Shown piece after piece: positions 1 through 64,000 of a stretch of DNA of 64,000 bases. The notes under the pieces are model-generated. The model did not search any database and was not told the origin of the DNA. It saw nothing but the letters and a program-made list of their open reading frames with translations. The first letter of the stretch is position 1, and every line of letters starts with the position of its first letter. The position numbers and the translations under genes were made by a program. This DNA is from Gallionella sp. (lineage in GTDB: Bacteria; Pseudomonadota; Gammaproteobacteria; Burkholderiales; Gallionellaceae), in NCBI GenBank assembly GCA_022340615.1, contig JAJDNO010000007.1, forward strand, positions 1 to 64,000, read 5' to 3'.

Positions 1-2602
1 AAACCGTCGACGGGTAGCTTTCCATCTTGATGCCGCCGGGCACGCGCGCCATGAAGTCGCCGAGCGGTTCGCCGAAGTTCAGCAGCTTGCGCAGCTTCAT
101 GCCGATCCAGGCCGGGTCGATCACGCGCATGTCCAGGCTCAATACCTTGCACAGTCCGTCCAGTGCGCGCGGATACACACCGGCCAGCCACATCGAGTAG
201 GGGCGGCGCTGGCCGTCCGGCAGCACCAGTTCCTTCAGGCCGAGCACGAAGTCGTCGCCGCTGCCGGCGTTGGAAATGTCCACCGTCCAGCTCATCGTGC
301 CGTCGGTGCCGGTCTTCGGTTCCTTCTTCGCGAACAGCGCGTCCATCATCGGCGTGGTTGCATCCGCGCCGGCTTCCAGCGCGCCGAGTTCCTCGATGCG
401 GTATTTCAGCAGGTGCGCGAACGCGGAGACAAGGCTGGGCATGCGCGTAACGGTGCCGTCGGGCGGCATCGGCATGTCGAACGCGTCGTCGCCGGCGGTC
501 TTCATCAGCATTTCAAGTTTCATCCGCACCCACACCGGATCCTCGGTGCGCATGTCCATGGATAATGATTTCGCCAGTGCGCCGAGTCCGCGCGGCTGCT
601 CGGAGCCGTTCACCCAGACTTCGAACGGGTGGTTGTGGCCGTTGGTGGTGTGCGACACGAACACCACGAAACTGCCGAGCGGATGCTTCACCACCTGCGA
701 GACCCAGCCGGCGCTGCCGTTCGGCAATTCCGGGCGGCCCGGCCAGCGCAGCGAGGCGAGGGCGGGTTTTGGCGTCGCTTCCAGCACGATGCGGCGGTCC
801 TGGTCGAACACGAAATCCTGCGGCTGTTCTTCTGCTTTCTCCGGCTTGGTTTCCGGCGTGACCGACAGCACTGCGCCGAGCACATTGTTCGGGCGGTAGG
901 TCGCGAGGCCTTTCAGGCCGGCCTTCCATGCCTCGGTATAGAGGTTCTTGAAGTCCTCGTAGGGATAGTCCTCGGGCACGTTGACGGTCTTGCTGATCGA
1001 GGTGTCGATGAACGGCGCGACGGCGGCGACCATCTTCATGTGGTCGTTTGCGGAAATCTCCAGCGCGGTCACGAACGCGGGCGGCAGGTGTTCCATGTCG
1101 CCGCCCATGTGTTTGTACATGCGCCACGCGTGGTCCTCGACCGGGTAATCCTTGGTGCCGCCCTCGGCCATGCGCTTCTTGCGCGTGTAGAACCACGAGA
1201 ACGGCGGCTCGATGCCGTTCGACGCGTTGTCGGCGAACGCGAGCGAGATCGTGCCGGTCGGCGCGATCGACAGCAGGTGGCTGTTGCGGATGCCGTGTTC
1301 GCGGATCTTGTTCTTGATCGGCTCGGGCAGGCGCGACGCGAAGCGCGGCGCGGCGAGGTACTGGTCGGCATCCAGCAGCGGGAATGCGCCGCGTTCCTGT
1401 GCCAGTTCCACCGACGCGAGATACGCCTCGTCGCGCATTACGCGGGTGATGTCGCGGGCGAATGCGCGCGCGGCGTCGGTGTCGTAGCGCAGGCCCAGCA
1501 TCACCAGCGTGTCGCCCAGGCCGGTGAAGCCCAGCCCGACGCGGCGCTTGTTCTGCGCTTCCAGCTGCTGCTCCGGCAGCGGCCATGCGGTCACGTCCAG
1601 CACGTTGTCGAGCATGCGCACCGCGGTGCGCACCAGTTTTTTGAACGGTTCCTGGTCGAAACTGGCGTTCGCCGCGAACGGGTTCTTGACCATCCGGGTC
1701 AGGTCGATCGAGCCGAGGCAGCAGCAGCCGTAAGGCGGCAGCGGCTGTTCCGCGCAGGGATTGGTTGCCTCGATCACTTCGCAATAGGACAGGTTGTTGT
1801 CGCGGTTCATCAGGTCGATGAACAGCACGCCCGGCTCGGCGTGGTCGTAGGTGCTTTCCATGATCTGCTTCCACAGGTCGGTGGCCTGCACCTTGCGGTA
1901 TACCCACTTGCCGTCGGCGCGCTGGGTTGCACCCTGCGCCTTCAGCGCTTCGGAAGGTTCGGCGCTGTGCACCAGTTCGAACGCGAGGTTGTTTTCGACC
2001 GCGTGCATCAGTTCGTCGGTCACGCCGACCGAGATGTTGAAGTTGCGCAGGTCGCCCTGGTCCTTCGCGTGGATGAAACGCTCGATGTCGGGATGGTCGC
2101 AGCGCAGCACGCCCATCTGCGCGCCGCGACGCGCGCCGGCCGATTCCACGGTCTCGCAGGAACGGTCGAACACGCGCATGTAGGAGAGCGGGCCGCTGGC
2201 GCGCGAGTTGGTGCCCTTGACCTGGGCGCCCTCGGGGCGGATCGACGAGAAATCGTAGCCGACGCCGCCGCCGCGCCGCATGGTTTCGGCGGCCTGCTGC
2301 AATGCGTCATAAATGCCTGGCTTGCCGTCGGTGATCCCGGAGATCGCGTCGCCGACCGGCTGCACGAAACAGTTGATCAGGGTTGCCTGGTTGGTCAGAC
2401 CGGCTGCGGAATTGATGCGGCCGGCGGGCACGAAGCCGTCTTCCTGCGCGCGGAAGAACACTTCTTCCCAGTGCTCGCGCTGTTCCGGGTTTTCCGCCTT
2501 GGCCAGGCCGCGCGCAACGCGGCGGCGCACGTCCTGGACCGAGTGTTCGTCGGGTTCGGCGTATTTTTCCAGCAGTACTTCGGTGCTGATCTCCTGGGTC
2601 AT
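1..2602 (-). CDS. nrdJ: Adenosylcobalamin-dependent ribonucleoside-diphosphate reductase (class II), C-terminus cut by window edge
   Basis: Makes deoxyribonucleotides from ribonucleotides with a B12-derived radical, so it needs no oxygen. The minus-strand frame is open from 2602 to base 1. The N-terminal half shows [20 protein letters not shown], an [17 protein letters not shown] stretch and the catalytic [12 protein letters not shown] segment, followed by APTGTISL and the N-G-I-E-P-P-F segment. After about residue 560 comes a long extension with [10 protein letters not shown], seen in proteobacterial NrdJ. I chose ATG 2602 because AAGGAG lies 8 nt upstream. An in-frame GTG at 2737, also with a good ribosome site (GGGAG), would add 45 low-complexity residues. 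Family assignment is secure; the start is open. Confidence 0.95.
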
Positions 2603-2788
2603 CGCTGCGGCTCCTTGGGTGGCGCCATTTTCCGCCTTTTTGTTGGCGAGATCGCTGATTATTTGCTGCGCGGAAACCGGATTTTCGGAATTGCCTGTAT
2701 TGGAAGATGAGTGGGGAACGCTTTCAGTTTCAAGCACGATAATGACTCCCTTGGTTGCGTGGGATACTTGGTCCCGGAAAAACAAAAA

Positions 2789-2837
2789 ACCACTATAGGT
2801 AGTGGTCTGCCGTTGAATTTCGACTAATTGTAGGATG
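2789..2837 (-). promoter_or_regulatory. Pair of NrdR-box-like operators before nrdJ
   Basis: Seen: an 18-bp dyad at 2789-2806 (ACCACTATAGGTAGTGGT) and a weaker one whose core CTAATTGTAG covers 2824-2833. Their centres (2797.5 and 2828.5) are 31 bp apart. Known: NrdR binds paired boxes of the acaCwAtATaTwGtgt type, usually about three helical turns apart. The upstream box overlaps the -10 of the predicted promoter, which fits repression. NrdR itself is not in this window. Confidence 0.7.
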
Positions 2838-2854
2838 CAGGACTATTTTTGCAA
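2827..2854 (-). promoter_or_regulatory. Predicted sigma-70 promoter of nrdJ
   Basis: On the minus strand TTGCAA (2854-2849) is followed after 16 bp by TACAAT (2832-2827). The -10 lies inside the second NrdR-like box. Predicted transcription start is near 2820, upstream of both candidate start codons. Confidence 0.55.
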
Positions 2855-2904
2855 GCGAAAATTTTGGGCTATTTTTTTTGGCTTGGATCAACAATAACTT
2901 AGCC

Positions 2905-2977
2905 GGAAAAATAAATTTCAGGGCATGCAACTTGCTGAGCGGCCGGCAAATTGCTGGCGGTCGATTATGCCCCGAAA
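2905..2977 (-). terminator. Possible terminator after serB
   Basis: Arms at 2967-2977 and 2916-2926 can pair over 11 bp with one G-U, enclosing a long, partly self-complementary loop. On the minus strand a T-rich run (TTTATTTTT) follows. The long loop makes it a weak call. Confidence 0.35.
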
Positions 2978-2996
2978 TAGTGCAGATTGGTTCCGC

Positions 2997-3839
2997 TCAA
3001 GCCGGATTTCCCAGCAAGTTGACCAGTCCGTCCAGCCCGGAGAAGTTCAGCGAGTAGCTGGCCTGTTCGCGTACCACCGGCTTGGCGTGGTAGGCGACGC
3101 TGATGCCGGCCTGCGCCATCATCTTCAGGTCGTTCGCGCCGTCGCCCATCGCAATGACCTGCCCGGGCCGCAGCTTCAGCTCGTCGCGGGTCCGGGCCAG
3201 CCAGTCGGCCTTGCCCTGCGCATCGAAGACCTTGCCCAGCACCCTGCCGGTCAGTTTGCCGTTGGCGATTTCCAGCGTGTTGGCGTGGGTGTAGTCCAGC
3301 CCCAGCCTGGCCTTGAGGCGCTCGGTGAAGAACACGAAGCCGCCGGATACCAGCATCGTCCTGATGCCGGCCGCCTTCAGTCTGGCCAGCATGGCTTCGG
3401 CGCCGGGATTGAGCTGCAGGCGTTCGTCGTAGACGCGCTGCAGCGCGGCTTCATCCAACCCCTCGAGCAGCGCGACGCGGCGGCTCAGGCTCTCGGCGAA
3501 GTCGATCTCGCCGCGCATCGCCGCCTCGGTGATCGTCGCGACCTGCGGTTTCAGCCCCTGCATGTCGGCGATCTCGTCGATGCATTCGATCGAGATCAGC
3601 GTCGAATCCATGTCCATCACCAGCAGCCCGAAATCCGCCAGCCTGCGTTCGGGTGGCACGAAACCGTAATCAAGGCGGTTTGCGATGCAGTAGGGCGCGA
3701 TTCCGTCATGCGCCTGCGCAGCGGTCAGGCGCCACGCGTTTTCGGAGATCTGCACTCTTTGTTTGCTCCGCGACAATTTGCCGAGATGGTCGAGATGCGT
3801 GGCGGCGACGGGGAGTGCGGACTGGATGACGAGGTTCAT
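2997..3839 (-). CDS. serB: Phosphoserine phosphatase
   Basis: Last step of serine synthesis: hydrolyses 3-phosphoserine to serine in the cytoplasm. The 280-residue protein has an N-terminal ACT-like region (about 1-70) and then a HAD phosphatase core. Visible motifs are DMDST at 76-80 (nucleophile and acid-base aspartates), the SGGF segment, the conserved lysine region RTRDELKLRPGQ and the GDGANDLKMM metal loop. Length and domain order match the long SerB form of proteobacteria. It is transcribed toward nrdJ but has its own apparent end. No regulatory site was seen. Confidence 0.96.
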   Translation of the reverse strand: MNLVIQSALPVAATHLDHLGKLSRSKQRVQISENAWRLTAAQAHDGIAPYCIANRLDYGFVPPERRLADFGLLVMDMDSTLISIECIDEIADMQGLKPQVATITEAAMRGEIDFAESLSRRVALLEGLDEAALQRVYDERLQLNPGAEAMLARLKAAGIRTMLVSGGFVFFTERLKARLGLDYTHANTLEIANGKLTGRVLGKVFDAQGKADWLARTRDELKLRPGQVIAMGDGANDLKMMAQAGISVAYHAKPVVREQASYSLNFSGLDGLVNLLGNPA

Positions 3840-4026
3840 GGTTCGGCAAGTAACAAAAAATTAATGTAGGGCATCTCAGCGGCTATGCTGGTGTATTCTA
3901 ATTCAATTCGCGTTTCGGCCATGCATGACATGAACGGTGAATCTTCAAGTAATCAGCTGCGGCTGCGCGGTCGGCAGGGGCTTCGTGTTAGAATGCGCCC
4001 CTTTTTTGATTTTCGTGGAGAGTTAT

Positions 4027-4353
4027 ATGTTTATCACTAATGCCTATGCAGAAGCAGCCGCGGCCTCGCCGGAAGGCGGGATCATGAATTTCCTGCCGCT
4101 GATCGCACTGATCGCGGTGTTCTATTTCCTGATATTGCGCCCGCAAAGCAAACGCGCCAAGGAACAGAAGGCAATGATTTCAGCATTGCAGCGCGGCGAT
4201 GAGGTTTCCACGGTCGGCGGAGAAGTGGGCACCGTCAGCAAGGTATACGAACAATATGTCGGAGTGGAAATCGCCGAGAACGTCGAAGTGAAGGTGCTCA
4301 AGAGCGCGGTTCAGAGCGTGCTGCCAAAGGGAACGATCAAGTCAATCAAGTAG
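4027..4353 (+). CDS. yajC: Sec translocon accessory protein YajC
   Basis: Small single-span membrane protein that associates with SecDF at the SecYEG translocon. The ATG at 4027 is preceded by GGAGAG; a longer frame from 3937 lacks a ribosome site, so 108 residues are proposed. A hydrophobic span lies at about 20-42 (FLPLIALIAVFYFLILRPQ) and is followed by a basic patch and a beta-rich cytosolic domain with GDEVSTVGG. It is followed by secD and secF, the usual order. The tgt gene often found in front is absent here. Confidence 0.95.
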   Translation: MFITNAYAEAAAASPEGGIMNFLPLIALIAVFYFLILRPQSKRAKEQKAMISALQRGDEVSTVGGEVGTVSKVYEQYVGVEIAENVEVKVLKSAVQSVLPKGTIKSIK

Positions 4354-4417
4354 TCAACACCCCAAAATCCCGGATTCGTATGCCGGTCGGGCACGTACGC
4401 AGTTATCAGAGGGCGTC

Positions 4418-6229
4418 ATGAACCAATATCCATTGTGGAAATATCTGCTGATCCTGGCAGCATTGCTGGCCGGATTGATTTATACCCTGCCGAACTTTTA
4501 CGGCGAATCCCCCGCGGTGCAGGTCTCGCCGCTGCATTCCAACCTGAAGGCGGATGCAGCGCTGCAGGCTCGCGTCGACAGCATCCTGAAGGCGGCCAGC
4601 CTGAATCCGGAGCTGTTGATGCTGGAAGACAACAGCGTCAAGGCACGCTTTGCCAGCACCGACGACCAGCTGAAAGCCAAGGATGTGCTGGCAGCGAAGC
4701 TGAGTGACGATTACGTGGTTGCGCTGAATCTGCTGCCGCGCTCGCCGCGCTGGCTGACCGATCTGCATGCGCTTCCGATGTATCTGGGTCTGGACCTGCG
4801 CGGCGGTGTGCACTTCCTGCTGCAGGTGGACATGAAGGCGGCGCTGAACAAGTCACTGGATTCAGCCACCGAAGACATCCGCACCACGCTGCGCGACAAG
4901 GATATCCCGTATGCCGGCGTGGACCGCGACGGAGACCAGCTGGTGGTGAAGTTCCGCGACGCGGATGCGCGCAGCAAGGGCGAAGACGAAATCAAACAGC
5001 GTTATTCGGACTACGTTCTGAACGACCAGGATGAAGGCAAGGAATTTCACCTGCTCGTCTCGCTCAAGCCGGAAGCAGCGAAACGCATCGAACAATCTGC
5101 GGTGCAGCAGAACCTGCTCACCCTGCGCAACCGGGTGAACGAACTCGGCGTGGCCGAGCCGGTGATCCAGCAGGAGGGCGCGGATCGCGTGGTGGTGCAG
5201 TTGCCCGGCGTGCAGGACACCGCGCGCGCGAAGGAGATTCTGGGGCGCACCGCAACGCTGGAAGTGCGCATGGTGGATGAAACCCGCCAGCCCACGCCTG
5301 GTGCGCCGCCGCCATTCGGGGACGACGAGTTCAAGGACCGCGAGGGCAGGCCGCTGCTGGTCAAGAAGCGGGTGATCCTCACCGGCGACCGCATCAACGA
5401 TGCGCAACCCGGTTTCGACAGCCGCACCAACGAACCTTCGGTCAACATCAATCTGGATGCCGTGGGTGCGAGACTGTTCAAGGATGCGACGCGCGAGAAT
5501 GTCGGCAAGCGCATGGCGATCATCCTGTTCGAGAAGGGCAAGGGACAAATCGTGACCGCGCCGGTGATACGCGAAGAGATCGGCGGCGGCCGCGTGCAGA
5601 TCAGCGGTTCGATGAGTACACAGGAGGCACAGGATACTGCGCTGCTGCTGCGCGCCGGTGCACTGGCGGCGCCGATGCAGATCATCGAAGAGCGCACCGT
5701 CGGTCCCAGCCTGGGTGCGGAAAACATCACGCGCGGCTTCAATTCCACGAAGATCGGTTTCATCATGGTTGCGGTCTTCATGATCGCCTATTACCTGATG
5801 TTCGGCGTGATCTCGATGCTGGCACTGGCGTCCAACCTGCTGTTGCTGATCGCGCTGCTGTCGATGCTGCAGGCCACGCTGACCCTGCCCGGCATGGCAG
5901 GTATTGCGCTGACGCTGGGTATGGCGATCGATGCGAACGTGCTGATCAACGAGCGTATCCGCGAGGAGCTGCGCAACGGCGTCACGCCGCAGGCCGCGAT
6001 ACATGCCGGTTACGACCGGGCATTCGCGACCATCCTGGACTCCAACGTGACGACCTTCATCGCCGGGATCGCGCTGTTCATGTTCGGCTCTGGTTCGATC
6101 AAGGGATTCGCGGTGGTGCTGTGCCTGGGCATCCTGACTTCGATGTTCAGCGCGGTGCTGATTTCACGCGCGATCGTGAATCTGGTTTACGGCCGCAAAC
6201 CCAGACTTGCCAAAGTGGCGATAGGTTAA
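4418..6229 (+). CDS. secD: Protein translocase subunit SecD
   Basis: Uses the proton gradient to help pull exported proteins through SecYEG. The 603-residue protein has an N-terminal membrane anchor (about 8-26) and the conserved GLDLRGG motif at 124-130. A large periplasmic domain follows, with the P1 head region, and then five C-terminal transmembrane helices with LTLGMAIDANVLINERIREE. RND-type fold and length are as expected. The ATG has AGAGGG 6 nt upstream. secF starts 10 bp after its stop, so the two are co-transcribed. Confidence 0.97.
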   Translation: MNQYPLWKYLLILAALLAGLIYTLPNFYGESPAVQVSPLHSNLKADAALQARVDSILKAASLNPELLMLEDNSVKARFASTDDQLKAKDVLAAKLSDDYVVALNLLPRSPRWLTDLHALPMYLGLDLRGGVHFLLQVDMKAALNKSLDSATEDIRTTLRDKDIPYAGVDRDGDQLVVKFRDADARSKGEDEIKQRYSDYVLNDQDEGKEFHLLVSLKPEAAKRIEQSAVQQNLLTLRNRVNELGVAEPVIQQEGADRVVVQLPGVQDTARAKEILGRTATLEVRMVDETRQPTPGAPPPFGDDEFKDREGRPLLVKKRVILTGDRINDAQPGFDSRTNEPSVNINLDAVGARLFKDATRENVGKRMAIILFEKGKGQIVTAPVIREEIGGGRVQISGSMSTQEAQDTALLLRAGALAAPMQIIEERTVGPSLGAENITRGFNSTKIGFIMVAVFMIAYYLMFGVISMLALASNLLLLIALLSMLQATLTLPGMAGIALTLGMAIDANVLINERIREELRNGVTPQAAIHAGYDRAFATILDSNVTTFIAGIALFMFGSGSIKGFAVVLCLGILTSMFSAVLISRAIVNLVYGRKPRLAKVAIG

Positions 6230-6239
6230 GGAAAAAGAC

Positions 6240-7172
6240 ATGGAATTTTTCAGGATCAAGCACGACATCCCGTTCATGAGCTATGGGCGGTATACCACCT
6301 CGATTTCGCTGGTCACTTTTCTGTTCGCGGTTTTCTTTCTGGCCACCAAGGGCCTGAATTTCGGCGTCGATTTCACCGGCGGTACGGTGATGGAAATGCA
6401 TTACGCGCAGTCGGCCGACCTGAACAAGGTGCGCGCGCAACTCGCAGCGAGCGGCCTGAAAGAGGCGATGGTGCAGAATTTCGGTACCAGCTATGACGTG
6501 CTGATACAGGTGCCGGCCAAGGAAAGCGCGACCGGCTCCAAGATCAGCGACCAGGTTCTGGCCACCTTGCGCAAGGAGGACAGCAGCGTGCAAATGCGCC
6601 GCGTGGAATTCGTGGGACCGCAGGTTGGCAAGGACCTGATCAACAACGGCGAGCTGGCGCTGCTGCTGGTGTCGATGGGCATCGTCGGCTATCTGTGGCT
6701 GCGCTTTGAGTGGAAATTCGGCCTTGCCGCGATCATCGCCAACCTGCATGACGTGGTGATCATCCTCGGGTTCTTCGCGTTCTTCCAGTGGGAATTTTCG
6801 CTGTCCGTTCTGGCGGCGGTTCTGGCGGTGCTGGGCTATTCGGTGAACGAGTCGGTGGTGGTGTTCGACCGTATTCGCGAAAACTTCCGCACCATGCGCA
6901 AGTCCGAGGTCTCGCACATCATCGACAATGCGATCACCCGCACCATGTCACGCACGATCATCACACACGGCTCTACTCAGATGATGGTAGGCGCGATGCT
7001 GTTCCTGGGCGGCGAGACACTGCACTATTTTGCGATGGCGCTGACCATCGGCATCCTGTTCAGCATCTACTCGTCGGTGCTGGTTGCCAGCCCGCTGCTG
7101 ATGATGTTCGGCGTTTCGCGCGAGGATTTCATCAAGCCGGAAAAGGTAGAGACCGATGGAATACTGCCTTAG
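6240..7172 (+). CDS. secF: Protein translocase subunit SecF
   Basis: Partner of SecD in the inner membrane. The 310-residue protein has a first transmembrane helix at about 20-37, the family motif FGVDFTGG at 41-48, a periplasmic loop, and five further helices with LGYSVNESVVVFDRIRENF. The ribosome site GGAAAAAG sits just before ATG 6240. It completes yajC-secD-secF. Confidence 0.97.
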   Translation: MEFFRIKHDIPFMSYGRYTTSISLVTFLFAVFFLATKGLNFGVDFTGGTVMEMHYAQSADLNKVRAQLAASGLKEAMVQNFGTSYDVLIQVPAKESATGSKISDQVLATLRKEDSSVQMRRVEFVGPQVGKDLINNGELALLLVSMGIVGYLWLRFEWKFGLAAIIANLHDVVIILGFFAFFQWEFSLSVLAAVLAVLGYSVNESVVVFDRIRENFRTMRKSEVSHIIDNAITRTMSRTIITHGSTQMMVGAMLFLGGETLHYFAMALTIGILFSIYSSVLVASPLLMMFGVSREDFIKPEKVETDGILP

Positions 7173-7223
7173 GTAGCCCCTGATCAAGCCGGCCACTATC
7201 CGTACCTAATCAGGGATTCCTGA

Positions 7224-7859
7224 ATGCTTGCTGCATTATTCGACATCGTCATGCACCTCGATGCGCACCTGCTGGCGCTTACCCAGCAGTACGGCATCTG
7301 GGTATATGCAATCCTGTTCCTGATCATCTACAGCGAGACCGGCCTGGTGGTCGCGCCATTCCTGCCCGGCGATTCGCTGCTGTTCGTGGCCGGCGCGCTG
7401 TGCGGCATGGGCGCACTGCAACTGGAGTGGCTGGTGCCGCTGCTGGTGCTTGCGGCGTTTTGCGGCGACAACACCAACTACTGGATCGGCCGGCTGGTCG
7501 GGATCAGCCTGCTCAAACACGCCGGCGAGAAGCTGATCAGGCGCGAGTACATCGACAAGACTCACTCCTTTTACGAGCGGCATGGCGGCAAGACCGTGAT
7601 TCTTGCGCGCTTCCTGCCGATCATTCGCACCTTCGCGCCGTTCGTGGCGGGCATCGGCATCATGCACTACCGCAAGTTCGTGCTGTTCAGCGCGCTGGGC
7701 AGCGTGGCGTGGATATCCAGCCTGAGCGTGGCCGGCTATCTGTTCGGCAACATCCCGGTGGTGAAGGACAACCTGACCCTGATCATTCTCGGCATCGTGG
7801 TGATTTCATTGATCCCTGCCGCGGCAGAATTCATCCGGCGCCTCGCCAGGCAGGCCTGA
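7224..7859 (+). CDS. DedA family inner-membrane protein
   Basis: DedA/VTT-domain proteins are polytopic membrane proteins linked to lipid carrier recycling and membrane homeostasis; several members flip undecaprenyl phosphate or phospholipids. The 211-residue protein shows GLVVAPFLPGDSLLF, GDNTNYWIGR and ARFLPIIRTFAPFVAG, the signature acidic and arginine motifs of the family. It lies 51 bp after secF, separated by a weak CCCTGAT/ATCAGGG dyad. The exact substrate cannot be read from the sequence. Confidence 0.9.
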   Translation: MLAALFDIVMHLDAHLLALTQQYGIWVYAILFLIIYSETGLVVAPFLPGDSLLFVAGALCGMGALQLEWLVPLLVLAAFCGDNTNYWIGRLVGISLLKHAGEKLIRREYIDKTHSFYERHGGKTVILARFLPIIRTFAPFVAGIGIMHYRKFVLFSALGSVAWISSLSVAGYLFGNIPVVKDNLTLIILGIVVISLIPAAAEFIRRLARQA

Positions 7860-7971
7860 GACGGCTACGGCACCCGGTTGCGGCACTCCTGGCCCGATGA
7901 CCGTTGCGTTTTTCCATTTGCATCCGCGCCGGTAATCCCGCGCAATAGAGCAAACAGAGAGTGGAGTAGCG

Positions 7972-9219
7972 ATGACAAAGCGGTGGATAGTCTTGCTATT
8001 GGCCAGCATCAGCGCCGTTGCGGAGCCGGTCACGGCTGCCGCAGACACGATACCCGATTACAGCACAACCCTGACCGGCAACTGGGGCGGCACGCGCAGC
8101 GCGATGCACAATGCGGGTTACGACTGGGAAATCGTCTACAAACTCGATTTGCTCGGCCAGGTCTCCCGGCCTGCGGATAAAGCCTACGGCCTGGACAACC
8201 TCGATATCAAACTTGCGTTGGACGGCGAAAAGATCGCCGGCATGGCCGGAAGCAGCGCGCTGCTGTATGTGCTGAGCAATCGCGGCGGCAAGCCGTCTGC
8301 GCTGGCTGGTCATAGCGCCGGTGTGGACAACATCGAAACGCCCGAGGACGCGAATACCACCAAGCTGTACCAGGCCTGGGTGCAGCAAAACTTCCTTCAG
8401 GACCGGCTGTCGGTGCTGGCCGGACTGTATGACCTGAATTCGGAATTTTACGTGACCGAATCGGCGTCTATATTCATCCAGCCGGTTTACGGTATCGGTG
8501 CTGAACTGGCCGGCACCGGCCAGAACGGCCCGTCGATTTTTCCGACCACCTCGTTCGGGATGCGCGTGAAGGCGCAGGCGGGCGGATACTATCTGCAGGC
8601 TGCGGTTCTGGACGGAGTGCCGGGCGATCCGAACAACCCCCATGGCACGCACATACAATTCAACAAGGGGGATGGCGCGCTGGATGTGCTCGAAGGATCG
8701 GTCCCGCTTGGCGCGTCGGAAGATGCGCCCGACAACAGGCTGTCGCTGGGTGTCTGGCAATATACCGCCCGCTTCGACGACCTGGTCGATGTCGATGCCG
8801 GCGGAAATCCGGTCAAGCGGCTCAGCCATGGCGGCTATGCGATGCTGGAGAAAGTGCTGCGCGAACCGGGCAGCGATCAGGCAGGCATCAGCGGCTTTGT
8901 CCGGGCCGGAAAAAACGATGGCGACACCACCCAGTTCGATATGACATGGAATGCCGGACTGGTGTTTTCGGGGCTGCTGCCCGGCCGCGACCAGGATCAG
9001 TTCGGCATCGCCTATGCACAGGAACGCAACGGCGAGAAATGGCGTATTTTTTCCGGCAACCCGGTTGTTTTCGAAAGATCGCTGGAGATGACCTGGCGTT
9101 ACGTCGCGACGCCGGCGGTGGTATTGCAGCCGGATGCGCAGTACCTGATCAGCCACGGCAGCGACCCGGCCCTGGACAGGAACTGGTGGCTGGGCATTCG
9201 TGTGGAGATATCGCTATAA
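7972..9219 (+). CDS. OprB-type carbohydrate-selective porin
   Basis: Outer-membrane beta-barrel expected to pass sugars or small solutes. The 415-residue protein starts with a signal peptide (about 1-24, cleavage near VTAAADT). The mature part has LTGNWGGTRSAM, the OprB family start, then WVQQNFLQDRLSVLAGLYDLNSEF and ends with WWLGIRVEISL, a typical barrel C-terminus with alternating aromatic residues. GGAGTAGCG precedes the ATG. It converges on pstB with only 16 bp between the stop codons. The true solute is unknown. Confidence 0.88.
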   Translation: MTKRWIVLLLASISAVAEPVTAAADTIPDYSTTLTGNWGGTRSAMHNAGYDWEIVYKLDLLGQVSRPADKAYGLDNLDIKLALDGEKIAGMAGSSALLYVLSNRGGKPSALAGHSAGVDNIETPEDANTTKLYQAWVQQNFLQDRLSVLAGLYDLNSEFYVTESASIFIQPVYGIGAELAGTGQNGPSIFPTTSFGMRVKAQAGGYYLQAAVLDGVPGDPNNPHGTHIQFNKGDGALDVLEGSVPLGASEDAPDNRLSLGVWQYTARFDDLVDVDAGGNPVKRLSHGGYAMLEKVLREPGSDQAGISGFVRAGKNDGDTTQFDMTWNAGLVFSGLLPGRDQDQFGIAYAQERNGEKWRIFSGNPVVFERSLEMTWRYVATPAVVLQPDAQYLISHGSDPALDRNWWLGIRVEISL

Positions 9220-9235
9220 GGACAGGTGGCGATGT

Positions 9236-10015
9236 TTAACCGAAACGACCGGTAATGTAGTCCTCGGTTTCCTTGCGCTTCGGATTGGTGAACACGTTGC
9301 TGGTTTCGCCGAGCTCGATCAGGTCGCCCATGTACATGTACGCCGTATAGTCGGAGATGCGCGCGGCCTGCTGCATGTTGTGGGTCACGATCACGATGGT
9401 GAAGTCTTCCTTCAGTTCGTCGACCAGTTTCTCGATATGCGCCGTGGAGATCGGATCGAGCGCGGAAGTCGGCTCGTCGAGCAGCAGTATCTCGGGCTTG
9501 ACCGCAATCGCGCGCGCGATGCACAGGCGCTGCTGCTGGCCGCCGGACAGTCCGGTTCCGCTTTGTTTGAGCTTGTCCTTGACTTCGGTCCACAGCGCGG
9601 CCTTGCGCAGCGCCCACTCCACACGGACTTCCATGTCGTGCCTGCTGAGGTTTTCATACAGCTTCACGCCGAACGCGATGTTGTCGTAGATTGACATCGG
9701 GAAAGGGGTGGGTTTCTGGAAAACCATGCCGATTTTTGCGCGCAGCATGTTCAAATCCTGCTTGCTGTCCAGGATATTCGCACCGTCCAGCATGATTTCG
9801 CCGGTGGCTTTCTGCTTCGGGTAGAGCTGATACATTCGGTTGAAAGTGCGCAGCAGAGTGGACTTGCCGCAGCCGGACGGTCCAATGAAGGCGGTCACCA
9901 TTTTTTCCGCAATGCTCAGGTTGATGTCCTTCAGCGCGCGGAATTTCCCGTAATAGAAATTCAGGTCCTTGATGACGATTTTCGGATTCACGACGACTTC
10001 TATGTCCATATTCAT
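9236..10015 (-). CDS. pstB: Phosphate ABC transporter ATP-binding protein
   Basis: Energises high-affinity phosphate import. The 259-residue protein has Walker [10 protein letters not shown] at 46-53, the Q-loop [17 protein letters not shown], the signature [14 protein letters not shown] and Walker [13 protein letters not shown], then the H-loop THNMQQA. It is the last gene of pstS-pstC-pstA-pstB. The phoU gene that often follows pstB is absent; the porin gene converges directly. Confidence 0.97.
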
Positions 10016-10048
10016 TTCACGCCTTGTTGATGTTCGGATTATGGCCGG

Positions 10049-10903
10049 TTAATGGGTTGTGGCGCTCTGCCGGAACAGCACCCGAGCCACGATATTGAGT
10101 GTCAGCACGCTGGCGGTGATCAGCAGCGCGCCTGCCCAGGCCAGATTTTGCCAGTCATCGTAGGGGCTCATCGCGAACTGGAATATCACCACCGGCAAAT
10201 TGGCCATGGGCTGGTTCAGGTCCTTGCTCCAGAACTGGTTGTTCAGCGCGGTGAACAACAGCGGTGCGGTTTCGCCGCTGATGCGCGCGACCGCGAGCAA
10301 TACCCCGGTAATGATGCCGGCGCGCGCGGCGCGCAGCGTGATGAAATTGATCACCTTCCATTGCGGTGCGCCAAGTGCCGCAGCGGCTTCGCGCAGGGTG
10401 CTGGGAACCAGCTTCAGCATGTTTTCGGTGGTGCGGATCACGACCGGGATCACCAGTATCGCCAGTGCGAATGCGCCCGCCCATCCTGAGAAGTGTTTGA
10501 CCCTGATTACATAGACTTCATAGACGAACAGCCCGATCACGATGGATGGTGCCGACAGCAGCACGTCGTTGATGAAGCGGGTGACCGGGGCCATCCAGCC
10601 GCGTTGGCCGAATTCGGCCAGATAGGTGCCGGCGAGTATGCCGATCGGTGTGCCGATCAGGATGCCGAACACCGTCATCAACACGCTGCCCGCGATTGCG
10701 TTGAGCAGCCCGCCCGCATTGCCCGGAGGCGGGGTCATTTGAGTAAACACAGCAGGGGTGAGCGAGGGCAGCCCATGAACCAGCAGGGTCAGCAGTATCC
10801 AGCATAACCAGAACAGGCCGAACAGCATCGCCAGTACCGAGATCGAGAGTCCCACCGCATTGGTGATGCGGCGACGCGTATACAGGCTGGGCAGGATTCT
10901 CAT
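10049..10903 (-). CDS. pstA: Phosphate ABC transporter permease PstA
   Basis: Inner-membrane half of the phosphate channel, pairing with PstC. The 284-residue protein has about six transmembrane helices and the binding-protein-dependent permease motif around [30 protein letters not shown] (EAA loop that docks with PstB). Its ATG overlaps the stop of pstC by 4 bp (ATGA), indicating coupled translation. Confidence 0.96.
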
Positions 10904-11862
10904 GAGGCCTGCCCTTCGCGTTTGCCGAGTCGGTACAGCATGAAGCGGGCAATCGACAGCACCACGAAGGTAATGAAGAACAGGATCAGGCCGAGCTCGA
11001 TCAGCGACGAGGTGTAGAGAGCGCCGACGGCCTCGTTGAATTCGTTGGCGAGCGCCGATGAAATGCTGTTGCCGGGCATCAGCAGTGACTTGTTCAGGTC
11101 GTGCGAATTGCCGATCACGAAAGTGACGGCCATGGTTTCACCGAGCGCGCGCCCGAGTCCGAGCATGATGCCGCCGGCCACACCGACTTTGGTGTAGGGC
11201 AGAACCACCTGCCACATCACTTCCCAGGTGGTCGCGCCAACCGCATAGGCCGACTCCTTGAGCATCGACGGCACCACGTCGAAAACGTCGCGCATCACCG
11301 AAGCGATGAACGGGATCACCATGATCGCGAGAATGATGCCGGCGGTCAGCAGACCGATACCCATCGGCGGGCCGGAAAAAAACGGCCCGATCAGGGGCAG
11401 GGAACCGACATGCCGGTTCAGCCATGGCTCGACGTGGTCGGCGAACATCGGTGCGAATATGAACAGCCCCCACATGCCGTAAATGATGCTGGGGATGCCG
11501 GCCAGCAGCTCGATCGCGATGCCGAGCGGGCGGCGCAGAAAGCGCGGAGAGAGTTCGGTCAGGAACAGCGCGATACCGAAACTGACCGGAATCGCAATGA
11601 ACAGCGCGATGCCGGAAGTAACCAGCGTGCCGAATACCGGGATCAGTGCGCCAAAGTTGTCGTTGACCGGGTCCCATTTGGTACTGGTCAGAAAACCGAA
11701 GCCAAAAGCATGGATGGCGGGCATGCTGCCTTCCACCAGCGAAACGATGATCGCAGCCAGCAGTGCCAGCACGGCGAATGCGCAGAAACGCGTCAGGCTC
11801 CTGAATGACAGATCGAATAATGCCTGTCGTTTGAGGCTCGCTTCGTGTGAGAAGATCATCAT
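10900..11862 (-). CDS. pstC: Phosphate ABC transporter permease PstC
   Basis: The other membrane half of the phosphate channel. The 320-residue protein has an N-terminal helix at about 27-47 ([20 protein letters not shown]), six or so further helices and the EAA loop [26 protein letters not shown]. It lies downstream of pstS, separated by 103 bp that hold a GC-rich hairpin, which probably lowers its expression relative to the binding protein. Confidence 0.96.
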
Positions 11863-11904
11863 GGTCGACTGTTCTGGTTAAATGATGCCGCGGCAAAAAC
11901 ACAA

Positions 11905-11922
11905 CGGGGGCATAAGCCCCCG
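11905..11922 (-). terminator. GC-rich hairpin between pstS and pstC
   Basis: CGGGGGC and GCCCCCG form a 7-bp stem with a 4-nt loop. On the minus strand it is followed by GTTGTGTTTTT. It probably acts as a partial terminator or an mRNA 3' end stabiliser, keeping PstS more abundant than PstCAB. Confidence 0.6.
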
Positions 11923-11965
11923 CGATTATAACTTATGGGTGTGCTGTGTCAGCCACGTCCCGGAT

Positions 11966-13015
11966 TTATTTCCAGACGGGCTTTCCTGCTGCAGTCTTGA
12001 TCTGTGCGGCCCATTCTTTATGGATCATTTTAATCAGGCTCTTCGGCAATGGGACGTAATCCAGATCCGAAGCCATTTTGCTTCCATGCTCGTAGGCCCA
12101 TGCAAAGAACTTGAGTACTTCCCTGGCCGTTGCGGGCTTGTCCTGAATCTTGTACATCAGGATGAACGTTGCACCGGCGATCGGCCAGCTTTTTGCGCCG
12201 GGTTGATCGGTCAGCAGCAGGTAGAACCCGGGTGCCTTGTTCCACTCCGCGCCGGCTGCAGCGGCCTGGAATGCGGACGCCTCTGGCTCAACGAAATGAC
12301 CGTCGCGATTCTTCAGCGAAACATGGTTCATGTGGTTCTGCAGCGCATAGGCATACTCGACATAGCCGATGGAACCCTTGATGCGCTGCACATAGGAAGC
12401 AACGCCTTCATTGCCCTTGCCGCCGGTGCCGGCTTTCCATGCCACCGAAGTACCCACGCCGACGCTGGATTTCCATTCCGGGCTGACCTTGGACAGGTAG
12501 TTGGTGAAAATGAAGCTGGTGCCGGAACCATCGGAGCGGTGCACAACTGTGATGTCCTGGTCGGGCAGTTTGATATCCTTGTTTAATGCTGCGATTGCCG
12601 GGTCATTCCACTTGGTGATCTTGCCCAGGTAGATGTCTGCCAGTGTCGCACCGTCCAGTTTCAGCGAGCCGGACGCGATGCCTTCGAGATTGACGACCGG
12701 AACCACACCGCCGATCACGGTCGGGAATTGCATCAGCCCCTTTTCTTTCAGAACCTCCGGCTTGAGAGGCATGTCGGATGCGCCGAAGTCTACGGTCTTG
12801 GCGCCGATCTGCTTGATGCCGCCACCGGAACCGATGGACTGGTAATTCAGGCCTATACCGGTATTGGACTTGTACGCAGCAGCCCATTTGGAATATACCG
12901 GGTAAGGGAAAGTGGCGCCTGCGCCGGTGATGTCGGTAGCCTGGCTTGCTCCTGCGTAAACCACTGCCGCGGTCGCTGCAATACCGATCAAGAATTGTTT
13001 CAGTTTGCTGTTCAT
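11966..13015 (-). CDS. pstS: Phosphate ABC transporter periplasmic binding protein PstS
   Basis: Captures phosphate in the periplasm for PstCAB. The 349-residue protein has a signal peptide (about 1-26, ending ASQA), then TGAGATFPYPVYSKW, the first phosphate-contacting loop. SIGSGGGIKQI, DFGASDMPL and HRSDGSGTSFIF carry the remaining ligand residues. A ribosome site GGAG lies upstream of the ATG. It is the first gene of the operon and sits behind a Pho box. Confidence 0.97.
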   Translation of the reverse strand: MNSKLKQFLIGIAATAAVVYAGASQATDITGAGATFPYPVYSKWAAAYKSNTGIGLNYQSIGSGGGIKQIGAKTVDFGASDMPLKPEVLKEKGLMQFPTVIGGVVPVVNLEGIASGSLKLDGATLADIYLGKITKWNDPAIAALNKDIKLPDQDITVVHRSDGSGTSFIFTNYLSKVSPEWKSSVGVGTSVAWKAGTGGKGNEGVASYVQRIKGSIGYVEYAYALQNHMNHVSLKNRDGHFVEPEASAFQAAAAGAEWNKAPGFYLLLTDQPGAKSWPIAGATFILMYKIQDKPATAREVLKFFAWAYEHGSKMASDLDYVPLPKSLIKMIHKEWAAQIKTAAGKPVWK

Positions 13016-13024
13016 TTGTATCTC

Positions 13025-13056
13025 CAGTTGGGTAACTGCCGGGTTGAGTAACTGCC
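13025..13056 (-). repeat. 16-bp tandem duplication in the pstS leader
   Basis: Two adjacent 16-bp units (13025-13040 and 13041-13056) match at 13 positions and share GTAACTGCC. They lie in the untranslated leader, immediately upstream of the ribosome site. No function is evident. Confidence 0.6.
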
Positions 13057-13105
13057 GCGATTCTTGAACACGTATTATTGCTGCGACGCTTTTATTGCAG
13101 CTCCG

Positions 13106-13139
13106 ATGTTAGGGATGAAATATTACAGGAATATTACAG
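13106..13139 (-). promoter_or_regulatory. Pho box and -10 of the pst promoter
   Basis: On the minus strand CTGTAAT-ATTC-CTGTAAT covers 13139-13122, two 7-bp half-sites in 11-bp register as in the PhoB consensus. TAACAT (13111-13106) follows after 10 bp, the usual -10 position at PhoB-activated promoters. Predicted start near 13099 gives a leader of about 85 nt. Confidence 0.88.
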
Positions 13140-13351
13140 TTTGCTTGCAGCTTCGTATCAGCCGGATTTGGCTATGACGCAGGGCGGGTTTCAGGGCGGC
13201 GCGTGCGAGTCATCGCCTGCTTCGCGTGGTCTCCGACTTGATCCTGTCGAAGCGCGACAGGGGCAGGTTGGTTATTTTGCGAGTATCCGGGCCGTGACAG
13301 CTATCCGTTTCGTTTTATCACCTATACGTTCGAGCTCGATGTCGTACTGCT
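13140..13351. other. Intergenic region between pst promoter and the metallophosphoesterase gene
   Basis: Together with the pst leader and promoter this makes a 336-bp gene-free stretch (13016-13351). Apart from a CCTGTCG/CGACAGG dyad near 13241 without a T-run, I see nothing here. A plus-strand frame through this region has no ribosome site and no recognisable protein. Confidence 0.5.
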
Positions 13352-14128
13352 TCAGGCAGCTCGCAGTTCCCGGTCATTTTCAGTTTGAGAGTTTGAGGTG
13401 CCCTGCCACTCGATCAATTCCAGCCGGCCACCCAGGTGTTCGACTATTGCGGTGCAGCTATCCACCCAGTCACCGCAATTGACATAAAGCAGATCGCCGA
13501 CATCCTTGATGGCGGCACTGTGAATGTGGCCGCAGATCACGCCATTCAGCCCGCGATCCCTTACCGAATGGATAACCGAGTCTTCGAAATCGAATACGAA
13601 TGAGACTGCGGACTTGACCTTGCGCTTGGCGTATCCGGCAAGTGACCAGTAGCCGCCGATGTGCAGGGTACGGCGCCACCAGGACAACCATCCGTTGATG
13701 CGCACCAGCAGGTCGTAGCCGACGTCGCCCAGAACGGCCACCCAGCGATGGTGCCGGATTACCTGGTCGAACTGGTCGCCGTGGGTCAGCAACAGACGCT
13801 TGCCGTCCGCGGTTTCGTGAAGCCATTCGTACGAGATCAGGATGTCCCCGAATGATGTGCCGCAATATTCCCGCAGCACTTCGTCGTGGTTGCCGGGAAT
13901 GAAGACCACCTTTTCGCCGTGCCGAGCACGGCGCAGGATTTTCTGCACGACCGTGTTCTGTTTTTGCGACCACTGTATGCTGCGCCCCATGGACCAGAAA
14001 TCGATGATGTCGCCGAGCAGAAACAGGTGATCGCTTTCATACTCTCGCAGGAAATCCAGCAATCGGTCCGCCTGGCAACCGCGCGTGCCCAGATGGATGT
14101 CCGAGAGGAAAATTGAACGTACTTTCAC
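13352..14128 (-). CDS. PlcP/LpxH-like metallophosphoesterase
   Basis: Calcineurin-type phosphoesterase of 258 residues. Metal-binding motifs are all present: SDIHLG (D10, H12), GDIIDFW (D40), GNHDE (79-83), THGDQFD and GHIHS near residue 197. It begins FLSDIHLGTRGCQADRLLDFL, which I recall from the group annotated UDP-2,3-diacylglucosamine diphosphatase-like. That group includes PlcP, the phospholipase C that strips headgroups from phospholipids under phosphate starvation in other proteobacteria. Its position between pstSCAB and a glycosyltransferase plus dgkA favours PlcP over LpxH, but this is inference. No Pho box is evident directly upstream. Confidence 0.8.
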   Translation of the reverse strand: MKVRSIFLSDIHLGTRGCQADRLLDFLREYESDHLFLLGDIIDFWSMGRSIQWSQKQNTVVQKILRRARHGEKVVFIPGNHDEVLREYCGTSFGDILISYEWLHETADGKRLLLTHGDQFDQVIRHHRWVAVLGDVGYDLLVRINGWLSWWRRTLHIGGYWSLAGYAKRKVKSAVSFVFDFEDSVIHSVRDRGLNGVICGHIHSAAIKDVGDLLYVNCGDWVDSCTAIVEHLGGRLELIEWQGTSNSQTENDRELRAA

Positions 14129-14268
14129 GCCGCCAGATTAGTCCGGCAGCGTGACGCTTTCGTTAATTATTTATTGCATTACTGTTGCAATCGGATCAAT
14201 CGCGATGTCGGCCTGGTTGATGGATTCTCGTCGCATCGGATTCGAGACCGCTGCGAGGAATATTTCAA

Positions 14269-14297
14269 TTGCATGGGCTATACAAAAAAGCTAATCT
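14269..14297 (+). promoter_or_regulatory. Candidate promoter of the lysine-rich protein gene
   Basis: TTGCAT, 17 bp, TAATCT in an AT-rich stretch about 100 bp before the ATG at 14396. The match is moderate. Confidence 0.35.
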
Positions 14298-14395
14298 CTA
14301 TATATAACGAAATCATTATCCGGCATGAATATCGTCAGACATGTTCGGTTAGACTGATCGAAACCAGCAAAGCAATTACAGGGACGGAAAGTGCA

Positions 14396-14770
14396 ATGAC
14401 GAAAGCCAGCAAGCCAGACTATTTAGCCAAGGTCAAAGAATTATCCAGGATCGAAATCGAGCGATTGCTGTCCAGAATGGGCGGAAAACTGGACCGCCGG
14501 ATGGAGAAGGGCAAGTTGAGCCAGGAAGAAGCCCTGGCCAAACAGCTGGAACTGGAAGACGAGCAGCTTCAGGCGTGGCGCAAGGTTATGTACAGCCTGA
14601 AGAAGAAAGAAGAAGCCAAGCTGGCAAAAGAAGCCAGAAAAAAAGAAAAGGCCAAGACGCCTGCAAAGAAAGCCAAGACAACCGAGAAAGAAAAGCCGGC
14701 GGCAAAGGCCAAAACTGCAACCAAGACCAAGGCACCCGCCAAACGCAAGGCTGCGGCGAAGAAGGCCTAG
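14396..14770 (+). CDS. Small lysine/alanine-rich protein of unknown function
   Basis: Not recognised as a named family. The 124-residue product has an acidic-basic helical N-terminal half (about 1-75, likely coiled or helical, with LEDEQLQAWRKVMYSLKKKEE) and a strongly basic tail (about 76-124) made of Lys-Ala-Pro-Thr repeats such as KTATKTKAPAKRKAAAKK. Such tails resemble histone H1 or other nucleic-acid or polyphosphate-binding tails. The ATG follows GGACGG; the longer frame from 14174 has no support. It lies between two envelope genes on the other strand. Confidence 0.75.
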   Translation: MTKASKPDYLAKVKELSRIEIERLLSRMGGKLDRRMEKGKLSQEEALAKQLELEDEQLQAWRKVMYSLKKKEEAKLAKEARKKEKAKTPAKKAKTTEKEKPAAKAKTATKTKAPAKRKAAAKKA

Positions 14771-14914
14771 GCCAGGCCGGTTTCCACTCATTCTTCTTTT
14801 GTTGTGTGCCCGATCCGGACGCACAGCAAACCTTTGAGCATCAAATGCCAGGATTCAGCGCGAGGATGTCCAGCCATCATTGAAATCTGTGCAGCGTTCC
14901 GCTAGCAGCAAGCG

Positions 14915-16117
14915 TCATCCCGGATTCGTGTCCGTTGCCGGCTGCAGGTTAGCTGTGCCTGGATGCGGCTCCTGTCTGGATGCCAGGTTTGCCAGCGCTT
15001 CCTCGAATTCATCCACGATGTTTTGCCAGTCGAGCTTCAGCATGGTCTGGTGTGCATATCCGCGCATTCTCTCGATACCAGCATGATCATTTGCCAGTCG
15101 GCATGCAACTTTTACGAACTGATCCGCATTGCCGTACTCGGCGTGCAATCCGTTCTCGCCATCCACGATATGTTCGGCGGCTGCGGCATAGCGGTAGGCA
15201 ACCACGGCAAGCCCGCTGGCCATCGCTTCCACGGTCACGTTTCCGTAGGTTTCAGTCATGCTCGGGAACAGGAAGATATCGCCTGAGGCGTAATGCGCAG
15301 CCAGATCCTCGCCGGTCCGCATGCCGGCGAAAATATATTCCGGATTCTGCCGCTGCAATTCCGCGCGTACCGGGCCGTCCCCGACCATGACCAGCTTCAG
15401 TTTGGGATTGACTGCCTGCATCGCCTTGAAGGTGCGCAGCACCAGCGGCAGGTTCTTTTCGGCCGAGATGCGGCCCACATAAATGACCGCCAAGTCGTCA
15501 TCCGCAAGCAGCCCCCATTGCGCGCGCAATTTCCTGCTGCGCTTGCCGGGATGGAACAGTGCGGTTTCCACGCCGCGCGCGACGACCTGCAGTTTCTGGT
15601 ACCCCTCCTTTTTGAGCGTGTCGCGCAATTCGTTGGTCGGGACCAGCGTGGCGTCGGTGCGGTTGTGCAGATTGCGCAGATAGCCAGCAACGGTCTTTTG
15701 CAGCCAGCCGAAGCCGTAATGTTTGCTGTAACTGTGGAAATTGGTATGAAAGTCGCTGCTGACCGGGATGCCGAGTTTGCGAGCGGCGGACAGGGCTGAA
15801 GAACCGAGCGGTCCTTCGGTGACCAGATGGACCACGTCGGGGCGCTGGCTGGTCCAGAGTCTGATCAGCCGCTGTCTGGCCGGAAGCCCCAGTTTCAGGC
15901 CCTGATAGCGTGGAATCGGGAAGCCGCGCACCAGAACTTCCTGCAGATTGGCCTCCTGTTTTGCGCTGTCCTGCGGGTTCTGGCGCGGACGCACCAGTTC
16001 GACCACATGCTTCTGGCGCAAGCCCTCCACCATGCGGCTGATGGTCATCGCCACGCCGTTTATTTCAGGCGGATAGGTTTCGGTCACGACCGCGATACGC
16101 AGCTTACGTTCTGACAT
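14915..16117 (-). CDS. GT4 family glycosyltransferase, candidate glycolipid synthase
   Basis: Retaining sugar-nucleotide glycosyltransferase of 400 residues with GT-B fold. The N-terminal domain starts RIAVVTETYPPEINGVAMTI, typical of the SqdX/MgtA/PimB-like branch that glycosylates diacylglycerol or related lipids. The C-terminal domain has YVGRISAEKNLPL and the E-x7-E motif in FPSMTETYGNVTVEAMASG. ATG 16117 follows GAGGGG; the longer start at 16141 lacks a site. Three Pho-type 11-bp repeats lie upstream. With the phosphoesterase and DgkA it could make phosphorus-free glycolipid (inference). A role in capsule or LPS sugars is the alternative. Confidence 0.82.
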   Translation of the reverse strand: MSERKLRIAVVTETYPPEINGVAMTISRMVEGLRQKHVVELVRPRQNPQDSAKQEANLQEVLVRGFPIPRYQGLKLGLPARQRLIRLWTSQRPDVVHLVTEGPLGSSALSAARKLGIPVSSDFHTNFHSYSKHYGFGWLQKTVAGYLRNLHNRTDATLVPTNELRDTLKKEGYQKLQVVARGVETALFHPGKRSRKLRAQWGLLADDDLAVIYVGRISAEKNLPLVLRTFKAMQAVNPKLKLVMVGDGPVRAELQRQNPEYIFAGMRTGEDLAAHYASGDIFLFPSMTETYGNVTVEAMASGLAVVAYRYAAAAEHIVDGENGLHAEYGNADQFVKVACRLANDHAGIERMRGYAHQTMLKLDWQNIVDEFEEALANLASRQEPHPGTANLQPATDTNPG

Positions 16118-16175
16118 GGTTTCCCCTCTGGTATTGGACATTCATCGCGAGCACTCTCGCACTTGAACAAGAAGT

Positions 16176-16208
16176 TTTGATGAAGGATTTGTGATGGATT
16201 TGTGACGA
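16176..16208 (-). promoter_or_regulatory. Three 11-bp Pho-type direct repeats before the glycosyltransferase
   Basis: Plus-strand units 16176-16186, 16187-16197 and 16198-16208 repeat in an 11-bp register. On the minus strand each carries a TCA core followed by A/T-rich bases (TCACAAAT, TCACAAAT, TCATCAAA), as in tandem PhoB half-sites. The block fills the space between dgkA and the glycosyltransferase. A matching -10 is not obvious. Confidence 0.5.
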
Positions 16209-16210
16209 TA

Positions 16211-16579
16211 TCAATCCAGCAGGACCAGCAGCCATATCAGCAACACGTTCAGCAAACTCAGCAATACGGCTGCGCTGCCGATGTCCTTGGCGCGCTTCGC
16301 GAGCTTGTGCTGGTCCAGCGAGGTGTGGTCGACGGCAGCTTCCACCGCCGAATTGAGCAGTTCGACGATCAGTACCAGCAACACGCTGGCGATCATCAGC
16401 GCCTTGCCGACGCTGTGAACCGGCAGCAGTATCGCTGCAGGAATCAGGATGCATGCCAGCAGCACTTCCTGGCGGAATGCATCCTCGTGGCGAAACGCGG
16501 CGCGCAATCCGGCCAGCGAGTAGAACAGAGCGTTCCAGAGGCGCTTCAGGCCGGTCTTTCCTTTATATGGGCTTTCCAT
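16211..16579 (-). CDS. dgkA: Diacylglycerol kinase
   Basis: Phosphorylates diacylglycerol to phosphatidic acid in the inner membrane. The 122-residue protein is a little over the family's usual 120. It has an amphipathic N-terminus (GLKRLWNALFYSLAGLRAAFRHEDAFRQE), three transmembrane helices and the catalytic stretch VELLNSAVEAAVD. It lies 93 bp upstream of the glycosyltransferase on the same strand. In that setting it may return diacylglycerol to phospholipid synthesis. Confidence 0.96.
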   Translation of the reverse strand: MESPYKGKTGLKRLWNALFYSLAGLRAAFRHEDAFRQEVLLACILIPAAILLPVHSVGKALMIASVLLVLIVELLNSAVEAAVDHTSLDQHKLAKRAKDIGSAAVLLSLLNVLLIWLLVLLD

Positions 16580-16703
16580 TGCTATCCTGTAATTGTGATG
16601 AGTGGATACCCGCGTTGCGAGCCATGGGAGAATATGTCATGAGTATTTCAGTTTGGTTACGGCACTGGACGCGGCGAGTCCGTTAAAACAGCGAAAATTC
16701 AGG

Positions 16704-16732
16704 TTGAATATTCCGGTCGACTTCGGTAAAAT
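16704..16732 (+). promoter_or_regulatory. Predicted promoter of rpmB-rpmG
   Basis: TTGAAT (16704-16709), 17-bp spacer, TAAAAT (16727-16732), followed by a short leader to the ATG at 16766. Confidence 0.6.
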
Positions 16733-16765
16733 CCGCGCTCTTTTGAAATTGGTTGGAGTTGAGCT

Positions 16766-17002
16766 ATGGCACGTGTATGTCAAGTCACCGGAAAAGCCCC
16801 GATGAGCGGGAACAACATTTCCCACGCAAATAACAAAACAAAGCGCCGCTTTTTGCCGAATCTGCAGCGTCGCCGTTTCTGGGTTGAATCCGAAAACCGC
16901 TGGATCAGCCTGCGCCTGACCAATGCAGCTTTGCGCACCATCGACAAGAACGGCATCGACGCGGTGCTGTCCGAAATGCGCGCCCGCGGCGATAAAATCT
17001 AA
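16766..17002 (+). CDS. rpmB: 50S ribosomal protein L28
   Basis: Large-subunit protein of 78 residues. [21 protein letters not shown] at the start and [24 protein letters not shown] in the middle are the L28 signature. GGAGTTGAGCT precedes the ATG. rpmG follows after 10 bp, the usual pairing. Confidence 0.98.
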
Positions 17003-17012
17003 GGAGCCCGAA

Positions 17013-17168
17013 ATGCGCGAAAAAATCAAACTCGAATCCAGTGCCGGTACTGGTCATTTCTATACCGCGACCAAGAACAAGAAGACGATGCCGGAAAAGA
17101 TCGAAATCAAGAAATACGATCCCAAGGTTCGCAAGCATGTGATGTACAAGGAAACCAAGCTGAAGTAA
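17013..17168 (+). CDS. rpmG: 50S ribosomal protein L33
   Basis: Large-subunit protein of 51 residues ([20 protein letters not shown]...). It lacks the two CxxC pairs, so it is the zinc-independent form. The ATG at 17013 has AAGGAG upstream; longer in-frame extensions overlap rpmB and are not supported. Confidence 0.98.
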
Positions 17169-17190
17169 TTCAGGCTGGCTTTGCTGTGCA

Positions 17191-17220
17191 AATAAAAACC
17201 CGCGAAAGCGGGTTTTTATT
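17191..17220 (+). terminator. Rho-independent terminator of rpmB-rpmG
   Basis: Perfect hairpin: AATAAAAACCCGC, GAAA tetraloop, GCGGGTTTTTATT. The flanking A and T tracts make it usable in both directions; potI ends about 80 bp away on the other strand. Confidence 0.93.
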
Positions 17221-17298
17221 TGCCGTATTTCCCGGATCTGCACCGTCATGCAGTGGCGGTACAGAATTGCAGGGGAACAATCCTTTATTCAGGCATCT

Positions 17299-18144
17299 TC
17301 AAGCAGATATCGCCTGCATACCCTCGCGATAGGCTTCGGCCTGCTCTGCTGCCCGCCTGCGTTCCTGGCGGCTCATCCACAGGCTGCCGGCGACCACTCC
17401 GACCGACACCACTGCCACGGTGATTGTCGCAATCGCATTCACGGTCGGGTCGAGCCCCAGGCGCGCGCGCGACAGGATGACCAATGGCAGGGTCGACGAA
17501 CCCGGTCCGGAGAGAAAGGCGGTGGTGACCACATCGTCCAGAGATATTGTAAAGGTCAGCAGCCAGGCAGCCATCAGCGATTGCGCGATCATCGGCAGCG
17601 TGACCAGGTAAAACACCTGAAAGGGTTTGCAGCCAAGATCCATCGCCGCTTCCTCCAGCGATTTATCCATTTCCAGCAAGCGCGACTGGATGACGACCGC
17701 GGCATAGGACAGGCCGAATGTGGTATGACCGATCCAGATCGTGAAAATGCCGCGTTCGGGCATGCCGATCAAACGTTCGCACATCACGAAAAAGAGCAGC
17801 AGCGACAAGCCGGTGATGACCTCGGGTACAACCAGCGGTGCATTGATGTGGGCAAAGAAAGTGGTGCGCCCGAAGAATGACTTGTAGCGCACCATTGCGA
17901 ACGCAGCGAACATCCCGAGCACGACCGAAGCCGTGGCGGTCATCAGTGCAATCTTCATCGACAGGAAGAATCCGTTCACGACTTCGCTGTCATGGATGAT
18001 CACGCCATACCATTTGAAACTGAAGCCGCCCCACAGGGTTACCATCTTCGATTCGTTGAAAGAGAAGATAATCAGCGTCAGGATCGGCACGTAGAGAAAC
18101 AAGTATCCTGCGGTCAGCCAGATTTTACCGAGTCGGCTATTCAT
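17299..18144 (-). CDS. potI: Putrescine ABC transporter permease PotI
   Basis: Second membrane subunit of the putrescine importer. The 281-residue protein has six predicted helices (first LTAGYLFLYVPILTLIIFSF). The EAA docking loop LEEAAMDLGCKPFQVFYLVTLPMIAQ is followed by the SLDDVVTTAFLSGPGSSTLP segment typical of PotI/PotC. It starts 4 bp after potH ends, in potF-potG-potH-potI order. Confidence 0.94.
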   Translation of the reverse strand: MNSRLGKIWLTAGYLFLYVPILTLIIFSFNESKMVTLWGGFSFKWYGVIIHDSEVVNGFFLSMKIALMTATASVVLGMFAAFAMVRYKSFFGRTTFFAHINAPLVVPEVITGLSLLLFFVMCERLIGMPERGIFTIWIGHTTFGLSYAAVVIQSRLLEMDKSLEEAAMDLGCKPFQVFYLVTLPMIAQSLMAAWLLTFTISLDDVVTTAFLSGPGSSTLPLVILSRARLGLDPTVNAIATITVAVVSVGVVAGSLWMSRQERRRAAEQAEAYREGMQAISA

Positions 18145-18148
18145 GATT

Positions 18149-19084
18149 TCATAATCCCCTTGCGCCGCCGGAATCAGACTGAAATTTGTTGAAGATCGCC
18201 AGAGGGATCAGAATCAGGACGACCATGCTCACTGCTACCGCCGATGCCATTGCCCAGTCGTTGTTGCTGAAGAACTCGTCCCAGAGCACGCGTCCTATCA
18301 TCAGCGTGCTCGGCCCGCCCAGCAGTTCCGGAATCACGTACTCGCCGACGCTCGGGATGAATACCAGCATCGATCCCGCGACGATGCCGTTTTTCGACAA
18401 GGGGACGGTCACCAGCCAGAAGGCTTTCCACGGTGTAGCGCCCAGATCCTTGGCAGCCTCGAGCAAACGCAAATCCATCTTCACCAGCGTCGCATAGACG
18501 GGCAGGATCATGAACGGTATATAGGTGTACACCATGCCTATCGTCATGGAAAATCCGGTGTACATCATCTTGATCGGGTCGTGAATGATATGCAGCCAGA
18601 TCAGCACGTTGTTGATCACGCCATTGTCGTCGAGCAGCCCTTTCCATGCATAGACGCGCAGCAAATAGGAGGTCCAGAACGGCAGTGACACCATCATCAG
18701 CAGGGCGGGCCGCATTGTGGCTGGCGATCTCGCCATGAAATAGGCAAATGGGTAGCCGATGATCAGGCAGATCAGCGTGTTAATTACCGCAAACTTGATC
18801 GAAGACAAGTAGGTCTCGATGTACAGCGGATCCGTCGTCAGGAAGATGTAATTCGACAGCTTGATCTTGAGCTCGAAGATGCCATTGGCATAACTGGTCA
18901 GGTCCTGGAAATGAATGCCCAGCGCATCCGTGCTCGATACGCTGATTTTCAGCACAACCAGGAATGGCACAGAGAAAAACAGGATCAGGAAGCCATATGG
19001 AATGCCAATGACGGAGCGCCGCCCCCAGTTCCGCTTCAGAAACTGCACAATGCCATAATTGCCAATACTGGATGCAATGCTCAT
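18149..19084 (-). CDS. potH: Putrescine ABC transporter permease PotH
   Basis: First membrane subunit of the putrescine importer. The 311-residue protein has six helices, ARSPATMRPALLMMVSLPFWTSYLLRVYAW, and the EAA loop LEAAKDLGATPWKAFWLVTVPLSKNG followed by FIPSVGEYVIPELLGG, all characteristic of PotH/PotB. It lies 18 bp downstream of the ATPase gene. Confidence 0.94.
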   Translation of the reverse strand: MSIASSIGNYGIVQFLKRNWGRRSVIGIPYGFLILFFSVPFLVVLKISVSSTDALGIHFQDLTSYANGIFELKIKLSNYIFLTTDPLYIETYLSSIKFAVINTLICLIIGYPFAYFMARSPATMRPALLMMVSLPFWTSYLLRVYAWKGLLDDNGVINNVLIWLHIIHDPIKMMYTGFSMTIGMVYTYIPFMILPVYATLVKMDLRLLEAAKDLGATPWKAFWLVTVPLSKNGIVAGSMLVFIPSVGEYVIPELLGGPSTLMIGRVLWDEFFSNNDWAMASAVAVSMVVLILIPLAIFNKFQSDSGGARGL

Positions 19085-19102
19085 TGTCTTCGCACCTGTG
19101 GC

Positions 19103-20296
19103 CTAGTTCGCGAGCACGACGACATCGCTGCCGTCCCACCACACGTATATCTGCTGTCCGCGCACGAGCTGTGTTTCTTCATGGCGGGCCGAATTCTCCC
19201 GCGAAGCCTTGATCACCATGCCGCTTTCCAGCCTGACGTGGAACAGAGTGAACTTGCCGAAGTAGGCGATTCCATCAATCGTCCCGCGGGCAACGTTATA
19301 GCCCTGCTCTTTGGGCGATTCGCGCTGTTCAAGGGTGGGCTCGTGGCTCTGCAGGCATATCTTCTCCGGGCGCAGCGCGATGTTCACCTGCATGTCTATC
19401 ATTCCGGTGATGCCGTGCGTTACGAAATGCCGGCATTCGGGTGTTTCGATGAGTACATGGTCCGGTTCATCGACGATCACCTTGCCCTTGAACAGGTTCA
19501 CATCGCCAATGAATCCGGCAACGAATACGCAACTTGGCGTTTCGTATATTTCGCTGGGCGGGCCGACCTGCAGAAAACGGCCTTCCTGCATGACGGCGAT
19601 ACGGTCAGCCATGATCATGGCTTCTTCCTGGTCATGGGTCACCATCGCGCAGGTAACCCCGACGCTCTTGATGATATTGACCAGTTCGAACTGCGTTTCC
19701 TCTCGCAGCTTGCGATCCAGCGCACCGAGGGGTTCGTCAAGCAGCAGCAGTTTCGGGCGCTTGGCCAGACAGCGTGCCAGCGCGACGCGCTGCTGCTGTC
19801 CTCCCGAAAGCTGGTGCGGCTTGCGCTTGGCATAAGGTTTGAGTTTGACAATTCCCAGCGTCGTTTCGACGCGCTCGGCGATCTGATCTTTGGGCATGCC
19901 GTCGCGCTTCAGGCCAAAGGCGACGTTCTCCCATACGGTCAGGTGGGGAAACAGCGCATAGGACTGGAACATCATGTTGATCGGGCGCTCATATGGCGGC
20001 ATCTTTGCGATATCGTCCCCATCGAGGTAAATATTACCTGAGCTGGGCATCTCGAATCCTGCCAGCATCCTCAGGAGTGTTGATTTGCCGCAACCCGAAG
20101 AGCCAAGTAGTGCAAAGATTTCGCCCTTTTTGATATCGAGTGAAACATTGTCGACTGCGGCCACTTCGTCGAAATGCTTGCTCAACCGGTCAATTCTGAC
20201 GAACAGTGAATCATCTTCGCGCGCAGTAGAGTTCGCAACAGAATCTGCCATGTCCTGCGTCCCTTTTCCGTTGTGTAGTTGTGGTGGAGTGGCCAT
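19103..20296 (-). CDS. potG: Putrescine ABC transporter ATP-binding protein PotG/PotA
   Basis: Drives polyamine uptake. The 397-residue protein has an N-terminal ABC domain with LGSSGCGKST (Walker A), [15 protein letters not shown] (signature) and LLLLDEPLGALD (Walker B). A C-terminal TOBE regulatory domain (VNIALRPEKICL onwards) follows. ATG 20296 has AAGGAG 8 nt upstream; an internal ATG at 20251 is the alternative. It is the second gene of the operon, 34 bp after potF. Confidence 0.93.
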   Translation of the reverse strand: MATPPQLHNGKGTQDMADSVANSTAREDDSLFVRIDRLSKHFDEVAAVDNVSLDIKKGEIFALLGSSGCGKSTLLRMLAGFEMPSSGNIYLDGDDIAKMPPYERPINMMFQSYALFPHLTVWENVAFGLKRDGMPKDQIAERVETTLGIVKLKPYAKRKPHQLSGGQQQRVALARCLAKRPKLLLLDEPLGALDRKLREETQFELVNIIKSVGVTCAMVTHDQEEAMIMADRIAVMQEGRFLQVGPPSEIYETPSCVFVAGFIGDVNLFKGKVIVDEPDHVLIETPECRHFVTHGITGMIDMQVNIALRPEKICLQSHEPTLEQRESPKEQGYNVARGTIDGIAYFGKFTLFHVRLESGMVIKASRENSARHEETQLVRGQQIYVWWDGSDVVVLAN

Positions 20297-20330
20297 TGCA
20301 GCCACTCCTTGGTTTTGGCTCAGATATTTA

Positions 20331-21461
20331 TCAGAGGCCGGTCTTGAACTTCGTAAAGAGCCGCGTGCGAAGACGGCGGGTGTCGATGGCCACCATGTCA
20401 GGCGGGACCATACGGGCCAGATCTTCCGGTGGCATGAAAACGGCCTTGTTCGCCCGTATTCCGGGTTTAATGTACTTGGCCGCACTTGGAACCGGGTTGG
20501 CATAGAAGACCTTGTTGACCAGGCCGGCGTTGACTTCTGGACGATAAATGTAACTCATCCACTTGTAAGCGTTTGCTACATGCGGGGCATCGGCCGGGAT
20601 CGCCATCGTGTCAAAGAATAGTACCGCGCCAGTCTTGGGCAACAGCACCTGGATGTTGACGCCGTTCTTTGCCTCTTTTGCCCGCCTTTGAGCGATACTC
20701 ATGTCGCCATTCCAGCCGAGCGAAACACACAGGGACCCGCTGGCCAGGTCGTTGATGTAACCGGATGACGAAAACAGGGTGACGTAAGGACGGATCTTGC
20801 CAAGCAGCTTGGCGGCTTCCTGGTAATCGGCGGGATTGTTGCTATAGGGCGGCTTGCCCAGATAGCGCAGCGCGGCCGGAAAGACTTCGTCGCCCGAATC
20901 AAGCATGGATACTCCGCAGGACTTGAGCTTGCTGATGTATTCCGGTTTGAAGAGCAGGTCCCATGCATTGTCCGGCATCGGCAAATTGCCCAGGGCCGCC
21001 TTGACCTTGTTGACGTTGATGCCGACTGTCGTTATTCCCCATAACCAGGGTACGAGGTACTGGTTGCCTGGATCAATGGCCGCCAGCTTCTTCATTACGT
21101 AAGGGTCGAGATTGTTGTAAGTGGTGATCCTGCTCTTGTCCAGTTTCATCAGGAGACCGCCTTGGAGCTGTATCTTGGCCCAATTCGACGAAGGCACGAC
21201 AATGTCGTAACCTGTGTTTCCAGCTACCAGTTTGGCATGAAGTGTTTCGTTGCTGTCGAAGGTGTCATAGTGAACCTTGATGCCGGTTTCCTTCTCGAAA
21301 TTCTTGATTGTGTCGTCACCGATGTAATCCGACCAGTTGTAGATATTGAGTACATTGTCCTGGCCGGCTACAGATATACCCGGCATGCCAAGAGACAACA
21401 GGACTGTTGCAAGCGCAGCACCAAACCGTACTGCTCGATTCTTCAGGTTGCTACCGAACAT
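20331..21461 (-). CDS. potF: Putrescine-binding periplasmic protein
   Basis: Delivers putrescine to PotGHI. The 376-residue protein has a signal peptide (about 1-32, SLGMPGISVAGQDN) and the family start VLNIYNWSDYIGDDTIKNFEKETGI. The ligand-site segments SLGWNGDMSIAQ and FFDTMAIPADAPH follow. ATG 21461 follows AAGGAA at 8 nt; the longer frame to 21608 has no site. A sigma-54-type promoter lies about 120 bp upstream. The SpuD/SpuE group of Pseudomonas is the closest named type I recall. Confidence 0.94.
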   Translation of the reverse strand: MFGSNLKNRAVRFGAALATVLLSLGMPGISVAGQDNVLNIYNWSDYIGDDTIKNFEKETGIKVHYDTFDSNETLHAKLVAGNTGYDIVVPSSNWAKIQLQGGLLMKLDKSRITTYNNLDPYVMKKLAAIDPGNQYLVPWLWGITTVGINVNKVKAALGNLPMPDNAWDLLFKPEYISKLKSCGVSMLDSGDEVFPAALRYLGKPPYSNNPADYQEAAKLLGKIRPYVTLFSSSGYINDLASGSLCVSLGWNGDMSIAQRRAKEAKNGVNIQVLLPKTGAVLFFDTMAIPADAPHVANAYKWMSYIYRPEVNAGLVNKVFYANPVPSAAKYIKPGIRANKAVFMPPEDLARMVPPDMVAIDTRRLRTRLFTKFKTGL

Positions 21462-21580
21462 AATATTTTCCTTGGTTGCATCGGTTGATAAAGTCCAGCG
21501 CCTCAGGCGATGAACGTGAATGAAATACTGCTTTGCGACCTTTGTTCGCCACTCGCAGTCATACCGGAATTTTATGGGAA

Positions 21581-21596
21581 TGCAAGTTTTGCGCCA
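21581..21596 (-). promoter_or_regulatory. Sigma-54-type promoter of potFGHI
   Basis: On the minus strand TGGCGCAAAACTTGCA has the invariant -24 GG and -12 GC at exact spacing and matches TGGC-N7-TTGCA. Transcription would start near 21570. It implies RpoN plus an enhancer-binding activator, consistent with nitrogen control of polyamine uptake. Confidence 0.6.
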
Positions 21597-21744
21597 TCCC
21601 CAATACATCCAGTCACCATTATTAATTATACTTATCTAATAAATCAAAACGCCAACGAATCAAAAATTTCAGGGGGCGCCATGCTATGCAGATATAATGC
21701 AACATCATAATTTATATGAGCAATTCCTAGATCCGTGGCGATTG

Positions 21745-21759
21745 GGTTGATTCTCAACC
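21745..21759. repeat. Inverted repeat in the pot-puu control region
   Basis: Perfect 6-bp arms GGTTGA and TCAACC around TTC. Possible operator for an unidentified regulator. Confidence 0.4.
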
Positions 21760-21794
21760 GGAATCGGCAAGCAAACGGAGGGCATTTGGGTAAT

Positions 21795-21809
21795 TTTGAT
21801 GGTATCAAA
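21795..21809. repeat. Second inverted repeat in the pot-puu control region
   Basis: Perfect 6-bp arms TTTGAT and ATCAAA around GGT, 50 bp from the first dyad centre to centre. Possible operator; the sequence differs from the first dyad. Confidence 0.4.
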
Positions 21810-22005
21810 TATGCCAATAATCCATATGGGCGGATCCTGCCCCAAAAACAGGCAGAGCTCATCCCCGTGGAATATATTTGGACGGTGGTCAGCAGCACTT
21901 TTCGGAACACATGCGAAACAGTCGCAAACACATATAAACTGCATAGCGGGAAATTTGAACGTTGTCGCAGGCCTGAGTTGTTGCGTTGCGCTTTAATGGT
22001 ACCAA

Positions 22006-22035
22006 TTGACGGCTAATCAGGGTAGCGTTCACTAT
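22006..22035 (+). promoter_or_regulatory. Weak candidate promoter of puuD
   Basis: TTGACG (22006-22011) is a good -35, but the -10 (CACTAT at 22030, 18-bp spacer) is poor, so an activator may be needed. Confidence 0.3.
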
Positions 22036-22060
22036 TCGTGGTTTGATCCAGGATTCTTAA

Positions 22061-22864
22061 ATGACCCAGAATCGCACGCCGGTTGTGCTCATCCCGGCAG
22101 ATTACAGGCAACTCGGCGACCATCCATTCCATGTCGTCGGTCACAAGTATGTCGATGCAGTCGTTCAGGCGGCGGGTGCCTTTCCGCTGGTGATCCCTGC
22201 ACTCGGGACGATGGGTGAAATGGAGGCCGCGCTTGCAGTTGCCGACGGCATTTTGTTATCGGGTGCCGTATCCAACGTCCACCCTTCCCATTTTGACCAG
22301 GCTGTGCGTGATCCGTCCTTGCCACTGGATCCCGGGCGTGACGGCATGACCTTGCCATTGATCCGCGCCGCGGTGAAAGCAGGTATTCCCGTATTCGGAA
22401 TCTGCCGCGGATTGCAGGAAATCAATGTCGCTTACGGCGGCAGTTTGCACCAGGCGGTGCATCAAAATGCAGGGATGTCGGATCACCGCGAAGCAAAAGC
22501 CGGGTCGCTGGAAGAGCGATATGGGCTGGTGCATCCGGTGCGTACCGTCGCCGGGGGCAAGCTGGCCGCAATCACCGGGAGCAGCGAAATCATGGTTAAT
22601 TCCCTGCATGGCCAGGGTATAGATCGTCTGGGTGCCGGACTGGTAGCTGAAGCGTATGCACCCGACGGACTGATTGAAGCCATCAGCATCTCCGGCGCGA
22701 AATCGTTTGCCCTGGCGGTGCAGTGGCATCCCGAATGGAATGTATTGAACGTCCCTGCTTACCTGGCAATTTTTCGCGCATTTGGCGAGGCTTGCCGGTT
22801 AAGAGCGGCACAGCGCAATGATGGGGCAAATAAAAAAGCAAAAATGGAGAACATGGATGTCTGA
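22061..22864 (+). CDS. puuD: Gamma-glutamyl-GABA hydrolase
   Basis: Releases GABA and glutamate from gamma-glutamyl-GABA in the glutamylated putrescine pathway. It is a class I glutamine amidotransferase-like protein of 267 residues with the nucleophile in GICRGLQEIN, LSGAVSNVHPSHF upstream, and the catalytic His-Glu in QWHPEWN. It is first in the plus-strand polyamine operon. Its stop codon overlaps the start of puuA by 8 bp. Confidence 0.94.
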   Translation: MTQNRTPVVLIPADYRQLGDHPFHVVGHKYVDAVVQAAGAFPLVIPALGTMGEMEAALAVADGILLSGAVSNVHPSHFDQAVRDPSLPLDPGRDGMTLPLIRAAVKAGIPVFGICRGLQEINVAYGGSLHQAVHQNAGMSDHREAKAGSLEERYGLVHPVRTVAGGKLAAITGSSEIMVNSLHGQGIDRLGAGLVAEAYAPDGLIEAISISGAKSFALAVQWHPEWNVLNVPAYLAIFRAFGEACRLRAAQRNDGANKKAKMENMDV

Positions 22865-24227
22865 ACAAAAAATTTTAAATGACGGTGACATGCATAGCTG
22901 GCTTGCCGAAAAGCGTGTTACAGAAATGGAATGCCTGGTTCCGGACCTCACCGGTGTGGCGCGAGGCAAGATACTGCCCCGCGAAAAATTCACTGCCGAA
23001 CGCGCGATGCGTTTGCCTGAAGCGGTGCTGGGAATGACTGTGACCGGAGAATCGCCAGCGGATAACGAGGGCTACCATGAGGTATTCGGTTCTACCGAAA
23101 AGGATATGGTGCTGATTCCGGATCCGACCACGGTGAGGCTGGTGCCCTGGGCTACCGATCCGACAGGGCAGGTCATCATGGACTGTTTCTTCCATGACGG
23201 CACACCGGTTGATTTTGCTCCGCGCAATGTGTTGCGCCGGGTGGCCGGTCTTTATCGGGATATGGGCTGGACGCCGATCGTTGCACCTGAACTGGAATTT
23301 TATCTACTGGCGCGCAATACCGATCCGAACCAGCCGCTGGTTCCGCCACTTGGTCGAAGCGGGCGTTCCGAGACCAGCCGGCAGTTGTACAGCATCGATG
23401 CTGTAAACGAGTTCGATCCGCTGTTCGAGGATATCTACGATTACTGCGACATCATGGAACTGGAACTCGACACGCTGATCCATGAATTCGGCGCCGGCCA
23501 GTTTGAAATCAACTTCCTGCACGACCAGCCGATGATACTGGCCGACAAGGTGTTTTTTTTCAAACGCACTTTGCGTGAAGCGGCATTGCGCCACGATATG
23601 TATGCCACGTTCATGGCAAAGCCGATGACCAGCGAGCCGGGATCCGCCATGCACATCCACCAGAGCGTGATTGACACCAAAACCGGGCTGAATATCTTCA
23701 GCAATCCGGATGGCACCGAGTCCCCGTTGTTCATGAACTATATTGCCGGCCTGCAGAAATATCTGCCGTCCGCGATGGCGCTGCTGGCTCCTTACGTCAA
23801 TTCCTATCGTCGCGTAGTGAGGGGCGGCGCGGCCCCGATCAATATCGAATGGGGCTATGACAACCGCACCGTTGGCATACGCGTGCCGATCTCCGAACCG
23901 GAAGCACGCCGCATCGAGAATCGCGTGGTCGGAGCCGATGCCAATCCTTACCTGGCAATGGCGGTTACCCTGGCATGCGGTTATCTGGGCATCAAGGAAC
24001 AATTGCAGCCGAGCAAGGCCGCGACAGGTAGTGCCTACGATGCCAAATACCAGCTGCCAAGGGGGTTGTCAGAGGCGCTGGACATGCTGAAAGAGGCCAA
24101 ACCGCTGCATGACATGCTGGGCAAGCGTTTTATCGATGTCTACGTTGCCGTCAAGGAAGCAGAGTATGAAGAGTTCATGCGGGTTATCAGCCCCTGGGAA
24201 CGTGATCATCTGTTGATGCACGTTTGA
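22857..24227 (+). CDS. puuA: Glutamate-putrescine ligase (glutamine synthetase family)
   Basis: ATP-dependent ligation of glutamate to putrescine, the first step of the pathway. The 456-residue protein is a GSIII/PuuA-type glutamine synthetase. Motifs are VPDLTGVARGKILP near the N-terminus, ELEFYL, EFGAGQFEINF, SAMHIHQSV and GGAAPINIEWGYDNRTVGIRVP. The ATG at 22857 is chosen from GGAGA 8 nt upstream and the overlap with puuD. Its neighbours make PuuA far more likely than housekeeping GlnA. Confidence 0.93.
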   Translation: MSEQKILNDGDMHSWLAEKRVTEMECLVPDLTGVARGKILPREKFTAERAMRLPEAVLGMTVTGESPADNEGYHEVFGSTEKDMVLIPDPTTVRLVPWATDPTGQVIMDCFFHDGTPVDFAPRNVLRRVAGLYRDMGWTPIVAPELEFYLLARNTDPNQPLVPPLGRSGRSETSRQLYSIDAVNEFDPLFEDIYDYCDIMELELDTLIHEFGAGQFEINFLHDQPMILADKVFFFKRTLREAALRHDMYATFMAKPMTSEPGSAMHIHQSVIDTKTGLNIFSNPDGTESPLFMNYIAGLQKYLPSAMALLAPYVNSYRRVVRGGAAPINIEWGYDNRTVGIRVPISEPEARRIENRVVGADANPYLAMAVTLACGYLGIKEQLQPSKAATGSAYDAKYQLPRGLSEALDMLKEAKPLHDMLGKRFIDVYVAVKEAEYEEFMRVISPWERDHLLMHV

Positions 24228-24267
24228 TTGCTACTGAATGAACCGGGATATAAACAAGGAAATCACC

Positions 24268-25671
24268 ATGTCAGTTACCACACGCGAAATTCAAGCACTG
24301 GATTCAGCACACTATATTCACCCTTTCACGGACCACAAGTCTCTGTCTGGTAAGGGTGCCCGCGTGATTACACGAGGCGAAGGGGTGTATATCTGGGATT
24401 CGGAAGGCAAGAAAATATTTGATGGCATGTCGGGTTTGTGGTGCGTCAACGTCGGATACGGCCGCAAGGAACTGATCGATGCTGCTACACGGCAGCTGGA
24501 AGTGCTGCCTTTCTACAACAGTTTTTTCCAGACCACCAATATTCCCGCTGCCCGACTCGCGGATCGAATAACGGGATTGGCGGGGGAGCGGTTTTCCCAT
24601 GTGTTCTACGGGACATCCGGATCCGAATCGAACGACACCAACGTGCGCATGGTGCGCCATTACTGGGAAACCCTGGGGCAACCCGAGCGCAGCGTGATCA
24701 TCAGCCGGAAAAATGCCTATCATGGTTCGACCATGTGCGGCGCCTCCCTGGGCGGCATGTCCAGCATGCATGCGCAGGGCGGATTGCCGATACCCGGCAT
24801 CGTGCATATCGAGCAGCCTTACCACTTCGGGATGGCGCCGGACAAAGACAGGGGCGAATTCGGCATCGAAGCTGCCGGCTGGCTGGAACAGAAAATTCTC
24901 GAGGTCGGCCCGGAAAAGGTTGCCGCATTCATCGGCGAACCGGTGCAGGGCGCGGGCGGTGTGATCATCCCGCCGAAAACCTACTGGCCGGAAATCCAGC
25001 GTATCTGCGACAAGTATGGAATCCTGCTGATCTGCGATGAAGTGATCTGCGGCTTCGGTCGGCTGGGCAGCTGGTTCGGTTCAGAGCTGATGGGCGCGAA
25101 ACCCGATCTGATGACCTTCGCGAAGGGAATCACATCCGGCTACATACCGCTGGGCGGGGTGGTTGTCGGCAAACGGGTTGCCGAGGTATTGATCGAAAAA
25201 GGCGGCGAGTTTACCCACGGATTTACCTATTCCGGTCATCCCGTGGCATGCGCTGTGGCGCTCGCGAATCTGGATGTCATCGAACGCGAGGGGCTGATAG
25301 AGCGGGTGAGGGAAGAGACCGGTCCTTACCTGGCCAGGCAATTTGCCGAGCTTTCGGATCACCCTCTGGTTGCGGGTGCAGAAACGATGGGCATGGTGGG
25401 AGGTCTGGTGCTGATGAAAGACAAGTCTCGGCATATTGGCTTCGATCCATCGCTGGACGTGGGCATGGTTTGCCGCAATCACTGTTTTGCGAATGGCCTG
25501 ATCATGCGTGCGGTGGGCGACCGGATGATCATTGCGCCTCCGCTGATATGCAGCAAGGAGCAGATCGATGAGATGATGGAACGTGTCCGAATCTGCATGG
25601 ATGCGACGCTAGCGGATTTGCAGTCACGAGGCTGGATGGACGCCGACAACCAGGTACATGCACGGGCATGA
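24268..25671 (+). CDS. spuC: Class III aminotransferase, putrescine (or glutamyl-putrescine)-pyruvate type
   Basis: PLP enzyme of 467 residues that moves the terminal amine of putrescine, or possibly of gamma-glutamylputrescine, to pyruvate. Visible: GLWCVNVGYGRKE, FYGTSGSESNDTN (PLP phosphate site), YHGSTM, ICDEVICGFGRLG and the lysine in FAKGITSGYIPLGG. AAGGAAATC precedes ATG 24268. It stands where puuB (the FAD oxidase) occurs in enterobacteria, so it may do the second step. Substrate is inferred from context and resemblance to SpuC. Confidence 0.85.
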   Translation: MSVTTREIQALDSAHYIHPFTDHKSLSGKGARVITRGEGVYIWDSEGKKIFDGMSGLWCVNVGYGRKELIDAATRQLEVLPFYNSFFQTTNIPAARLADRITGLAGERFSHVFYGTSGSESNDTNVRMVRHYWETLGQPERSVIISRKNAYHGSTMCGASLGGMSSMHAQGGLPIPGIVHIEQPYHFGMAPDKDRGEFGIEAAGWLEQKILEVGPEKVAAFIGEPVQGAGGVIIPPKTYWPEIQRICDKYGILLICDEVICGFGRLGSWFGSELMGAKPDLMTFAKGITSGYIPLGGVVVGKRVAEVLIEKGGEFTHGFTYSGHPVACAVALANLDVIEREGLIERVREETGPYLARQFAELSDHPLVAGAETMGMVGGLVLMKDKSRHIGFDPSLDVGMVCRNHCFANGLIMRAVGDRMIIAPPLICSKEQIDEMMERVRICMDATLADLQSRGWMDADNQVHARA

Positions 25672-25774
25672 ATCGGTCACGGCAGGGCTGGAGTCGTTCG
25701 CAGGTACAAGCTGTTCGAGGAATAAACTTGCAGGTAACCGACAGGCATACCCGCATATTCAGACAGGAGAAGCC

Positions 25775-27232
25775 ATGTTTTTCAAATTGAATTATCCATC
25801 GCTCTTCAGGCAGACGGCCTGGCTGGGCGGGCAGTGGGTGGGTGCCGATTCCGGCGCAACTTTCAATGTAAGGAATCCGTCCAGCGGTGAAACGATTGCG
25901 CAGGTGCCGATGATGGGGCGTGCGGAAACGGAACGCGCAATCGCCGCTGCCGCATCGGCGCAAAAAGAGTGGCGGGCGCTTGCCGCCAAGGAACGCTCCG
26001 CGCTGCTTAAAAAATGGTTCGCGCTGATCATGCAGCACCAGGAGGATCTGGCGCATATCCTGACCGCCGAGCAGGGCAAACCGCTGGCCGAAGCGCGCGG
26101 CGAAATTGCCTATGGCGCGAGTTTTATCGAGTGGTTTGCCGAGGAAGCAAAGCGTGTGTACGGCGAGACGATCCCGTCGCCGCTGAATGATCGCCGGCTG
26201 GTCGTGCTGAAACAGCCGATCGGTGTCACCGCGGCGATCACGCCGTGGAATTTCCCGACCGCGATGATCACCCGCAAGGCAGCGCCGGCACTGGCCGCAG
26301 GTTGCTCGATGATCGTAAAGCCTGCAGAGCAGACGCCCCTGTCGGCACTCGCACTGGCCGTGCTGGCAGAAGAAGCCGGGATTCCGGGCGGCGTGCTGCA
26401 GGTGTTGACCGGCGATGCGCGGGAAATCGGCGCAGCCATCTGCGCGAGCCCGGTGGTCACCAAGCTGTCGTTCACCGGTTCGACCGAAGTCGGGCGGATA
26501 CTGATGCGCCAGAGCGCGGATACGATCAAGAAACTGTCGCTTGAACTCGGCGGCAATGCGCCTTTTGTCGTGTTCGACGATGCGGACCTGGATGCCGCGG
26601 TGGAAGGCGCGATCGCCAGCAAATACCGCAATGCCGGACAGACCTGCGTGTGCGCCAACCGGCTGTTCGTGCAGGACGGCGTGTTCGATGACTTTGCACG
26701 GAAGCTGGCGGCGCGTGTGACGCAACTGCAGGTGGGCGACGGACTTTCGGCCGGCGTAACCCAGGGGCCGCTGATCGACGAAGCGGCGCTTGCCAAGGTG
26801 GAAAGCCACGTTGCCGATGCGATCGCAAAGGGCGCCCAGCTGGTTGCCGGAGGCAAACGGCATGCGCTGGGCGGGACTTACTTTGAGCCCACCGTGCTTA
26901 CCGATGTGAGCCCGGATTCGATGATATTCCGCGAGGAGACTTTCGGACCGGTGGCGCCGCTGTTTCGCTTCAGGACTGATGACGAAGTCATCGAACTGGC
27001 GAACCGCACCGAATTCGGACTGGCCTCGTATTTCTACAGCCGCGACATCGGGCGCATCTGGCGCGTCGCGGAAGCGCTCGAGTACGGCATGGTCGGCGTC
27101 AATACCGGCATCATCTCCAACGAAGTGGCGCCGTTCGGCGGCGTCAAGCAGTCCGGTCTCGGGCGCGAGGGATCGCACCACGGCATCGACGAATATCTTG
27201 AAATCAAATATGTTGCAATGGCCGGCTTGTAG
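25775..27232 (+). CDS. gabD: Succinate-semialdehyde dehydrogenase (NADP+)
   Basis: Oxidises succinate semialdehyde, the product of GABA transamination, to succinate for the TCA cycle. The 485-residue aldehyde dehydrogenase has ITPWNFPTAMITRK (cofactor pocket), FTGSTEVGR, LELGGNAPFVVF (general base Glu) and NAGQTCVCANR (nucleophile Cys). It ends with the usual FGGVKQSGLGREGS. GGAGAAGCC precedes ATG 25775; the extension from 25658 overlaps the aminotransferase and is not used. Confidence 0.94.
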   Translation: MFFKLNYPSLFRQTAWLGGQWVGADSGATFNVRNPSSGETIAQVPMMGRAETERAIAAAASAQKEWRALAAKERSALLKKWFALIMQHQEDLAHILTAEQGKPLAEARGEIAYGASFIEWFAEEAKRVYGETIPSPLNDRRLVVLKQPIGVTAAITPWNFPTAMITRKAAPALAAGCSMIVKPAEQTPLSALALAVLAEEAGIPGGVLQVLTGDAREIGAAICASPVVTKLSFTGSTEVGRILMRQSADTIKKLSLELGGNAPFVVFDDADLDAAVEGAIASKYRNAGQTCVCANRLFVQDGVFDDFARKLAARVTQLQVGDGLSAGVTQGPLIDEAALAKVESHVADAIAKGAQLVAGGKRHALGGTYFEPTVLTDVSPDSMIFREETFGPVAPLFRFRTDDEVIELANRTEFGLASYFYSRDIGRIWRVAEALEYGMVGVNTGIISNEVAPFGGVKQSGLGREGSHHGIDEYLEIKYVAMAGL

Positions 27233-27265
27233 CCGCCGCCGGCAACGCGTTTACGGGGATCTGTC

Positions 27266-28753
27266 ATGAGCAAAATCGACTGGCATGCGCGAGCCGCTGC
27301 GCTGAGCATAGACGGAAAGGCATTTATCGACGGCAAGCGCGTAGCTGCCGCCGACAGTGACACGTTCGAGTGCCTGTCCCCGGTGGACGGGCGCAAGCTT
27401 GCAGACGTTGCACGCTGCAAAGCCGCCGACATCGACCGTGCCGTCGCCGCGGCGCGCGCCGCGTTCGAGGACAGGCGCTGGGTGGGCATGTCGCCCCGGG
27501 AGCGCAAGCGCGTGATGGTCCGCTTTGCCGATCTGGTGATGGCAAACCGCGAAGAACTGGCGTTGCTGGAAACGCTGGATATGGGCAAGCCGATCAGCGC
27601 CTGCATGAATACCGACGTGCCGGCCACCGCGAATACCCTGCGCTGGTACGGAGAGGCAATCGACAAGGTGTACGATGAAATCGCGCCGACCAATGAAAAT
27701 ACGCTGGCGCTGGTCACGCGCGAGCCGATGGGCGTGGTCGGGGCGGTGGTGCCGTGGAATTATCCGATGCTGATGGCTTCCTGGAAGATTGCGCCGGCGC
27801 TGGTGTCGGGCAACAGCGTGGTGCTCAAGCCTTCGGAGAAAGCGCCGCTGACCGCACTGCGGCTGGGCGAATTGGCATTGCAGGCTGGCATACCGGCAGG
27901 CGTGTTCAACGTGGTGCCGGGCTTCGGCGCGGAGGCGGGATCGCCGCTGGCGCTGCATATGGATGTCGACTGCATCGCGTTCACCGGTTCGACGGCTGTG
28001 GGCAAGAAAATCCAGGTCATGGCCGGACAGAGCAACCTCAAACGCGCCTGGTGCGAACTGGGCGGGAAGTCCCCGAACATCGTGTTTGCGGACTGCCCGG
28101 ATCTCGATCGTGCGGTTGCGGCCGCGGCCGGATCGATTTTTTACAACCAGGGCGAGAGCTGCAATGCGCCGTCGCGCCTGCTGGTCGAGCGCAGCATACG
28201 CGACGAGTTCGTCGAAAAGCTCAAGCAGTATTCCCCGCGTCATATGCCAGGCGATCCGCTCGATCCGGATACGACGATGGGTGCGCTGGTCGATCAGGGA
28301 CAGATGGACAACGTGCTGAAATACATCGAATCCGGCAAAAGGCAGGGCGCAACGCTTTGCTGCGGCGGCGAGCGCGTGCGTGTCGATTCGGGCGGCTACT
28401 ACGTGGCACCTACCATATTCGACGGCGTGACCAATGAAATGATCATCGCCAGCGAGGAGATCTTCGGACCGGTCCTGTCCGTGATCACGTTCGATACCCA
28501 GGAAGAAGCCATCCGTATCGCCAACGATACCAGCTACGGCCTGGCGGCGGCGGTGTGGACCCGGGATATATCGCGTGCTCATCGGGTCGCCCGCGCGCTT
28601 CGCGCAGGTACCGTGCATGTGAACAGTTACGATGAGGACGACATTACCGTGCCCTTCGGCGGATACAAGCAGTCGGGAAACGGCCGCGACAAATCGCTGC
28701 ATGCGCTGGAAAAATACACTGAACTGAAAACGACCTGGATCAGCCTGGCTTGA
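27266..28753 (+). CDS. puuC: Gamma-glutamyl-gamma-aminobutyraldehyde dehydrogenase
   Basis: Oxidises the aldehyde left after removal of the amine, giving gamma-glutamyl-GABA for PuuD. The 495-residue aldehyde dehydrogenase has VVPWNYPMLMASWK, FTGSTAVGKK, CELGGKSPNIVF and NQGESCNAPSRLLVE (nucleophile Cys; Asn-Ala after it instead of the common Cys-Ala). It ends with FGGYKQSGNGRDKS. It is the last intact gene of the plus-strand operon, 33 bp after gabD. Confidence 0.92.
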   Translation: MSKIDWHARAAALSIDGKAFIDGKRVAAADSDTFECLSPVDGRKLADVARCKAADIDRAVAAARAAFEDRRWVGMSPRERKRVMVRFADLVMANREELALLETLDMGKPISACMNTDVPATANTLRWYGEAIDKVYDEIAPTNENTLALVTREPMGVVGAVVPWNYPMLMASWKIAPALVSGNSVVLKPSEKAPLTALRLGELALQAGIPAGVFNVVPGFGAEAGSPLALHMDVDCIAFTGSTAVGKKIQVMAGQSNLKRAWCELGGKSPNIVFADCPDLDRAVAAAAGSIFYNQGESCNAPSRLLVERSIRDEFVEKLKQYSPRHMPGDPLDPDTTMGALVDQGQMDNVLKYIESGKRQGATLCCGGERVRVDSGGYYVAPTIFDGVTNEMIIASEEIFGPVLSVITFDTQEEAIRIANDTSYGLAAAVWTRDISRAHRVARALRAGTVHVNSYDEDDITVPFGGYKQSGNGRDKSLHALEKYTELKTTWISLA

Positions 28754-28775
28754 TAACCGGGGAGGGAGTGACAAA

Positions 28776-28892
28776 ATGAATGCAAAGGTGCCGGCACAAG
28801 ACAGCACTCTGCATCAGCGCCGCCTTGGCGCCACGCGGCGTGGCCGGGTGCAGGCATCGTGCTGCTGGCATTGGACGGGGGCGTGGCAATAA
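28776..28892 (+). pseudogene. Possible relic of a GABA aminotransferase (gabT/puuE) 5' end
   Basis: Directly after puuC, GGGAGGGAGTG precedes an ATG opening a 38-codon frame. It begins MNAKVPAQDSTLHQRR; in an overlapping frame the same DNA then reads LAPRGVAG. Together these recall the GabT start (QRR...A-PRGVG). The similarity covers about 25 residues across a frame change and then stops. It would be the remnant of the transaminase expected to close this operon. The evidence is thin. Confidence 0.35.
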
Positions 28893-28945
28893 ACCTGTTT
28901 TCCCGGCCGACTATAGGCTGAACCTGTACAGAGCAAACTGCGCGT

Positions 28946-30379
28946 TTAGGCCGCGTTGCCGAGTATCCGTTGCTGCTGCTGAATTTCCTGCTGGTGCGCG
29001 GCCCATTGTTGTTCGTTTTTCAGGTAACGGGTGAAGTCCAGCGCCTGGTCTCCTTCGGCTGCAATTGATGTCAGTGCCTCGGCGATACAGCTGAAAATGC
29101 GATCGATCTCGTTTTTTTCGATCGTAAGCGGAGGCGAAATGGCGATCACGTCACCGGTATAGCGGATCAGAACGCCCATCTCATAGCACTTGAGATATGC
29201 GGCAAAGGCGCGGGCACCGGGTTTGCCAGGAGTCGGTTCCAGTTCGATGCCTGCGACCATGCCGATATTTCGGATGTCCCTGACCAAAGGCACGCCATTC
29301 AGTGAGTGCGCGGCCTGTTCGAAATGATTGCTGAGACCAGCCGATCGATCGACCAGCTTTTCGGTAATAAAGATTTCGTTCGTCGCGATTGCAGCTGCAC
29401 AGGCGATCGGGTGGGCGGTATAGGTGTAGCCGTGCGGAAGTTCAATCGCATTGGCCGGGCTGTTCGACATGAACGCATCATGGATATCGCGCTTGACCGC
29501 GACCGCGCCCATCGGTACAGCGCCGTTGGTCAGGCCTTTTGCGCAGGTGAGGATGTCCGGCACGACGCCGAAGTAGTCGGATGCGAAGCGCGTCCCGAGC
29601 CGGCCGAAGCCGGTGATGACCTCGTCGAAGATCAGCAGGATGCCGTACTTGTCGCAGATTTCGCGCAGGCGTTTCAGGTAGCCCTGCGGTGGCAGAACCA
29701 CGCCTGCCGAACCCTGCATCGGTTCGACGATCAGCGCGGCGATGGTGGCGGGGTCGTGCAGCGTGGTGATGCGCTGCTCGAATTCGTTGGCGAGTTCAAC
29801 GCCGCCGTCCCCGGGCAAGCCGCGGGTAAACGCGTTTCGGCCGATATCCAGAGGATGCCGGATGTGGTCCACTCCGGCCAGACCGTTGCCGAACGATTTG
29901 CTGTTGCCGGCAATTCCGCCAACCGAAACGCCGCCAAAATTGACACCGTGGTAGCCGCGCTCGCGGCCAATCAGTTTGTTGCGCAGCGGGTTGCCGGTCA
30001 CGCGATGGTAGGCGAGCGCAATTTTGAGCGCGGTGTCGACCGATTCGGAACCGGAATTGGTGAAAAATATCCGGTCGAGTCCATTTGGCATGAATTGCGC
30101 AAGCCGTTCGGCTGCTTCGAATGCGAGCGGGTGGCTGTTCTGGAACGCGGGCGCATAGTCCAGTGTGCGCAACTGGTGTGACACCGCGCTGGCGATCTCC
30201 TCGCGGCAATGACCGCCGGCCACGCACCACAGACCGGCTGTCCCATCAAGCAGGGTACGGTCGTCGATAGTCGTGTAGTAGTTTCCCTTTGCCGCCTTGA
30301 ACAGGCGCGGCATGCTCTTGAACTGGCGGTTTGCGGTAAACGGAAGCCAGTAATGGTCGAGATTCGGTAAGCTGGGCAT
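28946..30379 (-). CDS. Omega-amino acid (beta-alanine):pyruvate aminotransferase
   Basis: Class III PLP aminotransferase of 477 residues. It begins MPSLPNLDHYWLPFTANRQFK, the start I recall for beta-alanine:pyruvate transaminases. Further motifs are TAGLWCVAGGH, FFTNSGSESVDTALK, RGYHGVNFGGVSVGG, IFDEVITGFGRLG and the lysine in CAKGLTNGAVPMG. ATG 30379 follows GGAGTGACC. It converges on the plus-strand polyamine operon. This class often accepts GABA, so it may supply the missing PuuE step (inference). Confidence 0.88.
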   Translation of the reverse strand: MPSLPNLDHYWLPFTANRQFKSMPRLFKAAKGNYYTTIDDRTLLDGTAGLWCVAGGHCREEIASAVSHQLRTLDYAPAFQNSHPLAFEAAERLAQFMPNGLDRIFFTNSGSESVDTALKIALAYHRVTGNPLRNKLIGRERGYHGVNFGGVSVGGIAGNSKSFGNGLAGVDHIRHPLDIGRNAFTRGLPGDGGVELANEFEQRITTLHDPATIAALIVEPMQGSAGVVLPPQGYLKRLREICDKYGILLIFDEVITGFGRLGTRFASDYFGVVPDILTCAKGLTNGAVPMGAVAVKRDIHDAFMSNSPANAIELPHGYTYTAHPIACAAAIATNEIFITEKLVDRSAGLSNHFEQAAHSLNGVPLVRDIRNIGMVAGIELEPTPGKPGARAFAAYLKCYEMGVLIRYTGDVIAISPPLTIEKNEIDRIFSCIAEALTSIAAEGDQALDFTRYLKNEQQWAAHQQEIQQQQRILGNAA

Positions 30380-30681
30380 GGTCACTCCAGGGTTAATAGG
30401 GATGCGAGTCTCGACGTATTGATCAGGTGCTGTCAAGAGTGCAACTGCATTAAATTAACGATTTGATTTGAGGATAATCTGATGCCGTGATGTCATTGAA
30501 TACACAACAGCTTTAACATGAACAGAATAGAGAAGGAACGATGCAACACGAAGCTGGTTTTCGGCTGGTGCTGGCCAGTTCCGGCAGTCCATCCTTATTC
30601 TGAAACTTCAATGGTTCCCGTCAGCACGGCGTCAGCTGGGATATGGCTGAACGGGCAATCGACCTGTTCCCCCGGAGGGCT
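30380..30681. other. 302-bp intergenic region upstream of the omega-aminotransferase
   Basis: Should hold the promoter of the minus-strand aminotransferase, but I see no convincing -35/-10 pair. On the plus strand, ATG 30541 with GAAGGAACG upstream opens a 20-codon frame (30541-30603) that matches nothing I know. A short AGGGCT/AGCCCT dyad covers the stop codon of the next gene at about 30677-30690. Confidence 0.45.
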
Positions 30682-31029
30682 TCAGCCCTGAACCCAGGCC
30701 TTGGCTTCCTCGTAATCGGTAAACACCCGTATATCCGCATCGACGAAAATGCGCGACAGCCAGGCCGTCCATGTGAGCCACTGGTTGTCAGTAACGATGG
30801 CGATCTTGGTGAAGTCGTGGTTGTGTTCGCGGCGGAAGAATTTGATGTCTTCCCAGACCACGTCGAGGGAGTAGCTTACCATCGCGCGCAGGTCGAGCAG
30901 CAGGTCCAACTCGCCGGGATATTTCAGTTTGTAGAGCGTCTGTTCCTCGAAAGTCTTGAAGTCGGCGATGGTGAATTCGCCGAGGACAGCCACGTTGACG
31001 AGTTTTTCGGATTGTTCGATGGTGATCAT
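30682..31029 (-). CDS. SpoIIAA-like (STAS-fold) protein
   Basis: A 115-residue soluble protein. The pattern MITIEQSEKLVNVAVLGEFTIADFKTFEEQ, then LLLDLRAMVSY and VFTDYEEAKAWV fits the SpoIIAA-like family (STAS/CRAL-TRIO-type fold). Members are common in proteobacteria with no settled role. No catalytic residues are evident. It is 16 bp downstream of the EamA transporter gene and likely co-transcribed. Confidence 0.8.
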   Translation of the reverse strand: MITIEQSEKLVNVAVLGEFTIADFKTFEEQTLYKLKYPGELDLLLDLRAMVSYSLDVVWEDIKFFRREHNHDFTKIAIVTDNQWLTWTAWLSRIFVDADIRVFTDYEEAKAWVQG

Positions 31030-31045
31030 TATTGCTGCTCCTTAT

Positions 31046-31912
31046 TTATTGTTTTGGAGACGGGTGTCGAGGCGACATCCATAAGCTTAACACACCGCCA
31101 GCGATGATGAGCGCCATGCCCAGCCAGCTGTCCAGCGGCAGCACTTCTTTCCACAGCAGCATGCCGAACACGCTGGCAAACACGATGGTGCTGTAGGCCA
31201 GGCTGCCGACTACCAGGGTATTGCCGGTGCGGTAAGCATGGGTCATCGCGAGTTGAGCGAAGGTGGCCGTGCTGCCCATGCCCAGCAGGATACCGAAGCC
31301 ACGGAGGGTGATGATATGAACCGTGTTGAACAGCATCCACACGCCGGTGCTGACCGTGGCGATCAGGGTGAAATAGAAAACGGTGCGCGCAGCAGGTTCG
31401 CCAAGGATGCCGAGCTGCTTGACATTGATGTAGGCGATGCCGGCGAGAAAGCCCGATATCAGTCCCAGCAGTCCGGTCAGCAGCTGGTCGCGTTGTATGG
31501 TCGGGTGCAACAGCAGCACTACGCCGCAGAAACCCATTCCGATAGCCATCGTCATCGGAAGGTTGAATTTGTCCTTGTACACAACCATCGTGAGCACGGT
31601 CAGGAAAAGCGGCGAGGTGTAGTTGAGCGTGACGGCGGTGGCGAGCGGCAGCATGGTGATGCAATAGAAGAACAGTATCAGAGCGAGCGTTCCGGAAATA
31701 CCGCGCCACAGGTGGGCGCGCCAGTGATGTGTAACCATGCTGACGCGCTGTGTTCGCATGATGGCGGAGATTATCAGCAGGCCGAAGAACGAACGGTAGA
31801 ACACCATCTCGATATTAGAGAAGTAAGGCGCGCCGAGTTTGACGAATACGCCCATGCAACCGAACATGAGTCCGGCAACCAGCATCCAGCGAGAGCCGGT
31901 GAGTTTCATCAT
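31046..31912 (-). CDS. EamA/DMT family transporter
   Basis: Inner-membrane carrier of 288 residues with about ten transmembrane helices in two EamA repeats. The first repeat runs from LVAGLMFGCMGVFVKLGAPYFS; the second begins near GLLGLISGFLAGIAYINVKQLG. Members export amino acids or metabolites, but the substrate cannot be told. It lies 14 bp after the Rieske protein gene on the same strand. Confidence 0.88.
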   Translation of the reverse strand: MMKLTGSRWMLVAGLMFGCMGVFVKLGAPYFSNIEMVFYRSFFGLLIISAIMRTQRVSMVTHHWRAHLWRGISGTLALILFFYCITMLPLATAVTLNYTSPLFLTVLTMVVYKDKFNLPMTMAIGMGFCGVVLLLHPTIQRDQLLTGLLGLISGFLAGIAYINVKQLGILGEPAARTVFYFTLIATVSTGVWMLFNTVHIITLRGFGILLGMGSTATFAQLAMTHAYRTGNTLVVGSLAYSTIVFASVFGMLLWKEVLPLDSWLGMALIIAGGVLSLWMSPRHPSPKQ

Positions 31913-31926
31913 TCCGGGAATGTCAG

Positions 31927-33024
31927 CTAGAGGTATGGTGCAAGGTTGCGGCGCAGATACTCATGGAAGTGCAGCATGCCGTCCTCGGTGGGAGACTGGT
32001 ACGGACCTTGTTCTTCGATGCCGCGCTGGTGCAGCAATTTTCGGCCCTGATGCATGCGCAGACAGATGGTGTCGTCCTCGACCGCGGTTTCGTTGTATGC
32101 CTTCTGTTCGGCTTCAACAAATTCGCGCTCGAACAGCACGATGTCCTCGAGGTAATAGAATTCGACGATGTTGGTGCAGGCCTCCGGACCGCGCGGCACC
32201 AGCGTGCTGATGACCAGCGTGCCCGGATACCACTCGATCATGATGTTGGGGTAATAGGTCAGCCAGATCGCGCCGTACTTCGGCAGCTTGTCGCCGTAAT
32301 AGCGCAGCACCTGTTCATGCCATTTGGCATACACATCGCTGCCGGTCTTGCGCAGCCCGTTGCGGATGCCGACGGTCTGCACGCTGTACTGTTCGCCGAA
32401 TTCCCAGCGGAGGTCGTCGCAGTCCACGAAATTGCCGAGGCCGGGATGGAACGGCACGACGTGATAGTCCTCCAGATACACTTCGATGAAGGTTTTCCAG
32501 TTGAACGCATATTCGTCTACCTGCACGCGATCCAGCATATAGCCGGAAAAATCGATCTCCTGCATCACGCCGATCCTGGCCAGGTCCTTTGCGACATTGC
32601 GTTTGCCTGCAAACAGCAGGCCGTTCCAGTTCTGCAGCGGCGATTTGTTCAGGTTAAGGCAGGGGTTTTGCGGGAAGTGCGGCGCGCCGAGCAATTCGCC
32701 GTCGGTCTTGTAAGTCCAGCGGTGCAGCGGACAGACGATGTGCTGTGCATTGCCCCGGCCTTCCAGCATGACCGCCTGGCGGTGGCGGCAAATGTTGCTG
32801 AGCAGTTCAACGCCGTTCTGGTTGCGCACCAGCACCTGAGCCGCATCCTGCAGCACATGGTAGTCGCCGGGATTCGGGACCAGCAGTTCATGTCCGACAT
32901 AATTCGGCCCATGCTCGAACAGCAGGCGCTGTTCGACTTCCAGTGCCCCGGGATCGAAGTACCAACTCAACGGTGGTTGCTCGGGAACTCTGGTGAGCTG
33001 GGCCAGCTTGGCTATTTCAGACAT
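31927..33024 (-). CDS. Rieske non-heme iron oxygenase, alpha-subunit type
   Basis: The 365-residue protein has an N-terminal Rieske [2Fe-2S] domain with ligands C79-x-H81 and C98-x2-H101. The catalytic domain has the mononuclear iron site in EVYLEDYHVVPFHPGL. Such enzymes hydroxylate or demethylate small molecules using a separate reductase. No reductase or beta subunit is nearby, so substrate and electron donor are unknown. ATG 33024 has GAGG 8 nt upstream. The same gene often precedes xseB-ispA-dxs in Betaproteobacteria (recollection). Confidence 0.85.
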   Translation of the reverse strand: MSEIAKLAQLTRVPEQPPLSWYFDPGALEVEQRLLFEHGPNYVGHELLVPNPGDYHVLQDAAQVLVRNQNGVELLSNICRHRQAVMLEGRGNAQHIVCPLHRWTYKTDGELLGAPHFPQNPCLNLNKSPLQNWNGLLFAGKRNVAKDLARIGVMQEIDFSGYMLDRVQVDEYAFNWKTFIEVYLEDYHVVPFHPGLGNFVDCDDLRWEFGEQYSVQTVGIRNGLRKTGSDVYAKWHEQVLRYYGDKLPKYGAIWLTYYPNIMIEWYPGTLVISTLVPRGPEACTNIVEFYYLEDIVLFEREFVEAEQKAYNETAVEDDTICLRMHQGRKLLHQRGIEEQGPYQSPTEDGMLHFHEYLRRNLAPYL

Positions 33025-33155
33025 ACCCACATCCTCATCTGGAACGTTGAATACGGTTGTAATCGGGGGAGGGGATTGTCTCCGAATTCGATTGACGGGG
33101 CAACCGCAGAGCCAAATTGTTCTGCAGAAATCTCATTGCCTGCTCTGACTGAATT

Positions 33156-33266
33156 TCAACCCGGCAGATTATTGCCGGTATCCCGGGTAAAAAGGTAATC
33201 ACAGATTTCCTCGATGACCATGTCGGCAAGTTTGATGCCTTCCCGGCAAGCAGCACAATTGATCAA
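33156..33266 (-). CDS. Possible 36-residue CxxC miniprotein
   Basis: TTG-initiated frame reading INCAACREGIKLADMVIEE and then CDYLFTRDTGNNLPG. The composition looks protein-like (one CxxC, an amphipathic helix), but there is no ATG and no clear ribosome site. It matches no family I know. It could be a real small protein, the tail of a decayed gene, or chance. Confidence 0.22.
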   Translation of the reverse strand: MINCAACREGIKLADMVIEEICDYLFTRDTGNNLPG

Positions 33267-33365
33267 TATGGAGTTGCATCGCTGTCATGAATGAGTATGT
33301 GCAGTGTAAGCGCAACTTCCACGAGGTTGCAGCGTTCTGTGACATGATCGGGTTTCGGTAAAAAA

Positions 33366-33394
33366 TTGTCCCGGGCAAAGCCTTTCGGTAGAAT
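33366..33394 (+). promoter_or_regulatory. Predicted promoter of xseB-ispA-dxs
   Basis: TTGTCC (33366-33371), 17-bp spacer, TAGAAT (33389-33394), 26 bp before the xseB ATG. Confidence 0.6.
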
Positions 33395-33420
33395 AAGCCT
33401 CTTTGCTAACGGAAATCCAG

Positions 33421-33705
33421 ATGTCTGGCACCTCTCATAAAACCCCGGCAAAAAACCAGAAATCAGCAAGCTTTGAATCGGCAATGGCCGAGCTGGAGAA
33501 GATCGTCGCCGAGATGGAGTCGGGCAAGTTGACGCTTGAAGACTCCCTGGCCGCCTACAAGCGCGGCGCCGAATTGTTGTCGTTCTGTCGCGCGCGTCTC
33601 GACGATGCGCAGGCTCAGGTGCGTGTGCTCGAAGAAGGCGAGCTCAGTGAATTTCCCGCTACGGGCGCCGGACCTTCCACTTCGACAGGCGCTGGGCAGG
33701 ACTGA
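33421..33705 (+). CDS. xseB: Exodeoxyribonuclease VII small subunit
   Basis: Small subunit of the nuclease that trims single-stranded DNA ends in repair. The 94-residue protein has the helical hairpin FESAMAELEKIVAEMESGKLTLEDSLAAYKRGAEL typical of XseB. A low-complexity Gly/Ser/Thr tail follows. Its TGA overlaps the ATG of ispA (TGATG), so translation is coupled. Confidence 0.95.
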   Translation: MSGTSHKTPAKNQKSASFESAMAELEKIVAEMESGKLTLEDSLAAYKRGAELLSFCRARLDDAQAQVRVLEEGELSEFPATGAGPSTSTGAGQD

Positions 33706-34595
33706 TGCAGGCTGATTTCCAGCGCTGGATATCAGCGCAGCAGACAGTTCTAGAGGGCCAGCTGCGCGGGCTGTTGCCTAACGCGCAAGCCGTTCCGCAG
33801 CGGCTGCATGATGCAATGCGCTACGCTGTTCTGGATGGCGGCAAGCGAGTGCGGCCGCTGCTGGTGTTTGCGGCGGGCGAACTGGCAGGCGCTTCTGAAG
33901 ATCGCCTGGTCATTGCCGCAGCGGCGGTCGAATTGATCCACGCCTATTCGCTGGTGCATGACGATATGCCGTGCATGGATAACGACGTGTTGCGCCGCGG
34001 CAAACCGACCTGCCATGTGCAATACGATGAAGCAACCGCTTTGCTGGTTGGCGACAGCCTGCAAACGCTGGCATTCCAGCTGCTCGCGGAACATCGTTTG
34101 TGCGACGATGCTCAGCGCCAGCTGGATATGATCAAGCTGCTGGCGGTCGCATCAGGCTCGCGGGGCATGGCGGGCGGGCAGGCGATAGACCTTGCCAGTG
34201 TGGGCAAGTCGCTGACCCTGCCGGAGCTGGAATTCATGCACATCCACAAGACCGGGGCGCTGATCCGCGCAGCGGTCCTGCTCGGTGCCCAGTGCGGCTC
34301 GCTTGCGCCGGCGCAGCTGGACAGGCTGGATCGTTTCGGCAAATCGATCGGCTTGGCATTTCAGGTTGTCGACGATGTGCTGGACTGCGAAGCGGATACC
34401 GCTACGCTGGGCAAAACCGCCGGGAAGGATGCGGATAACGAAAAACCGACTTACGTCAGCCTGCTCGGTATCCATGAGGCACGCAACATGGCGCAGCGGC
34501 TGCATGGTGATGCATTGGAGGATCTGTCCGGTTTTGGCGATGCTGCACAGCGATTGCGCGAGCTTGCCGATTTCATTGTGCTTAGAAAGTTCTGA
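33705..34595 (+). CDS. ispA: Farnesyl diphosphate synthase (polyprenyl synthase family)
   Basis: Condenses IPP with DMAPP and GPP to farnesyl diphosphate for quinones and undecaprenyl carriers. The 296-residue protein has GGKRVRPLL, the first aspartate-rich motif DDMPCMD at 86-92 and the second motif [12 protein letters not shown]. It is the middle gene of xseB-ispA-dxs, with one-base overlaps on both sides. Confidence 0.96.
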
Positions 34596-36463
34596 TGTAT
34601 ACCCTGCTTGATACCGTCAACAGTCCCGCCGAATTGCGCGCGCTGAGTCGTGAACAGTTGCCGCAACTGGCAAGCGAGTTGCGCGAATTCCTGGTTGAAT
34701 CGGTCAGCAAAACCGGGGGGCATTTGTCCTCGAATCTGGGTACGGTCGAGCTGACCATCGCGCTCCACTACATCTACGACACCCCTGAAGACAAGCTGGT
34801 CTGGGATGTGGGGCACCAGACCTACGTTCACAAGATCCTGACCGGACGCCGCAAGGGAATGGGAAAATTGCGCATGACAGGCGGTATTTCCGGTTTTCCG
34901 AAGCGCGATGAAAGCCCGTACGATACCTTCGGAACAGGGCATTCCAGCACTTCGATCTCGGCGGCGCTGGGTATGGCGGTTGCCGCTAAACTGCAGGGTT
35001 CTGCGCGCCGCGCGGTGGCGATCATCGGCGATGGTGCGATGAGCGGCGGCATGGCGTTCGAAGCACTCAACAACGCCGGCGTGCTGGACGCGAATCTGCT
35101 GGTGATTCTCAATGACAACGATATGTCCATTTCGCGGCCGGTCGGCGCGCTGAACAATTATCTGGCCAAGCTGATGTCCGGGCGTTTCTACGCAGCGATG
35201 CGGCGCGGCAGCGAGAAGGTGCTGAAGGGCATGCCGCCGGTGCTGGAATTCGCCAAACGCGCCGAAGAGCACTTCAAGGGCATGGTGATACCCGGCACGC
35301 TGTTCGAGGAATTCGGCTTCAATTACATCGGCCCCATTGACGGGCATGACCTGAATGTATTGCTGGACACGCTTAAGAATATTCGCAAACTTGAAGGTCC
35401 GCAGTTCCTCCATATTGTGACTCGGAAGGGCAAGGGCTACGCGCTTGCCGAGGAAGATTGCCTGCTGTATCACGGCGTCAGCAAGTTCGACAGCAGCCAG
35501 GGCATCGTTTCGAAACCCGCACAGGGCGACAGCGGCAAAGGCCGGATTGCCAGGCCGACCTACACCCAGGTTTTCGGGCAATGGTTGTGCGACATCGCAG
35601 CCCGGGACGAGCGCGTGCTGGGCATCACCCCTGCAATGTGCGAGGGATCTGGTTTGGCACAGTTTGCCGAGCAGTTTCCGGACCGTTATTTTGATGTCGG
35701 TATCGCTGAACAGCATGCGCTGACCTTTGCCGCGGGCCTGGCATGCGATGGTTACAAGCCGGTAGTCGCGATCTACTCGACTTTCCTGCAGCGCGCTTAC
35801 GACCAGCTTATCCACGACATAGCGATACAGCGCCTGCCGGTGGTGTTTGCGATCGATCGCGCCGGCCTGGTCGGCGCGGATGGGGCAACCCATGCGGGCA
35901 GTTTCGACCTGTCCTACATGCGCTGCATTCCGAATATGACGGTAATGGCACCGGCCGACGAAAACGAATGCCGCCAGATGCTGTATACCGCCATACAGCT
36001 GAATTCACCATGTGCGGTTCGTTATCCTCGGGGCACCGGTCCGGGTGTTTCGGTAATCGAGGAAATGAGCGCACTTGCGGTCGGCAAAGGAGAGCTGCGC
36101 CGCGCTGGCAGGCAGGTCGCGATTCTGGCATTTGGCAGCATGCTGGCGCCAGCGCTGCTAGCAGGTGAACAGCTCGATGCGACCGTGGCGAACATGCGTT
36201 TCGTCAAACCGCTGGATGATGAATTGGTCATGCGGCTGGCGCGCGATCACGAACTGCTGGTCACGGTAGAAGAAAATACCGTACAGGGCGGGGCGGGCAG
36301 TGCTGTGGCGGAATCACTGTTGCAGCAAGGCCTGAACGTGCAAGTGCTGCAGCTTGGCCTGCCGGACCGGTTCATCGAGCAGGGAGACCATGCACAAATG
36401 CTTGCAGCCTGCGGCCTGGATGCCAATGGTCTGATTATGAAGATCAAAGATAAATTAACCTAG
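34595..36463 (+). CDS. dxs: 1-deoxy-D-xylulose-5-phosphate synthase
   Basis: First step of the MEP isoprenoid pathway: joins pyruvate and glyceraldehyde 3-phosphate using thiamine diphosphate. The 622-residue transketolase-like protein has [17 protein letters not shown] and the ThDP motif [18 protein letters not shown] ending in NDNDMSI. The central pyrimidine domain has [18 protein letters not shown] and [15 protein letters not shown]. The start overlaps the ispA stop. Confidence 0.97.
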
Positions 36464-36482
36464 TAAACTTGTCGGGATTGGT

Positions 36483-36488
36483 TATAAT
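36483..36488 (+). promoter_or_regulatory. Candidate -10 element of folE2
   Basis: A perfect TATAAT lies 43 bp before the folE2 ATG. No good -35 sits at the right distance, so the call is tentative. Confidence 0.35.
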
Positions 36489-36530
36489 ATTTCGGCAACT
36501 TAGAACCTTAAATCCACGAGGAAGTCAGCC

Positions 36531-37331
36531 ATGAATAGTCCCAAGCCAGATTTTATTGCCGATGTGCAAAGCTCAGCTGATACACGTCATCTAGCGATCG
36601 ATCGGGTCGGCATCAAGGGTATTCGCCACCCGGTGAAAGTGAAGGACAAGAGCGTCGGAGTACAACACACGATCGCGACATTCAACATGTATGTGCACCT
36701 GCCTCACAACTTCAAGGGCACCCACATGTCACGTTTCGTCGAGATTCTGAACCACCATGAGCGCGAAATATCGGTCGAGTCCTTTGAAAAAATCCTCGGG
36801 GAGATGGTGGCGCGCCTTGAAGCGAAATCCGGATATATCGAGATGAGTTTTCCGTATTTCGTGAACAAGACTGCCCCGGTGTCGGGCGTGCAAAGTCTGC
36901 TCGATTACGAAGTCACGCTGATCGGCGAGACGGTGAACGGAAAGTCCCGGGTCACGATGAAGGTGCTGGTGCCGGTCACCAGCCTGTGCCCGTGCTCGAA
37001 GAAAATTTCCGATCGCGGGGCTCACAACCAGCGTTCGCATGTCACGCTGTCGATACGCACCAACGAGTTCGTCTGGATCGAGGATGTGATACGCATCGCC
37101 GAAGAACAGGCATCCTGCGAACTTTACGGCCTGCTGAAACGTCCCGACGAAAAATTCGTGACAGAGCGGGCCTATGACAATCCGAAATTTGTCGAGGATA
37201 TGGTGCGCGATGTGGCGGCAGTGCTGGACAAAGACAAGCGTATTGACGCTTACGTTGTGGAGTCTGAAAACTTCGAGTCCATCCACAACCACTCGGCGTA
37301 TGCACTGATCGAGCGGGATAAAACACTGTAG
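36531..37331 (+). CDS. folE2: GTP cyclohydrolase FolE2 (type IB)
   Basis: Converts GTP to dihydroneopterin triphosphate, the entry to folate synthesis, with a metal other than zinc possible. The 266-residue protein shows the FolE2 features [51 protein letters not shown] and [13 protein letters not shown]. Conserved cysteines and histidines are present. FolK, a later step, is encoded at 39538. Confidence 0.96.
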
Positions 37332-37350
37332 GGGTGTATGGATACGCCCC
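37331..37350 (+). other. Intercistronic hairpin between folE2 and the amidotransferase gene
   Basis: GGGGTGT and ACGCCCC pair over 7 bp (one G-U) with a 6-nt loop, beginning at the folE2 stop and ending 9 nt before the next ATG. No T-run follows. It may slow translation or processing of the next gene, which has no clear ribosome site. Confidence 0.4.
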
Positions 37351-37359
37351 CTGCATGAC

Positions 37360-38067
37360 ATGAAACCCGTCGCCATCTTCCGCCATACCAGCAGAGAGGG
37401 TCCCGGCTACATCACCAGATTTCTCGATAAGCGGCAAATCCCCTGGGAGGTGATCGCGGTCGATGCCGGCGATGCCGTCCCGCAGGATGCTTCGGCTTAT
37501 TCCGGGCTGGTATTCATGGGCGGGCCGATGAGCGTCAACGATGACTTGCCGTGGATACCCGAGGTTTTGGCAGTGATCCGCGATGCATTTGCCAAGGATA
37601 TTCCGCTGTTGGGGCATTGTCTGGGCGGGCAACTGATCTCCAAGGCATTGGGCGCTACGGTGTCCCGCAACCCGGTCAAGGAGATCGGCTGGGGCGAAGT
37701 GCGGGTATCGGATAACGACATCGCCCGTTCGTGGTTCGGCGATAACCGGAAGTTTGCAGCCTTCCACTGGCATGGCGAGACTTTTACCTTGCCGCAAGGA
37801 GCGATTCATTTATTGTCCGGCGTGTATTGCGCCAATCAGGCCTATGCCATAGGAAAACACCTTGCGATGCAATGTCATGTCGAGATGACTGCGGAAATGA
37901 TCGCTGTCTGGTGTGCGGCGGGTGCGGATGAAGTAGAGTCCGATAGCGCCAGCCCGGCAGTGCAGTCGCAGGAAGAGATACAACAGCAAACGAAAGACAA
38001 TCTGCCGCGCCTGAATAGCGTGGCGGAGCAGTTGTATGGTCATTGGATACTGGGCCTATCCGCATAG
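37360..38067 (+). CDS. Class I glutamine amidotransferase-like protein
   Basis: The 235-residue protein has the GATase fold: GLVFMGGPMSVNDD, the nucleophile elbow LLGHCLGGQLISKALGA and the catalytic FHWHGETF histidine. The acid after the His differs from GMP synthase (H-x-E is replaced by HGE). It resembles YhbO/GuaA-like stand-alone amidotransferases of unknown target. It follows folE2 after 28 bp, but no synthase partner is nearby. Confidence 0.8.
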   Translation: MKPVAIFRHTSREGPGYITRFLDKRQIPWEVIAVDAGDAVPQDASAYSGLVFMGGPMSVNDDLPWIPEVLAVIRDAFAKDIPLLGHCLGGQLISKALGATVSRNPVKEIGWGEVRVSDNDIARSWFGDNRKFAAFHWHGETFTLPQGAIHLLSGVYCANQAYAIGKHLAMQCHVEMTAEMIAVWCAAGADEVESDSASPAVQSQEEIQQQTKDNLPRLNSVAEQLYGHWILGLSA

Positions 38068-38082
38068 CCAACCCCTGCAGTG

Positions 38083-38088
38083 TATAAT
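38083..38088 (+). promoter_or_regulatory. Candidate -10 element before pcnB
   Basis: TATAAT 62 bp before the pcnB start. The upstream -35 is poor. Confidence 0.3.
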
Positions 38089-38150
38089 CCGCGCTCCACA
38101 CCAGACAGTTTCGCATTCCGCTCCTGGAATTGCCCAATTTTAAAGACTGC

Positions 38151-39506
38151 ATGATCAAAAAATTCCTCAAACGTGTGCTTCGCAAGCCCGCCAAGACCAG
38201 ATTGGTTGGAAATGCGCAGGTGATTCCGTTCAGACAACATGGCGTGGCAAGGGAGCAAATCAGCTACGGCGCGCTGAGAGTTACCGACGGGCTGCAGGCG
38301 GCCGGCTATCAGGCCTATGTAGTCGGCGGTGCGGTGCGCGATCTGTTGCTGGAGCGCATTCCCAAGGATTTCGATATCGCGACCGATGCGACCCCAGAGG
38401 AAGTGCGCCGAATATTCCGCCGCGCACGCATCATCGGCAGGCGTTTCAGGCTGGTGCATGTGATGTTCGGGGAAGATGTAGTAGAGGTATCCACCTTTCG
38501 CCGGATGATCGAGGCGGAAGATGCCGAGACCGACGAACACGGTCGCCTGCTGCGCGACAACGAATTCGGCGATCAGGAGCAGGATGCGGCACGGCGCGAT
38601 TTTACCGCCAATGCGCTGTACTACGATCCGTCATCGCAGGAAATATACGACTTTCACGGCGGCTATGCCGATACCCGCAACCAGTTGCTGCGCATCATCG
38701 GCGATCCGGCGGTGCGTTACCGCGAAGATCCGGTACGCATGCTTCGTGCCGTGCGCCTGTCCGCCAAGCTGGGGATAAAGCTGGATGCGGGAACCGCCGC
38801 GCCGATCGGCAGGATGAAATCCCTGCTCGACAATGTGCCCAAGGCGCGCCTGCTCGATGAGGTTCTCAAGATGCTGTTGTCCGGCCATTCGCTGGAGTGC
38901 ATCCAGCAATTGCGCAAAATGAATCTGCATCATGGTCTGCTGCCATTGCTGGACGTGATGCTGGAACAGCCGCTGGGCGAAAAGTTCATCATGCTTGCGC
39001 TGCGCAACACCGACGAGCGTATCAGCCAGGACAAGACTGTTTCCCCGGCGTTCCTGTTCGCAGCCCTGCTGTGGCATGAAGTGCTGGCGGCGTGGAATCT
39101 GCGCGTTCGGCAAGGAATACGTCCGGTGGTTGCGATGCACGAGGCAATGGACGAGGTGCTTGGCAAGCAGCGCGCGCAACTCGCGATTCCGCACCGGCAG
39201 GATGCGGTGATGAAAGAAATCTGGCTGATGCAGCAGCGTTTCGAACAGCGCTCCGGACAGCGGCCGTTCCGCCTGCTCGAGCAGCCGCGTTTTCGCGCCG
39301 CATTCGATTTCCTGCTGTTGCGCTGTGCCAGCGGCGAGGTGGATGACCAGCTCGGATTGTGGTGGGATGAATTCCAGGATGCCGCTACCGAGCGCCAGAT
39401 TGAAATGCTGCAACCGGATACCGGCGGCGAAAAGAAACGCCGTCGCCGGAAACCGCGCAAAAAATCCGCGCCGGAAACTGTGGAGCCGCTGCCCGCGGTT
39501 GACTGA
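38151..39506 (+). CDS. pcnB: Poly(A) polymerase I
   Basis: Adds 3' poly(A) tails that mark RNAs for decay. The 451-residue class II nucleotidyltransferase has GGAVRDLLL at 59-67 and the metal motif DFDIATD at 73-79. RRDFTANALYYDP and RYREDPVRMLRAVRLSAKLG follow, and a basic tail (KKRRRRKPRKKS) closes it. ATG 38151 (MIKKFLKRVL) fits the family start; a TTG at 38130 would add 7 residues. It heads pcnB-folK-dNK-panB-panC. Confidence 0.94.
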   Translation: MIKKFLKRVLRKPAKTRLVGNAQVIPFRQHGVAREQISYGALRVTDGLQAAGYQAYVVGGAVRDLLLERIPKDFDIATDATPEEVRRIFRRARIIGRRFRLVHVMFGEDVVEVSTFRRMIEAEDAETDEHGRLLRDNEFGDQEQDAARRDFTANALYYDPSSQEIYDFHGGYADTRNQLLRIIGDPAVRYREDPVRMLRAVRLSAKLGIKLDAGTAAPIGRMKSLLDNVPKARLLDEVLKMLLSGHSLECIQQLRKMNLHHGLLPLLDVMLEQPLGEKFIMLALRNTDERISQDKTVSPAFLFAALLWHEVLAAWNLRVRQGIRPVVAMHEAMDEVLGKQRAQLAIPHRQDAVMKEIWLMQQRFEQRSGQRPFRLLEQPRFRAAFDFLLLRCASGEVDDQLGLWWDEFQDAATERQIEMLQPDTGGEKKRRRRKPRKKSAPETVEPLPAVD

Positions 39507-39537
39507 ACGGCATAATTCCGGAAAGCATTACAAGCCA

Positions 39538-40047
39538 ATGCGACACATCGCCTTTATCGGACTCGGCAGCAATCTCGACGATCCGCACAGCCAATTGCAG
39601 CGCGCCTTCGCCGAGCTCGGGAGGTTGACGGAAACGCGATTGCTGGCCAGCTCTTCGTTGTATCGCAGTGCCCCGCTGGACTGCCCCGTTCTGCCCGATT
39701 TTCAGACTCATCCCGATTTTGTGAATGCGGTTGCGAAAATTGAAACGGCCCTGATGCCGCAAGTTTTGTTGCAGGCGCTGCTTTCTATCGAGCATCAGCA
39801 CGGCAGGGAGCGAACATTTCGCAATGCGCCGCGCACGCTAGACCTGGATTTGCTGCTGTATGACGATGTGCAGCTGCACGAACACGGGCTGACCATTCCC
39901 CATGCGCAGATGCACTTGCGCGCATTCGTGTTGCGGCCTTTGCTGGAGATAGCGCCCGATATCAGCATACCCGGTTTCGGCAAGGCTGAAAGCGCGCTGG
40001 AGCAATGCCGGGATCAGGTACTGGACAGGATATGCGATGCTGTTTGA
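39538..40047 (+). CDS. folK: 2-amino-4-hydroxy-6-hydroxymethyldihydropteridine diphosphokinase
   Basis: Pyrophosphorylates the pterin for folate synthesis. The 169-residue protein starts RHIAFIGLGSNLDDP and has SSLYRSAPLD, HGRERTFRNAPRTLDLDLLLYDD and IPHAQMHLRAFVLRPL, all HPPK landmarks. ATG 39538 was chosen over an upstream in-frame start inside pcnB. It overlaps the next gene by 11 bp. Confidence 0.95.
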   Translation: MRHIAFIGLGSNLDDPHSQLQRAFAELGRLTETRLLASSSLYRSAPLDCPVLPDFQTHPDFVNAVAKIETALMPQVLLQALLSIEHQHGRERTFRNAPRTLDLDLLLYDDVQLHEHGLTIPHAQMHLRAFVLRPLLEIAPDISIPGFGKAESALEQCRDQVLDRICDAV

Positions 40048-40678
40048 CCGGTATCGCTACATCGTCGTGGAAGGGCCGATCGGCGTCGGAAAGACCAGTC
40101 TCGCGCTGCGCCTGGCGCAGCATGCAGGTTCCTCTACGCTGCTGGAGAAGCCGGATGAAAATCCGTTTCTTGCCAGGTTCTACCAGGACCCGCCGCGCTA
40201 TGCACTGGCGACCCAGCTGTTCTTCCTGTTTCAGCGCGGCAATGAAGTTCGCGACCTTGCCCAGCTCGACCTGTTTCGCGAGAGCACCGTTGCGGATTAT
40301 CTGTTCGACAAGGACCCGCTGTTTGCGCGCCTCAACCTGAATGAAGAGGAGTTTGCGCTGTATCAGCAGATTTACCGTTCCCTGCAATTGCAAGCGCCGG
40401 TTCCGGACCTGGTGATCTATCTGCAGGCTGCCCCCGAGATGCTGGTCGAGCGCGTGCAGCGCAGGGCGCAATCCTACGAATCCGGCATCAGCGAAAGTTA
40501 TTTGCTGCGCCTGTCACAAAGCTACAGCGATTTCTTCTATCATTACGATTCGGCGCCGGTGCTGATGGTGAACAGCGACCATCTGAACTTTGTTGATCGT
40601 GACGAGGATTTCATCCTGTTGCTGAAACGTATCGAGGAGATGCGCGGGCCGCGCGAATTTTTTAGCAGGGGGGATTGA
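40037..40678 (+). CDS. Deoxynucleoside kinase family protein
   Basis: Phosphorylates deoxynucleosides for salvage. The 213-residue protein has a P-loop GPIGVGKT at 13-20, [17 protein letters not shown], the ERS-like segment [15 protein letters not shown], and a lid-like segment with [15 protein letters not shown]. It resembles deoxyguanosine/deoxyadenosine kinases. The usual ERS is changed to RES here. It is tightly packed: it overlaps folK, and its TGA overlaps panB. Confidence 0.88.
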
Positions 40679-41469
40679 TGCGTACTACGCTGACCAAATT
40701 GCATAACATGAATGGCAAAGGCGAGAAGATCGCTGTGCTGACCTGCTATGACGCAAGCTTTGCCACATTGCTGGAGACACAGGGAATAGACGTGTTGCTG
40801 GTTGGCGATTCGCTGGGCATGGTGTTGCAGGGACATGAATCCACGCTTCCGGTAACGCTGGCCGACATGGTGTACCACACCTCCTGTGTGGTGCGCGGTT
40901 CGAAGCAGTCGTTCATCGTCAGCGACATGCCTTTCGGTACCTTCCAGGTCAGCCCGCAACAATCCTTTGTTCATGCCGCACAGTTGATGGCCGCGGGTGC
41001 GCAGATGGTCAAGCTGGAGGGCGGCGCATCCATGGTCGAGACCGTGCGCTTCCTGACCGAACGCGGCATTCCGGTGTGCGGGCATATCGGACTGATTCCG
41101 CAGTCCGTGCACCAGCTCGGCGGCTACCGGGTTCAAGGCAGGGAATCCGCTGACGCGCAAAATTTGCTGGCCGATGCGGTGGCGCTCGAGCAGGCAGGAG
41201 CGGGGATGATCGTGCTGGAAGCGATACCCGCATTGCTGGCCGCCGAAATCACTTCGCAACTGACCATACCGACCATCGGCATTGGCGCGGGCGCGTCCTG
41301 TTCCGGCCAGGTGCTGGTGCTGCACGACATGCTGGACGTTTATCCGGGCAAGAAGGCGCGTTTCGTGAAGAACTTCATGCAGGGTGCCGACAGTATCGCG
41401 GAGGCGATCGAAAATTACGTTGCCGAAGTCAGGGCAGGCACGTTTCCGTCTCAGAAACACAGCTTCTGA
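40678..41469 (+). CDS. panB: 3-methyl-2-oxobutanoate hydroxymethyltransferase
   Basis: Makes ketopantoate from ketoisovalerate and methylene-THF. The 263-residue TIM barrel has [34 protein letters not shown] (Mg site), [30 protein letters not shown] and [20 protein letters not shown]. The start overlaps the previous stop (TGATG), and the stop overlaps panC the same way. Confidence 0.97.
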
Positions 41470-42302
41470 TGCAGGTCGTTACAACCATTGCGGCATTGCG
41501 CGTCCGGCTGGCCGACGAACGCGCAATCGCATTTGTTCCGACCATGGGCAACCTGCATGCAGGGCATCTCAGCCTGATGGGTCTTGCGCGCGAGCATGGC
41601 AGCTGCGTGGTCGCGAGCATATTCGTCAATCCGCTGCAATTCGGGCCGAGCGAGGATTTCGACAGGTACCCGCGCACGCTGGAAAAGGACTGTGCACGGT
41701 TGCAGGGCTTGGTGGACGTCGTGTTCGCGCCATCGGTCGACGAAGTTTATCCCGAACAGCAGGAGGTGTTCGTGGAACTGCCGGCAATCGCCGATGTACT
41801 GGAAGGTGCCTCGCGCCCCGGACATTTCCGCGGCATGGCAACCGTGGTGCTGAAGCTGTTCAACATGGTGCAGCCGCAGGTTGTTCTGTTCGGGAAGAAG
41901 GACTACCAGCAGCTGCACATTATCCGCCATATGGTTGCACAACTGAATCTTCCGGTAACCTCGATCGGCGGCGACACGATTCGGGACGCGGACGGTCTGG
42001 CGCTGAGTTCACGCAACCAGTATTTGAGTGAAGCGGAACGAATAGAGGCGGTGGTTCTGTACCAGACGCTTCAAGAAATACGCCAATCCTTGTTGCAGGG
42101 AGAGCGGGATATCGAACGTTTGCAGCTGCAGGCTATTGAACGATTGACCAGCCGGGGCTGGTCAGTCGATTATGTGGAAGTCCGCAACCGGTCAGACTTG
42201 CTGCCGCCGGGCAAAGTGGAACCAGATGCTCCCCGGGAATGGGTGGTGCTGGCCGCAGCCAGACTGGGCAAAACCCGTCTGATTGACAACTTAGAGGTTT
42301 GA
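41469..42302 (+). CDS. panC: Pantothenate synthetase
   Basis: Joins pantoate and beta-alanine with ATP to make pantothenate. The 277-residue protein has VPTMGNLHAGHLSL (HxGH motif), SIFVNPLQFGPSEDFDRYPRT, GKKDYQQLHIIRHMV and ALSSRNQYLS (KMSKS-like). It ends the operon and converges on nsrR with 29 bp between. No panD is in the window. Confidence 0.97.
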   Translation: MQVVTTIAALRVRLADERAIAFVPTMGNLHAGHLSLMGLAREHGSCVVASIFVNPLQFGPSEDFDRYPRTLEKDCARLQGLVDVVFAPSVDEVYPEQQEVFVELPAIADVLEGASRPGHFRGMATVVLKLFNMVQPQVVLFGKKDYQQLHIIRHMVAQLNLPVTSIGGDTIRDADGLALSSRNQYLSEAERIEAVVLYQTLQEIRQSLLQGERDIERLQLQAIERLTSRGWSVDYVEVRNRSDLLPPGKVEPDAPREWVVLAAARLGKTRLIDNLEV

Positions 42303-42331
42303 TGAACCCTTGTCTGCCCGGTTGTTGCGCG

Positions 42332-42781
42332 TCAGTTGCGCACGACAGGGATTGATTTGAATGAGGAAATGGTCTTGTACGATCCCTTGGCCATGTCGGC
42401 CAGGGTGTATTGGTCCAGCACTTCAAGAAACGCGGTCTGCGCATTGAATACGACGGCTTTCAGGCTGCAGGAATTGCTGATCACGCACTGATTCGTGGCC
42501 GGGTTGAAACATTCGAGCAAGTCCAGATCGGGTTCGGTCGATCGCACCAGTTCACCGACCAGGATTTCTTTCGCGGGCCGGGCCAGTTTGAGCCCGCCGT
42601 GCCTTCCGCGGCTAGTCAGGATATAGCCGTCGCGTCCCAGATTGTGCACCACCTTGACCAGATGGTTGCGTGAAATCCTGTAGAAGTCCGCGATTTCGGT
42701 GATCGTCACGTTTTCACCTTTCCTGCTGGCAAGGTAAAGAAGAACGCGCAGCGAATAATCGGTGTACATGGTCAGGCGCAT
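42332..42781 (-). CDS. nsrR: Rrf2-family nitric-oxide-sensing repressor NsrR
   Basis: Iron-sulphur transcription factor that loses DNA binding when NO attacks its cluster. The 149-residue protein has the winged-helix start MRLTMYTDYSLRVLLYLA, the recognition segment YRISRNHLVKVVHNLGRDGYI and GRHGGLKLARP. Cluster ligands C91, C99 and C105 match NsrR spacing more closely than IscR. Its divergent neighbour encodes a haemoglobin, which fits an NO-response regulator controlling its own neighbourhood. Confidence 0.9.
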   Translation of the reverse strand: MRLTMYTDYSLRVLLYLASRKGENVTITEIADFYRISRNHLVKVVHNLGRDGYILTSRGRHGGLKLARPAKEILVGELVRSTEPDLDLLECFNPATNQCVISNSCSLKAVVFNAQTAFLEVLDQYTLADMAKGSYKTISSFKSIPVVRN

Positions 42782-42908
42782 TTCATACTCATTTTGGTTT
42801 GCATAGTTTTAGAGTCGCATTCACGAAACCGTAATTCCGGGTCCCCGGCTAATAATTCAAATCAATTTACCGCAATATCGCCGTTCCGCCGAAATCAGAA
42901 GGATGTGG

Positions 42909-42922
42909 TTGATCTATGTCAG
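42909..42922 (+). promoter_or_regulatory. FNR/DNR-like half-dyad
   Basis: TTGAT-CTAT-GTCAG matches 8 of 10 informative bases of the FNR/DNR consensus TTGAT-N4-ATCAA. It lies 30-40 bp upstream of the predicted -35 of the haemoglobin promoter. Confidence 0.35.
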
Positions 42923-42937
42923 GCATGTTGTAACTTT

Positions 42938-42970
42938 CCTGATATTAATCTTGACCGGGATAATATCAGG
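42938..42970. repeat. Perfect 10-bp inverted repeat in the nsrR-haemoglobin intergenic region
   Basis: CCTGATATTA (42938-42947) and TAATATCAGG (42961-42970) flank 13 bp. The dyad spans the predicted -35 and part of the spacer, a position suited to a repressor. The surrounding 324-bp region (42782-43105) is AT-rich and otherwise gene-free. Confidence 0.65.
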
Positions 42971-42980
42971 CAATTAAGAT
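42951..42980 (+). promoter_or_regulatory. Predicted promoter of the haemoglobin-reductase operon
   Basis: TTGACC (42951-42956), 18-bp spacer, TAAGAT (42975-42980). An NsrR half-site-like AAGATGTATTC (42976-42986) overlaps the -10; the NsrR half-site consensus I know is AAGATGYATTT. Confidence 0.5.
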
Positions 42981-43105
42981 GTATTCAGGATGTATGTTTA
43001 TATGTGGTCGTCAAAAAAGCAGTCCGAATATAGATCCTGGAGCGGCATTAATACGGTTGTCAGAACATCACTGGCAGTGACTTCGAAATTATCTGGAGAA
43101 TGAAA

Positions 43106-43468
43106 ATGAGCTTATATGAGGAAATTGGTGGTGAAGGTGCCGTTAACGCGGCAGTGGATATTTTCTATCGCAAGGTCCTGAAGGATGATCGCATCAAGCG
43201 TTTTTTCGACGGTGTCGATATGGATAAGCAGGCCGCCAAGCAAAAAGCATTTCTCACCATGGCCTTTGGCGGGCCGCATAACTACACTGGCGAAGATATG
43301 CGGAAAGGGCATGCCCATCTGGTGTCAAAGGGACTCAATGATTCCCATTTCGATGCGGTGATGGAGAATCTGGGCGCGACACTGGCTGAGTTGAATGTTC
43401 CGGGAAACCTGATCGCGAAGGCGGCTGCAATTGCAGAAAGCACACGTAACGACGTGCTCGGCAAGTAG
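43106..43468 (+). CDS. Group I truncated haemoglobin
   Basis: Small haem protein of 120 residues that binds O2 or NO; group I members can oxidise NO to nitrate when given electrons. Features are MSLYEEIGGEGAVNAAVDIFYRKVLKD (A-B helices with the B10 Tyr), FLTMAFGGPHNYTGEDM, then KGHAHLVSKGLNDSHFD, which carries the F8 proximal His. GGAG sits 7 nt before ATG 43106; a second ATG two codons upstream is too close to it. The reductase gene follows after 12 bp. Confidence 0.92.
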   Translation: MSLYEEIGGEGAVNAAVDIFYRKVLKDDRIKRFFDGVDMDKQAAKQKAFLTMAFGGPHNYTGEDMRKGHAHLVSKGLNDSHFDAVMENLGATLAELNVPGNLIAKAAAIAESTRNDVLGK

Positions 43469-43480
43469 GCGCAAGAAAAG

Positions 43481-44434
43481 ATGGCTAACGTTGTCTATGG
43501 CGGGCAGTCATACGAATGCGGGGACACTTCGGTGCTCGACTGTTTGACTGCCCAGGGTGTTCCGGTGCCTTCATCCTGCCACTCGGGCATCTGCCAGACC
43601 TGTTTGATGCGCGCGACATACGGCGAATTACCCGAGAGATCCCAGGCGGGGCTGAAGCCGACTCTCGCAGCGCAAAACTATTTCATGGCCTGCTCGTGTT
43701 ATCCGGAGCAGGATATCGAGGTCGTTTTGCCCGAAGCGGGGTTGGGGAAACTTCAGGCAAGCGTTGTCAGTGTCGAGCATCTCAATTCCGAGATCCTGGG
43801 CATCCGGCTAAAACCATCCCGCCCTTTCGAATACCGGGCAGGGCAGTTTATCAATCTGTTCATGGACGAAACCACGGCGCGCTGCTATTCACTGGCGAGC
43901 GTTCCCTCGCTCCGTGAGGACCTGTTTCTCAACGTGCGGAAGGTTCCTTCCGGTCTGGTGAGCAGCTGGATTTCTGCATACCTCAAGGCAGGCGATGAGA
44001 TCACGATTTCGGATGCGACAGGAGACTGTTTTTACGTCCCGGGAAACCCCGAGCAGGATATCCTGCTGATTGCGACCGGCTCAGGTCTTGGCCCGCTGTA
44101 CGGTATTGCGCGTGACGCATTGTTGAGCGGACATCGGGGAAGGCTCAGTCTTTATCACGGCAGCTGCGGCTCGGAAGGATTCTACCTGGTCGGGGAATTA
44201 AAGGAGCTGGAGCAAACATATCGCAATTTCAGTTATGTTCCGTGTATATCCGAGGGCGAGGCGTCGGCAGGATACGCGCGGGGGATGGTCCACGATGTTG
44301 CGCTTGCGGACAATCCGGATCTTTCCGGGTGGCGTGTCTTCCTGTGCGGAAATCCGGACATGGTCAATGCAGCAAGGCAGGATACTTTTTTTGCCGGCGC
44401 ATCCATGCGCGAAATTCATGCCGACCCCTTCTAG
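43481..44434 (+). CDS. Ferredoxin-fused NAD(P)H:flavin oxidoreductase
   Basis: The 317-residue protein has an N-terminal plant-type [2Fe-2S] domain with ligands C33, C38, C41 and C71. An FAD domain (RCYSLASVP) and an NAD(P) domain (IATGSGLGPLYGIARDAL, VFLCGNPDMV) follow. This layout is that of oxygenase reductases. Next to the haemoglobin it most likely supplies the electrons that flavohaemoglobin gets from its own C-terminal domain (inference). It could also serve the orphan Rieske oxygenase encoded elsewhere in the window. Confidence 0.88.
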   Translation: MANVVYGGQSYECGDTSVLDCLTAQGVPVPSSCHSGICQTCLMRATYGELPERSQAGLKPTLAAQNYFMACSCYPEQDIEVVLPEAGLGKLQASVVSVEHLNSEILGIRLKPSRPFEYRAGQFINLFMDETTARCYSLASVPSLREDLFLNVRKVPSGLVSSWISAYLKAGDEITISDATGDCFYVPGNPEQDILLIATGSGLGPLYGIARDALLSGHRGRLSLYHGSCGSEGFYLVGELKELEQTYRNFSYVPCISEGEASAGYARGMVHDVALADNPDLSGWRVFLCGNPDMVNAARQDTFFAGASMREIHADPF

Positions 44435-44630
44435 ATAATCGATTAACCATAATCGGATGGCCTGATTCGACCCCCATTGCGAAGCAGGATCGCTCGCCTG
44501 AGCAAATGACCGTACCAAGTTTGGTGAACGCGGTTTGCTTTATAAATCTCCATTTCCGTGCGAGCAATCATGGCGAGTAAATTCATGCCGCAGCATAGCT
44601 CCCCGGACCGGTTTGACGGATGTTTCTGCG

Positions 44631-44659
44631 TTGACCATGAATGCATTCGCAGGTAGCAT
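44631..44659 (+). promoter_or_regulatory. Predicted promoter of tpiA
   Basis: TTGACC (44631-44636), 17-bp spacer, TAGCAT (44654-44659), 33 bp before the ATG. The rest of the 258-bp gap after the reductase holds only a CGATTA/TAATCG dyad at 44440-44455 without a T-run. Confidence 0.6.
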
Positions 44660-44692
44660 TCGGGACTTTGGCAGCCAAGGGATAGAAACGAG

Positions 44693-45448
44693 ATGCGTCG
44701 CAAACTTGTCGTGGGAAACTGGAAAATGTACGGACGCCTGGAGCGCAATCAGGCGTTGCTGCAGGCGATTCTGGCAGGGGTGCGCGGACTTGATAAGGCT
44801 GGATATGCGGTATGTGCACCATATCCCTACCTTGCTCAGGCACAATCCGTGCTCGCAGGCAGCAACGTGGCCTGGGGGGCGCAAAATCTGAACCCGCACG
44901 AAGAAGGGGCATACACGGGTGAGGTTGCGCCGGGCATGCTGGTCGATTTTGGCTGCACTTATGCAATCATCGGCCATTCAGAGCGGCGCGGGCTGTTCCA
45001 TGAAAGCAACGAAATCGTATCTGCGAAGTTTGATGCGGCCCTCAAGGCAGGCATGAAACCGATACTTTGCGTGGGTGAGACCCTGGAGGAGCGCGAGTCG
45101 GGTATCACCGAGCAGGTGGTGGGTACGCAGCTGGATGCTGTGCTGAATCGTGCGGGCGCGCAAGCCCTGGGCAAAGCGGTGATTGCCTATGAGCCAGTCT
45201 GGGCTATCGGGACTGGAAAAACCGCGACACCCGAACAGGCGCAGGCGGTACATGCGTTCATTCGCCAGCGCGTCGCACAACACGATAGCCAGGTGGCACT
45301 GAGCTTGTGTATACTCTATGGCGGTAGCGTCAAGGCGGCGAATGCGGCCGAACTGTTCGGGATGCCGGACATTGATGGCGGTCTGATAGGCGGAGCGTCG
45401 CTGGTGGCGGAAGAGTTTGTGGCGATTTGCCGCGCAGCTCAGAATTAA
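44693..45448 (+). CDS. tpiA: Triosephosphate isomerase
   Basis: Interconverts dihydroxyacetone phosphate and glyceraldehyde 3-phosphate. The 251-residue TIM barrel has GNWKMYG (substrate Asn-Lys), the catalytic His in IIGHSERR, the catalytic Glu in AYEPVWAIGTG and the phosphate loop LYGGSVKAANA...GLIGGASL. tpiA-secG-tRNA-Leu-nuo is a common beta/gammaproteobacterial order. Confidence 0.97.
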   Translation: MRRKLVVGNWKMYGRLERNQALLQAILAGVRGLDKAGYAVCAPYPYLAQAQSVLAGSNVAWGAQNLNPHEEGAYTGEVAPGMLVDFGCTYAIIGHSERRGLFHESNEIVSAKFDAALKAGMKPILCVGETLEERESGITEQVVGTQLDAVLNRAGAQALGKAVIAYEPVWAIGTGKTATPEQAQAVHAFIRQRVAQHDSQVALSLCILYGGSVKAANAAELFGMPDIDGGLIGGASLVAEEFVAICRAAQN

Positions 45449-45469
45449 TTCATGGATATGGGGTAGTGT

Positions 45470-45823
45470 GTGGAAACATTGGTTTGGGTAGTGCATGTTG
45501 TGACGGCAGTGGTGTTGATCGGCCTGGTGCTGATGCAGCACGGCAAAGGTGCCGATATGGGCGCGGCTTTTGGCACGGGTTCGGCAGGGAGCCTGTTCGG
45601 GTCCAGCGGTTCAGCAAATTTTCTCAGCCGTAGTACTGCAGTCGCAGCGACGCTGTTTTTCCTTACCAGCCTGTCGCTGACCTATCTGTATTCCCACCCC
45701 ACGCAGCAGCAGGGGTTGATGGATAAGGTAAATCCGGTTACCACTCAAGCCGCCCCGGTCGCCCCGGCGGCCAGCCCGACACAGACCAGCCCGGTCGATA
45801 ACTCGAAGGATATTCCTAAGTAA
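45470..45823 (+). CDS. secG: Protein translocase subunit SecG
   Basis: Small SecYEG subunit of 117 residues with two transmembrane segments: LVWVVHVVTAVVLIGLVLMQ and STAVAATLFFLTSLSLTYLY. GKGADMGAAFGTGSAGSLFGSSG lies between them. It starts with GTG at 45470. A Pro/Ala/Thr-rich tail follows the second helix. It lies 21 bp after tpiA. Confidence 0.95.
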   Translation: METLVWVVHVVTAVVLIGLVLMQHGKGADMGAAFGTGSAGSLFGSSGSANFLSRSTAVAATLFFLTSLSLTYLYSHPTQQQGLMDKVNPVTTQAAPVAPAASPTQTSPVDNSKDIPK

Positions 45824-45838
45824 TACATTCAGGGTTTT

Positions 45839-45925
<87 letters not shown>

Positions 45926-46031
45926 GAATTTAATAATTGGCCATACATTGGTCTGCCGTCAGGGCGATAAGAATAATATTTGATGGTTATGGGCTAGCTC
46001 ACAAATCATTTGCAAAGGGGGGAGAGATCCT

Positions 46032-46388
46032 ATGCTGGAAAATTATTTCCCGGTACTGCTGTTTATCTGCGTTGGCGTCGCGATGGGCGTCGTTCCCGTG
46101 GTATTGGGCAAACTGGCAGGCCCCAATCGCCCGGATGACAAGAAGCTGTCTCCCTATGAATGCGGTTTCGAGGCATTCGAGGATGCGCGCATGAAATTCG
46201 ATGTGCGCTACTACCTGGTCGCGATCCTGTTCATACTTTTCGATCTCGAAATTGCCTTCCTGTTCCCCTGGGCGATCGTACTGAAGGAGGTCGGTACGTT
46301 CGGTTTCGTCTCCATGATGATCTTTCTGGGAATTCTGGTCGTAGGCTTTGTCTATGAGTGGATTAGAGGGGCTTTGGAATGGGAGTAA
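46032..46388 (+). CDS. nuoA: NADH-quinone oxidoreductase subunit A
   Basis: Membrane subunit of complex I, 118 residues with three helices. [41 protein letters not shown] is the NuoA signature loop. A purine-rich site (GGGGGGAGAG) precedes the ATG. It is the first gene of the complete 14-gene nuo operon. Confidence 0.97.
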
Positions 46389-46510
46389 CGGCATGACCGG
46401 AAATCAGTGGCTGCGCACAGCGCGGATCAAGCCTGCTGTCAGGGTTGGCCGGATGCCGGGCTTTCCGGGCTATACCAATTCACCCCGTCAAATATCGCAA
46501 GGGGACGGCA

Positions 46511-46987
46511 ATGAGCATTGAGGGCATTCTGGAAAAAGGGGTCGTGACCACGACCCTGGATACCATCATCAATTACACGCGCACCGGCTCACTGTGGCCG
46601 ATGACGTTCGGGCTGGCATGCTGCGCGGTGGAAATGATGCATGCTGGCGCGGCGCGATACGACCTGGACCGGTTCGGCGTGGTGTTTCGCCCCAGTCCCC
46701 GCCAATCGGATGTGATGATTGTGGCTGGAACGCTGTGCAACAAGATGGCGCCAGCGCTGCGCAAGGTCTACGACCAGATGGCCGAGCCGCGCTGGGTGAT
46801 CTCTATGGGTTCATGTGCGAATGGGGGCGGGTATTACCATTACTCGTACTCAGTAGTACGGGGCTGCGACCGGATTGTGCCGGTGGATGTGTATGTGCCA
46901 GGTTGTCCTCCGACCGCCGAAGCCCTGCTTTACGGCATCATACAGCTGCAGAAAAAAATCAAACGAACCAACACGATCGCGCGCTAG
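46511..46987 (+). CDS. nuoB: NADH-quinone oxidoreductase subunit B
   Basis: Carries cluster N2, the last [4Fe-4S] before ubiquinone. The 158-residue protein has the tandem cysteines in [34 protein letters not shown] and [14 protein letters not shown], giving all four ligands. ATG 46511 follows AAGGGGACGGCA; an in-frame start at 46445 is not supported. It is 122 bp after nuoA. Confidence 0.97.
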
Positions 46988-46995
46988 GATGAACT

Positions 46996-47655
46996 ATGAC
47001 TGCTGAATTGGGTACCCTGCGTACCAACCTGACAGTTTCGTTCGGCGACAAGCTGGTCGGTCTGGAAGAAAAGCTCGGTGAATTGACTGTCGTGGTCAGG
47101 GCGGCGGATATGCTGGAAGTGCTGACGCGCATGCGCGATGAACCGGCGCTGCGCTTCGAGCAATTGATCGACCTGTGCGCGCTCGATTACTCGGCTTACG
47201 GCAGTGATGTTTCCGAGGCGGGTGCATATTACGGCACCGATTTTCCTGTCGCGGACCATCCTGCACACCCGCACCGGTTTGCGGTAGTCTACAACCTGCT
47301 TTCGGTAAGCCATAAGGCGCGTTTACGGGTTCGTGTCTTTGCCGAGGATGACGAGTTTCCTGTGCTGGCTTCGGTAATCGACATATGGCCGTCCGCGAAC
47401 TGGTACGAGCGCGAAGCGTTCGATCTGTATGGCGTGGTGTTCAGCGGCCACCCCGATCTGCGCCGCATCCTGACCGACTATGGCTTTGTCGGCAATCCGT
47501 TCCGCAAGGACTTCCCGCTGTCCGGAAATGTTGAAATGCGCTATGACCCCGAGCAGCAGCGTGTGGTGTATCAGCCTGTCTCGATCGATCCTCGCGAGGT
47601 GACGCCGCGCATCGTGCGCGAGGAACATTACGCGAGCAAACCGGAGAACGAGTAA
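46996..47655 (+). CDS. nuoC: NADH-quinone oxidoreductase subunit C
   Basis: 30-kDa peripheral-arm subunit, 219 residues. The signature [29 protein letters not shown] is followed by HPFRKDFPL-like [12 protein letters not shown]. It is separate from NuoD here, unlike the fused form of enterobacteria. Its TAA overlaps the nuoD start. Confidence 0.97.
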
Positions 47656-48908
47656 TGGCTGAAATCAAGAACTACACCATGAACTTCGGGCCGCAGCACC
47701 CGGCCGCGCACGGGGTTCTGCGTCTGGTGCTGGAACTGGACGGCGAAGTTATAGAGCGCGCCGACCCGCACATCGGATTGCTGCACCGCGCCACCGAAAA
47801 ACTCGCTGAGCACAAGACTTTCCTGCAGGCGCTGCCCTATATGGACCGGCTGGATTACGTGTCAATGATGAGCAACGAGCATGCCTATGTACTGGCCGTA
47901 GAAAAACTGGCGGGTATCGAGGTGCCGTTGCGGGCTAAATATATCCGCGTAATGTTCGATGAAATCACCCGTCTGCTGAATCACCTGCTGTGGCTCGGGG
48001 CGCACGGACTGGATATCGGCGCGATGACCGTATTCCTGTATTGTTTCCGCGAACGTGAAGACCTGATGGATGCGTACGAAGCGGCTTCCGGCGCGCGCTT
48101 GCATGCCTCCTACTATCGCCCCGGCGGCGTGTATCGCGACCTGCCGGACAGCATGCCGCAATATCAGGCATCAAAAATCCATAATGCCGCGGCAGTCAAA
48201 AGACTCAACGAGAACCGCCAGGGTTCGTTGCTGGATTTTCTGGAAGACTTTACCGACCGCTTTCCCGGTTATGTCGATGAATATGAGACCCTGCTGACGG
48301 ATAACCGCATCTGGAAACAGCGCACCGTGGGCATCGGCGTTGTCACGCCGGAGCGCGCGCTGGCGCTCGGATTCACCGGACCAATGCTGCGCGGCTCCGG
48401 AATAGAGTGGGATTTGCGCAAGACCCAGCCGTACGAAGTATACGATCGACTGGATTTTGATATCCCGGTCGGAAATACCGGCGATACCTATGACCGATAT
48501 CTGGTACGGGTCGAGGAAATGAGGCAAAGCAACCGCATCATCAAACAATGCATAGCCTGGTTGCGCAACAACCCGGGCCCGGTGATGACCGGAAATCACA
48601 AGTTCGCACCGCCTGCGAGGGAATCCATGAAGGAAAACATGGAAGAACTGATTCACCATTTCAAGCTGTTCACCGAAGGGATGCATGTGCCTGCCGGCGA
48701 AGCATATGCAGCCGTCGAGCATCCCAAGGGCGAGTTCGGCATATACCTCGTTTCCGACGGGGCGAACAAGCCTTACCGCTTGAAGATACGCGCCCCTGGA
48801 TTTGCGCATATCGCCGCTCTTGACGAGATGGCGCGCGGCCACATGATCGCGGACGTGGTAACCATCATCGGCACACAGGACATCGTTTTTGGCGAGGTTG
48901 ACCGCTGA
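47655..48908 (+). CDS. nuoD: NADH-quinone oxidoreductase subunit D
   Basis: 49-kDa subunit forming the quinone site with NuoB. The 417-residue protein starts [26 protein letters not shown] and has [34 protein letters not shown]. It ends with the family [10 protein letters not shown]-type motif ([10 protein letters not shown]). Its stop codon is the first base of the repeat copy that separates it from nuoE. Confidence 0.97.
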
Positions 48909-49051
48909 TGGATACCTCTAAAAACCCAAACTTCATCCCAACTGCTGTGTTGCTCATAAATTTTCTTGCTTACATATACCTCATATGCGGCGCTGCGAAA
49001 ATTTATTCGCGCCTTGCATTTGGGCGAATTTTGAATTTTTCGAGGCATCCA
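48908..49051 (+). repeat. MITE-like repeat, copy 1 (between nuoD and nuoE)
   Basis: A 144-bp segment that aligns without gaps to 57714-57857, with 28 differences by hand count (about 81% identity). Ends are inverted: ATGGATACCTC and the reverse complement of GAGGCATCCAT, each next to an A- or T-run. It carries an open 48-codon frame ([14 protein letters not shown]...) that overlaps the nuoD stop. Most differences between copies change amino acids, so it is probably not a selected protein. Nearly all of the nuoD-nuoE gap is this element. Confidence 0.8.
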
Positions 49052-49054
49052 TAA

Positions 49055-49534
49055 ATGTTATCCGGTCAGATACAAGAAAAAATCAACCGCGAGTTGAAGA
49101 AATATCCGGAGGACCAGAAGCAGTCGGCGGTGATGGCGGCGTTGCGCTTCGTGCAGGACGAGAAAGGCTGGATTGCCACGGACGACATGGCGGACATCGC
49201 CGCATATCTGGGCATGCCGCAGATGGCGGTTTACGAAGTGGCGACCTTCTATCACATGTATAACCTCAAGCCGATGGGCAGACATACGATTACGGTGTGC
49301 ACCAATCTGTCCTGCCAGCTGGGTGGCGCAAATGAAACGGTAGAGTACCTGAAGAAGAAGCTGGGCATCGATCTGGGCGAAGCGACCGCGGATGGAAAGT
49401 TCGGTTTGCGCGAGGGCGAGTGCATGGGTGCATGCGTTGATGCGCCGCTGTTTACCATCAGCAACAAGAAAATGTGCGGCCGCCTGACGCCGGAAAAGAT
49501 CGATCAAATATTAGCGGAGCTGGACCAATCATGA
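49055..49534 (+). CDS. nuoE: NADH-quinone oxidoreductase subunit E
   Basis: 24-kDa subunit with cluster N1a, 159 residues. The [2Fe-2S] ligands are in [10 protein letters not shown] (C-x4-C) and [10 protein letters not shown] (C-x3-C). The N-terminal helical region has [14 protein letters not shown]. Its TGA overlaps the nuoF ATG. The ribosome site lies at or just inside the end of the repeat element, which may affect its translation. Confidence 0.96.
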
Positions 49535-50811
49535 ACAATATTGCCATGAACGGCCCGGTGATTTTTACCACAATGGATTTCGACCAGCCCTGGACGCTGG
49601 AAAACTACCTCAAGGCCGGCGGCTATCAGGCGTTGCGCAAGGTGCTGACCGAAAAGATGGCGCCGGACGCGATCATCGCCGAGGTCAAGGCATCGGCACT
49701 GCGCGGACGCGGCGGTGCGGGCTTTCCGACCGGCCTGAAGTGGAGTTTCATGCCGAAGGACTATGCCGGGGAAAAATACATCGTCTGCAATTCCGACGAA
49801 GGCGAGCCGGGTACCTGCAAGGACTGGGACATCCTGCGCTACAACCCGCATCTGCTGATCGAGGGCATGGCCATCGCCGCCTACGCGATGGGTGTGAAGA
49901 CCGGATACAACTATGTGCATGGCGAGATCTTCGAGGCATACGAGCGCATGGAGGAAGCCTGCGAACTGGCGCGTGCCGCAGGTTATCTCGGCGACAGCAT
50001 CATGGGCACCGACTTCAGCTTCGACCTGCACAACCATCTCGGCTACGGCGCGTATATCTGCGGCGAGGAAACGGCCTTGCTCGAATCCATCGAAGGCAAA
50101 AAAGGCCAACCGCGTTTCAAGCCGCCGTTCCCGGCCAGCTTCGGCCTGTATGGCAAGCCGACCACGATCAACAATACCGAGACTTTCGCCAGCATTCCCT
50201 ACATCATCAAGAATGGCGGACAGGCGTTTCTGAATCTGGGCAGGCCAAACAACGGCGGTACCAAGCTGTTTTCGGTTTCAGGGCATGTAAACAAGCCCGG
50301 CAACTTCGAGGTTCCGATGGGGACGCCGTTCAGAAAACTGCTGGAAATGGCCGGCGGAATGCGCGACGGGCGCAAACTGAAAGCCTGCATCCCGGGCGGC
50401 TCGTCGATGCCGGTGCTGCCAGGGGAAATCATGATGGATCTGGATATGGACTATGACTCGATTGCCAAGGCCGGTTCGATGCTGGGCACCGGTGCGGTGA
50501 TCATCATGGACGACACGACCTGCATGGTGCGTGCGCTGGAACGTTTGTCCTATTTCTATTACGAGGAATCCTGCGGTCAATGCACGCCGTGCCGGGAAGG
50601 CACTGGCTGGCTGTATCGCATACTGCACCGTATCGAGCATGGCGAGGGTCGCAAGGAAGATCTGGATTTGCTGTTGAGCATGGGCGAGAACATTGCCGGA
50701 CGAACGATCTGCGCACTGGGCGAGGCGGCAGTCTGGCCGGTTCAGGGCATGCTCAGGCATTTTCGCGACGAATTTGAATATCACATCGAACACAAGCGCT
50801 GCCTGGTATGA
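49531..50811 (+). CDS. nuoF: NADH-quinone oxidoreductase subunit F
   Basis: 51-kDa subunit: binds NADH and FMN and holds cluster N3. The 426-residue protein has [18 protein letters not shown] (nucleotide loop), [31 protein letters not shown]-like [15 protein letters not shown] and the cluster motif [18 protein letters not shown] 49531 overlaps the nuoE stop; the longer frame at 49474 runs inside nuoE. Confidence 0.97.
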
Positions 50812-50828
50812 AATGGATTGGATGAGTA

Positions 50829-53198
50829 ATGATCAATATTGAAATTGATGGCAAGCCGGTCGAGGCGGAACGCGGTTCCACGGTGATGGACGCGGCGAAC
50901 AGCCTCGGCGTCTATATTCCGCATTTCTGCTATCACAAGAAACTTTCCATAGCGGCAAATTGCCGCATGTGTCTGGTCGAAATCGAGAAGGCGCCGAAGC
51001 CGATGCCCGCCTGCGCGACTCCGGTTGCGGAAGGCATGAAAGTGCGCACCCATTCGGAAATGGCGGTCAAGGCACAGAAGGGCGTGATGGAGTTCCTGCT
51101 GATCAATCATCCGCTCGATTGCCCGATCTGCGATCAGGGCGGGGAATGCGAGTTGCAGGACCTGGCCGTCGGTTACGGAGGCAGCGCATCGCGCTATCAC
51201 GAACCGAAGCGCAGCGTGATGCCGAAGGACATCGGCGAACTGATTTCCACCGAAGAGATGAACCGCTGCATCCAGTGCACGCGATGCGTGCGCTTCGGAC
51301 AGGAAATCGCCGGGATGATGGAACTGGGCATGGCGTTCCGCGGAGAACATTCCGAAATCATGACATTCGTGAACAACTCGGTGGATTCCGAACTGTCCGG
51401 CAACATGATCGACCTGTGTCCGGTCGGGGCGCTGACCAGCAAACCGTTCCGCTACACCGCGCGCAGCTGGGAGTTGTCGCGGCGCAAGTCGGTCAGCCCG
51501 CACGACGGCCTGGGTTCCAACCTGGCGGTGCAGGTCAAGGACAACCGGGTGATGCGTGTCGTGCCGATCGAGAACGAGGCCGTCAACGAATGCTGGATTT
51601 CCGACAGGGACCGGTTCAGCTATGAAGGGCTGAACGTGCCCGAGCGATTGACCAGGCCGATGCTCAAGCAGGACGGCAAGTGGATCGAAGTCGAATGGCA
51701 AGTCGCGCTGGAGTATGTCGCTAACGGCTTGCGCCAGATCGTGAGTTCGGCCGGAGCCGACCAGATAGCCGCTCTGGCGACGCCGCACAGCACACTGGAA
51801 GAACTTTATTTGCTGCAGAAGCTGGTGCGCGGTCTGGGCAGCGACAATGTTGATTTTCGTCTGCGCCAGTCGGATTTCAGCGCGGACGGCAAGCTTGCGG
51901 GTGCGCCCTGGCTGGGTATGCCGGTCGCGGACATCAATACCCGGGACCGTTTCCTGATCGTCGGCAGTTTCCTGCGCAAGGACCATCCGCTGCTGGCAAG
52001 CCGTGTGCGCCAGGCCGTCAAACGGGGCGCGCAGGCCAACATCGTGCATGCCAGCGACGACGATCTGCTGATGCCGGTTAAGAACAAGTCCATCGTCGCC
52101 CCGGACGAACTGGCGAGCAGCCTGGCGCAAATCCTGAATGCGCTGGCGACGGAAAAATCAGTCACGCTGTCCGGCGATATACAGAAAGTCGTCGCAGCCG
52201 TACAACCAACTGCGCAGGCGAGTGCGATTGCGCAAAGCCTGGCGAGCGGCGAGCGCGTCGCAGTATTGCTGGGTAATTTCGCGCAACAGCATCCTCAGTC
52301 GGCGCAGATCGCAATGCTGGCCGAGCAGATCGCGGCTTTGTGCGCCGCAACGTTCGGCTACCTGGGCGAAGCGGCGAACAGCGTTGGCGGCTACCTGGCC
52401 GGGGCGCTGCCATCCGGCGGGAAGGGCATGAATGCCGCGCAGATGCTGGCCGCGCCGCGCAAGGCTTATCTGCTGCTGAATGCCGAGGTGGAGCTCGATA
52501 TGCACGATCCGCAGCAGGCGATTGCTGCGATGCATGCTGCCGACATGGTGGTGGCCCTGTCCGCATACAAGCACCGCGCGGCCGAATATGCCGATGTGAT
52601 GCTGCCGATTGCGCCTTTCACCGAAACGTCTGGTACCTTTGTCAGCACCGAAGGCCGCGTGCAAAGTTTCAGGGGCGCGGTCAAGCCACTGGGCGAAGCG
52701 CGTCCTGCATGGAAGGTGCTGCGCGTACTGGGCAACCTGCTGCAGCTGCCGGGTTTCGATCAGGATTCCAGCGAGGCGGTGCGCGAAGAAATTTTGCCCG
52801 AGGGCGAGCAGGGCGTTGCCGGCAAGCTGAACAACCATATAGAGGGTGTCGCACTGAAACCCATTGCAGGCGGCAGCCAGGGCCTGCAGCGCGTCAGCGA
52901 TGTGCCGATCTACACTGCCGATGCAGTGGTACGGCGTGCTGCGGCGCTGCAGCTTACGAGTGATGCTGCAACCCCGTGCGTGGTGATGAACAGCGGCGAG
53001 TTGCGCAGGGTGGGCGTGCAGCCCGGCGATACCGTGCGGGTCAAACAGGGCAGCGCCAGCGTGCATCTGGAGGTGCGCGCGGATGACGGCATGCCAGCCG
53101 CCGCTGCGCGGGTGTCTGCAGGGCATCCTGCCACGGCTGGACTGGGTGCAATGTTCGGGGCGATCACCGTGGAACCGATAGCCGGAGAGCGGACATGA
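50829..53198 (+). CDS. nuoG: NADH-quinone oxidoreductase subunit G
   Basis: Largest peripheral subunit, 789 residues, with several Fe-S clusters. The N-terminal [2Fe-2S] domain has [37 protein letters not shown] is the second cluster region, and [16 protein letters not shown] with [15 protein letters not shown] forms a third. A degenerate molybdopterin-oxidoreductase domain follows. It is shorter than the enterobacterial form (about 900). It overlaps nuoH by 4 bp. Confidence 0.96.
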
Positions 53199-54235
53199 TG
53201 GAATTGCTGAACACGCTTGAGCAGGCCGGTCAGAACCTGCTCGGGCCCGCCTGGCTGACGGTCTGGACACTGGTAAAAATCCTTGCGATCGTATTGCCGA
53301 TCATGGGCACGGTTGCCTACCTGACGCTGGCCGAACGCAAGGTGATCGGCTACATGCAGATCCGTATCGGGCCGAACCGCGTCGGCTATTTCGGATTGCT
53401 TCAGCCGATCGCCGACGGCGTGAAACTGTTCCTGAAGGAAATCATCATCCCGAGCGGGTCGAGCAAGTTCCTGTTCGTTATCGCACCGATCATGGCGCTT
53501 GCGCCGGCGCTTGCAGCCTGGGCGGTGGTGCCGTTCAACCAGGGTATGGCGCTGTCCAACGTCAATGCCGGACTGCTGTATATCCTGACCATGACCTCGC
53601 TGGGCGTATACGGCATCATCATCGCCGGCTGGGCGTCCAATTCCAAGTATGCATTCCTTGGCGCGGTGCGCTCCGCGGCGCAGATCGTGTCGTACGAAAT
53701 CGCGATGGGCTTCGCGCTGGTGTGCGTACTGATGGCTTCGCAAAGCATGAACATGACCGACATCGTGAACGGCCAGCACGGCCACTGGGGCGCGCTGAAC
53801 TGGTATGTTATTCCGCTGTTTCCGATGTTCATGGTTTACCTGATTTCCGGCGTCGCGGAAACCAACCGTGCACCGTTCGACATGGCCGAAGGCGAGTCGG
53901 AAATTGTCGCGGGTTTTCATGTGGAATATTCAGGCATGGCGTTTGCGCTGTTTTTCCTGGCCGAATATGCAAACATGATCCTGATCGCGTTTCTGACCTC
54001 GATCATGTTCCTGGGCGGATGGCTGTCGCCGGTGCCGTTCCTGCCGGACAGCTTCATCTGGCTGCTGGGCAAGGTCGCGTTCATCCTGTTCCTGTTCCTG
54101 TGGTTCCGTGCCACTTTCCCGCGTTATCGCTATGACCAGTTGATGCGCCTGGGCTGGAAGGTTTTCATCCCGCTTACCATCATCTGGGTGGTGGTGATCG
54201 CAGTCTGGATGCAGACCCGGTTCTGGGTCTGGTAA
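53195..54235 (+). CDS. nuoH: NADH-quinone oxidoreductase subunit H
   Basis: Membrane subunit shaping the quinone entry, 346 residues and about eight helices. Motifs: [33 protein letters not shown] and [27 protein letters not shown]. The start is ATGATG at 53195/53198 within the nuoG stop. Confidence 0.97.
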
Positions 54236-54253
54236 AAGGCGGAGGAGACGAAT

Positions 54254-54742
54254 ATGCAATCGATCAAGAATTTCTTCAAGACCTTCCTGCTTTTCGAGCT
54301 TGTGAAGGGCATGGCGCTGACCGGGCGCTATTTCTTCGCGCGCAAGATCACGGTGCAGTTCCCGGAAGAAAAAACCCCGCAGAGCAACCGCTTCCGCGGG
54401 CTGCACGCGCTGCGCCGCTATGCGAACGGCGAAGAGCGCTGCATCGGCTGCAAACTGTGCGAGGCGGTCTGCCCGGCACTGGCGATCAAGATCGAGGTGG
54501 CCGAACGCGAGGACGGGACCCGGCGCACCACACAGTACGACATCGACCTGGTCAAGTGCATCTTCTGCGGTTTCTGCGAGGAGGCCTGTCCGGTGGATGC
54601 GATCGTCGAAACGCGCGTGTACGAATATCACGGCGAGAAGCGCGGCGACCTGTATTACACCAAGCCGATGCTGCTGGCGATGGGCGACAAATACGAAGCG
54701 CAGATCGCGGCCGACAGGACGCTGGACGCAAGGTACCGCTAG
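54254..54742 (+). CDS. nuoI: NADH-quinone oxidoreductase subunit I
   Basis: Carries clusters N6a and N6b, 162 residues. Two ferredoxin motifs are visible: [16 protein letters not shown] and [30 protein letters not shown] precedes them, as in the family. GGAGGAGACGAAT is the ribosome site. Confidence 0.97.
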
Positions 54743-54761
54743 CCGGCCTAACTGAGGCCGG
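54743..54761 (+). other. Intercistronic hairpin between nuoI and nuoJ
   Basis: CCGGCCT-AACTG-AGGCCGG: perfect 7-bp stem and 5-nt loop right after the nuoI stop, without a T-run. It probably affects message stability or processing rather than ending transcription. Confidence 0.5.
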
Positions 54762-54782
54762 ATCAAGAATTGAGGGCAAGTA

Positions 54783-55385
54783 ATGAATTTTGAAGCCATC
54801 GTGTTTTATATGTTTGCCGCACTGATCGTGTTCGCAGCGCTGGGCGTGATCACTGCGCGCAATCCGGTGCATGCTGTTCTGTTCCTGGTGCTGGCATTCA
54901 TCAGTTCGGCCGGGATATGGCTGCTGCTGGAAGCCGAATTCCTGGCCATCGCGCTGGTGCTGGTGTATGTCGGCGCGGTGATGGTGCTGTTCCTGTTCGT
55001 GGTGATGATGCTGGACATCAACTTGGTCAGGCTGCGCGAAGGATTCTGGCGCTGGTTGCCGTTCGGCGCGGGACTGGCCGGACTGATGGCTTTCGAGATG
55101 ATCTGGGTGCTGGGTTCGGAAAAATCGGCAGGGAGCGCGGTCGCTGTCCGGCACGCAGCCGATTACAGCAACACCAAAGTGCTCGGTCGTCTGCTCTACA
55201 CCGAGTATGTCTATCCGTTCGAGATTGCCGCGGTGATCTTGCTGGTTGCGATGGTGGCCGCGATTGCATTGACCTTGCGCCGCCGCAAGGATGCCAAGTC
55301 GCAGGTTGTCGCCGATCAGATTGCGGTCAAGAAAGCGGATCGCTTGCGCATCGTGCCGATGAAGTCCGCGCGCAACGACCAATAA
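54783..55385 (+). CDS. nuoJ: NADH-quinone oxidoreductase subunit J
   Basis: Membrane subunit, 200 residues with five helices. The conserved third-helix stretch [27 protein letters not shown] is clear. A soluble basic tail follows the last helix. It is 40 bp after nuoI, including the hairpin. Confidence 0.95.
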
Positions 55386-55401
55386 TAAGGGGGCGAAAAA
55401 C

Positions 55402-55707
55402 ATGATCACGTTGTCGCATTATCTGGTACTGAGTGCCGTGCTGTTCGCCATCAGCGTGGTCGGCATCTTTCTTAACCGCAAGAATCTGATTGTTCTGCTG
55501 ATGGCGATCGAAATGATGCTGCTGGCGGTGAACACCAACTTCCTCGCGTTTGCGCATTACCTGAATGACACTGCAGGACAGGTCTTCGTGTTCTTCATCC
55601 TGACCGTGGCTGCCGCCGAAGCTGCCATCGGACTGGCGATACTGGTGGTGCTGTTCCGCAACCTGAGCACGATCAATGTCGAAGATCTGGACAGTTTGAA
55701 AGGCTGA
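55402..55707 (+). CDS. nuoK: NADH-quinone oxidoreductase subunit K
   Basis: Membrane subunit, 101 residues with three helices and the two buried glutamates of proton transfer: [16 protein letters not shown] and [27 protein letters not shown] precedes the ATG; nuoL starts 4 bp later. Confidence 0.97.
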
Positions 55708-55711
55708 CGGG

Positions 55712-57712
55712 ATGAATATGCAAACTCTCTATCTGCTGGTTCCGCTGGCTCCGCTGGCCGGGGCGTTGATTGCCGGCGTGTTCGGAAAACGGCTTGGGAG
55801 AACCTGGTCGCACCGCATCACCATTTTGATGGTGGCGGTTTCATTCCTTGCTTCACTGGTGATCTTCAGGGATGTCCAGGACGGCCACCGTTTCAATGGC
55901 TCGGTCTATACCTGGCTGACCTCGGGAGACGCCAGATTCCAGGTCGGGTTCCTGATCGACAGTCTCACCGCTCTGATGATGCTGGTGGTCACCTTCGTAT
56001 CGCTGATGGTGCACATCTACACGATAGGCTACATGAGTGAAGACGCCGGCTACCAGCGCTTCTTCAGCTACATCTCTCTGTTCACCTTCTCGATGCTGAT
56101 GCTGGTGATGGCCAACAATTTCATGCAGCTGTTCTTCGGCTGGGAAGCGGTGGGACTGGTTTCCTACCTGCTGATCGGCTTCTGGTACGACCGGCCGACC
56201 GCGATCTATGCGAACCTGAAAGCCTTCCTGGTGAACCGGGTCGGTGACTTCGGTTTTCTGCTGGGTATCGCGCTGGTGCTGATGGTGTTCGGCACGCTGG
56301 ATTATGCCGCGGTATTCGCCAATGCTGCCAGCCACGCCAATGACATCGCGCCTATCCCCGGCATGCATGTGAACCTGCTGACCGCGATATGCATACTGCT
56401 GTTCATCGGCGCGATGGGCAAGTCGGCACAATTTCCGCTGCATGTATGGCTGCCCGATTCGATGGAAGGCCCAACCCCGATTTCCGCGCTGATCCACGCC
56501 GCAACCATGGTGACTGCAGGCATCTTCATGGTGGCGCGCATGTCGCCCATGTTTGAGCTGTCGGATACCGCGCTGTCATTCGTGATGGTGATCGGAGCGA
56601 TCACGGCGCTGTTCATGGGTTTCCTCGGCATGATCCAGAACGACATCAAGCGGGTCATCGCCTATTCAACCTTGTCGCAGCTCGGCTACATGACCGTCGC
56701 GCTGGGTGCTTCCGCATACTCGGCGGCGATCTTCCATCTGATGACACATGCCTTCTTCAAGGCTCTGCTGTTCCTGGCTGCGGGCAGCGTCATCATCGCG
56801 ATGCACCACGATCAGGATATCCGCAACATGGGTGGCCTCAGGAAGTACATGCCGATCACCTGGATCACTTTTCTGATCGGTTCGCTGGCCCTGATCGGCA
56901 CGCCGTTCTTTTCGGGTTTCTATTCCAAGGACAGCATCATCGAGGCGATCAAGCTGTCGCACCTGCCGGGTGCAGGATTTGCCTATTTTGCGGTGGTGGC
57001 AGGTGTCTTCGTCACCGCGTTCTATACATTCCGTGTGTACTTCCTGGTATTCCATGGCAAGGAGCGCTTCGGAAAACCGGCTCACAAACATCAGGACACG
57101 GGGCATGACAATCATCACGGTCTCGAACCGGGACAGAAGCCGCACGAGTCGCCATGGGTTGTTACCCTGCCGCTGATCCTGCTGGCCATTCCGTCGGTAC
57201 TCATCGGTTATTTGACCATCGAGCCGGTTTTGTTCGGCAACTATTTTAAAGACGCCATTTACATCTCGGCAGGGCATCCCGGGGTGGCAGAGCTGGCAGA
57301 AGAGTTTCACGGCGCATTTGCAATGGCTTTGCACGCCCTGTACGGGTACCCGCTTTGGATTGCTTTGTCAGGCGTGCTGACCGCGTGGGTGTTCTATATG
57401 AAACGCCCGGATTTCCCGGTTGCGCTTCAAAAGCGTTTCAGCTTCATCTACACTCTGCTGGATAACAAATATTACTTCGATATTTTCAACGACTGGTTCT
57501 TTGCCGGCGGAGCGCGCGGCACAAGTCGTTTCCTGTGGAAATTCGGCGATATCAAGCTGATCGACGGGGTAATGGTCAACGGTACGGCCAAGGTAATCGG
57601 CCTGTTTTCCGGAGTGCTGAGGCGTCTCCAGTCCGGCTATATTTATCACTATGCGTTTTCCATGATCATCGGCGTGTTCGTGTTGCTGACGGTGCGGAAC
57701 TGGTTTCATTGA
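55712..57712 (+). CDS. nuoL: NADH-quinone oxidoreductase subunit L
   Basis: Distal proton-pumping antiporter-like subunit, 666 residues. Landmarks: FFGWEAVGLVSYLLIGFWYDRP, KSAQFPLHVWLPDSMEGPTPISALIHAATMVTAG, KRVIAYSTLSQLGYM and HAFFKALLFLAAGSVI. A long lateral helix and last membrane span are present near the C-terminus. A His-rich stretch (HKHQDTGHDNHHG) lies in a loop near residue 463. Confidence 0.97.
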   Translation: MNMQTLYLLVPLAPLAGALIAGVFGKRLGRTWSHRITILMVAVSFLASLVIFRDVQDGHRFNGSVYTWLTSGDARFQVGFLIDSLTALMMLVVTFVSLMVHIYTIGYMSEDAGYQRFFSYISLFTFSMLMLVMANNFMQLFFGWEAVGLVSYLLIGFWYDRPTAIYANLKAFLVNRVGDFGFLLGIALVLMVFGTLDYAAVFANAASHANDIAPIPGMHVNLLTAICILLFIGAMGKSAQFPLHVWLPDSMEGPTPISALIHAATMVTAGIFMVARMSPMFELSDTALSFVMVIGAITALFMGFLGMIQNDIKRVIAYSTLSQLGYMTVALGASAYSAAIFHLMTHAFFKALLFLAAGSVIIAMHHDQDIRNMGGLRKYMPITWITFLIGSLALIGTPFFSGFYSKDSIIEAIKLSHLPGAGFAYFAVVAGVFVTAFYTFRVYFLVFHGKERFGKPAHKHQDTGHDNHHGLEPGQKPHESPWVVTLPLILLAIPSVLIGYLTIEPVLFGNYFKDAIYISAGHPGVAELAEEFHGAFAMALHALYGYPLWIALSGVLTAWVFYMKRPDFPVALQKRFSFIYTLLDNKYYFDIFNDWFFAGGARGTSRFLWKFGDIKLIDGVMVNGTAKVIGLFSGVLRRLQSGYIYHYAFSMIIGVFVLLTVRNWFH

Positions 57713-57713
57713 T

Positions 57714-57857
57714 ATGGGCACCTCTAAAAACCCGGATTTCATCCCAACTGCTGCGTTGCAGGAAAAATTTCTTGCTGACATATCCTCCATATGCGGCGCG
57801 GCGAAATTATTCCTGCGCCTTGCATTTGGGCGAACTCCAAATTTTTTGAGGCACCCA
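57714..57857 (+). repeat. MITE-like repeat, copy 2 (between nuoL and nuoM)
   Basis: Gap-free match to the copy at 48908-49051. The inverted ends are ATGGGCACCTC and the reverse complement of GAGGCACCCAT, each next to an A- or T-run (14 of 17 terminal bases match, by hand). It has an open frame (MGTSKNPDFIPTAALQ...) that runs a few codons past the end. It fills most of the 186-bp nuoL-nuoM gap, starting 1 bp after the nuoL stop, just as copy 1 starts at the nuoD stop. Confidence 0.8.
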
Positions 57858-57898
57858 TGTGTCGTTATAAAGTGATCACGAAAGTGAAGGAATAAAGC

Positions 57899-59386
57899 AT
57901 GTTTCTGGGATTACCTGTGATTAGTGTTGCGATCTGGCTGCCGATCCTTTTCGGCATACTGGTGCTGGCAACCGGCGACGACAAGAATGCTCCGCTGGCG
58001 CGCGCATTGGCGCTGGTCGGCTCGGTGCTGGGCTTCCTGGTGACGATCCCGTTGTATACCGGTTTCATGCGCGACACCTCGGCGATGCAGTTCGTCGAAA
58101 TGCACAACTGGATCACGCGATTCAACATCCACTATCACGTGGGTGTGGACGGCATTTCGGTGCTGTTCATTCTGCTTACCTCGTTCTTCACGCCCATCGT
58201 GGTGCTGGCCGGATGGCGCGTGATCGAGAAGCGTGTCGCGCAATACATGGCGGCATTCCTTATCATGTCCGGAATCATGATTGGCGTGTTCGCAGCACTG
58301 GATGCGATCCTGTTCTATGTGTTCTGGGAAGCCATGCTGATTCCGATGTTCCTGATCATCGGCGTGTGGGGCGGCGCCAACCGCGTATATGCTGCGGTCA
58401 AATTCTTTCTATACACGCTGCTTGGCTCGCTGTTGATGCTGGTTGCATTCATCTACCTCTACAATCATTCCGGCGGCAGTTTCGAAATACTCGAATTTCA
58501 GCAAGTCGCGATACCGATAAACGCGCAGATCCTGATCTTCATCGCCTTCTTCTTCGCCTTTGCAGTGAAGGTGCCGATGTTCCCGGTGCATACCTGGTTG
58601 CCGGATGCACACGTGGAAGCGCCTACCGGAGGTTCGGTGATCCTGGCGGCGATCATGCTGAAGATGGGGGCTTACGGTTTTCTGCGTTTGTCGATACCGA
58701 TCGTCCCGGATGCGAGCCATCGTTTGGCCGGAGTAATGATCGCGCTGTCGCTGATCGCGGTGGTCTACATCGGACTGGTGGCGCTGACCCAGACCGACAT
58801 GAAGAAGCTGGTGGCCTATTCATCCATTTCGCACATGGGTTTTGTCACGCTGGGCCTGTTCATCTTCAACGATTACGGAATGGAAGGCGCGCTGCTTCAG
58901 ATGATTTCGCACGGCTTCGTTTCCGGCGCACTGTTCCTCTGCATCGGGGTGCTGTACGACCGGATGCACTCGCGCAACATTGCCGACTACGGTGGCGTCG
59001 CGAACACCATGCCGGTATTCGCCGCATTCTTCATGCTTTTCGCGATGGCCAATGTCGGGCTTCCCGGCACCAGCGGTTTCGTCGGCGAATTCATGGTGGT
59101 GCTCGGCACGGTGAGAACCAACTTCTGGTATGCATTTGCCGCTGCATCCACGCTGATCTTCGGCGCTGCCTATACGCTGTGGATGTACAAGCGGGTAATC
59201 TTCGGTGCAGTAGCCAACGAGCATGTTGCCAAGCTTGCCGATATCACCCTGCGCGAAAAATCGATTTTCGCGATCCTGGTGATTGCCGTGCTGGGCATGG
59301 GATTGTATCCGTTGCCGTTCAGTGAAATTCTGCATGTGTCGGTAAACGATTTGCTGGTGCATGCGGCAAGATCCAAATTGCCGTGA
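57899..59386 (+). CDS. nuoM: NADH-quinone oxidoreductase subunit M
   Basis: Antiporter-like proton-pumping subunit, 495 residues and about fourteen helices. Key stretches are FYVFWEAMLIPMFLIIGVWGG (conserved Glu), KVPMFPVHTWLPDAHVEAPTGGSVILAAIMLKMGAYG, and KLVAYSSISHMGFV. The start lies 42 bp beyond repeat copy 2, with AAGGAATAAAGC upstream. Confidence 0.97.
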   Translation: MFLGLPVISVAIWLPILFGILVLATGDDKNAPLARALALVGSVLGFLVTIPLYTGFMRDTSAMQFVEMHNWITRFNIHYHVGVDGISVLFILLTSFFTPIVVLAGWRVIEKRVAQYMAAFLIMSGIMIGVFAALDAILFYVFWEAMLIPMFLIIGVWGGANRVYAAVKFFLYTLLGSLLMLVAFIYLYNHSGGSFEILEFQQVAIPINAQILIFIAFFFAFAVKVPMFPVHTWLPDAHVEAPTGGSVILAAIMLKMGAYGFLRLSIPIVPDASHRLAGVMIALSLIAVVYIGLVALTQTDMKKLVAYSSISHMGFVTLGLFIFNDYGMEGALLQMISHGFVSGALFLCIGVLYDRMHSRNIADYGGVANTMPVFAAFFMLFAMANVGLPGTSGFVGEFMVVLGTVRTNFWYAFAAASTLIFGAAYTLWMYKRVIFGAVANEHVAKLADITLREKSIFAILVIAVLGMGLYPLPFSEILHVSVNDLLVHAARSKLP

Positions 59387-59443
59387 TCAGGAAACGGGGT
59401 CACATGATCTGCCTTGGACAAACGACTTACGACTGGGTTTGAA

Positions 59444-60901
59444 ATGAATATGGATTTGATGACGAATTTGATGCCGGCCAGCCCGGAAATCTTTTTGCTG
59501 GTCATGACGTGCGTGATCCTGATCGCGGATTCGCTGATCAAGCAAAGCGGCAGGCTGATCACATACATGCTGGTGCAGCTCACCCTGATGGTTTGCGCGC
59601 TGATCACCGTCGGCACTCATCAGAACGGCGTGGCGCATGTCTTTCACAACATGTTCGTGGACGACCTGATGTCCGATGTGCTGAAACTGCTGACCTATCT
59701 GTCTGTCTCGATGATGCTGGTGTATTCGCGCCAGTACCTGACCGTGCGCGATCTGTTCAGCGGCGAGTTCATGGTGCTGACGCTGTTTGCAACGCTGGGC
59801 ATGATGGTGATGATTTCCGCGAATCATTTCATCACGCTATACCTGGGCCTGGAACTGCTGTCGCTTAGCCTGTATGCGGCGGTTGCACTGCAGCGCGATT
59901 CCGCGATTGCCACCGAGGCAGCGATGAAGTACTTCATTCTAGGTGCGCTCGCTTCGGGGCTGCTGCTGTACGGGATGTCGATGCTGTACGGTGCGACCGG
60001 CTCGCTGCAACTGGATGCGGTGTCCAGGTCGATCCATTCCGGCACCGCGAACAATACGTTGCTGGTTTTCGGGCTGGTGTTCGTCGTGTCCGGTCTCGCA
60101 TTCAAGCTCGGTGTGGTGCCATTCCATATGTGGTTGCCCGACGTTTATCATGGTGCTCCGACCGCAATGACCATGCTGATCGGGTCGGCACCGAAACTGG
60201 CTGCATTCGCGTTCGTCTCTCGTCTACTGGTGACCGGCCTGCAACCGCTGGTGCAGCACTGGTCCGGCATGCTGATCATTCTTGCCATCGCATCGATGGC
60301 GCTCGGCAATATCACCGCAATCGCGCAGACCAACCTGAAGCGCATGCTTGCGTACTCGACCATCGCGCACATGGGTTTTCTGCTGCTGGGATTCATCAGC
60401 GGCGACCAGGAGGGCTACGGCTCGGCCATGTTCTACGCGGTGGTCTATGTGCTGATGACACTGGGCTCTTTCGGCATGATCATGATGTTGTCCAGGGTCG
60501 GTTTCGAGGCTGACAACCTGAGCGACTTCAAGGGTCTGAACCAGCGCAGTCCGTGGCTGGCTTTCCTGATGCTGTTGTTGATGTTTTCGATGGCCGGGGT
60601 TCCACCCACGGTGGGTTTCTATGCAAAGTTCTCGGTGCTGAACGCCGTTGTGCAATCCGGCCACGTATGGCTGGCGGTCGTGGCGGTGCTGTTCTCCCTG
60701 ATCGGCGCGTTCTATTATCTGCGCATCGTCAAACTGATGTATTTCGATGCGCCGGAAAGCCACGAACCGATCATCTTCGGACAGGACACGACGCTGCTGA
60801 TGAGCCTGAACGGAGTCGGCCTGCTGTTGCTCGGCCTGCTGCCCGGCACGCTGATGTCGGTATGCGCGGTGTCGGTCCAGCAATCCCTGTTGCTGCATTA
60901 G
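59444..60901 (+). CDS. nuoN: NADH-quinone oxidoreductase subunit N
   Basis: Third antiporter-like subunit, 485 residues. [52 protein letters not shown] and [18 protein letters not shown] are typical. ATG 59444 (MNMDLMTN) is chosen; upstream TTG 59414 would add 10 residues. Its ribosome site is weak. It closes the nuo operon. Confidence 0.95.
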
Positions 60902-61009
60902 GCAATCCCGGTTGGAACGATCCCGGAGCCTGGCCAGCCGATTGAAGCTGGGCACTGAACGCCGGATACACCCAAATACCCGGACAAGCAGGGTGTTTCG
61001 TAAGGGATT

Positions 61010-64000
<2,991 letters not shown>

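Follow-up and report, generated by a model that had tools for sequence, protein, structure and literature searches.

Among described systems, the closest to the locus reported here is the PlcP-Agt pathway of Pseudomonas aeruginosa, which includes PlcP (PA3219) and the glycosyltransferases Agt1 (PA3218) and Agt2 (PA0842) (PMC8528852). In Escherichia coli, PA3218 gave MGDG, and PA0842 gave GADG, not MGDG; the Pho consensus is given as CTGTCAT(NNNN)CTGTCAT (PMC8528852). Six types of gene context, including glycosyltransferase neighbors and putative Pho boxes, have been described for the PlcP proteins from Sinorhizobium meliloti and from marine bacteria, and published surveys have used the presence of plcP to chart lipid renovation (PMC4796936, PMC9239053). 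In Acinetobacter baumannii, three unknown lipids were reported under phosphate limitation. U1 and U2 were stained by ninhydrin and proved to be aminolipids; ornithine lipid, lysine lipid, and U3 were not formed in a phoR mutant (PMC11828411).

The window (i.e., the whole 64,000-nucleotide stretch of DNA that was analyzed) lies on contig 19 of a 2.27-Mb genome that is 99.5% complete. It very probably carries a Pho-regulon lipid renovation locus of the PlcP-Agt kind, for which we infer enzyme activities (from homology), sugar, regulation, and the role of DgkA. The four elements named by the sequence-only reading (pstSCAB with a Pho box, a PlcP/LpxH-like phosphoesterase, a GT4 gene, and dgkA) were all located where it had placed them, by NCBIfam and Pfam matches and a site scan. 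The features are as follows.

9236 to 13015, minus strand: pstSCAB, high-affinity phosphate transporter (NCBIfam)
9236 to 10015, minus strand: PstB (NCBIfam match above the equivalog cutoff)
10049 to 10903, minus strand: PstA (NCBIfam match above the equivalog cutoff)
10900 to 11862, minus strand: PstC (NCBIfam match; TIGR02138, 314, above the cutoff of 196; PRK11275, 467, below the cutoff of 502)
11966 to 13015, minus strand: PstS (NCBIfam match above the equivalog cutoff)
13111 to 13161, minus strand: pstS Pho box, consecutive 7-base half-sites spaced 11 bases apart (triple ranks 1 to 3 among 127,944 positions)
13352 to 14128, minus strand: plcP, GTG start, 258 aa, predicted PlcP-type phospholipase C (calcineurin-like phosphoesterase; PlcP homology, GNHD motif)
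14151 to 14190, minus strand: weak, doubtful Pho-like repeats before plcP (quadruple rank 15 of 127,922)
14393 to 14770 (range tested), plus strand: open reading frame between plcP and the glycosyltransferase gene, with a lysine- and alanine-rich product
14915 to 16141, minus strand: agt2, Agt2-type (PA0842-type) GT4 glycosyltransferase (identity to P. aeruginosa Agt2 and shared branch)
16180 to 16208, minus strand: triple repeat resembling a Pho box, in the spacer between dgkA and agt2 and 38 bases upstream of the start of the latter (triple rank 5)
16211 to 16579, minus strand: dgkA, prokaryotic diacylglycerol kinase (PF01219, 117.4 bits)
16634 to 16662, minus strand: triple repeat resembling a Pho box, 54 bases upstream of dgkA (triple rank 4, double rank 5, p = 0.007)

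The product of the plus-strand open reading frame had no Pfam or NCBIfam match. Between agt2 and plcP, no terminator was indicated in the 144-base stretch from 14771 to 14914, which folds no better than its shuffles (z = 0.50). Consensus scans of positions 9000 to 17000 returned 3 promoter-like sites (3.6 in shuffles) and 5 terminator-like sites (8.0 in shuffles).

The glycosyltransferase had been thought to differ from the best-known ones; it is instead of the characterized Agt2/PA0842 type. The protein is 51.3% identical to P. aeruginosa Agt2, and in a tree of 84 glycosyltransferases it formed one branch with Agt2 and 58 others (SH-aLRT, 99). This branch (60 rows) was separate from both the 9-row Agt1 branch and a third, 14-row branch whose genes often adjoin PlcP, in a quick tree with SH-aLRT but no bootstrap whose long branches leave the deepest joins unsure. 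Its rows required a match of >840 bases with at most one X, and partial copies were left out. The window protein shared 51% identity with its best match in P. aeruginosa PA7 and 36% with the product of the gene adjoining PlcP there. The 51% match lies directly after plcR in another P. aeruginosa record, which fits PA0842; we equated it with Agt2 on the assumption that plcR followed by PA0842 is the PAO1 gene order. When the source genome was searched for another Agt, the sole long match was the window gene, accompanied by one weak 73-residue match on contig 17; nor did any other long match to the third glycosyltransferase type turn up. A PDB sequence search with the glycosyltransferase returned general GT4 relatives.

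The GT4 protein is a predicted diacylglycerol glucuronosyl- or glucosyltransferase. A UDP-glucose 6-dehydrogenase (Ugd)-type protein, a candidate source of UDP-glucuronate, is encoded on contig 66 (687 bits, below the closest model's cutoff of 757 and above the TIGR03026 cutoff). It is possible, though we think it rather unlikely, that the product is not glucuronosyl-diacylglycerol and that the enzyme uses another sugar or acceptor, i.e., glucose on diacylglycerol or N-acetylhexosamine on phosphatidylglycerol. Sugar choice can differ at 51% identity, and the best curated models were N-acetylglucosaminyl phosphatidylglycerol synthase (151 bits) and alpha-monoglucosyldiacylglycerol synthase (117 bits). 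Both scores, however, are far below the cutoffs (480 and 400, respectively), and the models do not discriminate because the scores of P. aeruginosa Agt2 on them are similarly low (135 and 96 bits).

Pho-box-like sites were sought by scanning every position on both strands (approximately 128,000 positions) for 7-base half-sites at 11-base spacing, with site weights that are our own approximation of the consensus. The pstS Pho box ranked first in the window, whether sites were scored as doubles or as triples, and the sites before pstS, dgkA, and the glycosyltransferase gene constituted its five best nonidentical triples, all in gene orientation. Extended to a quadruple (16180 to 16219), the site before the glycosyltransferase gene was third best after two pstS sites (p = 0.023 against its own shuffles); as a double it ranked only about 28th, so the double scan does not single it out. 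In the plcP promoter region, the best triple ranked only 79th and the quadruple 15th, with p = 0.15. The genome encodes PhoB (347 bits; cutoff, 296), which may control pstSCAB and the dgkA-agt2 unit through these putative sites.

Gene context was compared across 150 sampled genomes of the same order. The glycosyltransferase search gave matches in 93 genomes (E values up to 1e-30); after matches of 27 to 38% identity, which belong to other branches, were left out, 60 Agt2-type copies in 57 genomes remained, two of them known only in part (G095 and G132). DgkA was found within 1.5 kb of 24 of these copies, in 23 cases upstream on the same strand, and this adjacency spanned 12 of the 26 families (by hand count from the context table). 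PlcP was encoded within 9 kb of 16 copies and was absent from that range for 44; some loci end near the gene, and a neighbor beyond the sequence stretch would be missed. The linkage of agt2 to PlcP (16/60) and to DgkA (24/60) in relatives is more than chance. In three genomes (G069, G088, and G129), PlcP and Agt2-type genes again occur near pst genes.

A second arrangement involves a PAP2 phosphatase, whose gene lies directly downstream of agt2 on the same strand in half of the copies (30/60); three PAP2 genes tabulated as upstream overlap the agt2 end and are actually downstream. PAP2 and PlcP never occurred together at one locus (0/60; Fisher p = 1.9e-6, a statistic that ignores kinship), and 14 copies had neither close by. 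PAP2 loci were distributed over 16 of the 26 families and PlcP-linked loci over 9, with both kinds in 4 families. Exclusion at the genome level was only partial, with 8 of the 30 PAP2-linked copies in genomes that have PlcP elsewhere. The remaining PAP2-linked copies (22/60) are in genomes without PlcP, and a Pho score of 14 or higher was seen for 21 of these 22. In the same family, two genomes (G024 and G071) carry agt2-PAP2 and gave no match to PlcP; in the same genus, one genome (G115) combines PlcP with a glycosyltransferase of the third type. Three motifs that we take to be those of PAP2 were present in all 30 distinct PAP2 matches with 140 or more aligned residues; these matches and the 30 PAP2-linked copies overlap without being identical sets. 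Among curated models, PAP2 came nearest to undecaprenyl-diphosphatase SepP (52 bits) and then to PgpB (35 bits); neither score approaches its cutoff, and PAP2 may have a role in undecaprenyl phosphate recycling. The source genome encodes two PAP2 proteins; neither is of the agt2-linked kind, one showing 29% identity over 58 residues and the other no match.

Pho-like sites also recurred in relatives. Triple sites at p < 0.05 were located upstream of 51 of 60 Agt2-type, 29 of 39 PlcP, and 9 of 24 DgkA genes, compared with 12, 7, and 2, respectively, on the reverse strand and with 12 of 115 upstream regions of other genes (controls); since this control rate is approximately 10%, the p values are generous. 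A score of at least 14.5 was attained in 42 of 60 Agt2-type regions, compared with 7 of 60 when the reverse strand was scored and 4 of the 115 control regions (the last count being derived from a printed fraction). The upstream sets include the named records from P. aeruginosa, S. meliloti, and Mitsuaria. By context, a score of 14 was reached by 10 of 16 PlcP-linked, 27 of 30 PAP2-linked, and 11 of 14 other Agt2-type copies.

These comparisons bear on the part played by DgkA. The genes had been described as separate units, a description that does not fit dgkA and agt2, which lie 69 bases apart on one strand, are each preceded by Pho-box-like repeats, and recur as a pair in relatives. DgkA had also been proposed to return diacylglycerol when phosphate comes back. 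This timing is not favored because in the window the upstream region of dgkA has its own Pho-like site, which argues for starvation induction, although at p < 0.05 such a site precedes only 9 of the 24 DgkA genes. The same low count would suit a DgkA that is a bystander recycling diacylglycerol from other sources, outside the response, as would the Agt2-type gene usually having a site of its own and the 36 of 60 copies that have no DgkA within 1.5 kb. We regard this as doubtful, since dgkA keeps its upstream, same-strand position in 23 copies and its adjacency in 12 families, and its site is the window's best outside the pstS promoter.

PlcP matches at E values up to 1e-10 were obtained in 72 of the 150 genomes, or 70 without G019 and G025, in which identity is only 29 to 33%. 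PlcP itself could lie outside the phosphate response, being steadily expressed for lipid turnover while the glycosyltransferase takes diacylglycerol from another source. The weak site before the window plcP and the 27 of 60 Agt2-type copies in genomes without PlcP would agree with this, but we judge it improbable: most plcP genes of relatives (29/39) have a Pho-like site, plcP immediately precedes pstS here and has pst genes nearby in the three genomes noted above, and the source genome is without the Agt2-linked type of PAP2.

The product of 13352 to 14128 is of the PlcP type, a predicted phospholipase C releasing diacylglycerol from phospholipid. It is 46.8% and 48.1% identical to the S. meliloti and P. 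aeruginosa homologs, respectively, which were taken from public records and are other than the exact proteins tested in print. All of the metallophosphoesterase metal-site motifs (DxH, GD, GNHD, HGD, and GHIH) are present. On the LpxH model, the two homologs score 38.9 bits (S. meliloti) and 44.5 bits (P. aeruginosa), below the cutoff (190.35) like the window protein (46.9 bits). GNHD was found in all 40 PlcP rows compared, and in the PlcP tree LpxH fell outside all 40, on a very long branch, with the order among PlcP groups poorly resolved. No second PlcP copy was detected in the genome, the only match at E values up to 1e-5 being the window protein itself. That this phosphoesterase is the LpxH of lipid A synthesis is scarcely credible: the two proteins share a superfamily, and public records of relatives bear the name UDP-2,3-diacylglucosamine diphosphatase, but a genuine LpxH is encoded separately on contig 17 (284 bits), has GNRD in place of GNHD, and is only 25.6% identical to the window protein over 121 residues. 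The sequence-only reading had left room for a protein that groups with LpxH and is its sole copy; this identity was dropped, given the second, genuine LpxH and the PlcP homology.

In the pathway that we propose, PhoB would switch on pstSCAB when phosphate is short and, via the repeats that precede dgkA and the glycosyltransferase gene, the dgkA-agt2 unit. PlcP would convert phospholipid to diacylglycerol and a phosphorylated headgroup, and the Agt2-type enzyme would transfer a sugar, most likely glucuronate from UDP-glucuronate, onto the diacylglycerol. The resulting anionic, phosphate-free lipid could replace phosphatidylglycerol, and DgkA would probably limit surplus diacylglycerol by converting it to phosphatidate. 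The replacement of phospholipid by glycolipid, as first suggested, draws support from homology, from sites that look regulatory, and from conserved linkage; the accompanying proposal on DgkA timing is not. No OlsB homolog (PF13444) was found in the genome, which makes an OlsBA route to ornithine lipid unlikely.

The relatives suggest a PlcP-independent dgkA-agt2-PAP2 version of the pathway. We put at about even the chance that agt2 is the core of a widespread Pho-controlled, PlcP-free glycolipid module (dgkA, agt2, and PAP2) in the order, in which PAP2 supplies diacylglycerol from phosphatidate or PGP, that PlcP replaces PAP2 at the window locus, and that the Acinetobacter agt2-PAP2 pair may make the PhoR-dependent lipid U3. 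Surveys based on plcP would miss 22 of the 60 Agt2-type copies, namely those linked to PAP2 in genomes that gave no PlcP match. The glycosyltransferase was found in four A. baumannii records, three of them 3.7 to 4.1 Mb long, and none of the 31 PlcP-matching public records was from Acinetobacter. That U3 is the product of the Acinetobacter pair is a guess, and the pair is a testable candidate for this lipid of phosphate-limited Acinetobacter.

Compared with known systems, the locus most resembles that of P. aeruginosa, with PlcP 48% identical, the glycosyltransferase 51% identical to Agt2, and Pho-box-like sites before pst and glycosyltransferase genes. It differs in that this genome yielded no Agt1-type gene, that agt2 is paired with dgkA rather than following plcR, and that plcP adjoins pstSCAB without a clear Pho box. 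The S. meliloti and marine systems share the PlcP homolog (46.8% identity for S. meliloti), but their usual partner is an Agt directly after plcP (PMC4796936, PMC9239053), and the main text of PMC4796936 makes no mention of a diacylglycerol kinase. A. baumannii (CP035931.1) has an Agt2-type glycosyltransferase 42% identical to the window's, with a Pho-box-like site 40 bases before the gene (p = 0.001); there, a PAP2 phosphatase gene follows. Among the titles and abstract openings listed by searches of the open-licence PMC literature, no version of the pathway with PAP2 or DgkA, or from betaproteobacteria or Acinetobacter, was found. The enzymes are of known kinds, and their grouping with a diacylglycerol kinase and the widespread PAP2 sister version look new. 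The window was mostly rightly read as the known PlcP-Agt pathway, here in a dgkA-linked arrangement that links a diacylglycerol kinase to lipid renovation.

Further genes around plcP and the Agt2-type glycosyltransferase gene in relatives perhaps encode another lipid-headgroup pathway: genes of the aminotransferase family, of the phosphatidylserine decarboxylase type, and for a small protein. Six relatives (loci L119, L120, L122, L123, L124, and L113) share a gene family in the neighbourhood of plcP and the Agt2-type gene; its L120 member, the copy tested, is a class III aminotransferase. Several of these six loci also carry a phosphatidylserine decarboxylase-type gene (type tested in L120), and several carry a small protein with no Pfam match in the L123 copy tested. 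An OlsB-like acetyltransferase gene lies close to plcP and the Agt2-type gene in genome G069, and a gene of genome G060 belongs to the same cluster:

L124 (G069), 4450-5508: OlsB-like acetyltransferase gene (PF13444)
L119 (G060), 11648-12487: gene assigned by cluster membership

A third glycosyltransferase branch, separate from Agt1 and Agt2, comprised locus L126 (genome G115) and 13 other tree rows. Glycosyltransferases of this branch adjoin PlcP in many genomes of these rows, including the window's own genus (G115).

In the window, a strong terminator-like hairpin (11904-11923) occupies the interval between pstS and pstC, as expected for an attenuator 3' of pstS. The site scan of the window detected no good Pho-like site 5' of the porin gene at pstB. 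The gene divergent from plcP (14393-14770, plus strand) encodes a Lys/Ala-rich protein with a histone H1-like composition, which matched neither Pfam nor NCBIfam. The gene set at 17299-27232 resembles one for polyamine uptake and breakdown.

7224-9219: VTT-domain (DedA-like) membrane protein and OprB-type porin, adjoining pstB
17299-27232: solute-binding protein and ABC ATPase (transporter genes), peptidase C26, class III aminotransferase, and aldehyde dehydrogenase

Agt2-type genes of named organisms were found in the following contexts. In Pseudomonas aeruginosa (NZ_CP131792.1, L131), the gene order is a phospholipase C gene, annotated as phosphocholine-specific, then plcR and, directly after it, the Agt2 gene, which has its own Pho-like site. 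The Acinetobacter baumannii locus is arranged as follows:

L135 (CP035931.1), 2857-4731: Agt2-type gene and its Pho-like site, then a PAP2 phosphatase gene
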